DNA of 34,598 nt from a virus. Both the position numbers and the translations under genes were made by a program. The notes under the pieces are model-generated. The model was not told the DNA's origin. It did no database searches and saw nothing but the letters and a program-made list of their open reading frames with translations. Below are positions 1-34,598 of this stretch, one piece after another. The first letter of the stretch is position 1. Each line of letters starts with the position of its first letter. Location of the stretch: positions 1-34,598 of the IMG/VR virus record IMGVR_UViG_3300033153_010753; one strand, 5' to 3'.

Positions 1-76
1 TTGTTATTTCTCTTTGTTCACGGAGTTGCTTTAAACCAATGTTTCCAACTTCCGCACTTTCCATTAAAAATCCCAT
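1..76 (-). CDS. N-terminal fragment of next head gene, possibly major capsid protein (partial)
   Basis: The frame opens at ATG 76 (a second in-frame ATG is at 64) and runs off the left edge, leaving 25 codons. The visible residues begin MGFLMESAEVGN and then become charged. No Shine-Dalgarno is visible; the leader is almost pure A/T. In T4 the gene after protease gp21 and scaffold gp22 is major capsid gp23, and this gene sits in that slot in the same direction. The capsid call therefore rests on gene order only; the fragment is too short to show family motifs. Confidence 0.5.
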   Translation of the reverse strand, partial: MGFLMESAEVGNIGLKQLREQREIT

Positions 77-119
77 TTTATTATTTTTTTATGTGTTTCT
101 TAAATTATTTTTTTGCTTC

Positions 120-1643
120 TTATGAATTCAGAGACTTTTTACCTCTGTTTTCAGCATACTCGATAAGTCTCTTCATCTTATTGATGTGAGCGTTATCTGC
201 ATATGCAGTTACTTCTTTTGCTTCCTCAAGTTTTTGCTTTGAAGATGGTGCGATAGAAGCACTCACCTTATCTTCAACGCTTTCAGTTAAAGTAGACTTA
301 CTTTCCTTCATTTCTGAAAGGAAAGACTTATACTTTTCCTGTGATTCAGCGATAGTATCAACCTTTTTGAACCCATTGATAATCTTAATTTTATCTTCTT
401 GAGTTAAAGCAAGACTTTCATTTACCAATAAATTATTGACGTGTGCCAAATTGGTATTGAAAGTTGCCATTTCCTTTAATTGGTTACGATACTTTTCAAG
501 TGCAGACTTATATTGTTCTACTAACGTAGTCATTGACTGCTTGTATTTCTTAGTTTCGTTTAATTTCTTTGTCAAACCTTTGTTTTCACTAATTAAACTA
601 CTAATCTTTGGTTGTTTATTTTCTTTCATTGCATCACGCAACCTGCCCTCTTTACCATAATTGGTATTGTTTTGAGCACCTACTTGTCTTGCGTTTGAAT
701 GAGTTTGTGTGTGTTGAATATTTTCTTCAACTTCTTGTTCTTCCATTGCTGGAGCACCAAGAACTGCCTCTACATCGGCATCACTAATATCTTCTTCATC
801 AATCATTGCAGTGGTAGGACCGCCTGACTCACGCCCGGGGATACTTTGTTTTCCACCCTGATTTTTTTGTTCGACAACTTCTTCTTCATCAATCATTGCT
901 GTGGTAGGACCGCCATCATTTACTTTGTTAGCACCTTTGCCACCATGATTTTTTTGTTCTTCGATTCCTTGAATCATTTCGTCAATTTGATTTTTCATAC
1001 TAACGAGTTTATCGAATGCGATGCCATTATCACTACCACTTTTTGGATTGGTGTTAATCGTCTCCAATTCATTCATTGTAGAGATTTCTTCCTCAATTTC
1101 ATCCATTGTGATAACTTCGTCATCTTCTTCAGCATTTTCTAATGCAGTACCAACGCTACTCGCATCAAGTTCTGTTATATCGAACTCTTCTTTAACAGAA
1201 GTTTTGTTTGCAAGAGTATCTTGCTTTGTTGTAATTTTTTCAGTAAACGTATCACCGTCTTCAGGAAGTGGTGTATTAATATTAGGAGTATCTTTTTCAA
1301 CATCCCCCATAAAATCTTTTTCACGCTCTTCTTTTACAACGTCTGGTCCGACTTCAGGTGCTTTTTTATCAAATGGTTGATTCTCATCACCTTCTTTTAC
1401 GACTTTTTTAGTCTCTTTTTCTTTTTTCATAACAGATTCTTTGTTTGTTTTAGCTTCGTCTATTTTTTTATAAGACTCTTTAGCTGATTTATTTTTATTT
1501 AATTCTTCCTTTAATAAGTCGTTAAACTTTTCAGGATATTTTTCCGCTAAATTTTTCTTAGCATTAGCAACAGCAGCATCTTGAATTTCATTGAACTCAA
1601 TCAACGCCTCTTTAATTACAGATGGTTTTTTATCTTCTTTCAT
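120..1643 (-). CDS. Putative prohead core/scaffold protein (gp22-like by position)
   Basis: 507 aa, very acidic and Lys-rich, low complexity over roughly residues 50-330, then helical coiled-coil-like sequence to the C-terminus. A unit of about 26 residues carrying GGPTTAMIDEE occurs twice in tandem near residues 230-290. It lies just downstream of the prohead protease and just upstream of the presumed capsid gene, the T4 gp22 position. Scaffold proteins of this kind fill the prohead and are degraded by the protease. T4 gp22 is about half as long, so the acidic middle is an expansion. The start at 1643 follows a GTATTTATA motif by about 36 nt. The function is inferred from position, composition and helicity; no diagnostic residue motif was recognised. 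Confidence 0.55.
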   Translation of the reverse strand: MKEDKKPSVIKEALIEFNEIQDAAVANAKKNLAEKYPEKFNDLLKEELNKNKSAKESYKKIDEAKTNKESVMKKEKETKKVVKEGDENQPFDKKAPEVGPDVVKEEREKDFMGDVEKDTPNINTPLPEDGDTFTEKITTKQDTLANKTSVKEEFDITELDASSVGTALENAEEDDEVITMDEIEEEISTMNELETINTNPKSGSDNGIAFDKLVSMKNQIDEMIQGIEEQKNHGGKGANKVNDGGPTTAMIDEEEVVEQKNQGGKQSIPGRESGGPTTAMIDEEDISDADVEAVLGAPAMEEQEVEENIQHTQTHSNARQVGAQNNTNYGKEGRLRDAMKENKQPKISSLISENKGLTKKLNETKKYKQSMTTLVEQYKSALEKYRNQLKEMATFNTNLAHVNNLLVNESLALTQEDKIKIINGFKKVDTIAESQEKYKSFLSEMKESKSTLTESVEDKVSASIAPSSKQKLEEAKEVTAYADNAHINKMKRLIEYAENRGKKSLNS

Positions 1644-1679
1644 GTTCTTAAATTGTCGTATCTAATACCATAATTTTTA

Positions 1680-1688
1680 TATAAATAC
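1680..1688 (-). promoter_or_regulatory. GTATTTATA motif upstream of scaffold candidate
   Basis: Sense-strand GTATTTATA about 36 nt before the ATG at 1643. It is one of a series of near-identical sites upstream of most structural genes here, read as a candidate phage late-promoter or leader element. Confidence 0.5.
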
Positions 1689-1775
1689 ATTCTCATCACG
1701 AAAAAGTGTTATTTTTTATAAAAACTAAACCTTTTTTCTTGCATATTCGATTTTTTATATTTATCTTATGCGTTT

Positions 1776-2492
1776 TTATAATAAGAATTTATTAATTGCA
1801 TTAACAATCTTACCCTCGTCTTCCTTGAGTAATATGCCATTTTTATTTACGTAATTCTCACCGAAACTAACATCACCCTTTTTTTCAGGAAAAAGAAACG
1901 CACCGGGGGTGCTTGGAGTAGCCACCAAATCAAAACCAATTAGTTCGAAGTCGTCTTGAACGAGATTTTCACCATTAATTTCCTTTAATGTACCAACACC
2001 ACGACTTGAAATTCCTAACTTGATTTTATTCTGTAAATAAAGAACAATTTTATCACCAACCACTGAGACAATACCCATATTAATATAACCGGGCGAGACA
2101 ATAAGTTTCAATTGACCATATAATACATTTTCTTGTTCACCAGTACCCCACCACATTTTAGTAATCATGTGTGAGATGTTCTGTAATGAAATTATACTTG
2201 AATCGGGATGGTCTGCTTCAGAAACAGCACTATTTGAATTAACGAGTTGTTCATATTCATTTACCTGTGGAACTAATACTTCTTTGGGGTAGATACGACC
2301 ATTTTTGTTTTTTACACCCCACTTCTGTAGAATACAGTTAATTAGAACTGGTTCATTTGGTTTTAATTCAAAAGTCTCGTTGAGCATATTTTTATTGAGT
2401 TCGGAATTAATGTACCCAGCATCATGTTCGATTAATATGCCGAATCCCGTGTCACCTTCCTCTAATATCCTGCTTAATTGTTTCTTTAGCAT
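1776..2492 (-). CDS. Prohead maturation protease, T4 gp21-like
   Basis: 238 aa, close to T4 gp21 (212 aa). Family hallmarks are visible: NKNGRIYP at about residues 62-69, the catalytic His in EADHPDSS (His95), the Ser motif GISSRGVG at 160-167 (Ser162/163), and FELIGFDLVATPSTPGA at 182-198 near the end of the fold. Enzymes of this family cut head proteins inside the prohead after L/I-x-E-type sequences and degrade the core. The gene sits between small membrane-protein genes and the scaffold candidate, in head-assembly order. A CTATTTATA motif lies about 15 nt upstream. Family assignment is secure; the precise catalytic residues are inferred from motif position. Confidence 0.9.
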   Translation of the reverse strand: MLKKQLSRILEEGDTGFGILIEHDAGYINSELNKNMLNETFELKPNEPVLINCILQKWGVKNKNGRIYPKEVLVPQVNEYEQLVNSNSAVSEADHPDSSIISLQNISHMITKMWWGTGEQENVLYGQLKLIVSPGYINMGIVSVVGDKIVLYLQNKIKLGISSRGVGTLKEINGENLVQDDFELIGFDLVATPSTPGAFLFPEKKGDVSFGENYVNKNGILLKEDEGKIVNAINKFLL

Positions 2493-2506
2493 ATTAAATT
2501 CTTTTA

Positions 2507-2515
2507 TATAAATAG
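2507..2515 (-). promoter_or_regulatory. CTATTTATA motif upstream of prohead protease
   Basis: One-base variant of the GTATTTATA motif, about 15 nt before the protease start codon. Confidence 0.4.
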
Positions 2516-2524
2516 TTTATATTA

Positions 2525-2674
2525 TTATTTTGTCTCAACATCCTCTGGTTCGTACTCTTTCATAATTCTTTCATCGACAACATCCATGTCTTCAACAAAG
2601 ATTTTGGTTTCTAAATCGACACACATATTTTTTATAGTTTCATTAACCTCTTTGAGTTTTTCAAGTTTTTCCAT
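2525..2674 (-). CDS. Small acidic protein of unknown function (49 aa)
   Basis: 49 codons starting MEKLEKLKEVNE, helical at the N-terminus and acidic at the C-terminus (ending EPEDVETK). The ATG at 2674 lies inside the end of the upstream 142-aa gene (stop at 2661), so the two overlap by 14 bp and are probably translationally coupled. I do not recognise a family. Tight coupling to a membrane-anchored coiled-coil protein suggests the two act together. Too short for most ORF cut-offs. Confidence 0.6.
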   Translation of the reverse strand: MEKLEKLKEVNETIKNMCVDLETKIFVEDMDVVDERIMKEYEPEDVETK

Positions 2675-3089
2675 TGTTTTTGTTTTGAATTAATTTATTG
2701 ACCGCTACTTCAATAGTATTTAATATTTTATTTATTTTCTTAAATTCAACCTTATCGACTTTATCACTCAACTCAAGCAATTTAGATACACCATTCAATA
2801 CATGTAATGTTTCTTTCTCGCTTTCCATCCATTGACGACTTCTTTCTTCTTCACGCTTAAGCATTTCAACCCTAAGACTTTCCAGTTTATCACTATTCTC
2901 TTTTCGTATAACATCAACTCTCGCTACATGTTGTAGTTGTAATAACTTCTGGTCTGACGCTTTAATTCTGAGTAATTTGATTAACAACATTATAAGACCA
3001 AAAAAAAGTAGTGTTGAACCAATAAACACATAAAAAAAAGCATTTTGCCAAACAGGATGTAGATGTGTTATAACTTCAAGTAGTATCAT
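2661..3089 (-). CDS. Small membrane-anchored coiled-coil protein (possible i-spanin-like)
   Basis: 142 aa. One strong transmembrane helix at about residues 16-42 is followed by a basic stop-transfer patch (LLRIKASDQK) and a long charged helical region to the C-terminus. A single N-terminal helix plus coiled coil is the topology of Rz-type inner-membrane spanins, and the divergent neighbour encodes a muramidase. Neither observation proves a lysis role, and no Rz1-like lipoprotein is seen. An AAAGGA Shine-Dalgarno-like sequence precedes the start, and a CTATTTATT motif lies about 20 nt upstream. It overlaps the 49-aa gene downstream. Confidence 0.6.
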   Translation of the reverse strand: MILLEVITHLHPVWQNAFFYVFIGSTLLFFGLIMLLIKLLRIKASDQKLLQLQHVARVDVIRKENSDKLESLRVEMLKREEERSRQWMESEKETLHVLNGVSKLLELSDKVDKVEFKKINKILNTIEVAVNKLIQNKNNGKT

Positions 3090-3102
3090 TTTTTCCTTTT
3101 AT

Positions 3103-3111
3103 AATAAATAG
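3103..3111 (-). promoter_or_regulatory. CTATTTATT motif upstream of membrane coiled-coil gene
   Basis: Variant of the GTATTTATA motif on the minus strand. It forms a divergent pair with the plus-strand site at 3159-3167. Confidence 0.35.
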
Positions 3112-3158
3112 TGAAAAGACAGTGAATAGTTTAACTTATTTATATTTTTTATTAAGAG

Positions 3159-3167
3159 GTATTTATA
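3159..3167 (+). promoter_or_regulatory. GTATTTATA motif overlapping the start of the hub-lysozyme gene
   Basis: The motif's last A is the first base of ATG 3167. If this is a -10-type promoter element, transcription would begin after 3167 and translation would have to start at the in-frame ATG 3182. If it is an mRNA element, 3167 is usable. It therefore bears on the start choice. Confidence 0.5.
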
Positions 3168-6100
3168 TGAAAATCCAAAGAATGGAATGTAGTCCAGTAA
3201 CGAATGGTAACGTAATACTTGTAGAACCAAATTGTGTTAATATTAATAATGAAATGGTTAATGGTATTCCCCAATATCAAGACATGTATGTATTTGCAGA
3301 ATTAACTGCAAAAAGCAAGGGAAGAACAGTCATTATTGATGGTAGTACTAATAACCCACATAATACATCAGAGAAAACAATTAATTTTATTGGAAACAAT
3401 CAGGATAACGAAGACCCAAACAATCCAAATTATTTAAATTTCACAACGAATTATTATGATGGAAGTACTGGTGGTAAAACCCATTATGAAGGTTTTGGTA
3501 TGAATAGTATTAAAATCGTAATTAATTCTTCATTTATACCCCAAGTCAATATTCAATTTATCGATGTAAGGGGATTAGCTTTTTTTAATCAACATGATTC
3601 ACCATATAGAATATTATTTGATTTTCCACCCCCAATTTTCCAGTTAACTGTAAAAGGATATTATGGAAAACCATTAACATATAAACTACATCTCGTTAAA
3701 TATACCAGCGAATTTAGTGCAGCAAATGGTAATTTTATTATTGACGCACAATTTGTTGCAATGACATTCGCACCATTAGCAGACATATTATTCAGATACG
3801 TGGTAAATACTCCATTGATTAATAATGAGGAATCGATGAATCCAGAACCGGGAGTGAAACCAGCAAATACTTTCGAATTAATATTGAAGTTAAAAACCCT
3901 TTATGCTGCGGTGGGTAAGAAATTGGAAACCGATGCCGAAAACATAAAATATCAAAACATGTTAATTGATATCGAGAAAATCGATTTGACGTTCGATATA
4001 TTACATAATTTTATTGATAACGAAACACTTAAAAAAGGTGGATTCCCATATATGGTTGCGAGAATACCAGAACCAAATGATGGTCTTTTAATTTTCCCAA
4101 TAACTAATTCAATTCCAGAGGATAAATTAGTGCCACTTCCAGCATTAACTGATTATGATGAAATGATTAGAACCCATGCATCAAGTGGTGTGAATAGTAA
4201 AATAAAAGAAAAATTATATGTGCTTTATGTTGTTGGAACTGATTATAAACAAGAAGATAATACCAAACCATTTGACATATTCAATCTAATACCACCAACA
4301 GCATTTGAATATGCCACCGAAAACGATTCGAATTTCGAACAACCATTATTATCATATAAAGACCAATTACTTAGTGAAGAAATAACTTCAATTATTTTTG
4401 ATGATACTGATATTGTAAACCCTGAATCATTTCTGAATTCATATAATATTGAATCATTAAAATATGATTCTACAGGATACACTAAATATTATGGTATGGA
4501 TATCAGTGGGTTCTATAATAAATTATATAAGAAAAAAGCGGAATTGAAAGAACAGAGACAAACACTCTCATTAGATATCGCAAGAAAAATTAACGCAATG
4601 GTTGCGGAAAGATTGGGTATGATTCCATCAATATATAATATCTTTGAAATCATCTTAAATGATGTTGATAAATTTTTTGGTATAATAAAATCGGTATCAA
4701 TTGAAGCATCTAAAGTTCATAACGACCCCATTAGTAATAAACGAATTATTATGGGTGACAATAGTTACTCTGAAAAAAAGGGTGATAATACCGACATATA
4801 TCCATTTCCGTTAGTCATCAACACACTACATAATAGAGAAGAACGTGTTGCACCTATTGAATTAAGTCAAAAAGTTCCATTTCCTGAAATTGACCTTGTT
4901 AGCGATTTCATGGATACTTTTTTAATTCAAAATCGATATGCTAAACAAATTAGTTCAAGAGAAAATCAATTCGATGATGGAACATATAAGTGGATTCCAA
5001 TATCACCGTTTGATTCAAAACTTGGTGGTGCTACGCCTGAAAGTCCATATCTTGGTATTAGTGATAATGTGAGAGATGAAACATTAAATATAATATTAAA
5101 ACGTTTCTACATGTTAACACAGGGTACAATTCCCGAAGCATTTTATCCTAATTTAGATGGTGGAAAGAAGGCTGTAAAGCAAAACAAGATTCGTAGTGAC
5201 GCATATCGTGAATTATATGCAAATGCCGAAGCAATTAACTTGGAATCAACATTAACTACAAAAAATAATGCCGATACTCTTAAGGTCATGGCTGACGAAT
5301 ATAGTGCAGATATTCAGAAATTCTATGCCTATATTTCAGGGATTACAAGTACTTATCATACTGAAAGTGGGACGACAGGTGATACTGTAACGGGTTCTCT
5401 TTATGATTTCCCACAATACGACCCAAAATATTTCTTAATTTCACCATCGAGTTTAAGTGAGGGAAGAGTATATACAGATAAAACTAATACTAATTTTGAA
5501 GGTATTAATATTACTAATGAAGATATTGTCTTCCAAGAATTTAAAGATAATACAAACGACCCCATTGATAATTTTAAAAAAGAAACTGAAATCAATGGAT
5601 TTTGGGGTCAAGATATAAGTACTGCTGAACAATATTTTGGTTTTACTGAACAAAATCTTCTATATTTAAAAGATAAAACCCTTGCGAAGACAGTTAATAG
5701 TGTTGACTTTGGTGGTGAAATCACCACATATACCAGATATTTAGTAATGTCTGATGCAGAGTATTATTGGGATTTCCGAAATGTTAGTGGGGCACGTCAT
5801 GAGAATGTTAAGGATTATCATAATGTCTATCCGGGTAAAAAAAGACAAACCGATGCCGAAAGACAACAAGTTGCATATACTGAAGGTAATGCTGCTTTTA
5901 AAGAACTTACTGCCCCTGATGGAACACAGTTAGATTATGGTGCTGATATTATTGGTGTTTGGTCAAGTCAATTAGGAAAATATGATAAATATATTATTGA
6001 TGATATTACTGGTACAACACAATTAAGTTCGGTAATAGTTCTTTCAAATTTTGGATTCAGTATGAGTCCATTCAATAAATACCCGGGCGACTTAAACCAA

Positions 6101-8551
6101 CTCGTCTTTGATACACCTTCAGCAATTGAAGTCCCAGCATATTATGCACCATATATTGGTGCATTAATTACGGCAGAAGAAGATGGTTGGATGGATGATG
6201 TCGTAACTTTTTTCACAACAAGTGGTGGTAGTTATCTCGATAATCGTGGTTTTTTTGTATTAGCTGACGCATATGATGTAATTGCTTATTTGTCTGCTAA
6301 AGACAAATTAGAATTCAAAAATGCATATCAGACGTATATGAATACAACACATAGCGATGTTGTTAGTGGAATTAGAGATATGTATATTTGGGTTCGTAGA
6401 AATGATATTAATGAACCTGATTATAATACATATAATGCTCACCAGCAAAAAATGTATGCGTATTTTCTTAATCCAAATCGTGATACTGATAAAAATATTG
6501 AAGGTAGTAAAGGATTGTTTTTTAGCACAATAGCCTATTTAATGGATAGGGAGACAATTGTTAATTATAGTCAGATAACATTCCAAGTATCCGATACAGT
6601 ACCCCCATATCCTGCGGGATATACTTCAATTAAATCATTAAATGCAACAGGTGGCACATTTGTGAATGAATATAATGATAATTATTTCAAATCTTTATTC
6701 ACAAAATTAGGTGGTCTTATTCTCGAAACAACAAAAAAATTAAAAGAAGAGGAAGAGGAATTGAAAAAAGTGAAAGGTGATAAGGACGTTATAAACCAAT
6801 TATATTATTCGTTTAAGAATATTAATGATAAGTGGTTAACAGGAACACCTCCGTCTAAAATGAATTATCCTTTTAGTAAAAATAATGAATCAAGACTAAT
6901 TGATAGTTTTGCTTTTGTTGATAGAGGAATGAATCCAATTGGTGAAACAATACTTAATGCTGAAATTCTTGGGGATATGTTAGACGACCCAAATATTAGT
7001 TTATTCAGTGTATTAACACAATTATTATCATTAAATGGTTTCGAATTTTTCCCACTCCAAAACTTTATGAGTTTTAAAACCGCAAACAGTTGGAAAGAAA
7101 ATTTCGAAATCCATACTGGTGGATATGATTATAATCAAAATCCATTTTTTGTTTGTATGTATATCGGTGGTTCTTCAAGCTATCCATCTGTTTCAGCAAA
7201 TGGTTTTGAGAATGATGGTATTATTGATATCAGTGAACCGGGTGTGGCTGGTTTCTCAAGCGATGATTCTGGTACACAATATGATGAAAATCAAAATCAG
7301 GAAAAAAATGAAGACTTTCCATTTCGAGAAGTTAGAGCATTCAGAGTTAGGTTTGGAGAACAAAATCAATCAATGTTTACTGACATTAAAATCGATAGCA
7401 AGGAATATCCAGAAACCAACGAAAGTATTCAAATCTTATCAAGACTTGCTGGTGACCAAAATCCTGATGCTCCAGTTCCAAAAGGACAGAACCTCTATAA
7501 CTTATATGAAAACAGGGCGTATAAGGCAACGGTTACTGGATTTGGAAACGCAATGATTCAACCCACCCAATATTTTCAATTAGAAAATATTCCAATGTTT
7601 AATGGTGCATATATTATCCTAACTGTTGAACACAATATAACAGCAAACAAAATGACAACAAGTTTTTCTGGAACTAAATTATTAAAATATCCAATGCCAC
7701 GAGTACTGACACCAGTTGCATTTACAAGTTACGATGGCTTATCTGGTGGTGATGCTGTGAGAGCAGCACTTAATGTTGCACCACAAGCAAAAGGGATTAC
7801 ACCTGAGAGACTTGCAAACAGTAAAGCGGAAGGTGGATTGGAAAGTGAATTGGGTGTTGACATATCACATCATAATGGCAATGCTGATTGGAAAAGAGCT
7901 AAAGCAGCAGGTGTTACAACTGGTTTCATAAAATTAACACAGGGAACGAAGTTCTATAGTGGGAATAAAAAGAATTACAATATTAATAAACAAGTTAATG
8001 ATGCTATCACTAATGATATTACTATGGGTTATTATCACTTTGCTGAATTCGGAGAAACAAATAGTCCTGTTACCGATGGAGTGCTTCAGGCAAACTGGTT
8101 TGCAAGTAAATTAGACCTATTTCCAACCAGTACACAAAAAATTAATTTACCTGCCGTTTTAGATATTGAAGGTGGTCATTCTTGGCAATCACCATATTTA
8201 TGGAGTAATAGGACTGAAGACCTTAATATTTTTATTAAATCATTCATTGGTACAATGAAATCAAATGGATATGAAACCATGATTTACTCAGGTAAATATT
8301 TTATAGACGACCACAAGATTAAGAATCAAAGTAATTACCCATTATGGATGCCTAATTATTTGAATATTACTGCTGGTAGAACCCCAGAAACCGAATATCC
8401 ACCTGCCCCAGAAGGATGGTGGGATTGGGATATATGGCAATTCACATCACAAGGTATTGTTGATGGAGTTCCATCTGCTGGTCTTGCAGATGCTAAAGGT
8501 GTTGATTTAAATGTTGTGAAGAAATCTTTCCTTAATAGGTTTAAGACTTAA
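3167..8551 (+). CDS. Giant baseplate-hub-like protein fused to GH25 muramidase
   Basis: About 1794 aa from ATG 3167 (GTG 3122 extends it; ATG 3182 is also possible). The C-terminal 230 residues are a glycoside hydrolase family 25 domain: GVDISHHNG with Asp at about 1565, YYHFAEFG, PAVLDIEGG with Asp1666 and Glu1668, and a closing WDIWQFTSQG. GH25 enzymes cut the MurNAc-GlcNAc bond of peptidoglycan. Just before it, around residues 1450-1505, an all-beta segment (VTGFGNAMIQPTQYFQLENI, then HNITANKMTTSFSG) resembles the C-terminal part of contractile-tail hub proteins (gp27/gpD type). The N-terminal 1400 residues are beta-rich with no recognised enzyme. This fits a tail-tip protein that opens the wall during injection, as T4 gp5/gp27 do with a different lysozyme. 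The gene is opposed to the head genes, and its stop overlaps the convergent neighbour's stop. Confidence 0.85.
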   Translation: MKIQRMECSPVTNGNVILVEPNCVNINNEMVNGIPQYQDMYVFAELTAKSKGRTVIIDGSTNNPHNTSEKTINFIGNNQDNEDPNNPNYLNFTTNYYDGSTGGKTHYEGFGMNSIKIVINSSFIPQVNIQFIDVRGLAFFNQHDSPYRILFDFPPPIFQLTVKGYYGKPLTYKLHLVKYTSEFSAANGNFIIDAQFVAMTFAPLADILFRYVVNTPLINNEESMNPEPGVKPANTFELILKLKTLYAAVGKKLETDAENIKYQNMLIDIEKIDLTFDILHNFIDNETLKKGGFPYMVARIPEPNDGLLIFPITNSIPEDKLVPLPALTDYDEMIRTHASSGVNSKIKEKLYVLYVVGTDYKQEDNTKPFDIFNLIPPTAFEYATENDSNFEQPLLSYKDQLLSEEITSIIFDDTDIVNPESFLNSYNIESLKYDSTGYTKYYGMDISGFYNKLYKKKAELKEQRQTLSLDIARKINAMVAERLGMIPSIYNIFEIILNDVDKFFGIIKSVSIEASKVHNDPISNKRIIMGDNSYSEKKGDNTDIYPFPLVINTLHNREERVAPIELSQKVPFPEIDLVSDFMDTFLIQNRYAKQISSRENQFDDGTYKWIPISPFDSKLGGATPESPYLGISDNVRDETLNIILKRFYMLTQGTIPEAFYPNLDGGKKAVKQNKIRSDAYRELYANAEAINLESTLTTKNNADTLKVMADEYSADIQKFYAYISGITSTYHTESGTTGDTVTGSLYDFPQYDPKYFLISPSSLSEGRVYTDKTNTNFEGINITNEDIVFQEFKDNTNDPIDNFKKETEINGFWGQDISTAEQYFGFTEQNLLYLKDKTLAKTVNSVDFGGEITTYTRYLVMSDAEYYWDFRNVSGARHENVKDYHNVYPGKKRQTDAERQQVAYTEGNAAFKELTAPDGTQLDYGADIIGVWSSQLGKYDKYIIDDITGTTQLSSVIVLSNFGFSMSPFNKYPGDLNQLVFDTPSAIEVPAYYAPYIGALITAEEDGWMDDVVTFFTTSGGSYLDNRGFFVLADAYDVIAYLSAKDKLEFKNAYQTYMNTTHSDVVSGIRDMYIWVRRNDINEPDYNTYNAHQQKMYAYFLNPNRDTDKNIEGSKGLFFSTIAYLMDRETIVNYSQITFQVSDTVPPYPAGYTSIKSLNATGGTFVNEYNDNYFKSLFTKLGGLILETTKKLKEEEEELKKVKGDKDVINQLYYSFKNINDKWLTGTPPSKMNYPFSKNNESRLIDSFAFVDRGMNPIGETILNAEILGDMLDDPNISLFSVLTQLLSLNGFEFFPLQNFMSFKTANSWKENFEIHTGGYDYNQNPFFVCMYIGGSSSYPSVSANGFENDGIIDISEPGVAGFSSDDSGTQYDENQNQEKNEDFPFREVRAFRVRFGEQNQSMFTDIKIDSKEYPETNESIQILSRLAGDQNPDAPVPKGQNLYNLYENRAYKATVTGFGNAMIQPTQYFQLENIPMFNGAYIILTVEHNITANKMTTSFSGTKLLKYPMPRVLTPVAFTSYDGLSGGDAVRAALNVAPQAKGITPERLANSKAEGGLESELGVDISHHNGNADWKRAKAAGVTTGFIKLTQGTKFYSGNKKNYNINKQVNDAITNDITMGYYHFAEFGETNSPVTDGVLQANWFASKLDLFPTSTQKINLPAVLDIEGGHSWQSPYLWSNRTEDLNIFIKSFIGTMKSNGYETMIYSGKYFIDDHKIKNQSNYPLWMPNYLNITAGRTPETEYPPAPEGWWDWDIWQFTSQGIVDGVPSAGLADAKGVDLNVVKKSFLNRFKT

Positions 8552-9333
8552 AGTAATTCCTTTTTAAAATCGTGGAGTCCGATAATGTTGTCATCAACAG
8601 TCTTTCCGTTATAAACCATTTCTTTTATTTTCTCAATGGCTTTGGTAATGTTGTCTTGAACATTTTCTTTGTCAACTCCCTCTAAGATTATAAGAGTTTC
8701 TGTTTTATAGGTCTCAAGAAGTGCTTTTTTCTCCCTCCAGTTGGCTTTGATGAGGGTTTTTAATAGTTCTTTATCACTTTCATCAAGACTTGCATATTTT
8801 TTGTTGAATTTACCAACAGCGATTTCAATTACATCTTCATTGACTGGTTCAACATCAACATTTTCAAGAAGTGCTTTTTTTGGTGATTTAACATGATTAA
8901 AAACCAAATTAAAGGATTCATGGATTTTATCAACATCAACATCATTACCAACCTTTAAGGATTCTGTAATAAGTGTATCAATTGCAGTATACAATTCAAT
9001 TTTTTCGTCATCAACAAGAAATCTGTCATTATTTTCACTGATTAAAATATTTAATTTCGCACGTTCTGCTTGGATTTCTTCAATGGTATAGACTTCAAAT
9101 AATTCGATATGATTATCAATATACTCTTTAGCCATTAACTCATTTTCGATATGTTTGCCTTCAATATTGTTATACACTTTAAATTCTAATTGAAGAATTG
9201 GAGATTTTTTCACAACGTCTAAGAAATCGGAAGCAATCTTCTTAGATTCTCCAACTGATTCATTGTTGAAATACGACTCATTCAGTTTATTAGAAATTAT
9301 CAAATTAGCAATTCCTATGTTGACGTTTTTCAT
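8548..9333 (-). CDS. Head-module protein of unknown function downstream of portal
   Basis: 261 aa, largely helical, acidic, no membrane segment. It begins MKNVNIGIANLIISNKLNES, giving an LNE|S sequence within the first 20 residues that would fit a gp21-type L-x-E cleavage site. T4 encodes the small prohead core proteins gp67 and gp68 between portal and protease, so a prohead-core role is plausible but unproven. Its TAA (8548-8550) overlaps the TAA of the convergent hub gene (8549-8551) within TTAA, leaving no room for a terminator. A GTATTTATA motif sits about 20 nt upstream. Confidence 0.6.
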   Translation of the reverse strand: MKNVNIGIANLIISNKLNESYFNNESVGESKKIASDFLDVVKKSPILQLEFKVYNNIEGKHIENELMAKEYIDNHIELFEVYTIEEIQAERAKLNILISENNDRFLVDDEKIELYTAIDTLITESLKVGNDVDVDKIHESFNLVFNHVKSPKKALLENVDVEPVNEDVIEIAVGKFNKKYASLDESDKELLKTLIKANWREKKALLETYKTETLIILEGVDKENVQDNITKAIEKIKEMVYNGKTVDDNIIGLHDFKKELL

Positions 9334-9352
9334 ATGGTATAATTCAATTTAA

Positions 9353-9361
9353 TATAAATAC
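9353..9361 (-). promoter_or_regulatory. GTATTTATA motif upstream of 261-aa head gene
   Basis: Perfect sense-strand motif about 20 nt before the start at 9333. Confidence 0.5.
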
Positions 9362-9414
9362 TATAATTAACTATAAATGCTTACTTCCACCAAGATATTA
9401 ATATTTGACTTAAA

Positions 9415-11418
9415 TTAATCTTCTAAGTCGAGATTCTCAATTTCCTCAATATCAATATCTTGTGATTCATCAATTTTTTGCGTACTGTTAATACTTTCGT
9501 TGTTTTCTAAAAGTTTATCTATCTCGGCAACCATATTAGCAGCACCTTTATTCAGTTTATCATTAATTTTATTATTTTCCTGAATTATCTCTTTTTGTTT
9601 AATCTTTTTCTTTTGTTCGGGTTCTTGTGTAGTACCGTAAACAAGTTTTTCAAGATGTTTATCATAATCTTCTTCAGTCATATTGGTTTCCATCATAGGA
9701 GCAGCACCAACACCACCACCCATAGGAGCAGCACCCATATCACCACCCATAGGAGCAGCACCTAATGACTCACCACCGCCTAATGGTGGCATACCACCAG
9801 CATCACCACCCATAGGAGCACCACCTTCTTCTGGTGGAGGCATACCTTCAGTACCGCCTGTCATTGCCATATCTTCAATCGGTTCACCGAATCTTTTATC
9901 GATATCAGTAAATAAACCAGACTTCTTAATTGTAACGGGTGAATCTTGAAGTTCCTGCATAACAACTTTCTCCATTTTCTGTTGTTTAAGGTCGTCAACA
10001 ATTTCTTTATCACTCATATTGAAAATCAGACGTTTGGCTGTGGTATGAGACATTGCTGCAATACCACCTTCAGCACGTGTTAACTCAGTATAGGTTTGAG
10101 CCTTATCACGTAGTAATTCTGATTTCAATAATTCTTGCTGTGTGCTTGGATTTGTAAGTGTTATTTGGAAACTACTTAAATCCTCACCACTATAACCCAA
10201 TAAATAAAGATGAACCATTGCCATCTTATTTAATTCCTGAATCATTGCTTGTTGAATACGATTGATTTTCTTGGCAAATCTAATATCGTATTGTGCCATG
10301 TTTTTACCTGCACCAGCAGCATCTTGAAAACTTAAAAATGGTTTTGGAACACCAAGACCAATAAATAAATTGTCTCTAAGATATTCAATGTCATGTATTT
10401 GGTCAAGGTTCTGTGCACCCGGTAGCGTCTCGATACCTGTCTGCGTGTTTGCGTTTCTTACTGGTAAGAAGTAATCTTCATCATTACCAAGAATATTGAA
10501 ACGGTAATCAATTTGACCGTCATTTGGTTGAACTTGTGCTGTTTTCTTAAACGTGGTCGCAACTTTATAGATATATTCTTCAATATCATCTTCATCAATG
10601 TTTCCAACGTCAATTTTAAACACTTTTTTCTCACCAGCACGAATAATACGGTAAGTAAGCATAGCGTCTTCAGCCATAACTAACTGACGGAATACTCTAC
10701 GAACTTTATTTAAAACCGATGAACCATAAGGTAAATATTTATCATCACCAAGGAGTCTAAAGTGGGCGATTTCAAACACATTAAATTCGTCACCAGTCAT
10801 TCTTTCTTTGAATTTCACCAATGGTTTTCCATTCTGAATTCTTTCAAACCTCTCAATTTCATAATTTACGAGTTGTTTCACGTGCGTAATACCTTTTTTT
10901 CGTTCACCATAGAGTAGAACGAAATTATCACCATATTTAACAGTATTTCTTACCCAGAATGGTAAGTTAACATTCACGTTTACTACATCATAGAAGAATT
11001 CTTCCAATAATATCTTGATTCTATCCTTACTTGAATAAATGTTGAGCATTTTACCATTTAAACCAATGGTTGTTGCTTCTTCCATGAATAAATCCAATGC
11101 TGATGAAATAATTGGGTAATATTCCATACCCTCATAGTCAATGTATGCTGGGAGTCGTGCTGCTTCATACTGAAGTGCTTTTTGGAAGCCACGGTCTGTT
11201 GTACGAAAGAATTTACTTTGAAGTTCACGCTTCTGTTCCAATTCCAAACCTTTTCTATGGATTTCTTCAGGAGTATTACCTTTGATAATAATCTTCGATT
11301 TCTGTGGTTCTTCTATAGGGGCAATTGGAGATGTTTCCTGATAACCAAATCCATCGAGATTCAACATTGCGTTCAGGTCTTGGTATATTGTTTTTTTACT
11401 ATTTTGTTCGCCAGCCAT
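9415..11418 (-). CDS. Portal protein, T4 gp20-like
   Basis: 667 aa. Characteristic gp20 features in order: DYEGMEYYPIISSALDLFMEEAT at about residues 94-116, WVRNTVKYGDNFVLLYG, the clip/wing region RVFRQLVMAEDAMLTYRIIR followed by KKVFKIDVGNI, and LFIGLGVPKPFL with the helical crown after it. Portals form the dodecameric DNA gate at the head vertex, nucleate prohead assembly and bind the terminase. The protein is longer than T4 gp20 (524 aa), mostly because of a C-terminal tail with repeated GAAPMGG units (about residues 520-580) and a charged helical end. The terminase gene is immediately upstream. Two GTATTTAT motifs lie between them. Confidence 0.95.
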   Translation of the reverse strand: MAGEQNSKKTIYQDLNAMLNLDGFGYQETSPIAPIEEPQKSKIIIKGNTPEEIHRKGLELEQKRELQSKFFRTTDRGFQKALQYEAARLPAYIDYEGMEYYPIISSALDLFMEEATTIGLNGKMLNIYSSKDRIKILLEEFFYDVVNVNVNLPFWVRNTVKYGDNFVLLYGERKKGITHVKQLVNYEIERFERIQNGKPLVKFKERMTGDEFNVFEIAHFRLLGDDKYLPYGSSVLNKVRRVFRQLVMAEDAMLTYRIIRAGEKKVFKIDVGNIDEDDIEEYIYKVATTFKKTAQVQPNDGQIDYRFNILGNDEDYFLPVRNANTQTGIETLPGAQNLDQIHDIEYLRDNLFIGLGVPKPFLSFQDAAGAGKNMAQYDIRFAKKINRIQQAMIQELNKMAMVHLYLLGYSGEDLSSFQITLTNPSTQQELLKSELLRDKAQTYTELTRAEGGIAAMSHTTAKRLIFNMSDKEIVDDLKQQKMEKVVMQELQDSPVTIKKSGLFTDIDKRFGEPIEDMAMTGGTEGMPPPEEGGAPMGGDAGGMPPLGGGESLGAAPMGGDMGAAPMGGGVGAAPMMETNMTEEDYDKHLEKLVYGTTQEPEQKKKIKQKEIIQENNKINDKLNKGAANMVAEIDKLLENNESINSTQKIDESQDIDIEEIENLDLED

Positions 11419-11441
11419 TATTATAATTTTTTATAGTTTTT

Positions 11442-11450
11442 TATAAATAC
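11442..11450 (-). promoter_or_regulatory. GTATTTATA motif upstream of portal gene
   Basis: Perfect motif about 24 nt before the portal ATG; a second copy (GTATTTATG) is at 11478-11486. Confidence 0.5.
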
Positions 11451-11477
11451 TCTGAAATTCTGAAAAAGTCAGTTATT

Positions 11478-11486
11478 CATAAATAC
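11478..11486 (-). promoter_or_regulatory. GTATTTATG motif just after terminase stop
   Basis: Second, more distal copy of the motif between terminase and portal. Confidence 0.35.
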
Positions 11487-11489
11487 ATT

Positions 11490-13604
11490 CTATCTTTTGT
11501 TTTTATCTTTTAATCCTTGAAATAACCACTCATTTGCTCCATATGGATTTAATGGGTTTACGCTGTCTGGTGAAATCATTGGTTTATTACTCAATTTTTT
11601 CTTCACGGCAATCTCTTTCATGTCATTTATTGTGAGGATTGAGTTAAGCATTTTTTCAGTAACACCCTTGTTTTGCTTGAATCTTGCCATATCAAAGTTC
11701 AACACAAATAACCCAATAGCCAGTCCCATGATACTGTCATCGTGGAAGGTACGTTTGTGGTCGGCAACACGGTTACCTGCTACGGTTACGAATGTCTTCA
11801 ATTCATCTAATAATCTAATTGACCTAATAATAACGTCTTCCAAATGAATTGCTCTTTGAAGTTCAAGAACAACTGATGGTCGGTTGTTGCCGATGAAGAA
11901 ACCGGGGATGAGGTCAACAACCGATACAGCACCATCAGGCATTTGCTTCTGACCTTTCTTAATATATCCCTGTAACCTGTCTCTTGTTGGTTTATGTGCA
12001 ACTTCGGCATAATGAATATTTTCATATCCAATTTCAAGCATTTTCTCAACAGTATGCACTCCATGACCACCAGTAACATCAACCACACAATATGCATCAT
12101 TATATTGTTTACCATATTGATAGGCAATTTCTGCAAGCAATTGTGGGGTAATTTTACCATAGTATTCAGCAACTTGTTCAACCTTATGTCGCTTAAATTT
12201 CTTCTTCTTACTAACACCAGTTCTCTTGTTTTTAATAATCTTTTCCTCAATTATCTCAATGGTTTTCAGAATGTTGATGGTTGAGTTGTCTTCCCCGTGC
12301 CCGGGCGATGCATCCAATGCCATAATATAATCTTCACCTTCAATCGGGTCTTCCCAAATCCACATTTTCTGTTCATCAAATTCTTGGCGTATTGGTGTTC
12401 GTATTTCTGTTTCCTGTATTCGTTTAAGATATTCTTCGGCAATAAAGTTATCACCTGAACCCAGAAACGAACAAAGTAATTCCTGCGCAATTTTACGCAT
12501 ATCACCGTTGGCATTACGAATTTGTTCATTAAACCATTCGTTACTTGCTTCCCAACCATCTTCAACTAATTGACTTCGTTGTTTGTGTGTTCTACCCTCG
12601 TCTTCTAATTTAATTTCGTCATTTTTACCTTTATTTTTCAACCAAACCAAATCCTTATTATATCTGGGGTCATTATACCACCAAAGTTCAACGGCATGGA
12701 AGTTATTATCGCCATTACGAGCACCTTGGAAATGCTTGTAGAATACAGCATCCAGACCAGAAGGTGTACTAACCATAATAGCACGACCACCAGTTACCAA
12801 AGTAGGTAATGCTGATGTCCAGAACACATCACCCTTTTCTGCCCATGCAGTTTCATCCCAAAACAATAGTGTTGGTGTCATACCACGAATTGATTTAGAT
12901 GCAAAAGCACCAAGCCTTGATTTATTGTCGTAAATTTTAAGTTTTTGGGTGTCTTTTAAATTCTCTTCAGTATTTCTACCAGTCTTCGGTCTTAACCAAG
13001 CTGGACAACTTTCAATAAATTCAACAACATCACTCATCAATTCACCTGTAGCGGTTTCCAGTTTATCGGCAACAATTGCAACTGCCCTGTTCCGATTAAA
13101 CATAACATACCAAGCAATATACGCACAAGTAGTTGTTGACACACCAGCCTGACGATATTTGTTTGCTACAACAAATCGGTTGTTCTGATACGAATCAATT
13201 AAATCTTTTTGGAAGTCAAACAATTTAAAGGGCACAATTGTGCCAGCAACACCTTGCGTCTGGTCAAAAATTGTTAAAAATGTTTCAATGAAATAAATTG
13301 GGTTTGCTGCACAACGAATAATCTCATCCTCTTGCTCTTCAAATGTTAATTCGCTGACTTTTTTTATCACACCTGATTTGGTGACGATTATCGCTTCGAG
13401 ATTATTGGATGCCTTTCTAAGTTTCTTTGCCAAATCTCTGGCTTCTTCCTTTTCCCTTTCCCTTTGTGCGTTATATGGTATTAAAGGAACATGTTCTGGA
13501 AATTCAGTATCATCCTGTTCAGGGACATCATTTAAATTAAGATTTAGATTAACTTTATCCTTCTCAGGAGCACCATCTAAATTTATATCGAATTCATCAC
13601 TCAT
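11490..13604 (-). CDS. Large terminase subunit (ATPase and nuclease), T4 gp17-like
   Basis: 704 aa. The N-terminal packaging ATPase shows the Walker A-like loop NKYRQAGVSTTT (residues 148-159), Walker B TLLFWDETAW (245-254, catalytic Glu251) and the coupling motif MVSTPSG (277-283). The C-terminal RNase H-like nuclease has three acidic positions in ALDASPGHG (Asp431), CVVDVTGG (Asp509) and HDDSIMGLA (Asp622/623). The enzyme pumps DNA through the portal and cuts concatemers. Length and domain order match gp17 (610 aa) with extra N-terminal charged residues. It is followed directly by the portal gene. No small terminase was recognised in the window. A GTATTTATT motif lies about 18 nt upstream. 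Confidence 0.97.
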   Translation of the reverse strand: MSDEFDINLDGAPEKDKVNLNLNLNDVPEQDDTEFPEHVPLIPYNAQREREKEEARDLAKKLRKASNNLEAIIVTKSGVIKKVSELTFEEQEDEIIRCAANPIYFIETFLTIFDQTQGVAGTIVPFKLFDFQKDLIDSYQNNRFVVANKYRQAGVSTTTCAYIAWYVMFNRNRAVAIVADKLETATGELMSDVVEFIESCPAWLRPKTGRNTEENLKDTQKLKIYDNKSRLGAFASKSIRGMTPTLLFWDETAWAEKGDVFWTSALPTLVTGGRAIMVSTPSGLDAVFYKHFQGARNGDNNFHAVELWWYNDPRYNKDLVWLKNKGKNDEIKLEDEGRTHKQRSQLVEDGWEASNEWFNEQIRNANGDMRKIAQELLCSFLGSGDNFIAEEYLKRIQETEIRTPIRQEFDEQKMWIWEDPIEGEDYIMALDASPGHGEDNSTINILKTIEIIEEKIIKNKRTGVSKKKKFKRHKVEQVAEYYGKITPQLLAEIAYQYGKQYNDAYCVVDVTGGHGVHTVEKMLEIGYENIHYAEVAHKPTRDRLQGYIKKGQKQMPDGAVSVVDLIPGFFIGNNRPSVVLELQRAIHLEDVIIRSIRLLDELKTFVTVAGNRVADHKRTFHDDSIMGLAIGLFVLNFDMARFKQNKGVTEKMLNSILTINDMKEIAVKKKLSNKPMISPDSVNPLNPYGANEWLFQGLKDKNKR

Positions 13605-13621
13605 TTATGAAAATGTTTATA

Positions 13622-13630
13622 AATAAATAC
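13622..13630 (-). promoter_or_regulatory. GTATTTATT motif upstream of terminase
   Basis: Motif variant about 18 nt before ATG 13604; the following bases (TATAAAC) extend the AT-rich core. Confidence 0.45.
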
Positions 13631-13649
13631 TTATAAACATAAAACAGCA

Positions 13650-13681
13650 AAGCACAACACATATCTCGACATGTCGTGCTT
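13650..13681. terminator. Imperfect hairpin between 162-aa gene and terminase
   Basis: AAGCACAACA and TGTCGTGCTT pair over 10 positions (one G-U) around a 12-nt loop. Read on the minus strand it is followed by TGCTGTTTT, so it could be a weak terminator of the upstream gene. A regulatory hairpin is equally possible. Confidence 0.35.
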
Positions 13682-13714
13682 CGATTTCCTTCGCCCAAAT
13701 GGTGCGATGAACAC

Positions 13715-14203
13715 TTATTCAAATTTAATAGAGGAAGTCTCTACAAATTCATTATCTTTTAAAATTATTTTCTTACTACTTAATAAATCTTTAATTCTTT
13801 CCAATGTCATACCATAATGGAATACCAATATCGGCTCATCTTCACCATCTTCCCCAAACATCTGTTCGTAATCACTAAAAGCAGTGTTACCATCACCCTC
13901 TTTCTCAATCTCATACGCTAATGCATGAATGGTATAAACACCATGCATATACTCTCTATCGACTGCTTCATGCAAACAAAATAAGTCAAATGAAGATGTT
14001 TTTAAATTAAAAATTGCATTGATGAATTCCTCTGTTGGTGGTTCTGCATTATTAACTGCTGGAGATAAATCCCAACACCAACCTTCAATATCAATATTTG
14101 TGTGGTCTAATGAAAAAATGAATTCATATAATCCTTCATCCTTGGCATTATAGCCAATCTTTAAAACATAAATCAGTTTTAATTTCTTTTCATCGTATTC
14201 CAT
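13715..14203 (-). CDS. Acidic protein of unknown function (162 aa)
   Basis: Soluble, acidic and Trp-containing (EGWCWDLSPAVN near residues 40-51), with an acidic stretch FGEDGEDEPILVFHYG near 116-131. No signal peptide, membrane segment or known motif. It stands alone between a hairpin on its 3' side and its own GTATTTATA site about 13 nt upstream. I do not recognise a family. Confidence 0.7.
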   Translation of the reverse strand: MEYDEKKLKLIYVLKIGYNAKDEGLYEFIFSLDHTNIDIEGWCWDLSPAVNNAEPPTEEFINAIFNLKTSSFDLFCLHEAVDREYMHGVYTIHALAYEIEKEGDGNTAFSDYEQMFGEDGEDEPILVFHYGMTLERIKDLLSSKKIILKDNEFVETSSIKFE

Positions 14204-14216
14204 AATATGATTTTAA

Positions 14217-14225
14217 TATAAATAC
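14217..14225 (-). promoter_or_regulatory. GTATTTATA motif upstream of 162-aa gene
   Basis: Perfect sense-strand motif about 13 nt before ATG 14203. Confidence 0.5.
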
Positions 14226-14259
14226 TGAATACAAGAAAATAAAAAGCCATGAATATGAC

Positions 14260-14667
14260 TTAATTATTACTTAATGCAAGACCTGTCTGTTGATTTATTG
14301 TGTCAAGGGAAAAATTGTATTCAGATAATCTCTTCATTTCCTTGTTCTTGAAATATATGTGTAAGAAGTGGAAAATCGCAGACACACCTAAAACAAATAT
14401 TGAAACAGTTGGATTCATAAACGAAACCAATACTGTAAGACCAGCAAAAACAATTCTAAGAATACCAGAAACATACTTCCAACTCAAGATGATATTAAGA
14501 ACATCATCACAATATGTCATAAGCAATCTCCTATATTCTAACCAATTACATTCAGAATTATCTTCTTTCGTTCCCTGAACCTCAGTAAAGATTTCGAGTT
14601 CACGGTGTTTTGAACCACCAATATAGGTTCTTTTGAATTTTAATCCGTTAAATTTTCTATGTATCAT
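14260..14667 (-). CDS. Small two-helix membrane protein of unknown function
   Basis: 135 aa with a soluble charged N-terminal half and a hydrophobic hairpin at about residues 66-108 (SGILRIVFAGLTVLVSF, then TVSIFVLGVSAIFHFLH), followed by a short basic tail. Two closely spaced helices would suit a small inner-membrane protein such as a superinfection or lysis accessory factor, but nothing identifies it. Unlike its neighbours it has the TTGTAACA/TATAAT-type promoter (14690-14720) and an AAAGGA Shine-Dalgarno-like site. Its timing is therefore probably different from that of the head genes. Confidence 0.65.
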   Translation of the reverse strand: MIHRKFNGLKFKRTYIGGSKHRELEIFTEVQGTKEDNSECNWLEYRRLLMTYCDDVLNIILSWKYVSGILRIVFAGLTVLVSFMNPTVSIFVLGVSAIFHFLHIYFKNKEMKRLSEYNFSLDTINQQTGLALSNN

Positions 14668-14689
14668 AATTTTTCCTTTCGTTATGCTG

Positions 14690-14720
14690 ATTATACGATA
14701 AAGATAAAAAAATGTTACAA
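14690..14720 (-). promoter_or_regulatory. TTGTAACA...CGTATAAT promoter (minus copy)
   Basis: TTGTAA (14715-14720) and TATAAT (14690-14695) are 19 nt apart with the conserved CATTTTT after the first box and CG before the second. Four plus-strand copies occur at 22693, 24240, 27891 and 32333. It directly follows the terminator of the upstream 843-aa gene. Confidence 0.7.
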
Positions 14721-14746
14721 AAAAACCCGAATTTCTTCGGGTTTTT
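14721..14746 (-). terminator. Strong intrinsic terminator (possibly bidirectional)
   Basis: Stem AAAAACCCGAA/TTCGGGTTTTT with a 4-nt loop, T-tracts on both strands. It ends the 843-aa gene on the minus strand. Confidence 0.85.
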
Positions 14747-14771
14747 TTATTATTGGTTCGATTATTATTAA

Positions 14772-17303
14772 TTAAACACCACCCAATTGAGTTTTACCTT
14801 GTGTTCCACCTTGTCTGAATTGACTAAGTGTTGCTGCATCTTTAACGTCTTTACCAGCATACTCAACAGTATTTTGGTCTGCAAGTCTTAATGTACCACC
14901 ACCACCTTGAACATATTGTTGTAAAATATTATACTTTAAATCTAATGGTGTTGTTTTTGCTGCCCTACCAATTGCACCCATTCGAGGGTTAATTAAAATA
15001 GCACCAAAAAACTTCTGGAATAATCTTTCAACACCAGCTTCATCATTAGGGTCAAGTTTGGCAAATGCTCCAGCAGGGTTATATCCAATTCCAAAAATTT
15101 CATCTATGTTTTCGTCAACTTTTTTTTTCGCCTCTGATTCGTATAGATTGAATTGCTTATCAATAATCCTATCGAGTTTCTGAAGTTTTTCTGACTTCTT
15201 ACTTTCATTCAAACTTGGCTTTTTAATGCCAGCATGTTCTTGGAGTCTATTACGAACATATGTTCTGAGTTTTGCTTCGCTTTCACCTAATGAAACACTA
15301 ACTGCATCTTTAGTTACTTCAACAGTTGTTATTTCAGCACCTTCGGGTTTTACAACTCCACCACCCATTGGGTCAAAACCTACACCGAATTCAGCATTAG
15401 GTTGTTCTCTGTCTTTAGTTAAATCCAAAACATCATCACCTTCTGGAGCAATATCTATACCTTCTACGTCTTCACCTTCTTTTTCATCGCCTTCTTTCAT
15501 TTCAACTTCAGGAACATTATCTGAACTAAGTTTCTTACCACCTTTTTCAACTACTTTAATATTAACATCTTCCTCAATTGCTGCATCTTCCATCATAGGT
15601 TGAACTTCTGTACTATCAACTGGAATACCTTCTTCATTAGTGTATTGACCAAGACTTGCGCCACCACCAGCAGCAACCTGATTTTTGATTGTTGTTAAAA
15701 TGCTTGCAATATTAATAGGTTCTTTACCAGCCTTTTGCATTCTGTTATTTAAAGAACCTATTTGCTGACCAAGATTTGCTGCAATACCTTCGAGTTTCTT
15801 AACTTCTTTTGGAAGTTCACCAGCATGATATGTTTGTTTAACTGCTGTTGCAGCTTGTCCAACTGCTTGTTGAACCTGACCTGCTTTTTGAGCAATTCCT
15901 TGACCAACAGCCTGTGCACCTTGTTTGATACCCTGACCTGCTGCTTTACCAAGATTTCTTAAACCACCAAAAAGTTCAGAAATTTGCATTGCTTTATCTT
16001 CAGCACTGGTTTCATTCATTTCCTGTGAAAACGGCTCAACGCCACCAGCATATTCATCATGACCATATTCGCCTTTAAGTTTTTCTATGATTTCGGGAGT
16101 AATAAATAAAGCGACTGCTTTAAAGTCACCATCATTTTGTCCTTCACCATGTGCGTTCGCATAACCACTTACTAAATTTGTCATTTCTTCTGCACCACAT
16201 TCCTGAATCGATTCTGCGGTATAACCACGTGATTCAGCATATTGTGCGAAACCACCACATTCTGCACACCCCTGCTTCTCTTCAAGTTCAATTTCTTCTG
16301 GTTCGGTAGGAGTAATTTCAGGTTCAGGTTCAGTATCTTCAACGTTTTGTCCCAAGTCTTCAATTTCACTGTCTGGAACAACCTTTGTAATTTTTTCTGC
16401 CATTTCTTTTCTGTCTTCGATATCGATTTCAGGGAAATCATCTTTAAAAGCAGAAAGAAATGAATTTACATATGATTTAACTTGAGGTTCAGTTAATTCT
16501 GTTTTTCTTAATGTATTTGTTAATTTACCAAGAGTTTTTTCGATTTCTCTTGTTGCTTCACTTTCAGGGTCTTCTACAGCAACCTCTTCTTCACCACCTT
16601 CTGGAGCAACTTCACCATCAGCAGCAATTTCTTCTTCACCACCAGCTAAAGGGTCATCAATTGCACCTTCTTCACCACCAGCTAAAGGGTCTACTTCACC
16701 ACCCAAATCTTCCATACCATCAACAGGTGCTTCACCACCATCAACAGGTGGAGCAACTTCACCACCAGCAATTGCATCAAGACCAGCATCCATTTCGGCA
16801 GCACCGTCATCAGCAGGAATCTCAGGAACAGGTTCGGCAGGAACTTCAGCAGCAGCCGTAGCAGCGTCTAAGTCATCAACCTTACTTGCAGCCATTTCAA
16901 TTTCTTGACCCGCTTTGTCTTCAGTTAAAATTTCTTTCTTAGGCATAATCTTACTTCCGCTTGGATTTACTTTGGTTGTAACACCTTCGTTAACAGTTTG
17001 AAGTAAAAAGTTTCTATTCTTTTTTGCTTCTGCCAATTTAGTATATTGATATTCAGTGATATTCTGCACACCACCAATGTATGCGAAGTCCGCAACATTT
17101 AGGTTTTCATTTAAACCACCTTTTTTAATATAATATTTATGTTGTTCTTTAACGATACCGTATGCAACTCCATTAGCTGCTCTTTCGACATCAACTAAAG
17201 TCCCTAAAGTGCGGTTTTTAGATTCGTTTACTGAAGTCTTATTAACCCCAGCAAGATTTCTCATTCTTGCTGCTTGTGCTTCTTCTGATGTATGTTTCTT
17301 CAT
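14772..17303 (-). CDS. Large acidic low-complexity protein, probable virion/head component
   Basis: 843 aa. A basic N-terminus (about residues 1-130, with VNES near residue 25) is followed by an Ala/Pro/Gly/Asp/Glu-rich region with DPLAGGEE repeats (about 130-260), an acidic helical middle, a CAECGGFA pair of Cys near 345, an Ala/Gln-rich helical stretch (GQGIAQKAGQVQQAVGQAA), and a folded C-terminus after about residue 720. SLNES occurs near 710. Composition and position among structural genes suggest an internal head or core protein, but I recognise no family. It has its own GTATTTATA site about 40 nt upstream and a strong terminator just downstream, so it is probably monocistronic. Confidence 0.7.
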   Translation of the reverse strand: MKKHTSEEAQAARMRNLAGVNKTSVNESKNRTLGTLVDVERAANGVAYGIVKEQHKYYIKKGGLNENLNVADFAYIGGVQNITEYQYTKLAEAKKNRNFLLQTVNEGVTTKVNPSGSKIMPKKEILTEDKAGQEIEMAASKVDDLDAATAAAEVPAEPVPEIPADDGAAEMDAGLDAIAGGEVAPPVDGGEAPVDGMEDLGGEVDPLAGGEEGAIDDPLAGGEEEIAADGEVAPEGGEEEVAVEDPESEATREIEKTLGKLTNTLRKTELTEPQVKSYVNSFLSAFKDDFPEIDIEDRKEMAEKITKVVPDSEIEDLGQNVEDTEPEPEITPTEPEEIELEEKQGCAECGGFAQYAESRGYTAESIQECGAEEMTNLVSGYANAHGEGQNDGDFKAVALFITPEIIEKLKGEYGHDEYAGGVEPFSQEMNETSAEDKAMQISELFGGLRNLGKAAGQGIKQGAQAVGQGIAQKAGQVQQAVGQAATAVKQTYHAGELPKEVKKLEGIAANLGQQIGSLNNRMQKAGKEPINIASILTTIKNQVAAGGGASLGQYTNEEGIPVDSTEVQPMMEDAAIEEDVNIKVVEKGGKKLSSDNVPEVEMKEGDEKEGEDVEGIDIAPEGDDVLDLTKDREQPNAEFGVGFDPMGGGVVKPEGAEITTVEVTKDAVSVSLGESEAKLRTYVRNRLQEHAGIKKPSLNESKKSEKLQKLDRIIDKQFNLYESEAKKKVDENIDEIFGIGYNPAGAFAKLDPNDEAGVERLFQKFFGAILINPRMGAIGRAAKTTPLDLKYNILQQYVQGGGGTLRLADQNTVEYAGKDVKDAATLSQFRQGGTQGKTQLGGV

Positions 17304-17343
17304 TTGAATATATTTTTGTGCAAATTATTTAACTTATATTTTT

Positions 17344-17352
17344 TATAAATAC
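17344..17352 (-). promoter_or_regulatory. GTATTTATA motif upstream of 843-aa gene
   Basis: Perfect motif about 40 nt before ATG 17303; it falls between the 82-aa gene and this one. Confidence 0.5.
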
Positions 17353-17379
17353 TTTATTATGACTAAAAAAATAGATATG

Positions 17380-17628
17380 TTATATTATTTCATTCTTTTG
17401 GTCAACAATTTTATGTTTAACGAGCATCTCATAAACTCTGGGAGTTATCAAATTTTTTCGCTCATAATCTTTAATAACAGATTGATTTACCTTTTCACGT
17501 GAAATATTTTCATTTAAAAACTTCACATTTTTATGTAAACTTTCCACAATGTCATAGAAAATTTTTTCTGCTTTTTTTCTCTCGACATATTCATTCAATT
17601 GTGCTTTAGTTACTAAAAATCTTTTCAT
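17380..17628 (-). CDS. Small basic helical protein of unknown function (82 aa)
   Basis: Begins MKRFLVTKAQLNEYVERKKAEK and is helical and Lys/Glu-rich throughout. It has an LNE sequence at residues 11-13, recalling the L-x-E cleavage consensus of gp21-type proteases. The ATG at 17628 comes 3 nt after the stop of the 270-aa nucleotidyltransferase gene, so it is probably coupled to it and shares its transcript. No recognised domain. Confidence 0.65.
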   Translation of the reverse strand: MKRFLVTKAQLNEYVERKKAEKIFYDIVESLHKNVKFLNENISREKVNQSVIKDYERKNLITPRVYEMLVKHKIVDQKNEII

Positions 17629-17631
17629 GGT

Positions 17632-18444
17632 TTAATCTGTAAATTCGTTGAGACTTAATTCTTTTGTAAGATAATCGTTTTTTAAATCAACCATCTTACC
17701 CAGATATCCCGTATTTCTCAGAACTTTGAAAGCAAGATTTTCTGATGAAAATTCACCGCTTCTATCAAGTCCTGATTGTCTTAATTTTTTTATTTTGTTT
17801 TTCAGTTGTTCGTGTTTATTCAGAAAATCATCCTTGCTCTTATTAGTTTCCAAGTCATCAATAGCATTCATTAAATCCGCAGATTTCAACTGAACATTTG
17901 CGCTATCAATGTTTACGATTTTCTTGGTTGGTTTTCTAATCCAGTCGTCTTTAACTAATGAATATGTACCAGAAGAATGATGTGGTTCAGCACTGTCTTG
18001 GAAATACATTTCAACATCATGTCCTTTTACTTGTATAGGTAATCTATCTGCCCATAATGCTTTTTTTAATCTAAAAAAGTCACCAACAAATTCTTTGTTT
18101 TCGGAAATCTGGGTAAAATCAAGAATAACATGAACATCTAAATCAGAATTTTCGTTATAATTGTAATTTGCCATACTCCCCGTTAATATGATATCGGCAA
18201 ATGTAAGAGTCTCTGCATCACAGAACTCAATAAATCTTTTTGCGTTCATTAATAACGCTTTTCTGACATCAGGTTTTATTTTTACATCAGAATCCCAAAT
18301 AAGCGGATTGAGTGTATCATGTAATTGAATACTTGACACATCAACATTATCTGGTTCAACCACTTCTTTCAGTTCATCTGAAATACTATGTTTTCTCCAA
18401 TACTTACCTGCCCAGAAACGGGGGTTCTTTTTTACCTCATTCAT
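17632..18444 (-). CDS. Nucleotidyltransferase-fold protein
   Basis: 270 aa. Carries the polymerase-beta-like signature ILTGSMANYNYNENSDLDVH: GS at residues 89-90, Asp101 and Asp103 as metal ligands, and a likely third carboxylate in GHDVEMYF (Asp143/Glu145). The family transfers NMP to a protein, RNA or small molecule. Similar genes are common in T4-type phages, but their substrates are unknown to me. It reads between the 154-aa putative internal protein (stop at 18469) and the 82-aa gene, in one operon. Many nearby tRNAs lack an encoded CCA, but nothing here shows a CCA-adding enzyme; the fold is all that can be claimed. Confidence 0.75.
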   Translation of the reverse strand: MNEVKKNPRFWAGKYWRKHSISDELKEVVEPDNVDVSSIQLHDTLNPLIWDSDVKIKPDVRKALLMNAKRFIEFCDAETLTFADIILTGSMANYNYNENSDLDVHVILDFTQISENKEFVGDFFRLKKALWADRLPIQVKGHDVEMYFQDSAEPHHSSGTYSLVKDDWIRKPTKKIVNIDSANVQLKSADLMNAIDDLETNKSKDDFLNKHEQLKNKIKKLRQSGLDRSGEFSSENLAFKVLRNTGYLGKMVDLKNDYLTKELSLNEFTD

Positions 18445-18468
18445 ACCGTTACTAAGTAAAATATTTAT

Positions 18469-18933
18469 TTATTTACCTACTTTTGCTACTGCTGCAACTG
18501 GAATCTTTTCCTTTTTCACTTCTTCGGCTTCATCAACTTCTTCTTTTTCTTCCTTCTTGTCTTCTTTATCTTCAGCCTTTTCTTCGTCTTTCTCACCCTT
18601 TTTCTTATCGAAATTCCATTCTTGAAGATTTTCAGGTTCAACTTCACCAGTTTCCATACTAATTTCTTCTGGTTCTTCAGCAGGAACATCATCTATAGGT
18701 GCTTCTTCACTTTCACCATGAAGTAAAGCATACAGTTCATCAACTTTTGCAGTTAATTCTGCAAGTTTTTCTTCTGGAGATTTTTCTTCAACTGGTTCTT
18801 CAACAGGAAGTTCAGCAGGAACTTCTACATCAGCAGTGGCTTCAATTTCTTCAAAACCTTCATTTAAATTGGGTTTAAATGTCTTATCAAGTCTACCCAT
18901 AACTTCAAAAAGTCTTTCTTTATTGTCTTTCAT
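18469..18933 (-). CDS. Putative internal head protein with capsid-targeting-like N-terminus (154 aa)
   Basis: The first 25 residues (charged helix, then RLDKTFKPNLNE) match the first 26 of the 502-aa protein at 26372, while the rest is unrelated. Here the rest is an acidic Pro/Glu/Lys low-complexity tail ending in KVGK. T4 internal proteins share a short N-terminal capsid-targeting sequence removed by gp21 after an L/I-x-E-like site, and LNE|G here would fit that pattern. Upstream is a GTATTTATA site; downstream genes are the nucleotidyltransferase and an 82-aa protein. Internal-head localisation is inference. Confidence 0.6.
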   Translation of the reverse strand: MKDNKERLFEVMGRLDKTFKPNLNEGFEEIEATADVEVPAELPVEEPVEEKSPEEKLAELTAKVDELYALLHGESEEAPIDDVPAEEPEEISMETGEVEPENLQEWNFDKKKGEKDEEKAEDKEDKKEEKEEVDEAEEVKKEKIPVAAVAKVGK

Positions 18934-18948
18934 AATTGTGAATTTTTT

Positions 18949-18957
18949 TATAAATAC
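18949..18957 (-). promoter_or_regulatory. GTATTTATA motif upstream of 154-aa gene
   Basis: Perfect motif about 16 nt before ATG 18933. A further minus-strand copy lies at 19011-19019. Confidence 0.5.
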
Positions 18958-19010
18958 TAATTGAATCCAGTTAGCGCACTAAAAAGATTCTCGTTAATTT
19001 AATCATTTTT

Positions 19011-19019
19011 TATAAATAC
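19011..19019 (-). promoter_or_regulatory. GTATTTATA motif, distal copy
   Basis: Second minus-strand copy upstream of the 154-aa gene, about 25 nt from the divergent plus-strand copy at 19043. Confidence 0.4.
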
Positions 19020-19042
19020 TCAGCGATATTCATTTGGGTTCA

Positions 19043-19051
19043 GTATTTATG
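19043..19051 (+). promoter_or_regulatory. GTATTTATG motif overlapping start of 703-aa gene
   Basis: The motif contains ATG 19049. As at 3159, if it is a promoter core the real start would be the next in-frame ATG, at 19070. Confidence 0.45.
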
Positions 19052-21145
19052 ATTAAATTCCTCTACGAAATGAATTTAGAATGCTTAAACGACATAATCA
19101 CCAGTAATTTGGCAATACATATTGACCTAACAGACCTGAATTCTTGGGACTTAAACACTGGTTTAACATCATTTAGTTTAACTAAGTGGTCTGGTGCTGT
19201 AACTGATAATATCAATTTGATTGACTTTGGTTTAACTGCTTTTGATAACGGTAGAACTGATGTTATGTGGAGTGGTATCACATTAACATCACAAGATAAC
19301 CTGTTTTCAATGTACAGGGTTGGGTACAATAATGTATGGAATCCGACTTCTGGTGAAACAAGTGGTATTACCATAACAACCGAGTTCTTACCAATAACTG
19401 GAATAACTTCGGGTTCAAGTGGAAACTATTTTGATTTGAACGGTGGATACCTACAAGGATTCTTCAAGTTAGAAGATTTTAATTATGAATTGTTTCCAGC
19501 ACGATATAATGAAGGTATAACAATTGAATCAATAATGTATCTTTATCCTGATTCACAAGGCATATTTTATATGATGGGTGTTCGTGCCGAAGACAAATAT
19601 AATCCTTATTTTAGTGGTGAAACCGTAACAGGAAGTACAATAAGTGGTGTTACCACGAGTTTTGACAACTTCCTTGATGCACTTGAACCATATGAAGCAC
19701 TTAGACCAGCTTTTACTTCACCTGAAACTAATATGTATGTTACAAAATACAGTGAAGCACCACCACTTGATAACATTAAGAATAATGCAATTGCATTTGA
19801 ATTAACACAAGATAATAAATTGGCATATAAATATGTTAATGCTGATGGTTTTGTTGTAACTAATACATCCCCTTCACCAATTTATCCAACCACTGGTTGG
19901 ACTATTATCGCAATGGTTTTCACTCCCGATGATATTCTTGAACCAGAAGAACTTGAATGTGCTGACCAACGATTAGGTAAGTTAATATTCTATGTTAATG
20001 GACGTGCTGTTTGGACAATCAAAGAATTTCCAGAATTTTATTTCCACGGGTTTAAAAATGAAAAAGAAAAACAATTAGGTGTGCCGTATTCAATAAGTTG
20101 GGGTGGTGGTAGTTTTGGTTTAGCAGAATCTTGGCATTACGATTATCAGACATATATATTATATAGTGGTCAGGATACAGCATATATTAATTCAAAATTC
20201 TTTGTCGAAGCAGACCCAATCCCAACTGAATGTTATACCCCACCAACAGGAAGTACAGGAATGACAGGTGGTACATATTTGGCTGGGTTATCATTGAGTG
20301 CTGACAGCACAACATTTAAATATGCAGATATCTGTGACCCAGATACCCAACTCCCACTTACTGTAATGAGTATTGAATATACTGGAACAACTGCCGTTAC
20401 AACAGGTACGTCAGCAAACATATATTTCGTTAAATTCAATCAACCGATTTCAATGATATCAAATAGAGACTATGTTGTTGATTTATCAATATATGTTGAT
20501 GGTATTTTTAATTCAAGTGCTCAAAATAAGATTAGTGTTTTAATGTTTAGTGATGATGTAGATATTGATGTTGTTTCTGAAACAACATACCAATTCCCTC
20601 TCACGAATGCTTTTCTATTAGAGCAACAAGCAGATGGTTTACATCCGTTTCCAGACAGGCAAGAATATGAGTGGGTTGTTAATAAAATAGTGTATTATGG
20701 TGAGTCTGGACTTCCAGTTCCACGCCAAGAGGCATTGGCTGGAAGTGATGGTATTGGATTTGCTGTAAGGGACTATTATGTAACTGGTCAAGAGAAATGG
20801 TTATCATTAAGTAGTATATTTAGAACACCTGATAACAGTGGACAGAGTTTCGTGACCATTGGGTTATTAATTGAATCAACTAAAGAACTTATTACTGGTG
20901 GAACAATCTATGTTGATGATTTTGTTTATACTGCTGCCGATATTCTGGTACAGGATGAAAGAAAATTTGATTTAACAATTGAACAAAACTTTGATTCAAG
21001 TTTTATTGGTGGTATACAAAAACTTAGAATTTATGACAAAGCGTTTACTTCACCAGAAATTCTCCATAACGCATTAATGGAAAGTGAAAATGACCCAGCA
21101 AAAAATATGTTAGTAAGTAAAGGTGGGAGAATAATTTACCGTTAA
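19049..21145 (+). CDS. LamG-like virion structural protein (tail fibre/appendage candidate)
   Basis: About 698 aa from ATG 19049 (TTG 19034 and ATG 19070 are alternatives). Beta-rich, Gly/Thr/Ser-rich, no signal peptide. Two concanavalin/LamG-like pieces are suggested: a central one with IIAMVFTPDDIL and KLIFYVNGRAVWTIKEF (about residues 285-335), and a C-terminal one ending in GGIQKLRIYDKAFTSPEILH (about 650-670), the usual last strands of such domains. These domains often bind carbohydrates in phage tail appendages. The gene is opposed to the head genes. The next gene, a small Cys-rich protein, starts one base after its stop and is probably coupled. The receptor-binding role is inferred from fold and size. 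Confidence 0.65.
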   Translation: MIKFLYEMNLECLNDIITSNLAIHIDLTDLNSWDLNTGLTSFSLTKWSGAVTDNINLIDFGLTAFDNGRTDVMWSGITLTSQDNLFSMYRVGYNNVWNPTSGETSGITITTEFLPITGITSGSSGNYFDLNGGYLQGFFKLEDFNYELFPARYNEGITIESIMYLYPDSQGIFYMMGVRAEDKYNPYFSGETVTGSTISGVTTSFDNFLDALEPYEALRPAFTSPETNMYVTKYSEAPPLDNIKNNAIAFELTQDNKLAYKYVNADGFVVTNTSPSPIYPTTGWTIIAMVFTPDDILEPEELECADQRLGKLIFYVNGRAVWTIKEFPEFYFHGFKNEKEKQLGVPYSISWGGGSFGLAESWHYDYQTYILYSGQDTAYINSKFFVEADPIPTECYTPPTGSTGMTGGTYLAGLSLSADSTTFKYADICDPDTQLPLTVMSIEYTGTTAVTTGTSANIYFVKFNQPISMISNRDYVVDLSIYVDGIFNSSAQNKISVLMFSDDVDIDVVSETTYQFPLTNAFLLEQQADGLHPFPDRQEYEWVVNKIVYYGESGLPVPRQEALAGSDGIGFAVRDYYVTGQEKWLSLSSIFRTPDNSGQSFVTIGLLIESTKELITGGTIYVDDFVYTAADILVQDERKFDLTIEQNFDSSFIGGIQKLRIYDKAFTSPEILHNALMESENDPAKNMLVSKGGRIIYR

Positions 21146-21146
21146 A

Positions 21147-21350
21147 ATGAGCAGGTTGTCTGAGATTTTTGAGGGTTGGAAGAATTTCACGTTTCAAAAC
21201 CCAACTATTGAGAAAGAAGCAAAAAGACGTATGGAAATTTGTGTTGGCTGTCCTGAATTAAATTCAAGAAGTTTTTGTGTTAAATGTGGATGTTATATGC
21301 CAGCAAAAGTCAGAAGTTCTAAGTCAAAATGCAAATTAAGAAAGTGGTAA
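21147..21350 (+). CDS. Small Cys-rich zinc-binding protein (DUF6171-like)
   Basis: 67 aa with six Cys: CVGC at 32-35, CVKCGC at 44-49, and Cys62 in KCKLRKW. The pattern MEIC..CP...C..CGC.MPAKVR....C...KW matches small phage zinc-ribbon proteins that I believe are catalogued as DUF6171; their function is unknown. The ATG starts 1 nt after the stop of the 703-aa structural gene, so the two are translated together. Its stop abuts the convergent gene at 21351 with no spacer. Confidence 0.75.
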   Translation: MSRLSEIFEGWKNFTFQNPTIEKEAKRRMEICVGCPELNSRSFCVKCGCYMPAKVRSSKSKCKLRKW

Positions 21351-21815
21351 TTATCCGACAACCGATTTTACGTGCTCATGAACCTTCTCAGACCACTGCG
21401 ATTTATTACTTGTAATAATTAGATATGTATTATCAAACGCAAGACCACGTACATCATCATCGTATACGCATATTCTATTATAACTCTCAAGAATTTGGGT
21501 TTCACCTTTAGATGTGATTTCAATCGACCCATTTAAACAAGTAATGCAGCCAATATAAAATTGTTTTTCCAATTTAAAAGAAGAACCTTTAGGAATATAG
21601 AAAAAAACAGCACTTTCATCTGGATTCTCATGATTTATGATTTTTTTAAACCTGATGTCGTTGTCATCAATACAATTATCCCATTCAGCAAAAAAACGTA
21701 TAATAATACCGTCACTAATCTCATGAACATCAGGAAGTTCTTTAAGTAAATCTGATTTTCTTTTATTAATTAAGTGCTCAATTTTATCTAATAATATTTT
21801 CTTTTCCTCACTCAT
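21351..21815 (-). CDS. Cupin-like small protein, function unknown
   Basis: 154 aa. A helical N-terminus is followed by beta strands (VFFYIPKGSSFKL, then IGCITCLNGSIEITSKGET, then YLIITSNKS) in an order typical of a cupin-like barrel, but without the metal-binding His set. The start lies 1 nt after the stop of the 207-aa gene, so they form an operon under the 22455-22463 motif. The fold is tentative. Confidence 0.6.
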   Translation of the reverse strand: MSEEKKILLDKIEHLINKRKSDLLKELPDVHEISDGIIIRFFAEWDNCIDDNDIRFKKIINHENPDESAVFFYIPKGSSFKLEKQFYIGCITCLNGSIEITSKGETQILESYNRICVYDDDVRGLAFDNTYLIITSNKSQWSEKVHEHVKSVVG

Positions 21816-21816
21816 A

Positions 21817-22440
21817 TTAACAATATGGTGTATTTTGAACGTTATTTTTTAAATCATCAGTTCTGAGTTCCAGTGTTTCGTTTTCAATAAAATTTTGTGT
21901 ATATTCTCGAATAAATAATATCTGAATTTTTGGTGGTGCATTCTCGAAAGCAGTAAACTTAACATCATCACCATCCATAGTAAATAATGTAACACCAATA
22001 TCATTCCAATCAAAAATATCATACCATGATTCACCACTTGGTTCAATTGCATCTGCCATTGTACCACCCCAATTACCCGGGTCGTACCAACCACCCACAT
22101 TAATATCAATTCTATCTGATTGAAAGAATAAATTAAATTTGAGTGGTTCTTTTTCAATGTCATAGATGTATTCCATGTCAAGGGAATATTCTAATGTCAC
22201 TCTATCAGCATCTTCTTTATTGGTTTCGTCCCAATTACCAGTAATAAATGAATCGGTGATTTTTACAATTTTGACCTTATCTTTTCTATTCAAAAGCGAA
22301 TCACAGATAAACTGCTTTTGTAAATCTTCGTTTTGTAATAAATCCGTGACTTCTTGTTCCTTAAGAAATTCATCATTACCTAAAAAATCAAAATTCTTAA
22401 TTTCTTCACTAATAATTTTGACAAAATCCTTCTTATTCAT
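21817..22440 (-). CDS. Acidic protein of unknown function (207 aa)
   Basis: Begins MNKKDFVKIISEEIKNFDF and is acidic, with beta-rich middle segments and a Trp/Gly-rich stretch GGWYDPGNWGGTMADAIEPS near residues 118-137. No known domain. It is first gene of a two-gene operon with the cupin-like protein, with a GTATTTATT motif about 15 nt upstream. Confidence 0.65.
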   Translation of the reverse strand: MNKKDFVKIISEEIKNFDFLGNDEFLKEQEVTDLLQNEDLQKQFICDSLLNRKDKVKIVKITDSFITGNWDETNKEDADRVTLEYSLDMEYIYDIEKEPLKFNLFFQSDRIDINVGGWYDPGNWGGTMADAIEPSGESWYDIFDWNDIGVTLFTMDGDDVKFTAFENAPPKIQILFIREYTQNFIENETLELRTDDLKNNVQNTPYC

Positions 22441-22454
22441 ATGGAACTATTTTT

Positions 22455-22463
22455 AATAAATAC
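22455..22463 (-). promoter_or_regulatory. GTATTTATT motif upstream of 207-aa gene
   Basis: Motif variant about 15 nt before ATG 22440. Confidence 0.45.
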
Positions 22464-22517
22464 TCAGAAATATTATAAAATTTTTATTTTTTTTCGTATC
22501 AATTTCCTACTTCATCA

Positions 22518-22684
22518 GTATTTATAGTTGAAAGTCATTGCTTAATAATTTCTATTAAGTTAGGTCTGAGTAAATCAGGAATGGTTTTTGAATTTTATCG
22601 CCAGACAGTGGTTATGTAAAATTTGAGACTTGACTAAATTAAATTTGGTAGTTGCACCGTGTAATGCGGTGCAATTATTTTTTT
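22518..22684 (+). ncRNA. Candidate small RNA: GTATTTATA motif to strong terminator
   Basis: A perfect GTATTTATA motif (22518-22526) is followed by about 125 nt without a convincing gene and then by a textbook terminator (22652-22680). The only frame is 12 codons (ATG about 22599 after a weak AGGA). The unit looks like a short terminated transcript. No known RNA family is recognised. Confidence 0.4.
22652..22684 (+). terminator. Intrinsic terminator
   Basis: TTGCACCG/CGGTGCAA stem, 7-nt loop, then TTATTTTTTT. Confidence 0.85.
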
Positions 22685-22692
22685 CACATATT

Positions 22693-22756
22693 TTGTAACA
22701 TTTTTATGATTTTTTTCGTATAATGTTTGTATTTATGATTTTAATGCGTATATTTG
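22693..22756 (+). promoter_or_regulatory. Stacked promoters heading tRNA array A
   Basis: Three signals overlap: TTGTAA (22693) to TATAAT (22719-22724); a GTATTTATG motif (22729-22737); and a Bacteroidetes-type promoter TTTG (22726-22729)-N19-TATATTTG (22749-22756). The last matches the -33/-7 consensus of Bacteroidetes primary sigma. The same stack occurs at 27891. Confidence 0.75.
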
Positions 22757-22784
22757 CATTCGAATCAAGTTAGTTTTTAGAGTA

Positions 22785-22859
22785 ATGAAAAATTTATTGA
22801 ACATACAACCCCAACCGCAACAACATCCACAGGATGGTGAATGGGGAAGTTCTGCTTAA
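22785..22859 (+). CDS. 24-aa leader-like mini-ORF before array A
   Basis: ATG 22785 gives 24 codons: MKNLLNI, then a Gln/Pro/His-rich stretch (QPQPQQHP) and a DGEWGSSA ending. It starts about 20 nt after the expected transcription start and ends about 30 nt before a terminator hairpin. A sister cassette at 27977 encodes another MKN(L/V)(L/M)NI peptide. The layout resembles attenuator leader peptides, though a small functional peptide is possible. Confidence 0.5.
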   Translation: MKNLLNIQPQPQQHPQDGEWGSSA

Positions 22860-22890
22860 TTTTTCAAAGAGAAGTTTTAGGTTAAACATG

Positions 22891-22920
22891 AACCCCATTC
22901 GCAAGAGTGGGGTTTTTTTA
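22891..22920 (+). terminator. Intrinsic terminator after mini-ORF
   Basis: AACCCCATTC/GAGTGGGGTT stem with GCAA tetraloop and a run of seven T. It lies between the array A promoter and the tRNAs. Confidence 0.85.
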
Positions 22921-22995
22921 TTGTTATAAGTGAATATAACTAAGGGGCATTAAAGGGGCATAACGGGCAATTATTAATATAAGTAAATATAAATC

Positions 22996-23124
22996 ATGGC
23001 AAAAGAAAAAAGTAAGACAAAAAAATTAAAGAAGTTGAATGACCAATTGAAAAGTCATTCACAGAATCCTAAAATGGTTGCAAACCTGAAAAATAGAATT
23101 GCAACAGTTGAAAGTGGTAAGTAA
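22996..23124 (+). CDS. Small lysine-rich protein (42 aa)
   Basis: MAKEKSKTKKLKKLNDQ and so on to VESGK; very basic, predicted helical. It starts about 75 nt after the terminator and stops 6 nt before the first tRNA, so it would be carried on the array A transcript. The composition would suit RNA or DNA binding, but no family is recognised. Confidence 0.55.
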   Translation: MAKEKSKTKKLKKLNDQLKSHSQNPKMVANLKNRIATVESGK

Positions 23125-23130
23125 GTTGAA

Positions 23131-23206
23131 CGGGATATAGTACAGTTGGTAGTATGCGTGCTTTGGGAGCACGAGGTCGCAGGTTCGAGTCCTGCTATCC
23201 CGACCA
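23131..23206 (+). tRNA. tRNA-Pro(UGG)
   Basis: Canonical cloverleaf: acceptor CGGGATA/TATCCCG, anticodon arm CGTGC-TTTGGGA-GCACG, T-arm GCAGG-TTCGAGT-CCTGC, A73, encoded CCA. Confidence 0.93.
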
Positions 23207-23207
23207 A

Positions 23208-23303
23208 CGGGTGTTGAGCGAGTTTGGTTTAAGCTGCTGGTCTTGGAAGCCAGTGAGGGCACAAAGGCGTTGTCCTCCGTGAGTTCGAATCTCACACACC
23301 CGA
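23208..23303 (+). tRNA. Class-II tRNA with UGG anticodon (isotype uncertain)
   Basis: Acceptor CGGGTGT/ACACCCG, D-stem AGC/GCT, anticodon arm CTGGT-CTTGGAA-GCCAG, long variable arm GAGGGCA/TGTCCTC, T-arm GTGAG-TTCGAAT-CTCAC, A73, no CCA. The variable arm marks Ser/Leu-type bodies, but the anticodon by position is UGG (Pro). One base change would give UGA (Ser). Confidence 0.75.
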
Positions 23304-23312
23304 CTAAGTAAT

Positions 23313-23443
23313 GGTGGACGTAATATTGTACGTAAGTAGACTGATGAATCCAAGAGGGAACGCTTGGTGAAAAATGAGAAAAGCGTATGGCAACAACGTC
23401 ACTCCCGATGAGGGGAGAAATTGCAGTGAAAATCCTGTCCATT
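23313..23443 (+). ncRNA. Structured spacer RNA S1
   Basis: Closed by GGTGGAC/GTCCATT (7 bp with two G-U). Internal hairpins: ACGT/ACGT, CCAAG/CTTGG and CTCCC-GATGA-GGGAG. It lacks a TTCRA T-loop, so it is not an ordinary tRNA. Unrecognised family. Confidence 0.4.
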
Positions 23444-23454
23444 ATTTTTAATAT

Positions 23455-23531
23455 GGTGATTGTAGCTCAATTGGTAGAGCACCTGATTGTGGTTCAGGCG
23501 GTTGCGGGTTCAAGTCCCGTCTTTCACCCCA
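23455..23531 (+). tRNA. tRNA-His(GUG), copy 1
   Basis: Anticodon arm CCTGA-TTGTGGT-TCAGG, T-arm GCGGG-TTCAAGT-CCCGT, G-1 opposite C73 as expected for His, CCA encoded. The acceptor stem has two T-T mismatches. Confidence 0.88.
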
Positions 23532-23532
23532 A

Positions 23533-23605
23533 CGAGTAGTAGCGAAGTTGGTATCGTGCCACATTTGGGATGTGGAGACCGCAGGTTCGAGTCCTGCCTA
23601 CTCGA
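23533..23605 (+). tRNA. tRNA-Pro(UGG), second canonical copy
   Basis: Acceptor CGAGTAG/CTACTCG, anticodon arm CCACA-TTTGGGA-TGTGG, T-arm GCAGG-TTCGAGT-CCTGC, A73, no CCA. Confidence 0.92.
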
Positions 23606-23607
23606 CT

Positions 23608-23683
23608 GTGTTAGTTGCAGATGTTGGTAGTCTGCACGTGACTGTGAATCACGGATACGGGGGTTCGATTCCCCTCTAACACC
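23608..23683 (+). tRNA. tRNA-His(GUG), copy 2
   Basis: Acceptor GTGTTAG/CTAACAC, anticodon arm CGTGA-CTGTGAA-TCACG, C73. The base before G1 is T, not the usual G-1. Confidence 0.88.
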
Positions 23684-23686
23684 CAA

Positions 23687-23738
23687 AATGATAATTTAGA
23701 TTATCATGTTAAAATAAAGTGATGGTTTAGATTATCAT
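23687..23738. repeat. Hairpin direct repeat between His and Gln tRNAs
   Basis: ATGATAAT-TTAG-ATTATCAT (perfect 8-bp hairpin) is followed by a second, slightly decayed copy TGATGGTTTAGATTATCAT. Possible processing signal. Confidence 0.5.
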
Positions 23739-23742
23739 ATAT

Positions 23743-23815
23743 TGTCTCGTAGTGTAATTGGCAACACAACTCCCTCTGAAGGAGAAGAGTGCAGGTTCAA
23801 ATCCTGCCGAGACAA
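23743..23815 (+). tRNA. tRNA-Gln(CUG)
   Basis: Acceptor TGTCTCG/CGAGACA, anticodon loop CTCTGAA (CUG) on a CTCC/GGAG stem, T-arm GCAGG-TTCAAAT-CCTGC, A73. Confidence 0.88.
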
Positions 23816-23821
23816 CGAGTA

Positions 23822-23858
23822 TCCGCTAAATGAGTGGTTATTTAATGTAATTAGCGGA
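23822..23858 (+). repeat. Inverted repeat in array A spacer
   Basis: TCCGCTAA and TTAGCGGA form a perfect 8-bp stem around a 21-nt loop between tRNA-Gln(CUG) and the tRNA-like gene at 23897. Confidence 0.5.
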
Positions 23859-23896
23859 ATGCTGTGTTTATATCAGGTTTCCGCAGAATATAATAA

Positions 23897-23981
23897 GGTG
23901 GGGTAGCTTAAAGAAAAGCGATTGGTGCAACGAAGCCAATAGTTTTGGGTATAATGGCGCAATGTAATCCCAATCCCGCCC
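23897..23981 (+). tRNA. Aberrant tRNA-like gene, possible Cys(GCA), 10-nt anticodon loop
   Basis: Acceptor GGTGGGG/TCCCGCC (7 bp with wobbles), D-stem GCT/AGC, anticodon stem ATTGG/CCAAT with a 10-nt loop TGCAACGAAG in which U33 would precede GCA. The T-stem TTGGG/CCCAA carries a 19-nt loop instead of 7 and has no TTCRA. Hand fold; function unclear. Confidence 0.4.
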
Positions 23982-23985
23982 ACAT

Positions 23986-24066
23986 TGACCTCTGGCAGAA
24001 TGGCTAATGCATCGCCCTTTGAAGGCGACACCGAAAGGTTTAAGGGTTCGAATCCCTTGGGGTCAT
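23986..24066 (+). tRNA. tRNA-Gln(UUG) with hairpin variable loop
   Basis: Acceptor TGACCTC/GGGGTCA, anticodon arm TCGCC-CTTTGAA-GGCGA, T-arm AAGGG-TTCGAAT-CCCTT. The variable region is 13 nt and forms ACC-GAAA-GGT, unusual for Gln. Confidence 0.85.
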
Positions 24067-24073
24067 CTAAAAT

Positions 24074-24161
24074 GATGGTGTAGCTCAATTTAGAAGTGTA
24101 CACTTTAGAGTGCTGCCGTTGGAGGCAGTGGATGTAGGTGAGAACCCTACCACCATCACCA
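24074..24161 (+). tRNA. Aberrant tRNA, UGG-like 6-nt anticodon loop, D-loop hairpin insertion
   Basis: Perfect acceptor GATGGTG/CACCATC, A73, CCA encoded. The D-loop contains the palindrome AAGTGTACACTT, an insertion relative to a normal CAATTGGTAGAG loop. Anticodon stem CTGCC/GGCAG with a 6-nt loop GTTGGA (U33, UGG, A37, no 38). T-loop TGAGAAC instead of TTCRANY. Confidence 0.65.
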
Positions 24162-24162
24162 T

Positions 24163-24235
24163 TGACCTCTGGTGTAATTGGTAACACATCTGATTTTGGT
24201 TCAGAAGAGTGCAAGTTCGAGCCTTGCGGGGTCAA
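24163..24235 (+). tRNA. tRNA-Gln(UUG), canonical copy
   Basis: Acceptor TGACCTC/GGGGTCA, identical to the copy at 23986; anticodon arm TCTGA-TTTTGGT-TCAGA; T-arm GCAAG-TTCGAGC-CTTGC; A73. Confidence 0.92.
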
Positions 24236-24239
24236 CTTT

Positions 24240-24270
24240 TTGTAACAAATCCCACTTATTTTCGTATATA
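24240..24270 (+). promoter_or_regulatory. TTGTAACA...TTTTCGTATATA promoter
   Basis: TTGTAA (24240-24245), 19 nt, TATATA (24265-24270). The first ATG of the operon is only 7 nt after the second box, so the transcript would be nearly leaderless. Confidence 0.6.
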
Positions 24271-24276
24271 TAATAA

Positions 24277-24513
24277 ATGAATGAACAAGAAAAAATAGAG
24301 AAACTTGAAAAACAGGTTGATGACCTAACAACCCGACTCATTGATTTGACTTTTGAAATGAATTATAATAAAGAAACAGAATTACTTGAATTTGTTCGAG
24401 AATTATTTGTATCTTTACAGAATGTGGGTGAGAAACTCAGTAAAGAAGAAATTATTGAGAATCTTAAAAATTATATTCAGGTATTTGCTAAAGATAATAA
24501 CTTACAATTATGA
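24277..24513 (+). CDS. Small coiled-coil protein (78 aa)
   Basis: Begins MNEQEKIEKLEKQVDDLTTR, with heptad-like Leu/Val spacing over residues 5-30, then amphipathic helices. Soluble and acidic. First gene of a four-gene operon with overlapping reading frames; its stop overlaps the next ATG (ATGA at 24510). No known family. The operon's last gene is a cREC-like protein, so these may be partners. Confidence 0.65.
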   Translation: MNEQEKIEKLEKQVDDLTTRLIDLTFEMNYNKETELLEFVRELFVSLQNVGEKLSKEEIIENLKNYIQVFAKDNNLQL

Positions 24514-24761
24514 ACGCAGAAGAACTATTGATTTATTTAAAAGATTGTATTAAGAAATTGGATGAATCTTCAGATGGTTTAGAATTCGAACCAATCATAA
24601 CACCAACCATGTATGACCCAAAAGAAATACAGAATGATGTAACGATGATTATAATGGAACAGGTTGGAGACGATACCATCCCAAAATTCAGGGTCGATGT
24701 TAAAGACTTAGAAGCGATAAGAAATCGAAAGAAATGGATAAAAATGAAAGGTGATGAGTAA
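24510..24761 (+). CDS. Small soluble protein of unknown function (83 aa)
   Basis: Begins MNAEELLIYLKDCIKKLDES; helical N-terminus, then a beta-like region with MIIMEQVGDD and a basic end RNRKKWIKMKGDE. The ATGA overlap with the 78-aa gene and the overlap with the next small gene (ATG 24754) indicate translational coupling. Not recognised; its size and sequence would suit a small virion-assembly or regulatory protein. Confidence 0.65.
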   Translation: MNAEELLIYLKDCIKKLDESSDGLEFEPIITPTMYDPKEIQNDVTMIIMEQVGDDTIPKFRVDVKDLEAIRNRKKWIKMKGDE

Positions 24762-24906
24762 ACTAAGAGTAGGACATAAAGAGAATTCAGCAATCAATGG
24801 AGAGTATGCTGGTCATGTAAGAGGCTGGCTCAAAAGATTCACATCCAAGAAACGCAGGAGACTTGGTAAAGAAGATATTAATAAACGACAAAGTAATGAG
24901 TTATAA
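24754..24906 (+). CDS. Small basic protein (50 aa)
   Basis: MSKLRVGHKENSAINGEYAG, then an Arg/Lys-rich segment (WLKRFTSKKRRRLGKED). It overlaps both neighbours: it starts 8 nt inside the end of the 83-aa gene and runs 11 nt into the cREC-like gene. The strongly basic composition suits nucleic-acid binding. Too short for most ORF cut-offs, but nested tightly enough in the operon to be credible. Confidence 0.55.
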   Translation: MSKLRVGHKENSAINGEYAGHVRGWLKRFTSKKRRRLGKEDINKRQSNEL

Positions 24907-25318
24907 TTTATTCCTTGATGATATTAGAAGACCAGAAGATGCGTTCAATTATATGCACTTACCAGTTTTTAATTTAGCTGATTGGATTATTGTGCGTAAT
25001 TATTACGCATTCATCACACTCATTGAAAAAAAAGGCATGCCAGAAATAATTGCTTTCGACCATGACCTTGCTGATGAACATTATAAACAACAGGACTTCG
25101 ACTACGAAAGAGAAGATTACGAGAAAACTGGATATCACTGTGCTAAATGGCTTATTGATTATTGTATGGATAATAATGAAGAACTCCCAAAGGAAATCAT
25201 TATACATTCAATGAATCCATATGGAAGTCGTAATATCAAGTCATTGTTTGATACTTATATTAAAGTTTATGACCTCGAACACTCAGCAATTAAAATTCTT
25301 GCAAGTCACATGAGATAA
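24896..25318 (+). CDS. cREC-like receiver-domain protein (predicted cyclic-phosphate processing)
   Basis: 140 aa from ATG 24896; a TTG at 24863 would extend it, but the ATG overlaps the upstream stop. Family-like motifs: LFLDDIRRPED (residues 5-15, acidic pair 8-9), IIAFDHDLAD (51-60), EKTGYHCAKWLIDYC (76-90) and IIIHSMNPYGSRNI (101-114). These match a receiver-like fold described by comparative genomics as cREC (cyclic-phosphate processing receiver), often in phages and predicted to act on cyclic phosphate ends in RNA or nucleotide repair. That function is a prediction of the family, not shown here. It lies directly after tRNA array A; repair of cleaved tRNA, which carries 2',3'-cyclic phosphate ends, is a reasonable hypothesis. 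Its stop abuts the convergent secreted-protein gene. Confidence 0.75.
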   Translation: MSYNLFLDDIRRPEDAFNYMHLPVFNLADWIIVRNYYAFITLIEKKGMPEIIAFDHDLADEHYKQQDFDYEREDYEKTGYHCAKWLIDYCMDNNEELPKEIIIHSMNPYGSRNIKSLFDTYIKVYDLEHSAIKILASHMR

Positions 25319-26290
25319 TTATCTTCTACCACCAGAACTCCTGCTGCTACTCCCACTACTACTCCTGCTCCCAGAACTCCTACTTGAAGATGACCGTGAA
25401 GGTGTACTGTAGCTACGTGAACTACTTGAACGTGAAGGAGTACTATAACTTCTTGACGGTGCTCTTGACGGTGCTCTTGACGGAGCATTATAACTTCTTT
25501 GTCTGGTGCTTGAAGAAGGTCTTGTATAATTACTTCTTTGCTGCTGCCTTTGTGGTTGTACTGCTTGTGAGCGTGTTGTAGTTCTGCTTCTCGTTACTTT
25601 TGAGTTATTATAAGGAGCACGACTACGTGAAGTTGGTTTATTATAACGAGGACTATATGCTTTTCTCTCACTATTAGTGCGAGAATTAATAACACGTGTA
25701 CTTTGACGAACAGGTATTTGTCTTGTTATTACAGATTTTGTTGTGCGAGTTTTTGGTGTGATACCTGACGTTCTTGGACTACCAACATTTTGGGTACTAT
25801 ATGAACGGTAATAATTCCTATTATGACCCAATGCATTTGAAGTAGCATATCTCTGACCACGTGGTCTTGAATAATATCCGTAATTATAATAGTTGTTGTG
25901 CCCGTAGTACGGATAATAATTGTAGCCATAGTAAGGGTAATATGCTCCATAATATGCGTAGTAATTATAATACCAAGGATTCCAATAAGAAGAGTAATAA
26001 CCATAATATGGCTGGTTATAATGTGGGTATATGTAGCCAAAAGTCAATCTAAATCGATAATTTGGCTGGTTATAATCATTGTAGTAGTTATTAATTACCA
26101 ATGGGTCATAGTCGGCATCGACATAGACGGTATCATAGACGGTCACAGTATCTTGTTTTACTGTGTTATCGCTATAAAGTTCATTTTCCTTTTCAATGCG
26201 ATACTTTTCGTAATCGCTGAGTTCTCGTTCTTGTGCAATTAAGACAAACGAGAAGAGTGTGAGTAATAGTGTTATGAATATTTTTTTCAT
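25319..26290 (-). CDS. Secreted Tyr-rich/Arg-Ser-rich protein
   Basis: 323 aa. A classic signal peptide (MKKIFITLLLTLFSFVLIAQ, cleavage after AQ) is followed by an acidic segment with DTVTVYDTVYVDADYD, a Tyr/Asn/Pro/Gly-rich region (about residues 75-150) and a C-terminal region of Arg/Ser/Thr repeats (SRAPSRAPSRSYSTPSRSSS-like). Such low-complexity exported proteins are typical of Bacteroidetes genomes, and this one may be a host-derived cargo gene. It lacks a lipobox Cys. Function unknown; it could be a surface-modifying protein made during infection. A divergent AT-rich motif region separates it from the 502-aa gene. Confidence 0.75.
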   Translation of the reverse strand: MKKIFITLLLTLFSFVLIAQERELSDYEKYRIEKENELYSDNTVKQDTVTVYDTVYVDADYDPLVINNYYNDYNQPNYRFRLTFGYIYPHYNQPYYGYYSSYWNPWYYNYYAYYGAYYPYYGYNYYPYYGHNNYYNYGYYSRPRGQRYATSNALGHNRNYYRSYSTQNVGSPRTSGITPKTRTTKSVITRQIPVRQSTRVINSRTNSERKAYSPRYNKPTSRSRAPYNNSKVTRSRTTTRSQAVQPQRQQQRSNYTRPSSSTRQRSYNAPSRAPSRAPSRSYSTPSRSSSSRSYSTPSRSSSSRSSGSRSSSGSSSRSSGGRR

Positions 26291-26347
26291 TATAATGTTT
26301 TTTAATTAAGGGCAATAATAGTGCCAGAAACTTTCTCTGACTCCTAA

Positions 26348-26356
26348 CTATTTATA
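26348..26356 (+). promoter_or_regulatory. CTATTTATA motif in divergent region
   Basis: Sense for the 502-aa gene (ATG 26372). The opposite strand of the overlapping bases reads ATATTTATTATA toward the secreted-protein gene. Confidence 0.45.
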
Positions 26357-26371
26357 ATAAATATTCTTTTT

Positions 26372-27880
26372 ATGAAACAAGATAGTAAGAAAAGACTTCT
26401 CGAAGTCATGACAAGACTCGATAAGAATTTCAAACCCCAATTAAATGAAGAATTCGGTGCTGACACTAATGACCCAACAAAAGAAGAAATGGTTGGTTTC
26501 TTAACTAACGAATTTCAGAGCATGGATTCAGAAAACATAGATTTCGATGTTGCAGCAGCAATATATTGGTTTGGTAACGATTATCATGGTGGACAAAACA
26601 GTAACCTATATTCGGCATTGAGTACTTCGGAGTTCAGACCCGGTCCAATGCACAAAGGTATTGAAGACGAAGAAAGCGAAACAGCAACCCTAATGTATCA
26701 AGAACTGGTTAATAAATATGGTGGGGGTGCTCAAGAAGACTCAATTGATGCTGGTAATACTCAGTGGCATGGAATTGAAATGAATGAAGACCCAATAGGT
26801 GAAGTTTTTGGTTGGTCAGGAAAAGAAAAAGAAGCTAAAGCCAATACTGAGACAATTAATAATGCAAAAGCAGAGATAACTAAATATCCACCATCACATA
26901 TATGGGGTCAACCGGGTAGGAACAGTGCACCTGCTGATGACAAGCAATTAATGACTGTTCGCCTTAACATGGCTAAACAACATATGCCGACACTTGCAGA
27001 ATTAATGCCACAACTATTTGATTTAACTCAAGGTTATGGTGACATGGTTCAAATATATAATGGAAAACCATTGAAAGGTTTAATTCCTTCAAACTGGTAT
27101 TATTTCCTAAGAGGTGAAGAAGGTTATGTTGATAATGAGCAAGCCGTTCGTAAATTGAATCAAGAAATCGATAATTTAGGTCAGCAAATAGGTCTTCAAG
27201 AAGACGATAAGTGGATTCAGAAAGCCGTTGACCCCGCACATAAAGGTTATTGCACTCCAATGACTAAGGATACTTGTACACCAAGACGTAAGGCACTTGC
27301 TAAACGTTTTAAAGCAGATGACCTTGAAGAAAATATAAGTATTGATGTAAAAGTGGGTGACACTATTATGACAGGCAGATTTAAAAATTCGCCAACACTG
27401 GTAAAGTCAATAGGAAAAGATGAACACGGTATGCCAACTATTAACGGTAAGAAAGTAGTAACATTTAAAAAGGGTGTTGCCAAAGACGAAAGTGTGACTG
27501 AAGCAATTGTTGGTGATAATCCTGAAGAATATAGAAGTAAAGTTGAAAAAATCAAGCAAACAATGGATAAGTTGTTCAATGATGAATATTTTGATATTAT
27601 TGACACATTATATAGATTACTGGTTACAAGAGGAAAAGGAGCTGGTCAAATTGGTGCGCTTACAGAAAACGCAGATGCAATTTCTACTGGTCATAACATA
27701 TATAAAGATGTGATGATATTAATTAATCACCAAGCAGGTGATGAAATATGGGGTGGTGGCGCAGAAAGTGCATTGAAATTCTATGAAAATGTATTGGAAG
27801 GACTTCGTGATGCATTATATCAAGATTTAGCTGATAGTGTTAATCCAAATGCTGGTGCTGCACCTGATGAAATACAATAA
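26372..27880 (+). CDS. Putative internal head protein sharing capsid-targeting-like N-terminus (502 aa)
   Basis: The N-terminal 26 residues (charged helix, then RLDKNFKPQLNE) match the 154-aa protein at 18469; the rest differs. Later segments: a helical region (about residues 50-280), a Cys/Thr/Arg-rich stretch KGYCTPMTKDTCTPRRKALA (about 291-310), a beta module VKVGDTIMTGRFKNSPTLVK, then GMPTINGKKVVTF (about 325-365), and a helical C-terminus. I believe similar Cys-Thr-Pro and NGKKV modules recur in large-phage structural proteins, but I cannot name a family. A shared leader with LNE|E suggests prohead targeting and removal by the gp21-like protease. Function after that is unknown. Confidence 0.65.
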   Translation: MKQDSKKRLLEVMTRLDKNFKPQLNEEFGADTNDPTKEEMVGFLTNEFQSMDSENIDFDVAAAIYWFGNDYHGGQNSNLYSALSTSEFRPGPMHKGIEDEESETATLMYQELVNKYGGGAQEDSIDAGNTQWHGIEMNEDPIGEVFGWSGKEKEAKANTETINNAKAEITKYPPSHIWGQPGRNSAPADDKQLMTVRLNMAKQHMPTLAELMPQLFDLTQGYGDMVQIYNGKPLKGLIPSNWYYFLRGEEGYVDNEQAVRKLNQEIDNLGQQIGLQEDDKWIQKAVDPAHKGYCTPMTKDTCTPRRKALAKRFKADDLEENISIDVKVGDTIMTGRFKNSPTLVKSIGKDEHGMPTINGKKVVTFKKGVAKDESVTEAIVGDNPEEYRSKVEKIKQTMDKLFNDEYFDIIDTLYRLLVTRGKGAGQIGALTENADAISTGHNIYKDVMILINHQAGDEIWGGGAESALKFYENVLEGLRDALYQDLADSVNPNAGAAPDEIQ

Positions 27881-27890
27881 TTAAAAATAT

Positions 27891-27953
27891 TTGTAACATT
27901 TTTGAATTTTTTTCGTATAATGATTGTATTTATGAGAAATTGTGCTATCTTTG
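27891..27953 (+). promoter_or_regulatory. Stacked promoters heading tRNA array B
   Basis: TTGTAA (27891) to TATAAT (27916-27921), GTATTTATG (27926-27934), and ATTG (27923)-N19-TATCTTTG (27946-27953). The order and spacing are the same as at 22693. Confidence 0.75.
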
Positions 27954-27976
27954 CACAAGATAAAATTTAGAAAACG

Positions 27977-28084
27977 ATGAAAAACGTGATGAACATATTG
28001 ATGAACTTGGTACTCGTTGCCCTATTATGGGTGGATGATGCGGAAGAGATGCGTTCAGTCGGGTTTGCAGATACTGGTGGTTAA
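27977..28084 (+). CDS. 35-aa leader-like mini-ORF before array B
   Basis: MKNVMNILMNLVLVALLWVD, then DAEEMRSVGFADTGG. The first 19 residues are hydrophobic. It sits between the stacked promoters and a terminator, as the 22785 mini-ORF does, and shares the MKN(L/V)(L/M)NI opening. Leader peptide or small membrane peptide. Confidence 0.5.
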   Translation: MKNVMNILMNLVLVALLWVDDAEEMRSVGFADTGG

Positions 28085-28104
28085 TACCATACCATAAAAA
28101 ATCG

Positions 28105-28136
28105 AAACCCGACTTCCCAAGAGTCGGGTTTTTTTG
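28105..28136 (+). terminator. Intrinsic terminator after mini-ORF
   Basis: AAACCCGACT/AGTCGGGTTT stem, 7-nt loop, T-run. About 40 nt before the first tRNA of array B. Confidence 0.85.
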
Positions 28137-28174
28137 TGTTTAATATTTTTTTGTTCTTTGACGTATTGGAATTT

Positions 28175-28247
28175 GGTGCTGTGGTTCAGTGGTTAGAATA
28201 CCTGCCTGTCACGCAGGGGGTCGTGGGTTCGAATCCCATCAGCACCG
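28175..28247 (+). tRNA. tRNA-Asp(GUC), canonical
   Basis: Acceptor GGTGCTG/CAGCACC, anticodon arm CCTGC-CTGTCAC-GCAGG, T-arm GTGGG-TTCGAAT-CCCAT, G73. Confidence 0.93.
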
Positions 28248-28262
28248 CTTTATTGTATAATA

Positions 28263-28292
28263 GAGAGGATGAATAATTGGGTTCATCCTCTC
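28263..28292 (+). repeat. Perfect 11-bp hairpin in tRNA spacer
   Basis: GAGAGGATGAA pairs with TTCATCCTCTC around TAATTGGG, between the two Asp-type tRNA genes. No T-run follows, so it is more likely a processing element than a terminator. Confidence 0.55.
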
Positions 28293-28298
28293 GCAGAA

Positions 28299-28376
28299 CG
28301 TCTCATGTGCTCGACTGGCGTGCGGGAATTAGACTGTCACTCTTCTAAAACGAGGGTTCGAATCCCTCTGGGACGG
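28299..28376 (+). tRNA. Aberrant Asp(GUC)-like tRNA, 10-nt anticodon loop
   Basis: Acceptor CGTCTCA/TGGGACG, T-arm GAGGG-TTCGAAT-CCCTC, G73. Anticodon stem TTAGA/TCTAA holds a 10-nt loop CTGTCACTCT: the canonical CTGTCAC of the neighbouring tRNA-Asp plus TCT. The D-arm is weak (CTC/GGG). Confidence 0.65.
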
Positions 28377-28382
28377 CAAAAT

Positions 28383-28490
28383 GGTCATAAATAATAAAGT
28401 CTTGCAAAAAGACTTGTCGTGGATTGCACCACGATTTTGGGAACAAGACGTGTGCAAAGCGTTGGGGAGCTTCGAATACTCCTATGACCG
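28383..28490 (+). tRNA. Aberrant Ala(UGC)-like tRNA, 6-nt anticodon loop, enlarged arms
   Basis: Perfect acceptor GGTCATA/TATGACC. The D-region is a 7-bp hairpin AAGTCTT-GCAAA-AAGACTT without GG. Anticodon stem CGTGG/CCACG with loop ATTGCA (U33, UGC, A37). A 30-nt variable region can fold (CAA..CG/CG..TTG). T-arm GGAGC-TTCGAAT-ACTCC has one mismatch; G73. 108 nt in all. Confidence 0.55.
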
Positions 28491-28493
28491 CAA

Positions 28494-28633
28494 AAATGCT
28501 CTGTTGTCGGTCAACACTTAGAGGGTGTTGGGTACGAAGATAAACGTGTTGGTGCAATAAGCACACTTGCCTTAAATAAGCATGAAACTGTGGCATGAAA
28601 AAGCCATCACACGTAACAAGTGACAGAGCATTT
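28494..28633 (+). ncRNA. Structured spacer RNA S6 (11-bp closing stem)
   Basis: AAATGCTCTGT/ACAGAGCATTT close a 140-nt element with hairpins CAACAC/GTGTTG, GTGC-AATAA-GCAC and TGGC/GCCA, giving a cloverleaf-like plan. There is no tRNA T-loop. Unrecognised family. Confidence 0.5.
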
Positions 28634-28641
28634 CCCTTATT

Positions 28642-28768
28642 TTTACCGTTATAGCGGTAAATTTCATGAAAAAGTGTCATAAATGATACTAAAAGCACAA
28701 TATAATGTGTTTTTTACTGCTAAAGCGGTAAATAGTGCCATAAATGATACTAAAAGCACAATATAATG
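28642..28768 (+). repeat. Two tandem hairpin-plus-promoter-like repeat units
   Basis: A hairpin (TTTACCG/CGGTAAA at 28642-28661; TTTACTG/CGGTAAA at 28713-28732) precedes each copy of a 35-nt repeat (28673-28707 and 28734-28768, one difference) ending in CACAATATAATG. The TATAAT suggests duplicated promoters with operator-like hairpins. No protein or RNA gene is visible in 28634-28794. Confidence 0.55.
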
Positions 28769-28794
28769 GTATTTTTATCACAATATCATGATTT

Positions 28795-28812
28795 CGTCTG
28801 GAGAAACCAGAC
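28795..28812 (+). repeat. 18-bp hairpin repeat, left flank of tRNA-Glu
   Basis: GTCTGG-AGAAA-CCAGAC hairpin preceded by C; an identical copy is at 28901-28918. Confidence 0.65.
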
Positions 28813-28818
28813 AAAAAT

Positions 28819-28893
28819 GCTGCCATTGGCAAATTGGTGAAGCCACCAGTCCTTCAAACTGGTCATATGCGAGTTCGAACCTCGCTGGCAGTA
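28819..28893 (+). tRNA. tRNA-Glu(UUC) with C33
   Basis: Acceptor GCTGCCA/TGGCAGT, D-stem GGC/GCC with GG in the loop, anticodon arm CCAGT-CCTTCAA-ACTGG, T-arm GCGAG-TTCGAAC-CTCGC, A73. The universally conserved U33 is C here. Confidence 0.82.
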
Positions 28894-28900
28894 CAAAAAC

Positions 28901-28918
28901 CGTCTGGAGAAACCAGAC
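28901..28918 (+). repeat. 18-bp hairpin repeat, right flank of tRNA-Glu
   Basis: Exact copy of 28795-28812. Confidence 0.65.
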
Positions 28919-28923
28919 GACAT

Positions 28924-28995
28924 GTTCGGGTCTTCTAACGGTTAGGAATCTGGGTTTTCATCCCAGCAATCGGGGTTCGATTCCCCGTCCGAATA
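28924..28995 (+). tRNA. tRNA-Glu(UUC), canonical
   Basis: Acceptor GTTCGGG/TCCGAAT, anticodon arm CTGGG-TTTTCAT-CCCAG, T-arm CGGGG-TTCGATT-CCCCG, A73. Confidence 0.92.
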
Positions 28996-29027
28996 CAAAA
29001 AAGTATAGGATATTTGACAAAAAGCAG

Positions 29028-29035
29028 TATATTTG
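29028..29035 (+). promoter_or_regulatory. Bacteroidetes -7-like TATATTTG before reductase gene
   Basis: TATATTTG 18 nt before ATG 29054. A TTTG is present only 11 nt upstream, not at the usual distance, so the promoter call is tentative. Confidence 0.35.
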
Positions 29036-29053
29036 TATAAAATATTATACATT

Positions 29054-29773
29054 ATGAATGCAGAAAATTATTTAGATGAATATCCCAAAGTATTAGTATT
29101 AGGTGACGGTCTTTTAGGAACAGAAATAATCAATCAAAGTCTATGGCAATACCTTTCGATGGATAAAGATGGAATTGATGTAAATGACTTTTCTAATCTT
29201 GCAGCAATGATTGACGATATCGACCCAAATGTAATTTTAAATTGTATTGGTTATACCGATACATATAGCAAAGAAAGAGAAAATCATTGGAAAATCAATT
29301 ACGAGTTTGTCGTAAATCTTGCAAACTTTTGCGACAGCAGAGACATCAAATTAGTCCATGTATCAACGGATTACCTTTATGCAAATTGCGAGGGGGGGTC
29401 GGCAAAAAAAGAGGATGATGTTCCCGTTCATCAAGAAACTTGGTATAGTTACACAAAATTATTGGCTGATGGTTATGTACAATTATGTGAATACGATTAT
29501 CTTCTAATCAGATGCAGTTTTAAACCCAAACCATTTCCATATGATAAAGCATTTGATAATATTAAGGGAAATTTTGATTATGTTGATGTGATTGCTGGTC
29601 AAATCATTGAATTAATTAACGAAGACCAAAGTGGTATTTGGAATATCGGAACGGCTTTCAAGTCAGTATTTGATTTAGCAAAACAAACCAAACCAGATAT
29701 CGGGATGTGGCATAATAACACACTTCCTACAATCGAAATGGATTTATCTAAATTCAATAACAGAAATAAATAA
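29054..29773 (+). CDS. RmlD-like NAD(P)-dependent reductase (extended SDR)
   Basis: 239 aa from ATG 29054; an upstream start at 29033 lies in the promoter region. The Rossmann loop LVLGDGLLG gives GxGxxG at 17-22; the active-site region VHVSTDYLYA (Ser104-Thr-Asp) and YSYTK (Tyr131, Lys135) match dTDP-4-dehydrorhamnose reductase and related epimerase/reductases, which run shorter C-termini in phages. RmlD makes dTDP-rhamnose for surface polysaccharides. At 239 aa it is shorter than typical RmlD (about 300 aa), with a reduced substrate domain. It is inserted between two tRNA genes, a typical site for a cargo gene. The exact substrate cannot be read from sequence. Confidence 0.75.
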   Translation: MNAENYLDEYPKVLVLGDGLLGTEIINQSLWQYLSMDKDGIDVNDFSNLAAMIDDIDPNVILNCIGYTDTYSKERENHWKINYEFVVNLANFCDSRDIKLVHVSTDYLYANCEGGSAKKEDDVPVHQETWYSYTKLLADGYVQLCEYDYLLIRCSFKPKPFPYDKAFDNIKGNFDYVDVIAGQIIELINEDQSGIWNIGTAFKSVFDLAKQTKPDIGMWHNNTLPTIEMDLSKFNNRNK

Positions 29774-29813
29774 CAAACAAAGGACAGTAAACAGCATTTA
29801 GTGTCCATAATTT

Positions 29814-29899
29814 GCTCCCATAGCTCAGTTGGTCAAGAGCACTTCCCTTACAAGGAAGAGGCGAATAGTATAACGGCAGTTCGAATCTGTCTGGGAGTA
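29814..29899 (+). tRNA. tRNA-Val(UAC) with expanded variable loop
   Basis: Acceptor GCTCCCA/TGGGAGT, anticodon arm CTTCC-CTTACAA-GGAAG, T-arm GGCAG-TTCGAAT-CTGTC, A73. The variable region is 16 nt instead of 5. Confidence 0.85.
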
Positions 29900-29908
29900 C
29901 AAGGACTG

Positions 29909-29983
29909 ATGGATATTTGCCGATATCGGTGAATGAACCGATAAAATACAATTATCGGCAAATAAACCGATAAACATATCCAT
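29909..29983 (+). ncRNA. Structured spacer RNA S8 with switchable stems
   Basis: Closed by ATGGATAT/ATATCCAT. Inside, ATCGGT-GAATGA-ACCGAT and TTATCGG-CAAATAAA-CCGATAA hairpins compete with TTTGCCGAT/ATCGGCAAA, so two folds are mutually exclusive. Confidence 0.45.
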
Positions 29984-30000
29984 TAGTTCAAAGGAATTAC

Positions 30001-30008
30001 TATATTTG
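30001..30008 (+). promoter_or_regulatory. TATATTTG box before 45-aa ORF
   Basis: Bacteroidetes -7-like box 5 nt before ATG 30013; no clear -33 box. Weak. Confidence 0.25.
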
Positions 30009-30012
30009 TTAT

Positions 30013-30150
30013 ATGAATTTTATGATACCATATGAATTGATTAAAATATATAGTGATGAGGGATTTAATTTGATGCAATATTTACCAATAACCTATATTG
30101 GTGAAGGAGAACTTGCTTATCATGACAGATTCAATTATAATTCCTTTTAA
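30013..30150 (+). CDS. Small protein of unknown function (45 aa)
   Basis: MNFMIPYELIKIYSDEGFN, then a hydrophobic/aromatic stretch ending FNYNSF. It lies between the S8 RNA and tRNA-Leu(UAG), its stop 2 nt before that tRNA. Amphipathic, no clear signal peptide. Credible as a small gene because the frame fills the whole gap. Confidence 0.5.
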   Translation: MNFMIPYELIKIYSDEGFNLMQYLPITYIGEGELAYHDRFNYNSF

Positions 30151-30152
30151 TT

Positions 30153-30234
30153 CCTCAAGTGGTGGAATTGGTATACACGCATGTCTTAGGAACATGTGCC
30201 GAAAGGCTTGTGGGTTCGAGTCCCACCTTGAGGA
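30153..30234 (+). tRNA. tRNA-Leu(UAG), class II
   Basis: Acceptor CCTCAAG/CTTGAGG, anticodon arm CATGT-CTTAGGA-ACATG, variable arm TGCC-GAAA-GGC, T-arm GTGGG-TTCGAGT-CCCAC, A73. Confidence 0.93.
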
Positions 30235-30240
30235 CAATAA

Positions 30241-30269
30241 TGTAAGAAGTATAGTCAATATTTCTTACA
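30241..30269 (+). repeat. 29-nt hairpin repeat, copy 1
   Basis: TGTAAGAA/TTCTTACA stem; the near-identical copy is at 31246-31274, each just before a structured RNA or tRNA. Confidence 0.55.
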
Positions 30270-30400
30270 AAAATAGGCTGCGAAACGTCAATAAGGGATG
30301 ATAACTCCCAAGATAGTTTTAAGTTTAACTTAACGCAGTAATAAGTCGCCATACAGTGCGGTGTTAAAGAATAGGCACGATAGCTTGACGCTTCTATTTT
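30270..30400 (+). ncRNA. Structured spacer RNA S7
   Basis: Terminal stems AAAATAG/CTATTTT and CGTCAA/TTGACG, then hairpins GGGA/TCCC and TTAAG/CTTAA and a longer GC arm. 131 nt, no T-loop; unrecognised. Confidence 0.5.
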
Positions 30401-30405
30401 AATTT

Positions 30406-30486
30406 GGGGATGTGGTGGAATGGTATACACGCTGGTTTAAGAAACCAGTGCTGCAAGGCATGCGGGTTCGACTCCCGCCATCCTCA
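30406..30486 (+). tRNA. tRNA-Leu(AAG), class II
   Basis: Acceptor GGGGATG/CATCCTC, anticodon arm CTGGT-TTAAGAA-ACCAG, variable arm TGCTGCAAGGCAT, T-arm GCGGG-TTCGACT-CCCGC, A73. A34 would read CUU, possibly as inosine. Confidence 0.88.
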
Positions 30487-30509
30487 CGGTTTCATCGGAA
30501 GATGATATC

Positions 30510-30589
30510 CAATGCTTGAATAAAATTTTGAGGACAGTGTAATAATTACGTAATAAAATCATGAGACTCAATTAATAAAACAAGCATTG
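30510..30589 (+). ncRNA. Structured spacer RNA S10 (9-bp closing stem)
   Basis: CAATGCTTG/CAAGCATTG close an 80-nt AT-rich element with an inner TTGAG/CTCAA stem and GTAAT/ATTAC hairpin. The 3' edge abuts the next tRNA. Confidence 0.45.
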
Positions 30590-30663
30590 TGCGACATAAC
30601 TCAGAGAAAGAGTGCTCCCGTCAAAGGGAGAAGTCACTGGTTCAAGTCCAGTTGTCGCCACCA
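30590..30663 (+). tRNA. Aberrant tRNA, CAA-like 6-nt anticodon loop
   Basis: Acceptor TGCGACA/TGTCGCC with a 1-72 mismatch, CCA encoded. Minimal D-arm CTC-AGAGAAA-GAG without GG. Anticodon stem CTCCC/GGGAG with a 6-nt loop GTCAAA (U33, CAA, A37). T-arm ACTGG-TTCAAGT-CCAGT. Short variable loop, so not a Leu-type body. Confidence 0.6.
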
Positions 30664-30664
30664 C

Positions 30665-30733
30665 GGGATATGAGAGAAATCTGAATGTCGGAGTCATGAC
30701 CGAAGTAGGTTAGAATCCTACCATATTCCACCA
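30665..30733 (+). tRNA. Aberrant tRNA, CAU-like anticodon, tiny D-arm
   Basis: 8-bp acceptor GGGATATG/CATATTCC, A73, CCA encoded. D-arm reduced to AGA-GAAA-TCT. Anticodon TCGG/CCGA with loop AGTCATGA (or a 6-nt GTCATG closed by an A-A mismatch), giving CAU. T-loop TTAGAAT. Confidence 0.55.
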
Positions 30734-30734
30734 C

Positions 30735-30808
30735 GGGGCAGTAGCTTAGTTGGCTAAAGCATCTGGTTTGCAACCAGAAGACCGAGGGTTCGAGTCCCTT
30801 CTGCTCCA
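30735..30808 (+). tRNA. tRNA-Ala(UGC), canonical copy 1
   Basis: Acceptor GGGGCAG/CTGCTCC, anticodon arm TCTGG-TTTGCAA-CCAGA, T-arm GAGGG-TTCGAGT-CCCTT, A73. Confidence 0.93.
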
Positions 30809-30836
30809 CAAAGTAATTTTATTTAAATTTAAAATA

Positions 30837-31010
30837 ATGAAAGCAAATAGTGGAAATAAAATGTTGAATGAATTGATTGATGACGTAATGAATGAAGAAG
30901 ACATCAAAAATTTCAATGATTATTGTAAAAAATTGGATGAGGCACAAAGAAGAAAACCGTTTATGATTGTCTCAGAAGAATTAGGAAAAGAATTAAACAA
31001 TATAAAGTAA
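30837..31010 (+). CDS. Small acidic protein of unknown function (57 aa)
   Basis: From ATG 30837, after tRNA-Ala. MKANSGNKMLNELIDDVMNE, then DEAQRRKPFMIVSEELGKE, helical and acidic. The stop lies inside the left arm of the S2 RNA's closing stem, so translation could affect S2 folding. No known family. Confidence 0.55.
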   Translation: MKANSGNKMLNELIDDVMNEEDIKNFNDYCKKLDEAQRRKPFMIVSEELGKELNNIK

Positions 31011-31155
31011 TTTGGTAACGTAATCCTATGGAAACTCGTAAGTGCGAACGTGGCACGTAGGCTTATTAAGATGATGGACTGTAGGGTAATTCCCGAACGG
31101 TGAAGATTTTAGTAGCAGACTCGGTACAAAAGGGATTGTTCGACCAAATTACTTT
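31005..31155 (+). ncRNA. Structured spacer RNA S2 (13-bp closing stem)
   Basis: AAAGTAATTTGGT/ACCAAATTACTTT, perfect. Inside: AATCC/GGATT, GTGC-GAACGTG-GCAC, and ACTG-(GGG-TAATT-CCC)-CGGT. 151 nt; unrecognised. The left arm overlaps the end of the 57-aa ORF. Confidence 0.55.
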
Positions 31156-31160
31156 AACAC

Positions 31161-31239
31161 GATGAATTAACATAACTGGCTAATGTTCACAGTAAGTCCT
31201 GCGTGGCATGTAACGGGGGTTCGAGTCCTTCATTCATCA
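31161..31239 (+). tRNA. Aberrant tRNA-like gene, anticodon undetermined
   Basis: Perfect acceptor GATGAAT/ATTCATC, good D-arm ACAT-AACTGGCTA-ATGT, T-arm GGGGG-TTCGAGT-CCTTC, A73. The middle (CACAG-TAAGTC-CTGCGTG) gives only a bulged anticodon stem, so the isotype cannot be read. Confidence 0.5.
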
Positions 31240-31245
31240 CAATTC

Positions 31246-31274
31246 TGTAAGAAATATGGTCAATATTTCTTACA
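31246..31274 (+). repeat. 29-nt hairpin repeat, copy 2
   Basis: TGTAAGAAATAT/ATATTTCTTACA, a 12-bp hairpin; two differences from the copy at 30241. Confidence 0.55.
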
Positions 31275-31278
31275 ACAT

Positions 31279-31355
31279 GGGGCATTAGCTCAGTTGAATA
31301 GAGCACTACATTTGCACTGTAGGGGTCGAGGGTTTGAGTCCCTCATGCTCCACCA
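31279..31355 (+). tRNA. tRNA-Ala(UGC), copy 2
   Basis: Acceptor GGGGCAT/ATGCTCC, anticodon arm CTACA-TTTGCAC-TGTAG, T-loop TTTGAGT, CCA encoded. The D-loop has GA instead of GG. Confidence 0.9.
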
Positions 31356-31389
31356 ATCCATGTAATAAGACAGGTAATTCAATCCTGTG

Positions 31390-31455
31390 GTTGTAGGGTA
31401 GCGTGTTCCCACGTGCGTGTGGAATAAATTGGTAGTCCCAATCACGTCCTACGAC
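31390..31455 (+). ncRNA. Structured spacer RNA S9
   Basis: GTTGTAGG/CCTACGAC closing stem, then CGTG/CACG, with two inner hairpins (one ATTGG/CCAAT). 66 nt, no T-loop. An ACAGG/CCTGT hairpin precedes it. Confidence 0.4.
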
Positions 31456-31465
31456 AGATTGCATT

Positions 31466-31474
31466 GTATTTATA
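31466..31474 (+). promoter_or_regulatory. GTATTTATA motif upstream of membrane-protein gene
   Basis: Perfect motif 12 nt before ATG 31487. Confidence 0.5.
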
Positions 31475-31486
31475 TTAAAATTTAAT

Positions 31487-31957
31487 ATGATATTATCAAC
31501 AATTCTCTTTACCTTAATGGTAACCGTTTTCCTTGCCTATGTAACATTCATATGGTCAAAATACGGTATTCAAAAAAGTATTTCTGAAAGTTATTATGTG
31601 CTGCCGAAGAAATGGAATTGGCTTTTCGTTATGTTCTGCTGGTTATTTGCGTTTCCCGCAATGATTCTTGGTGGTAGTTACTGGATGTTATTTGCTGCTG
31701 GTGGTATTGTTTTTGTGGGTGCAGCAGCAGCCATGCACACGTTTCCTACCAGAGCAGTTCACCTTGCAGGTGCGATTGGTGGTATGATTCTGGGTAGTCT
31801 TGCAATGATATTCCAATATCATATGTGGTATATGGCAGCAGGTGTTGCTGTACTTGCATTACTTTCACTGCTTCTCGATAAAAAACATGTTATGTGGTGG
31901 ACAGAACTTACAATTTTCACAGCAATTAGTATAGTAATCGGAATTTCCTTATTTTAA
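31487..31957 (+). CDS. Multi-spanning membrane protein (156 aa)
   Basis: About six hydrophobic segments: residues 3-23, 45-60, 64-84, 91-109, 113-130 and 138-155, with short loops; a KKWNW motif precedes the second. No signal peptide apart from the first helix and no recognised transporter or holin motif. It is the only protein gene between two blocks of tRNA genes, and it carries a late-type motif, so it may be expressed with the virion genes. Function unknown. Confidence 0.7.
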   Translation: MILSTILFTLMVTVFLAYVTFIWSKYGIQKSISESYYVLPKKWNWLFVMFCWLFAFPAMILGGSYWMLFAAGGIVFVGAAAAMHTFPTRAVHLAGAIGGMILGSLAMIFQYHMWYMAAGVAVLALLSLLLDKKHVMWWTELTIFTAISIVIGISLF

Positions 31958-31981
31958 TGTTGTCTTAAAGGGCAACAATTT

Positions 31982-32055
31982 GCCCTGTTGACGTAATTGG
32001 CAACCGTGTTGGTCTTAAAAGCCAAATTTTCTCAGTTCGAATCTGAGACAGGGCA
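31982..32055 (+). tRNA. Class-I tRNA with UAA (Leu-type) anticodon
   Basis: Acceptor GCCCTGT/ACAGGGC, anticodon arm TTGGT-CTTAAAA-GCCAA, T-arm CTCAG-TTCGAAT-CTGAG, A73. The variable loop is only 5 nt (ATTTT), whereas Leu tRNAs have a long arm. Confidence 0.8.
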
Positions 32056-32166
32056 CTAAAGTTGGTACGAGTGAATCCTAACCAGTGAAGCAAAGCTGAC
32101 TTTGGCGAAATTGATACAAACAGGGTGTGGTGGTTCGCATCAATGTGTTGATAAAGTAACCTAAAT
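32056..32166 (+). ncRNA. Structured-looking spacer S3, no gene seen
   Basis: Contains AAAGT..ACTTT with TGGT/ACCA and AGC/GCT inside, TGGTG-GTTCG-CATCA, and ATCAA-TGTG-TTGAT. No closing stem for the whole and no ORF. Weak candidate. Confidence 0.25.
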
Positions 32167-32239
32167 ACGTCCGTAGTTCAATTGGTAGAATGCTGGTCTC
32201 CAAAACCAGAGATTGGGGGTTCGAGTCCCTCTGGGCGTG
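32167..32239 (+). tRNA. tRNA-Trp(CCA), canonical
   Basis: Acceptor ACGTCCG/TGGGCGT, anticodon arm CTGGT-CTCCAAA-ACCAG, T-arm GGGGG-TTCGAGT-CCCTC, G73. Confidence 0.92.
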
Positions 32240-32244
32240 CAAAT

Positions 32245-32316
32245 GTGTCTGTCATCTAATGGCTAAGATTTCGGCTTCCAAACCCGAAGATGAGGGTTCG
32301 AGTCCTTCCAGACATG
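32245..32316 (+). tRNA. tRNA-Trp(CCA), second copy with mismatched anticodon stem
   Basis: Acceptor GTGTCTG/CAGACAT, D-stem ATC/GAT, anticodon arm TCGGC-TTCCAAA-CCCGA with a 31-39 C-C mismatch, T-arm GAGGG-TTCGAGT-CCTTC, G73. Confidence 0.85.
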
Positions 32317-32332
32317 CAATCATTAATTCTTT

Positions 32333-32363
32333 TTATAACATTCCTTGTTTTTCTTCGTATAAA
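32333..32363 (+). promoter_or_regulatory. TTATAACA...CTTCGTATAAA promoter
   Basis: TTATAA (32333-32338), 19 nt, TATAAA (32358-32363), with the conserved CG before the second box. A CTATTTATA motif follows at 32380-32388. Confidence 0.6.
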
Positions 32364-32379
32364 TTACTACTTTAGTGCT

Positions 32380-32388
32380 CTATTTATA
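32380..32388 (+). promoter_or_regulatory. CTATTTATA motif upstream of exported nuclease-like gene
   Basis: Motif variant 13 nt before ATG 32402, downstream of the other promoter, so the operon may be read early and late. Confidence 0.4.
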
Positions 32389-32401
32389 GTAAAACAAAAC
32401 T

Positions 32402-32809
32402 ATGAGGAAACTTTTAATTATGATTTCATTGTTATTGTTCTCAGTAACAATGTTTTCGCAGACCAAACAAAGGGAAAGTTATTACCAGCATGAATTTGCT
32501 GTTGCAATTGGTGGACAAACTGAAGTCAGACTTGCTAACGGTACTCGTGCTGATATTGTGACTGATGAGTATGCAATTGAAGTCGATTTTGGGGCGAAAT
32601 GGGCAGAAAGTATTGGTCAATCACTTAGTTACGCAATCCAACTTGATAAAAAAGCAGGTGTTTTATTGGTTTTAAGTGGTGAAGATGAAATTAGATTTCT
32701 TGAAAGACTTATGAGTGTTGCCGTTGAACATGGTATTCAGGTTTGGATTTGGAATTACACTGATGATACTTGGAGTAGAGTAGATTATAAACTAACATAT
32801 TTATATTAA
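32402..32809 (+). CDS. Exported PD-(D/E)XK-like nuclease-fold protein
   Basis: 135 aa. Signal peptide MRKLLIMISLLLFSVTMFSQ with likely cleavage after FSQ. The mature part reads GGQTEVRLANGTRADIVT, then AIEVDFGAKWAESIGQSLSYA: Glu41, Asp51 and Glu60-x-Asp62 in the order and spacing of the PD-(D/E)XK core, followed by the typical Gln73/Tyr77 helix. The usual Lys is replaced by Asp62, with Lys66 nearby, so activity is uncertain. Nuclease-fold proteins sent to the periplasm could attack incoming DNA, for example of competing phages, but that is inference. First gene of the operon to 34449; its stop overlaps the next start (TAATG). Confidence 0.65.
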   Translation: MRKLLIMISLLLFSVTMFSQTKQRESYYQHEFAVAIGGQTEVRLANGTRADIVTDEYAIEVDFGAKWAESIGQSLSYAIQLDKKAGVLLVLSGEDEIRFLERLMSVAVEHGIQVWIWNYTDDTWSRVDYKLTYLY

Positions 32810-33522
32810 TGTATATTATCAGCAAAAATAAAGATTATTATGATGGTGTTGTTGGCAGCGTTGGAATGGACAAAACACTTGTCTATGAACGTGAAACCAT
32901 AGAAATCGAAGACAGTAAAAAGATGTTGAAGGAATTTCAACATCATCGTAACTGGAACGACAGACGTGAAAACCGCTTCTTGAATATCGGTTATGCTAAC
33001 ACGGATTCTAAAATATACGAAGAAAATAATTTCTTTATTGTTGGATTCTGTGGTAAACTTTATTTGGGTTGGAAATTTCATTATAAAAAAAAGGCGTGGG
33101 ATGAAGAACGTAAGGAACTTTGTGAAGTTACTAAAACCGATATCATCTATGGTTACGAAAATGCTAAAAAATATCTTAAAACAAGTTTCTGGAGAAGCAA
33201 CATAGATGATGATATTGAATACGTTATGAAGTATGACCCAATTAACATGTTCAGGGAACTGAAATCACCAGTCTTCATCTATGACAGTGATAGAAGCAAG
33301 CCACGTGGTAATGATATAATGATTATTAACCCAATACTTAAAGAATGGGAATTCTATAAGGTTGTAGACGCATTTACAGCGTTCACAGAGCTTCAAATGT
33401 TCATTGGTGGCGTGTTGGGTGTCGGAGAGAAAGAAATCATTGAAATCGAAGACAAGTATAAGATTCCACAACACGGATTCGACAAATGGAGTTTTAGAAG
33501 AGAACCACAAAAGAAAAAGTAA
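32809..33522 (+). CDS. Conserved phage protein of unknown function (237 aa)
   Basis: Begins MYIISKNKDYYDGVVGSVGM, with VYERETIEIED, FFIVGFCGKLYLGWKFH and a closing QHGFDKWSFRREP. I recognise this kind of protein from other large phages, where it has no assigned function. Soluble, no membrane segment. It starts in a 1-nt overlap with the nuclease-like gene and ends in another (33522) with the next, so it is co-translated with both. Confidence 0.75.
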   Translation: MYIISKNKDYYDGVVGSVGMDKTLVYERETIEIEDSKKMLKEFQHHRNWNDRRENRFLNIGYANTDSKIYEENNFFIVGFCGKLYLGWKFHYKKKAWDEERKELCEVTKTDIIYGYENAKKYLKTSFWRSNIDDDIEYVMKYDPINMFRELKSPVFIYDSDRSKPRGNDIMIINPILKEWEFYKVVDAFTAFTELQMFIGGVLGVGEKEIIEIEDKYKIPQHGFDKWSFRREPQKKK

Positions 33523-33959
33523 TGTCAAATTTTATAACAAATACTATTGATATGGAAGATAACGAATTTAGACAAAAGATTGAAGGAATGCTTTTAGAGC
33601 AAAAGAGAAAAAAGAAAGAAAGTAACAGAGAATATGCTGCACGCACTTGTCAAGTAGCGTCTCCTTATGAACCTTATGCACCAACACCGCCACCAAAGAC
33701 TGGTAATGAAATCAAGATTGAAACCTTGACTAAAGAAAATCAGAAACTAAGGGAAGACTATGCTGGATTAGTAAAAAAAGCAAATACATTGGTTGGAGCA
33801 TATCGAGAATTGAAAACAGAAAACGAAACACTGAAAACAGAAAACGAAACACTGAAAAAGAAAAAAGCTAAACGGGATTCTGTAATAGAAGTATTTAATG
33901 GTGTTGGAAAGTCTGGTCGCAACATCTATCAAAAATTTATTGATTGGCTTAAGACATAA
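33522..33959 (+). CDS. Coiled-coil protein (145 aa)
   Basis: Starts in a TAATG overlap at 33522; ATG 33552 is an alternative. A Pro-rich stretch (YEPYAPTPPPKTG, about residues 46-58) leads into a long coiled coil with the exact repeat TENETLK-TENETLK (about residues 99-112) and a basic end. The 21-bp DNA repeat behind it suggests recent slippage. No family recognised; may be a structural or scaffolding adaptor. Confidence 0.65.
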   Translation: MSNFITNTIDMEDNEFRQKIEGMLLEQKRKKKESNREYAARTCQVASPYEPYAPTPPPKTGNEIKIETLTKENQKLREDYAGLVKKANTLVGAYRELKTENETLKTENETLKKKKAKRDSVIEVFNGVGKSGRNIYQKFIDWLKT

Positions 33960-33984
33960 ATAACTTTTAAATAAAAACAACAAA

Positions 33985-34185
33985 ATGAAGGAAACGTTCT
34001 ACGAAATGCACAGGTCTGACGCAGTTCAGGTCTTATTAGGAAAAGATAAATTTGCAAATACATTCACCAATTTGAAATTGGCAGAAAAACTCGAAAAACT
34101 TTTTCCTGAGAAAAAAAGATTATATCTGGTTAGAGAAGATAATATTGATTTGGAAGGGGATACCCTGACAGCCAAGACGTTTTAA
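33985..34185 (+). CDS. Small protein of unknown function (66 aa)
   Basis: MKETFYEMHRSDAVQVLLGK, then a helical middle and an LVREDNIDLEGDTLTAKTF end. Soluble. The next gene starts directly after its stop. No recognised family. Confidence 0.6.
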   Translation: MKETFYEMHRSDAVQVLLGKDKFANTFTNLKLAEKLEKLFPEKKRLYLVREDNIDLEGDTLTAKTF

Positions 34186-34449
34186 ATGGAAAAAACATTA
34201 GATAAAATTGATATTATACCAGCAGTATTTGTAAAATATAGAGAAGATGGTAATATTCTTCTCAGGTGTCTTCAAGGCGAAGGTACTGTTGACAGAGCGT
34301 TTGAACCCAAAATGTTCAAAGAGATGAAAGACATTAAATTCTTTCTTCTTGGAATTATGACGGGTGGAAACACAATGACGTTAACAATTGGTGATGGGAG
34401 TGAATTTGAAAATTTATACCACGAAAAGTGGAGCGTTCTTTTAAAATAA
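34186..34449 (+). CDS. Small protein of unknown function (87 aa)
   Basis: MEKTLDKIDIIPAVFVKYRE, then mixed beta/helix ending WSVLLK. The ATG is immediately after the previous stop (34183-34185), so the two are coupled. It ends 1 nt before the tmRNA-like gene begins. Confidence 0.6.
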   Translation: MEKTLDKIDIIPAVFVKYREDGNILLRCLQGEGTVDRAFEPKMFKEMKDIKFFLLGIMTGGNTMTLTIGDGSEFENLYHEKWSVLLK

Positions 34450-34450
34450 T

Positions 34451-34598
34451 GGGGATGGTTTTGGTTTTGACAGCGTGACGGCTGGTGAGAGAAGCAAGTA
34501 GTAGTTGAATCGGACTACTTTAAAAAGGTTCAAAACAATAATTGCAGAAGACATAATGTCTATTCCAACATCTCTTACGAGAGGTGAAAGCGTATTTG
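34451..34598 (+). ncRNA. ssrA: tmRNA (ssrA), 5' part, cut by window end
   Basis: The 5' end GGGGATGGTTTTGG, then TTTTGACAGCGT, has the acceptor strand and the conserved D-loop-like segment of bacterial tmRNA (compare GGxxTTGACAGC in Bacteroidetes). It is followed by an H-type pseudoknot: AAGTAGT (34496-34502)/ACTACTT (34514-34520) with TTGAA (34505-34509)/TTCAA (34529-34533). PK1 in tmRNA precedes the resume codon by about 11 nt; here GCA 34544 is at that distance. From it the frame reads AEDIMSIPTS and on without a stop in the window, unlike the usual ten-residue tag ending ALAA. The 3' half lies outside. Confidence 0.7.

Follow-up and report, generated by a model that had tools for sequence, protein, structure and literature searches.

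The purpose of phage tRNA genes has been debated for decades, among codon compensation, replacement of degraded host tRNAs and escape from nucleases. In the his, trp, leu and thr attenuators of enterobacteria, a leader ORF with regulatory codons and an antiterminator at its end precedes a terminator. The locus described here has the same layout, but it belongs to a phage and the switched genes are tRNA genes; a single leader can test as many as eight amino acids together, and the leaders of one genome distribute almost all amino acids over a few operons. Phage tRNAs with anticodon-loop mutations have been proposed to escape VapC, PrrC and colicin D/E5 and set a precedent for phage tRNAs insensitive to nucleases (van den Berg et al. 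2023, PMC10264068). Like them, the genes considered below lie in large tRNA clusters and encode phage isoacceptors whose anticodon loop is changed; there, however, the changes are loop base substitutions, whereas here the loop is one base shorter, whole arms are remodelled and ordinary copies with the same anticodon stand beside, and the text of that paper makes no mention of insertions, loop size or attenuation. Departures from the standard loop are rare among tRNAs (Atkins 2016, PMC5009743), and the exceptions in anticodon loop size cited there come from yeast and sponge mitochondria and one phage group; the loops reported here likewise depart from seven bases, but are shortened where the mitochondrial examples cited are enlarged. 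In the RtcR/RtcBA RNA repair operon, too, tRNA damage induces the remedy, but there, as PMC7790460 describes it, an oligonucleotide-binding protein senses and a ligase repairs, whereas here the ribosome would sense and a new tRNA would be supplied.

The window, that is, the whole stretch of DNA analysed, is IMG/VR record IMGVR_UViG_3300033153_010753, positions 1 to 34,598 (34,598 nucleotides), and has the following features:

22692..22729, + strand: promoter-like site upstream of leader 1, TTTG ... TATAATGTTTG, Bacteroidota-like (from sequence)
22785..22859, + strand: leader ORF 1, MKNLLNIQPQPQQHPQDGEWGSSA, conserved across more than 20 clade contigs
22837..22846, + strand: putative antiterminator strand 1 (GTGAATGGGG), within leader ORF 1 (shuffle P 0.005)
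22890..22922, + strand: intrinsic terminator 1, GAACCCCATTC-GCAA-GAGTGGGGTTTTTTT
23131..24236, + strand: tRNA operon 1 (ARAGORN, Rfam)
24074..24161, + strand: gene A, 6-nt anticodon loop (ARAGORN, Rfam, descriptor, relatives)
24863..25318, + strand: cREC domain protein (PF20274, cyclic-phosphate processing receiver; Pfam E = 6.9e-22)
27977..28084, + strand: leader ORF 2, MKNVMNILMNLVLVALLWVDDAEEMRSVGFADTGG
28057..28066, + strand: putative antiterminator strand 2 (AGTCGGGTTT), within leader ORF 2 (shuffle P 0.005)
28104..28135, + strand: intrinsic terminator 2, GAAACCCGACTT-CCCAA-GAGTCGGGTTTT
28175..32317, + strand: tRNA operon 2 (ARAGORN, Rfam)
28383..28492, + strand: gene B, tRNA-like, the weakest case (descriptor scan, shuffle P)
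30590..30663, + strand: gene C, 6-nt anticodon loop (ARAGORN, Rfam, descriptor, shuffle, homologue)
30665..30733, + strand: gene D, tRNA-like (descriptor scan, one relative)

Operon 1 runs Pro, Pro (class II body), His, Pro, His, Gln, Gln, gene A, Gln. Operon 2, presumably one transcript, holds Asp, Asp, Glu, Glu, Val, Leu, Leu, Ala, Ala, Leu, Trp and Trp together with genes B, C and D. The cREC gene lies between the two operons, with an ORF judged syntenic by eye in L001 and L083; cRec domains have been proposed to clear 2′,3′-cyclic phosphate RNA ends (PMC7824862). Two further candidates were discarded: the anomalous anticodon arm of the Asp gene at 28299 as a new loop class (it has a 7-nt loop and a mismatched stem), and a hammerhead-like motif in the element at 23316, whose CUGAUGA core is unconserved. 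With moderate confidence, we take the 6-nt genes to encode real, conserved tRNAs or tRNA-like RNAs, carried by giant phages as altered replacements in attenuator-switched operons and serving nuclease escape.

The first-pass annotation had claimed four such genes, each with a loop read as N-U-anticodon-A/G without base 38. Perfect 5-bp stems closing 6-nt loops are found by ARAGORN, Rfam and the descriptor scan in genes A and C; gene B is recognized by the tRNA descriptor only, and gene D requires a 31·39 mismatch. Both A and C pass the gathering cut-off of the Rfam tRNA model (RF00005, 29 bits), while B and D are not listed. In the descriptor scan A, B and C score 49-54, whereas chance folds elsewhere in the window, taken over both strands, all stay below 42; one opposite-strand match, at 46.4, lies inside the tRNA region. 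The encoded CCA that had been attributed to three genes is present in A, C and D.

Gene A, for which ARAGORN reports a 2-base anticodon (that is, a 6-nt loop), has the loop GTTGGA at 24118-24123 on a CTGCC/GGCAG stem and is read as UGG, Pro. It scores 40.5 bits against Rfam, pairs 7/7 in the acceptor before ACCA, and an equally good 6-nt arm arises in shuffled sequence with P 0.002; its D-loop carries the hairpin AAGTGTACACTT and its T-loop reads TGAGAAC. Ordinary Pro(UGG) genes with 7-nt loops stand beside it in operon 1. A blastn search of phage records with gene A gave no match, and its anticodon-arm pattern, too short to discriminate, had 31 matches in IMG/VR including the known relative. 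Members of its family occur in six phages, all with a 6-nt loop (GTTGGA twice, ATTGGA twice, TATGGA, TGTGGT) and an invariant UGG, so that the proposed plan applies to most but not all members, its U33, a mark of the ordinary 7-nt loop, being kept in four of the six. We also considered a reading in which base 32 is the missing one, which turns the triplets into UUG, AUG and GUG (Gln/His); against it, UGG is the sole invariant triplet and U33 is commoner when base 38 is taken as absent. In the related operon of L083, an ordinary tRNA-His sits where gene A would be.

The D-arm of this family is remodelled and the T-loop is not of the TΨC type; most members have neither a TTCRANN T-loop (TGAGAAY instead) nor the D-loop GG, and the C1-G72 pair of the ordinary tRNA-Pro genes in the window is absent. 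Because of these absences and the loss of U33 in two of the six, RNAs of family A may not translate. The 6-nt RNAs could be decoys, tRNA look-alikes that occupy host anticodon nucleases, modification enzymes or synthetases outside translation. This is the main rival explanation, though an unlikely one: retention of triplet and stem with loss of the features just named would be expected of an anticodon-arm mimic, and family A has ordinary tRNAs of its own group for neighbours, but several genes encode CCA and acceptor stems are intact, which points to tRNA-like processing and tailing, and the bodies of the Leu-, Glu- and Trp-type 6-nt genes are mostly ordinary.

Gene C represents the Leu type. 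Its stem CTCCC/GGGAG encloses GTCAAA at 30620-30625, read as CAA, Leu, on a class I body (Rfam 43.2 bits, shuffle P <1/3000), which bears out the 6-nt loop first noted there; its D-arm, earlier described as a 3-bp minimal arm, is in fact a 4-bp stem with a 7-nt loop. A homologue in L146 (1985-2060) has the 6-nt loop GTTAGA with a different Leu triplet (UAG in place of CAA) and possesses both the TTCRANN T-loop and the D-loop GG, of which gene C has only the former. The class I body and U1·Y72 mismatch (U1·C72 in gene C) that accompany these Leu triplets count against the main explanation. Two Glu-type genes of the distant 642-kb phage LR756502 carry the loop TTTTCA (UUUUCA) on stems GTGTC/GACAC and ATATC/GATAT. 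A Trp-like gene of L116, conserved in L136, has the loop GTCCAA and G73; we count it as supportive only, because an 8-nt loop on a 5-bp stem is an alternative reading in both.

The two weaker genes are where decay, that is, drift of duplicate ordinary tRNA genes in an operon holding several copies, would be best placed. Gene B has the loop ATTGCA at 28423-28428 on a CGTGG/CCACG stem, a 7/7 acceptor, a 7-bp D hairpin and a shuffle P <1/3000, but Rfam returns nothing for it even at E = 1, RNAfold favours a different fold and a homologue search found none; it has G73 and no encoded CCA. Gene D combines an 8-bp acceptor, a 3-bp D hairpin, a CAU triplet and ACCA with a loop that can be read in two ways, as 8 nt closed by a 4-bp stem or as 6 nt if an A·A mismatch closes the stem. 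The 6-nt reading may hold, because its single relative (L118:12293) retains U33-CAU-G37 and has a G·A mismatch in the corresponding position. Ambiguous folds with one homologue or none, and the tRNA-His of L083 at gene A's place, are what decay predicts. Nevertheless, we regard decay as improbable overall and already unlikely for families A and C, since loop length and triplet class are kept in both and in the Trp type across diverged phages. Compensatory stem changes, which had been proposed as a check, are present in family A: 97.3% of alignment cells are paired, six pairs have changed on both sides, 0/500 shuffles reach the covariation score, and pairing falls to 39-50% when partners are slid by one column. 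The 6-nt plan is thus real in no fewer than two of the four genes and is seen again among relatives, and the first-pass view that these are not products of plain decay is therefore supported.

Its other suggestion, a distinct decoding class, is not supported by these results: the triplets read under the 6-nt plan are ordinary and mostly belong to the operon's own amino acids. Loops of six bases that read two bases, or shift frame by -1, for phage genes might be suggested by the 2-base anticodons that ARAGORN assigns to them and by the phage tRNAs among the rare nonstandard-loop exceptions (Atkins 2016, PMC5009743). Those natural exceptions are, however, not known to shift frames (PMC5009743), the triplets of genes A, B and C fit the amino acids of their own operons (chance about 0.01), with L150 GAA and L139 UCA as two outliers among relatives, and no frameshifted phage gene was seen, though without a systematic search; we consider this reading very unlikely. 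Most likely, the 6-nt genes are surplus isoacceptors of altered form, belonging to operons that make up for depleted tRNAs.

The leader-peptide attenuators that appear to govern these genes had been missed in the earlier annotation. A leader ORF and an intrinsic terminator precede both tRNA clusters of the window and likewise the clusters of more than 20 related contigs and of LR756502. Leader 1 presents the test codons Q P Q P Q Q H P Q (22806-22832) before Pro, His and Gln tRNAs, and leader 2 the run LVLVALLWVDDAEE (28007-28048) before Asp, Glu, Val, Leu, Ala and Trp tRNAs; strings resembling the promoter-like site of leader 1 occur before leader 2 (about 27890-27927) and in L001. Leader codons and downstream tRNAs agree across four operon classes of the clade and seven operons of LR756502, including a poly-Q leader before four Gln genes; the real pairing of leaders and tRNAs ranks 1/24 and 1/5040 among permutations, and there are leader runs with 14/14 matching residues. 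Taken singly, a few leaders match weakly (LR756502 Glu/Tyr P 0.11, Pro/Asp P 0.32), as would be expected if the leaders were constitutive upstream genes or RNA-processing signals and the match a coincidence or relic, but the permutation ranks, the residue runs and the class-specific terminator complementarity described next make this the least credible of the explanations.

Past the codon run, close to where the ORF ends, comes the antiterminator strand, placed so that a stalled, but not a finishing, ribosome would free it; it is complementary to the 5′ arm of the terminator (10/10 in leader 2), with a shuffle P of at most 0.05 in 21 of the 28 leaders tested; it is weak in the poly-Q leader of LR756502 and a few others. 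The complementary pair varies with operon class and in some relatives (GAATGGGG/CCCCATTC, AGTCGGGTTT/AAACCCGACT, GAATCGGG/CCCGATTC, TAAGACTGG/CCGGTCTTA, GTGTCGGG/CCCGACAC and CGAGTCTTT/AAAGACTCG). If a stalled ribosome is mimicked by masking the 5′ part, at a point before the 3′ arm of the terminator is made, folding predicts the antiterminator (-15.6 and -20.4 kcal/mol), and with the ribosome at the stop codon it is predicted to be unable to form. The terminator wins in full-length equilibrium folding, and the switch must therefore be kinetic. As far as sequence can tell, this layout is the anatomy of ribosome-mediated attenuation, and the leaders appear to sense tRNA shortage. A match of L084 to the leader-2 pattern was judged to be chance (GC-rich DNA without tRNAs), as were weak Streptococcus phage matches at RusA, the only ones from a tblastn search of phage records with leader 1; a terminase search of phage records gave distant T4-like relatives only.

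Since each leader reads exactly the codons of its operon's own tRNAs, the phage would monitor the supply of those tRNAs. A ribosome translating the codon-rich short ORF would, with tRNAs plentiful, reach the stop codon and cover the antiterminator strand, allowing the terminator to form and silencing the tRNA genes. Were any tested tRNA scarce, the ribosome would stall within the codon run, and the free ORF end would pair with the 5′ arm of the terminator, letting the polymerase continue into the tRNA genes. The phage would in this way replace a depleted tRNA group, the depletion being most plausibly due to host anticodon nucleases or host tRNA decay. The most altered replacements would be the 6-nt-loop genes, lacking base 38 and mostly of the form N32-U33-anticodon-A37, whose changed loop, accompanied in some by changed D- and T-arms, probably shields them from the nuclease responsible for losing the normal forms. 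The sequence itself shows the 6-nt loops with their conservation and covariation, the agreement of leaders with tRNAs, and the complementarity of terminator and antiterminator; we infer that the switch works in cells and that the 6-nt RNAs are charged and translate, with escape from anticodon nucleases as a plausible reason for their shape. This idea also gains context from the apparent tRNA-shortage leaders of the operons and the cREC gene nearby.

More tentatively, a few tRNA regulons may cover nearly the whole genetic code in giant phages, with leaders testing every amino acid of each group and the loss of any single tRNA in an infected cell releasing replacements that include nuclease-proof 6-nt isoacceptors, as an autoregulated, ribosome-sensed counter-defence to tRNA depletion. 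The leader-codon match makes the purpose of phage tRNAs directly testable by reporter. In addition, 6-nt anticodon loops that are conserved would count among the rare natural exceptions to the 7-nt loop, and would offer a convenient way to test the tolerance of ribosomes and tRNases.

The window is an entire 34.6-kb viral record and forms a portion of a large T4-like phage; it encodes a prohead protease, portal, terminase and endolysin. Its terminase has >100 relatives in an IMG/VR search, and among named phages distant relatives only. ARAGORN places 22 tRNA genes in two clusters (23131-32317), and a tmRNA-like partial match to Rfam starts at 34451. In front of each cluster is a short ORF, with a promoter-like site upstream of it and a GC hairpin plus T-run downstream. 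When the tRNA clusters of related contigs were examined, both leader classes of the window recurred together with two additional classes.

Leader ORFs and the tRNA genes behind them
Window, ORF 1: MKNLLNIQPQPQQHPQDGEWGSSA, before Pro/His/Gln (operon 1)
Window, ORF 2: MKNVMNILMNLVLVALLWVDDAEEMRSVGFADTGG, before Asp/Glu/Val/Leu/Ala/Trp (operon 2)
Related contigs, third class: MKTFGKSYYGYKSYKKHL..., before Lys/Tyr
Related contigs, fourth class: MKSQVSNINISSTINSRNGESIFCSSFTGRN..., before Thr/Cys/Ile/Ser/Asn/Phe/Gly/Arg
LR756502: MTTSFQQQQQQQINRTD, before four Gln genes
LR756502: MKTMNLNMNLNTLTVVNNTLCIRP..., before Asn/Leu/Val/Ile/Thr/Arg
LR756502: MRTINKHKHFSKLNKWFSNHRF..., before Phe/His/Lys
LR756502: MKTTIKNTSSRSRSSKSG..., before Arg/Ser
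LR756502: three leaders besides those of the Gln, Asn-group, Phe/His/Lys and Arg/Ser operons

The four classes jointly cover all amino acids but Met, whose tRNA genes in the relatives lie within or downstream of operon 2. In LR756502, a distant 642-kb phage, the amino acids are divided otherwise and the leader-tRNA rule is the same. When the leaders of one genome are assigned to its operons in every possible way, the real assignment gives the top score (1/24 and 1/5040). Leader classes, not contigs, are the independent units because the clade's leaders are homologous within each class; some leaders are weakly enriched when taken one by one, and the strength of the match therefore rests on the set. 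A conserved ncRNA-like element upstream of leader 1 (22520-22690), which carries a terminator of its own (TTGCACCGTGTAATGCGGTGCAA-T run), has 28 nhmmer matches in relatives.

In the leaders tested (n=28), a segment after the codon run is able to base-pair with the terminator's 5' arm, this antiterminator match reaching shuffle P <=0.05 in 21. The complementarity is kept though the pairing sequences vary from one operon class to another and also in some of the relatives, and in contig L116, where the ORF stops earlier, the antiterminator still lies at the ORF end and just beyond. Folding predictions give the antiterminator when the 5' part of the nascent RNA is hidden up to a stalled ribosome; when the RNA is hidden as far as the stop codon, no antiterminator forms. 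Because the full-length leader is predicted to favour the terminator at equilibrium, the modelled switch must be kinetic, as it likewise is in known attenuators. The attenuator-like anatomy, the conservation and the complementarity are evident at the sequence level. In keyword searches of open-access literature we found no report of attenuated tRNA operons, nor of a conserved shortened-loop tRNA family, and claim priority for neither.

The first-pass annotation had read 6-nt anticodon loops in three tRNA-like genes of the window and, with an A-A mismatch closing the stem, in a fourth. The genes, with triplet or loop and operon, are:
24074: loop GTTGGA, Pro triplet UGG, operon 1
28383: loop ATTGCA, operon 2
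30590: loop GTCAAA, operon 2
30665: CAU triplet, operon 2

The reading holds for 24074 and 30590, which ARAGORN and Rfam alike call tRNAs and whose best anticodon arm is a perfect 5-bp stem with six loop bases. The anticodon arm of 28383 is present and detected by the tRNA descriptor only; this gene has no Rfam match, RNAfold favours a different fold, and no relative was found. At 30665 the CAU triplet can be read two ways, as part of an 8-nt loop or of a 6-nt loop whose stem ends in an A·A mismatch; the single relative has G·A at the mismatch site. With the interior shuffled and acceptor and T-arm kept (3000 trials), an equally good 6-nt arm arose in 0.2% for 24074 and 0% for both 28383 and 30590. 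The earlier description of 30590 needs correction in two details, its D-stem being 4-bp and its acceptor containing a U1·C72 mismatch. At the place of 28383, contig L001 has a long tRNA-like RNA (11806-11976; GGTTTAT...ATAAACC, G73) with large internal insertions, possibly a divergent counterpart.

The same annotation had proposed looking in relatives for the same loops with compensatory stem changes, and both were found for 24074. A covariance model built on four copies retrieved two more at 70-72 bits, with ordinary tRNAs at <=47 bits, giving six copies in six contigs (the window, L001, L124, L134, L168, L118), each flanked by Gln genes on both sides. All six keep six loop bases and the UGG triplet (GTTGGA, GTTGGA, ATTGGA, ATTGGA, TATGGA, TGTGGT); they also have in common a hairpin in the D-loop, around GTGTACAC, and a T-loop that lacks TTC. 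Standard pairs fill 97.3% of pair cells, both-sided changes occur at six pairs, and the covariation score exceeds 500/500 shuffles. These features point to selection on an odd tRNA shape. The six-base loop is not clearly retained in L122, a diverged seventh copy. Proline charging is doubtful, because acceptor pair 1-72 differs from the C-G of the window's ordinary Pro genes.

Elsewhere, 30590 has one homologue (L146:1985; loop GTTAGA), which carries a different Leu anticodon and likewise has six loop bases; its D- and T-arms are ordinary, and a remodelled body is therefore not required for the short loop. LR756502 has two Glu-type genes with the same loop, TTTTCA, on different stems. A Trp-type gene common to L116 and L136 has loop GTCCAA and G73, the same discriminator base as in the Trp genes of the window, and can alternatively be read with an 8-nt loop and shorter stem. 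L150 and L139 add one case each, with triplets that do not match their operons.

We also noticed the following in and beside the operons:
23208-23304: Pro(UGG) tRNA, class II body (long variable arm) conserved throughout the clade, C1-G72 and A73 as in ordinary Pro
23308-23455: structured RNA of ~140 nt, conserved in seven phages and lying between the Pro and His genes, with acceptor-like and T-arm-like ends (GGTGAAAATCC)
25319-26290: low-complexity protein, Ser/Arg- and Tyr-rich, signal-peptide-like start, adjoining tRNA operons in relatives also
28490-28665: ~170-nt conserved structured RNA 3' of Asp genes in seven relatives, terminal stem ATGCTCTG/CAGAGCAT, compensatory changes in L083
31161-31242: tRNA-like gene, predicted anticodon region GTAAGTCCTGCGTGGC kept in L136 and L118
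31982-32056: Leu(UAA) tRNA of 75 nt only, a class I body; L118 has a similar gene

By analogy with the well-established his/trp-type attenuation, a shortage of a tested tRNA would stall the leader ribosome and let transcription proceed into the tRNA genes. Such scarcity may in turn come from host tRNases or decay of host tRNAs. The cREC gene between the operons (24863..25318, + strand; PF20274) fits a tRNA-damage setting, circumstantially, because a role in processing 2',3'-cyclic phosphate ends has been proposed for cRec domains, which also have RNA ligase links (PMC7824862). Loop substitutions in phage tRNAs have been proposed as an escape from anticodon nucleases (PMC10264068). The altered copies, namely the 6-nt loops, the class II Pro gene at 23208 and the remodelled D- and T-arms, may exist since a nuclease clearing the ordinary form would be less able to clear them.
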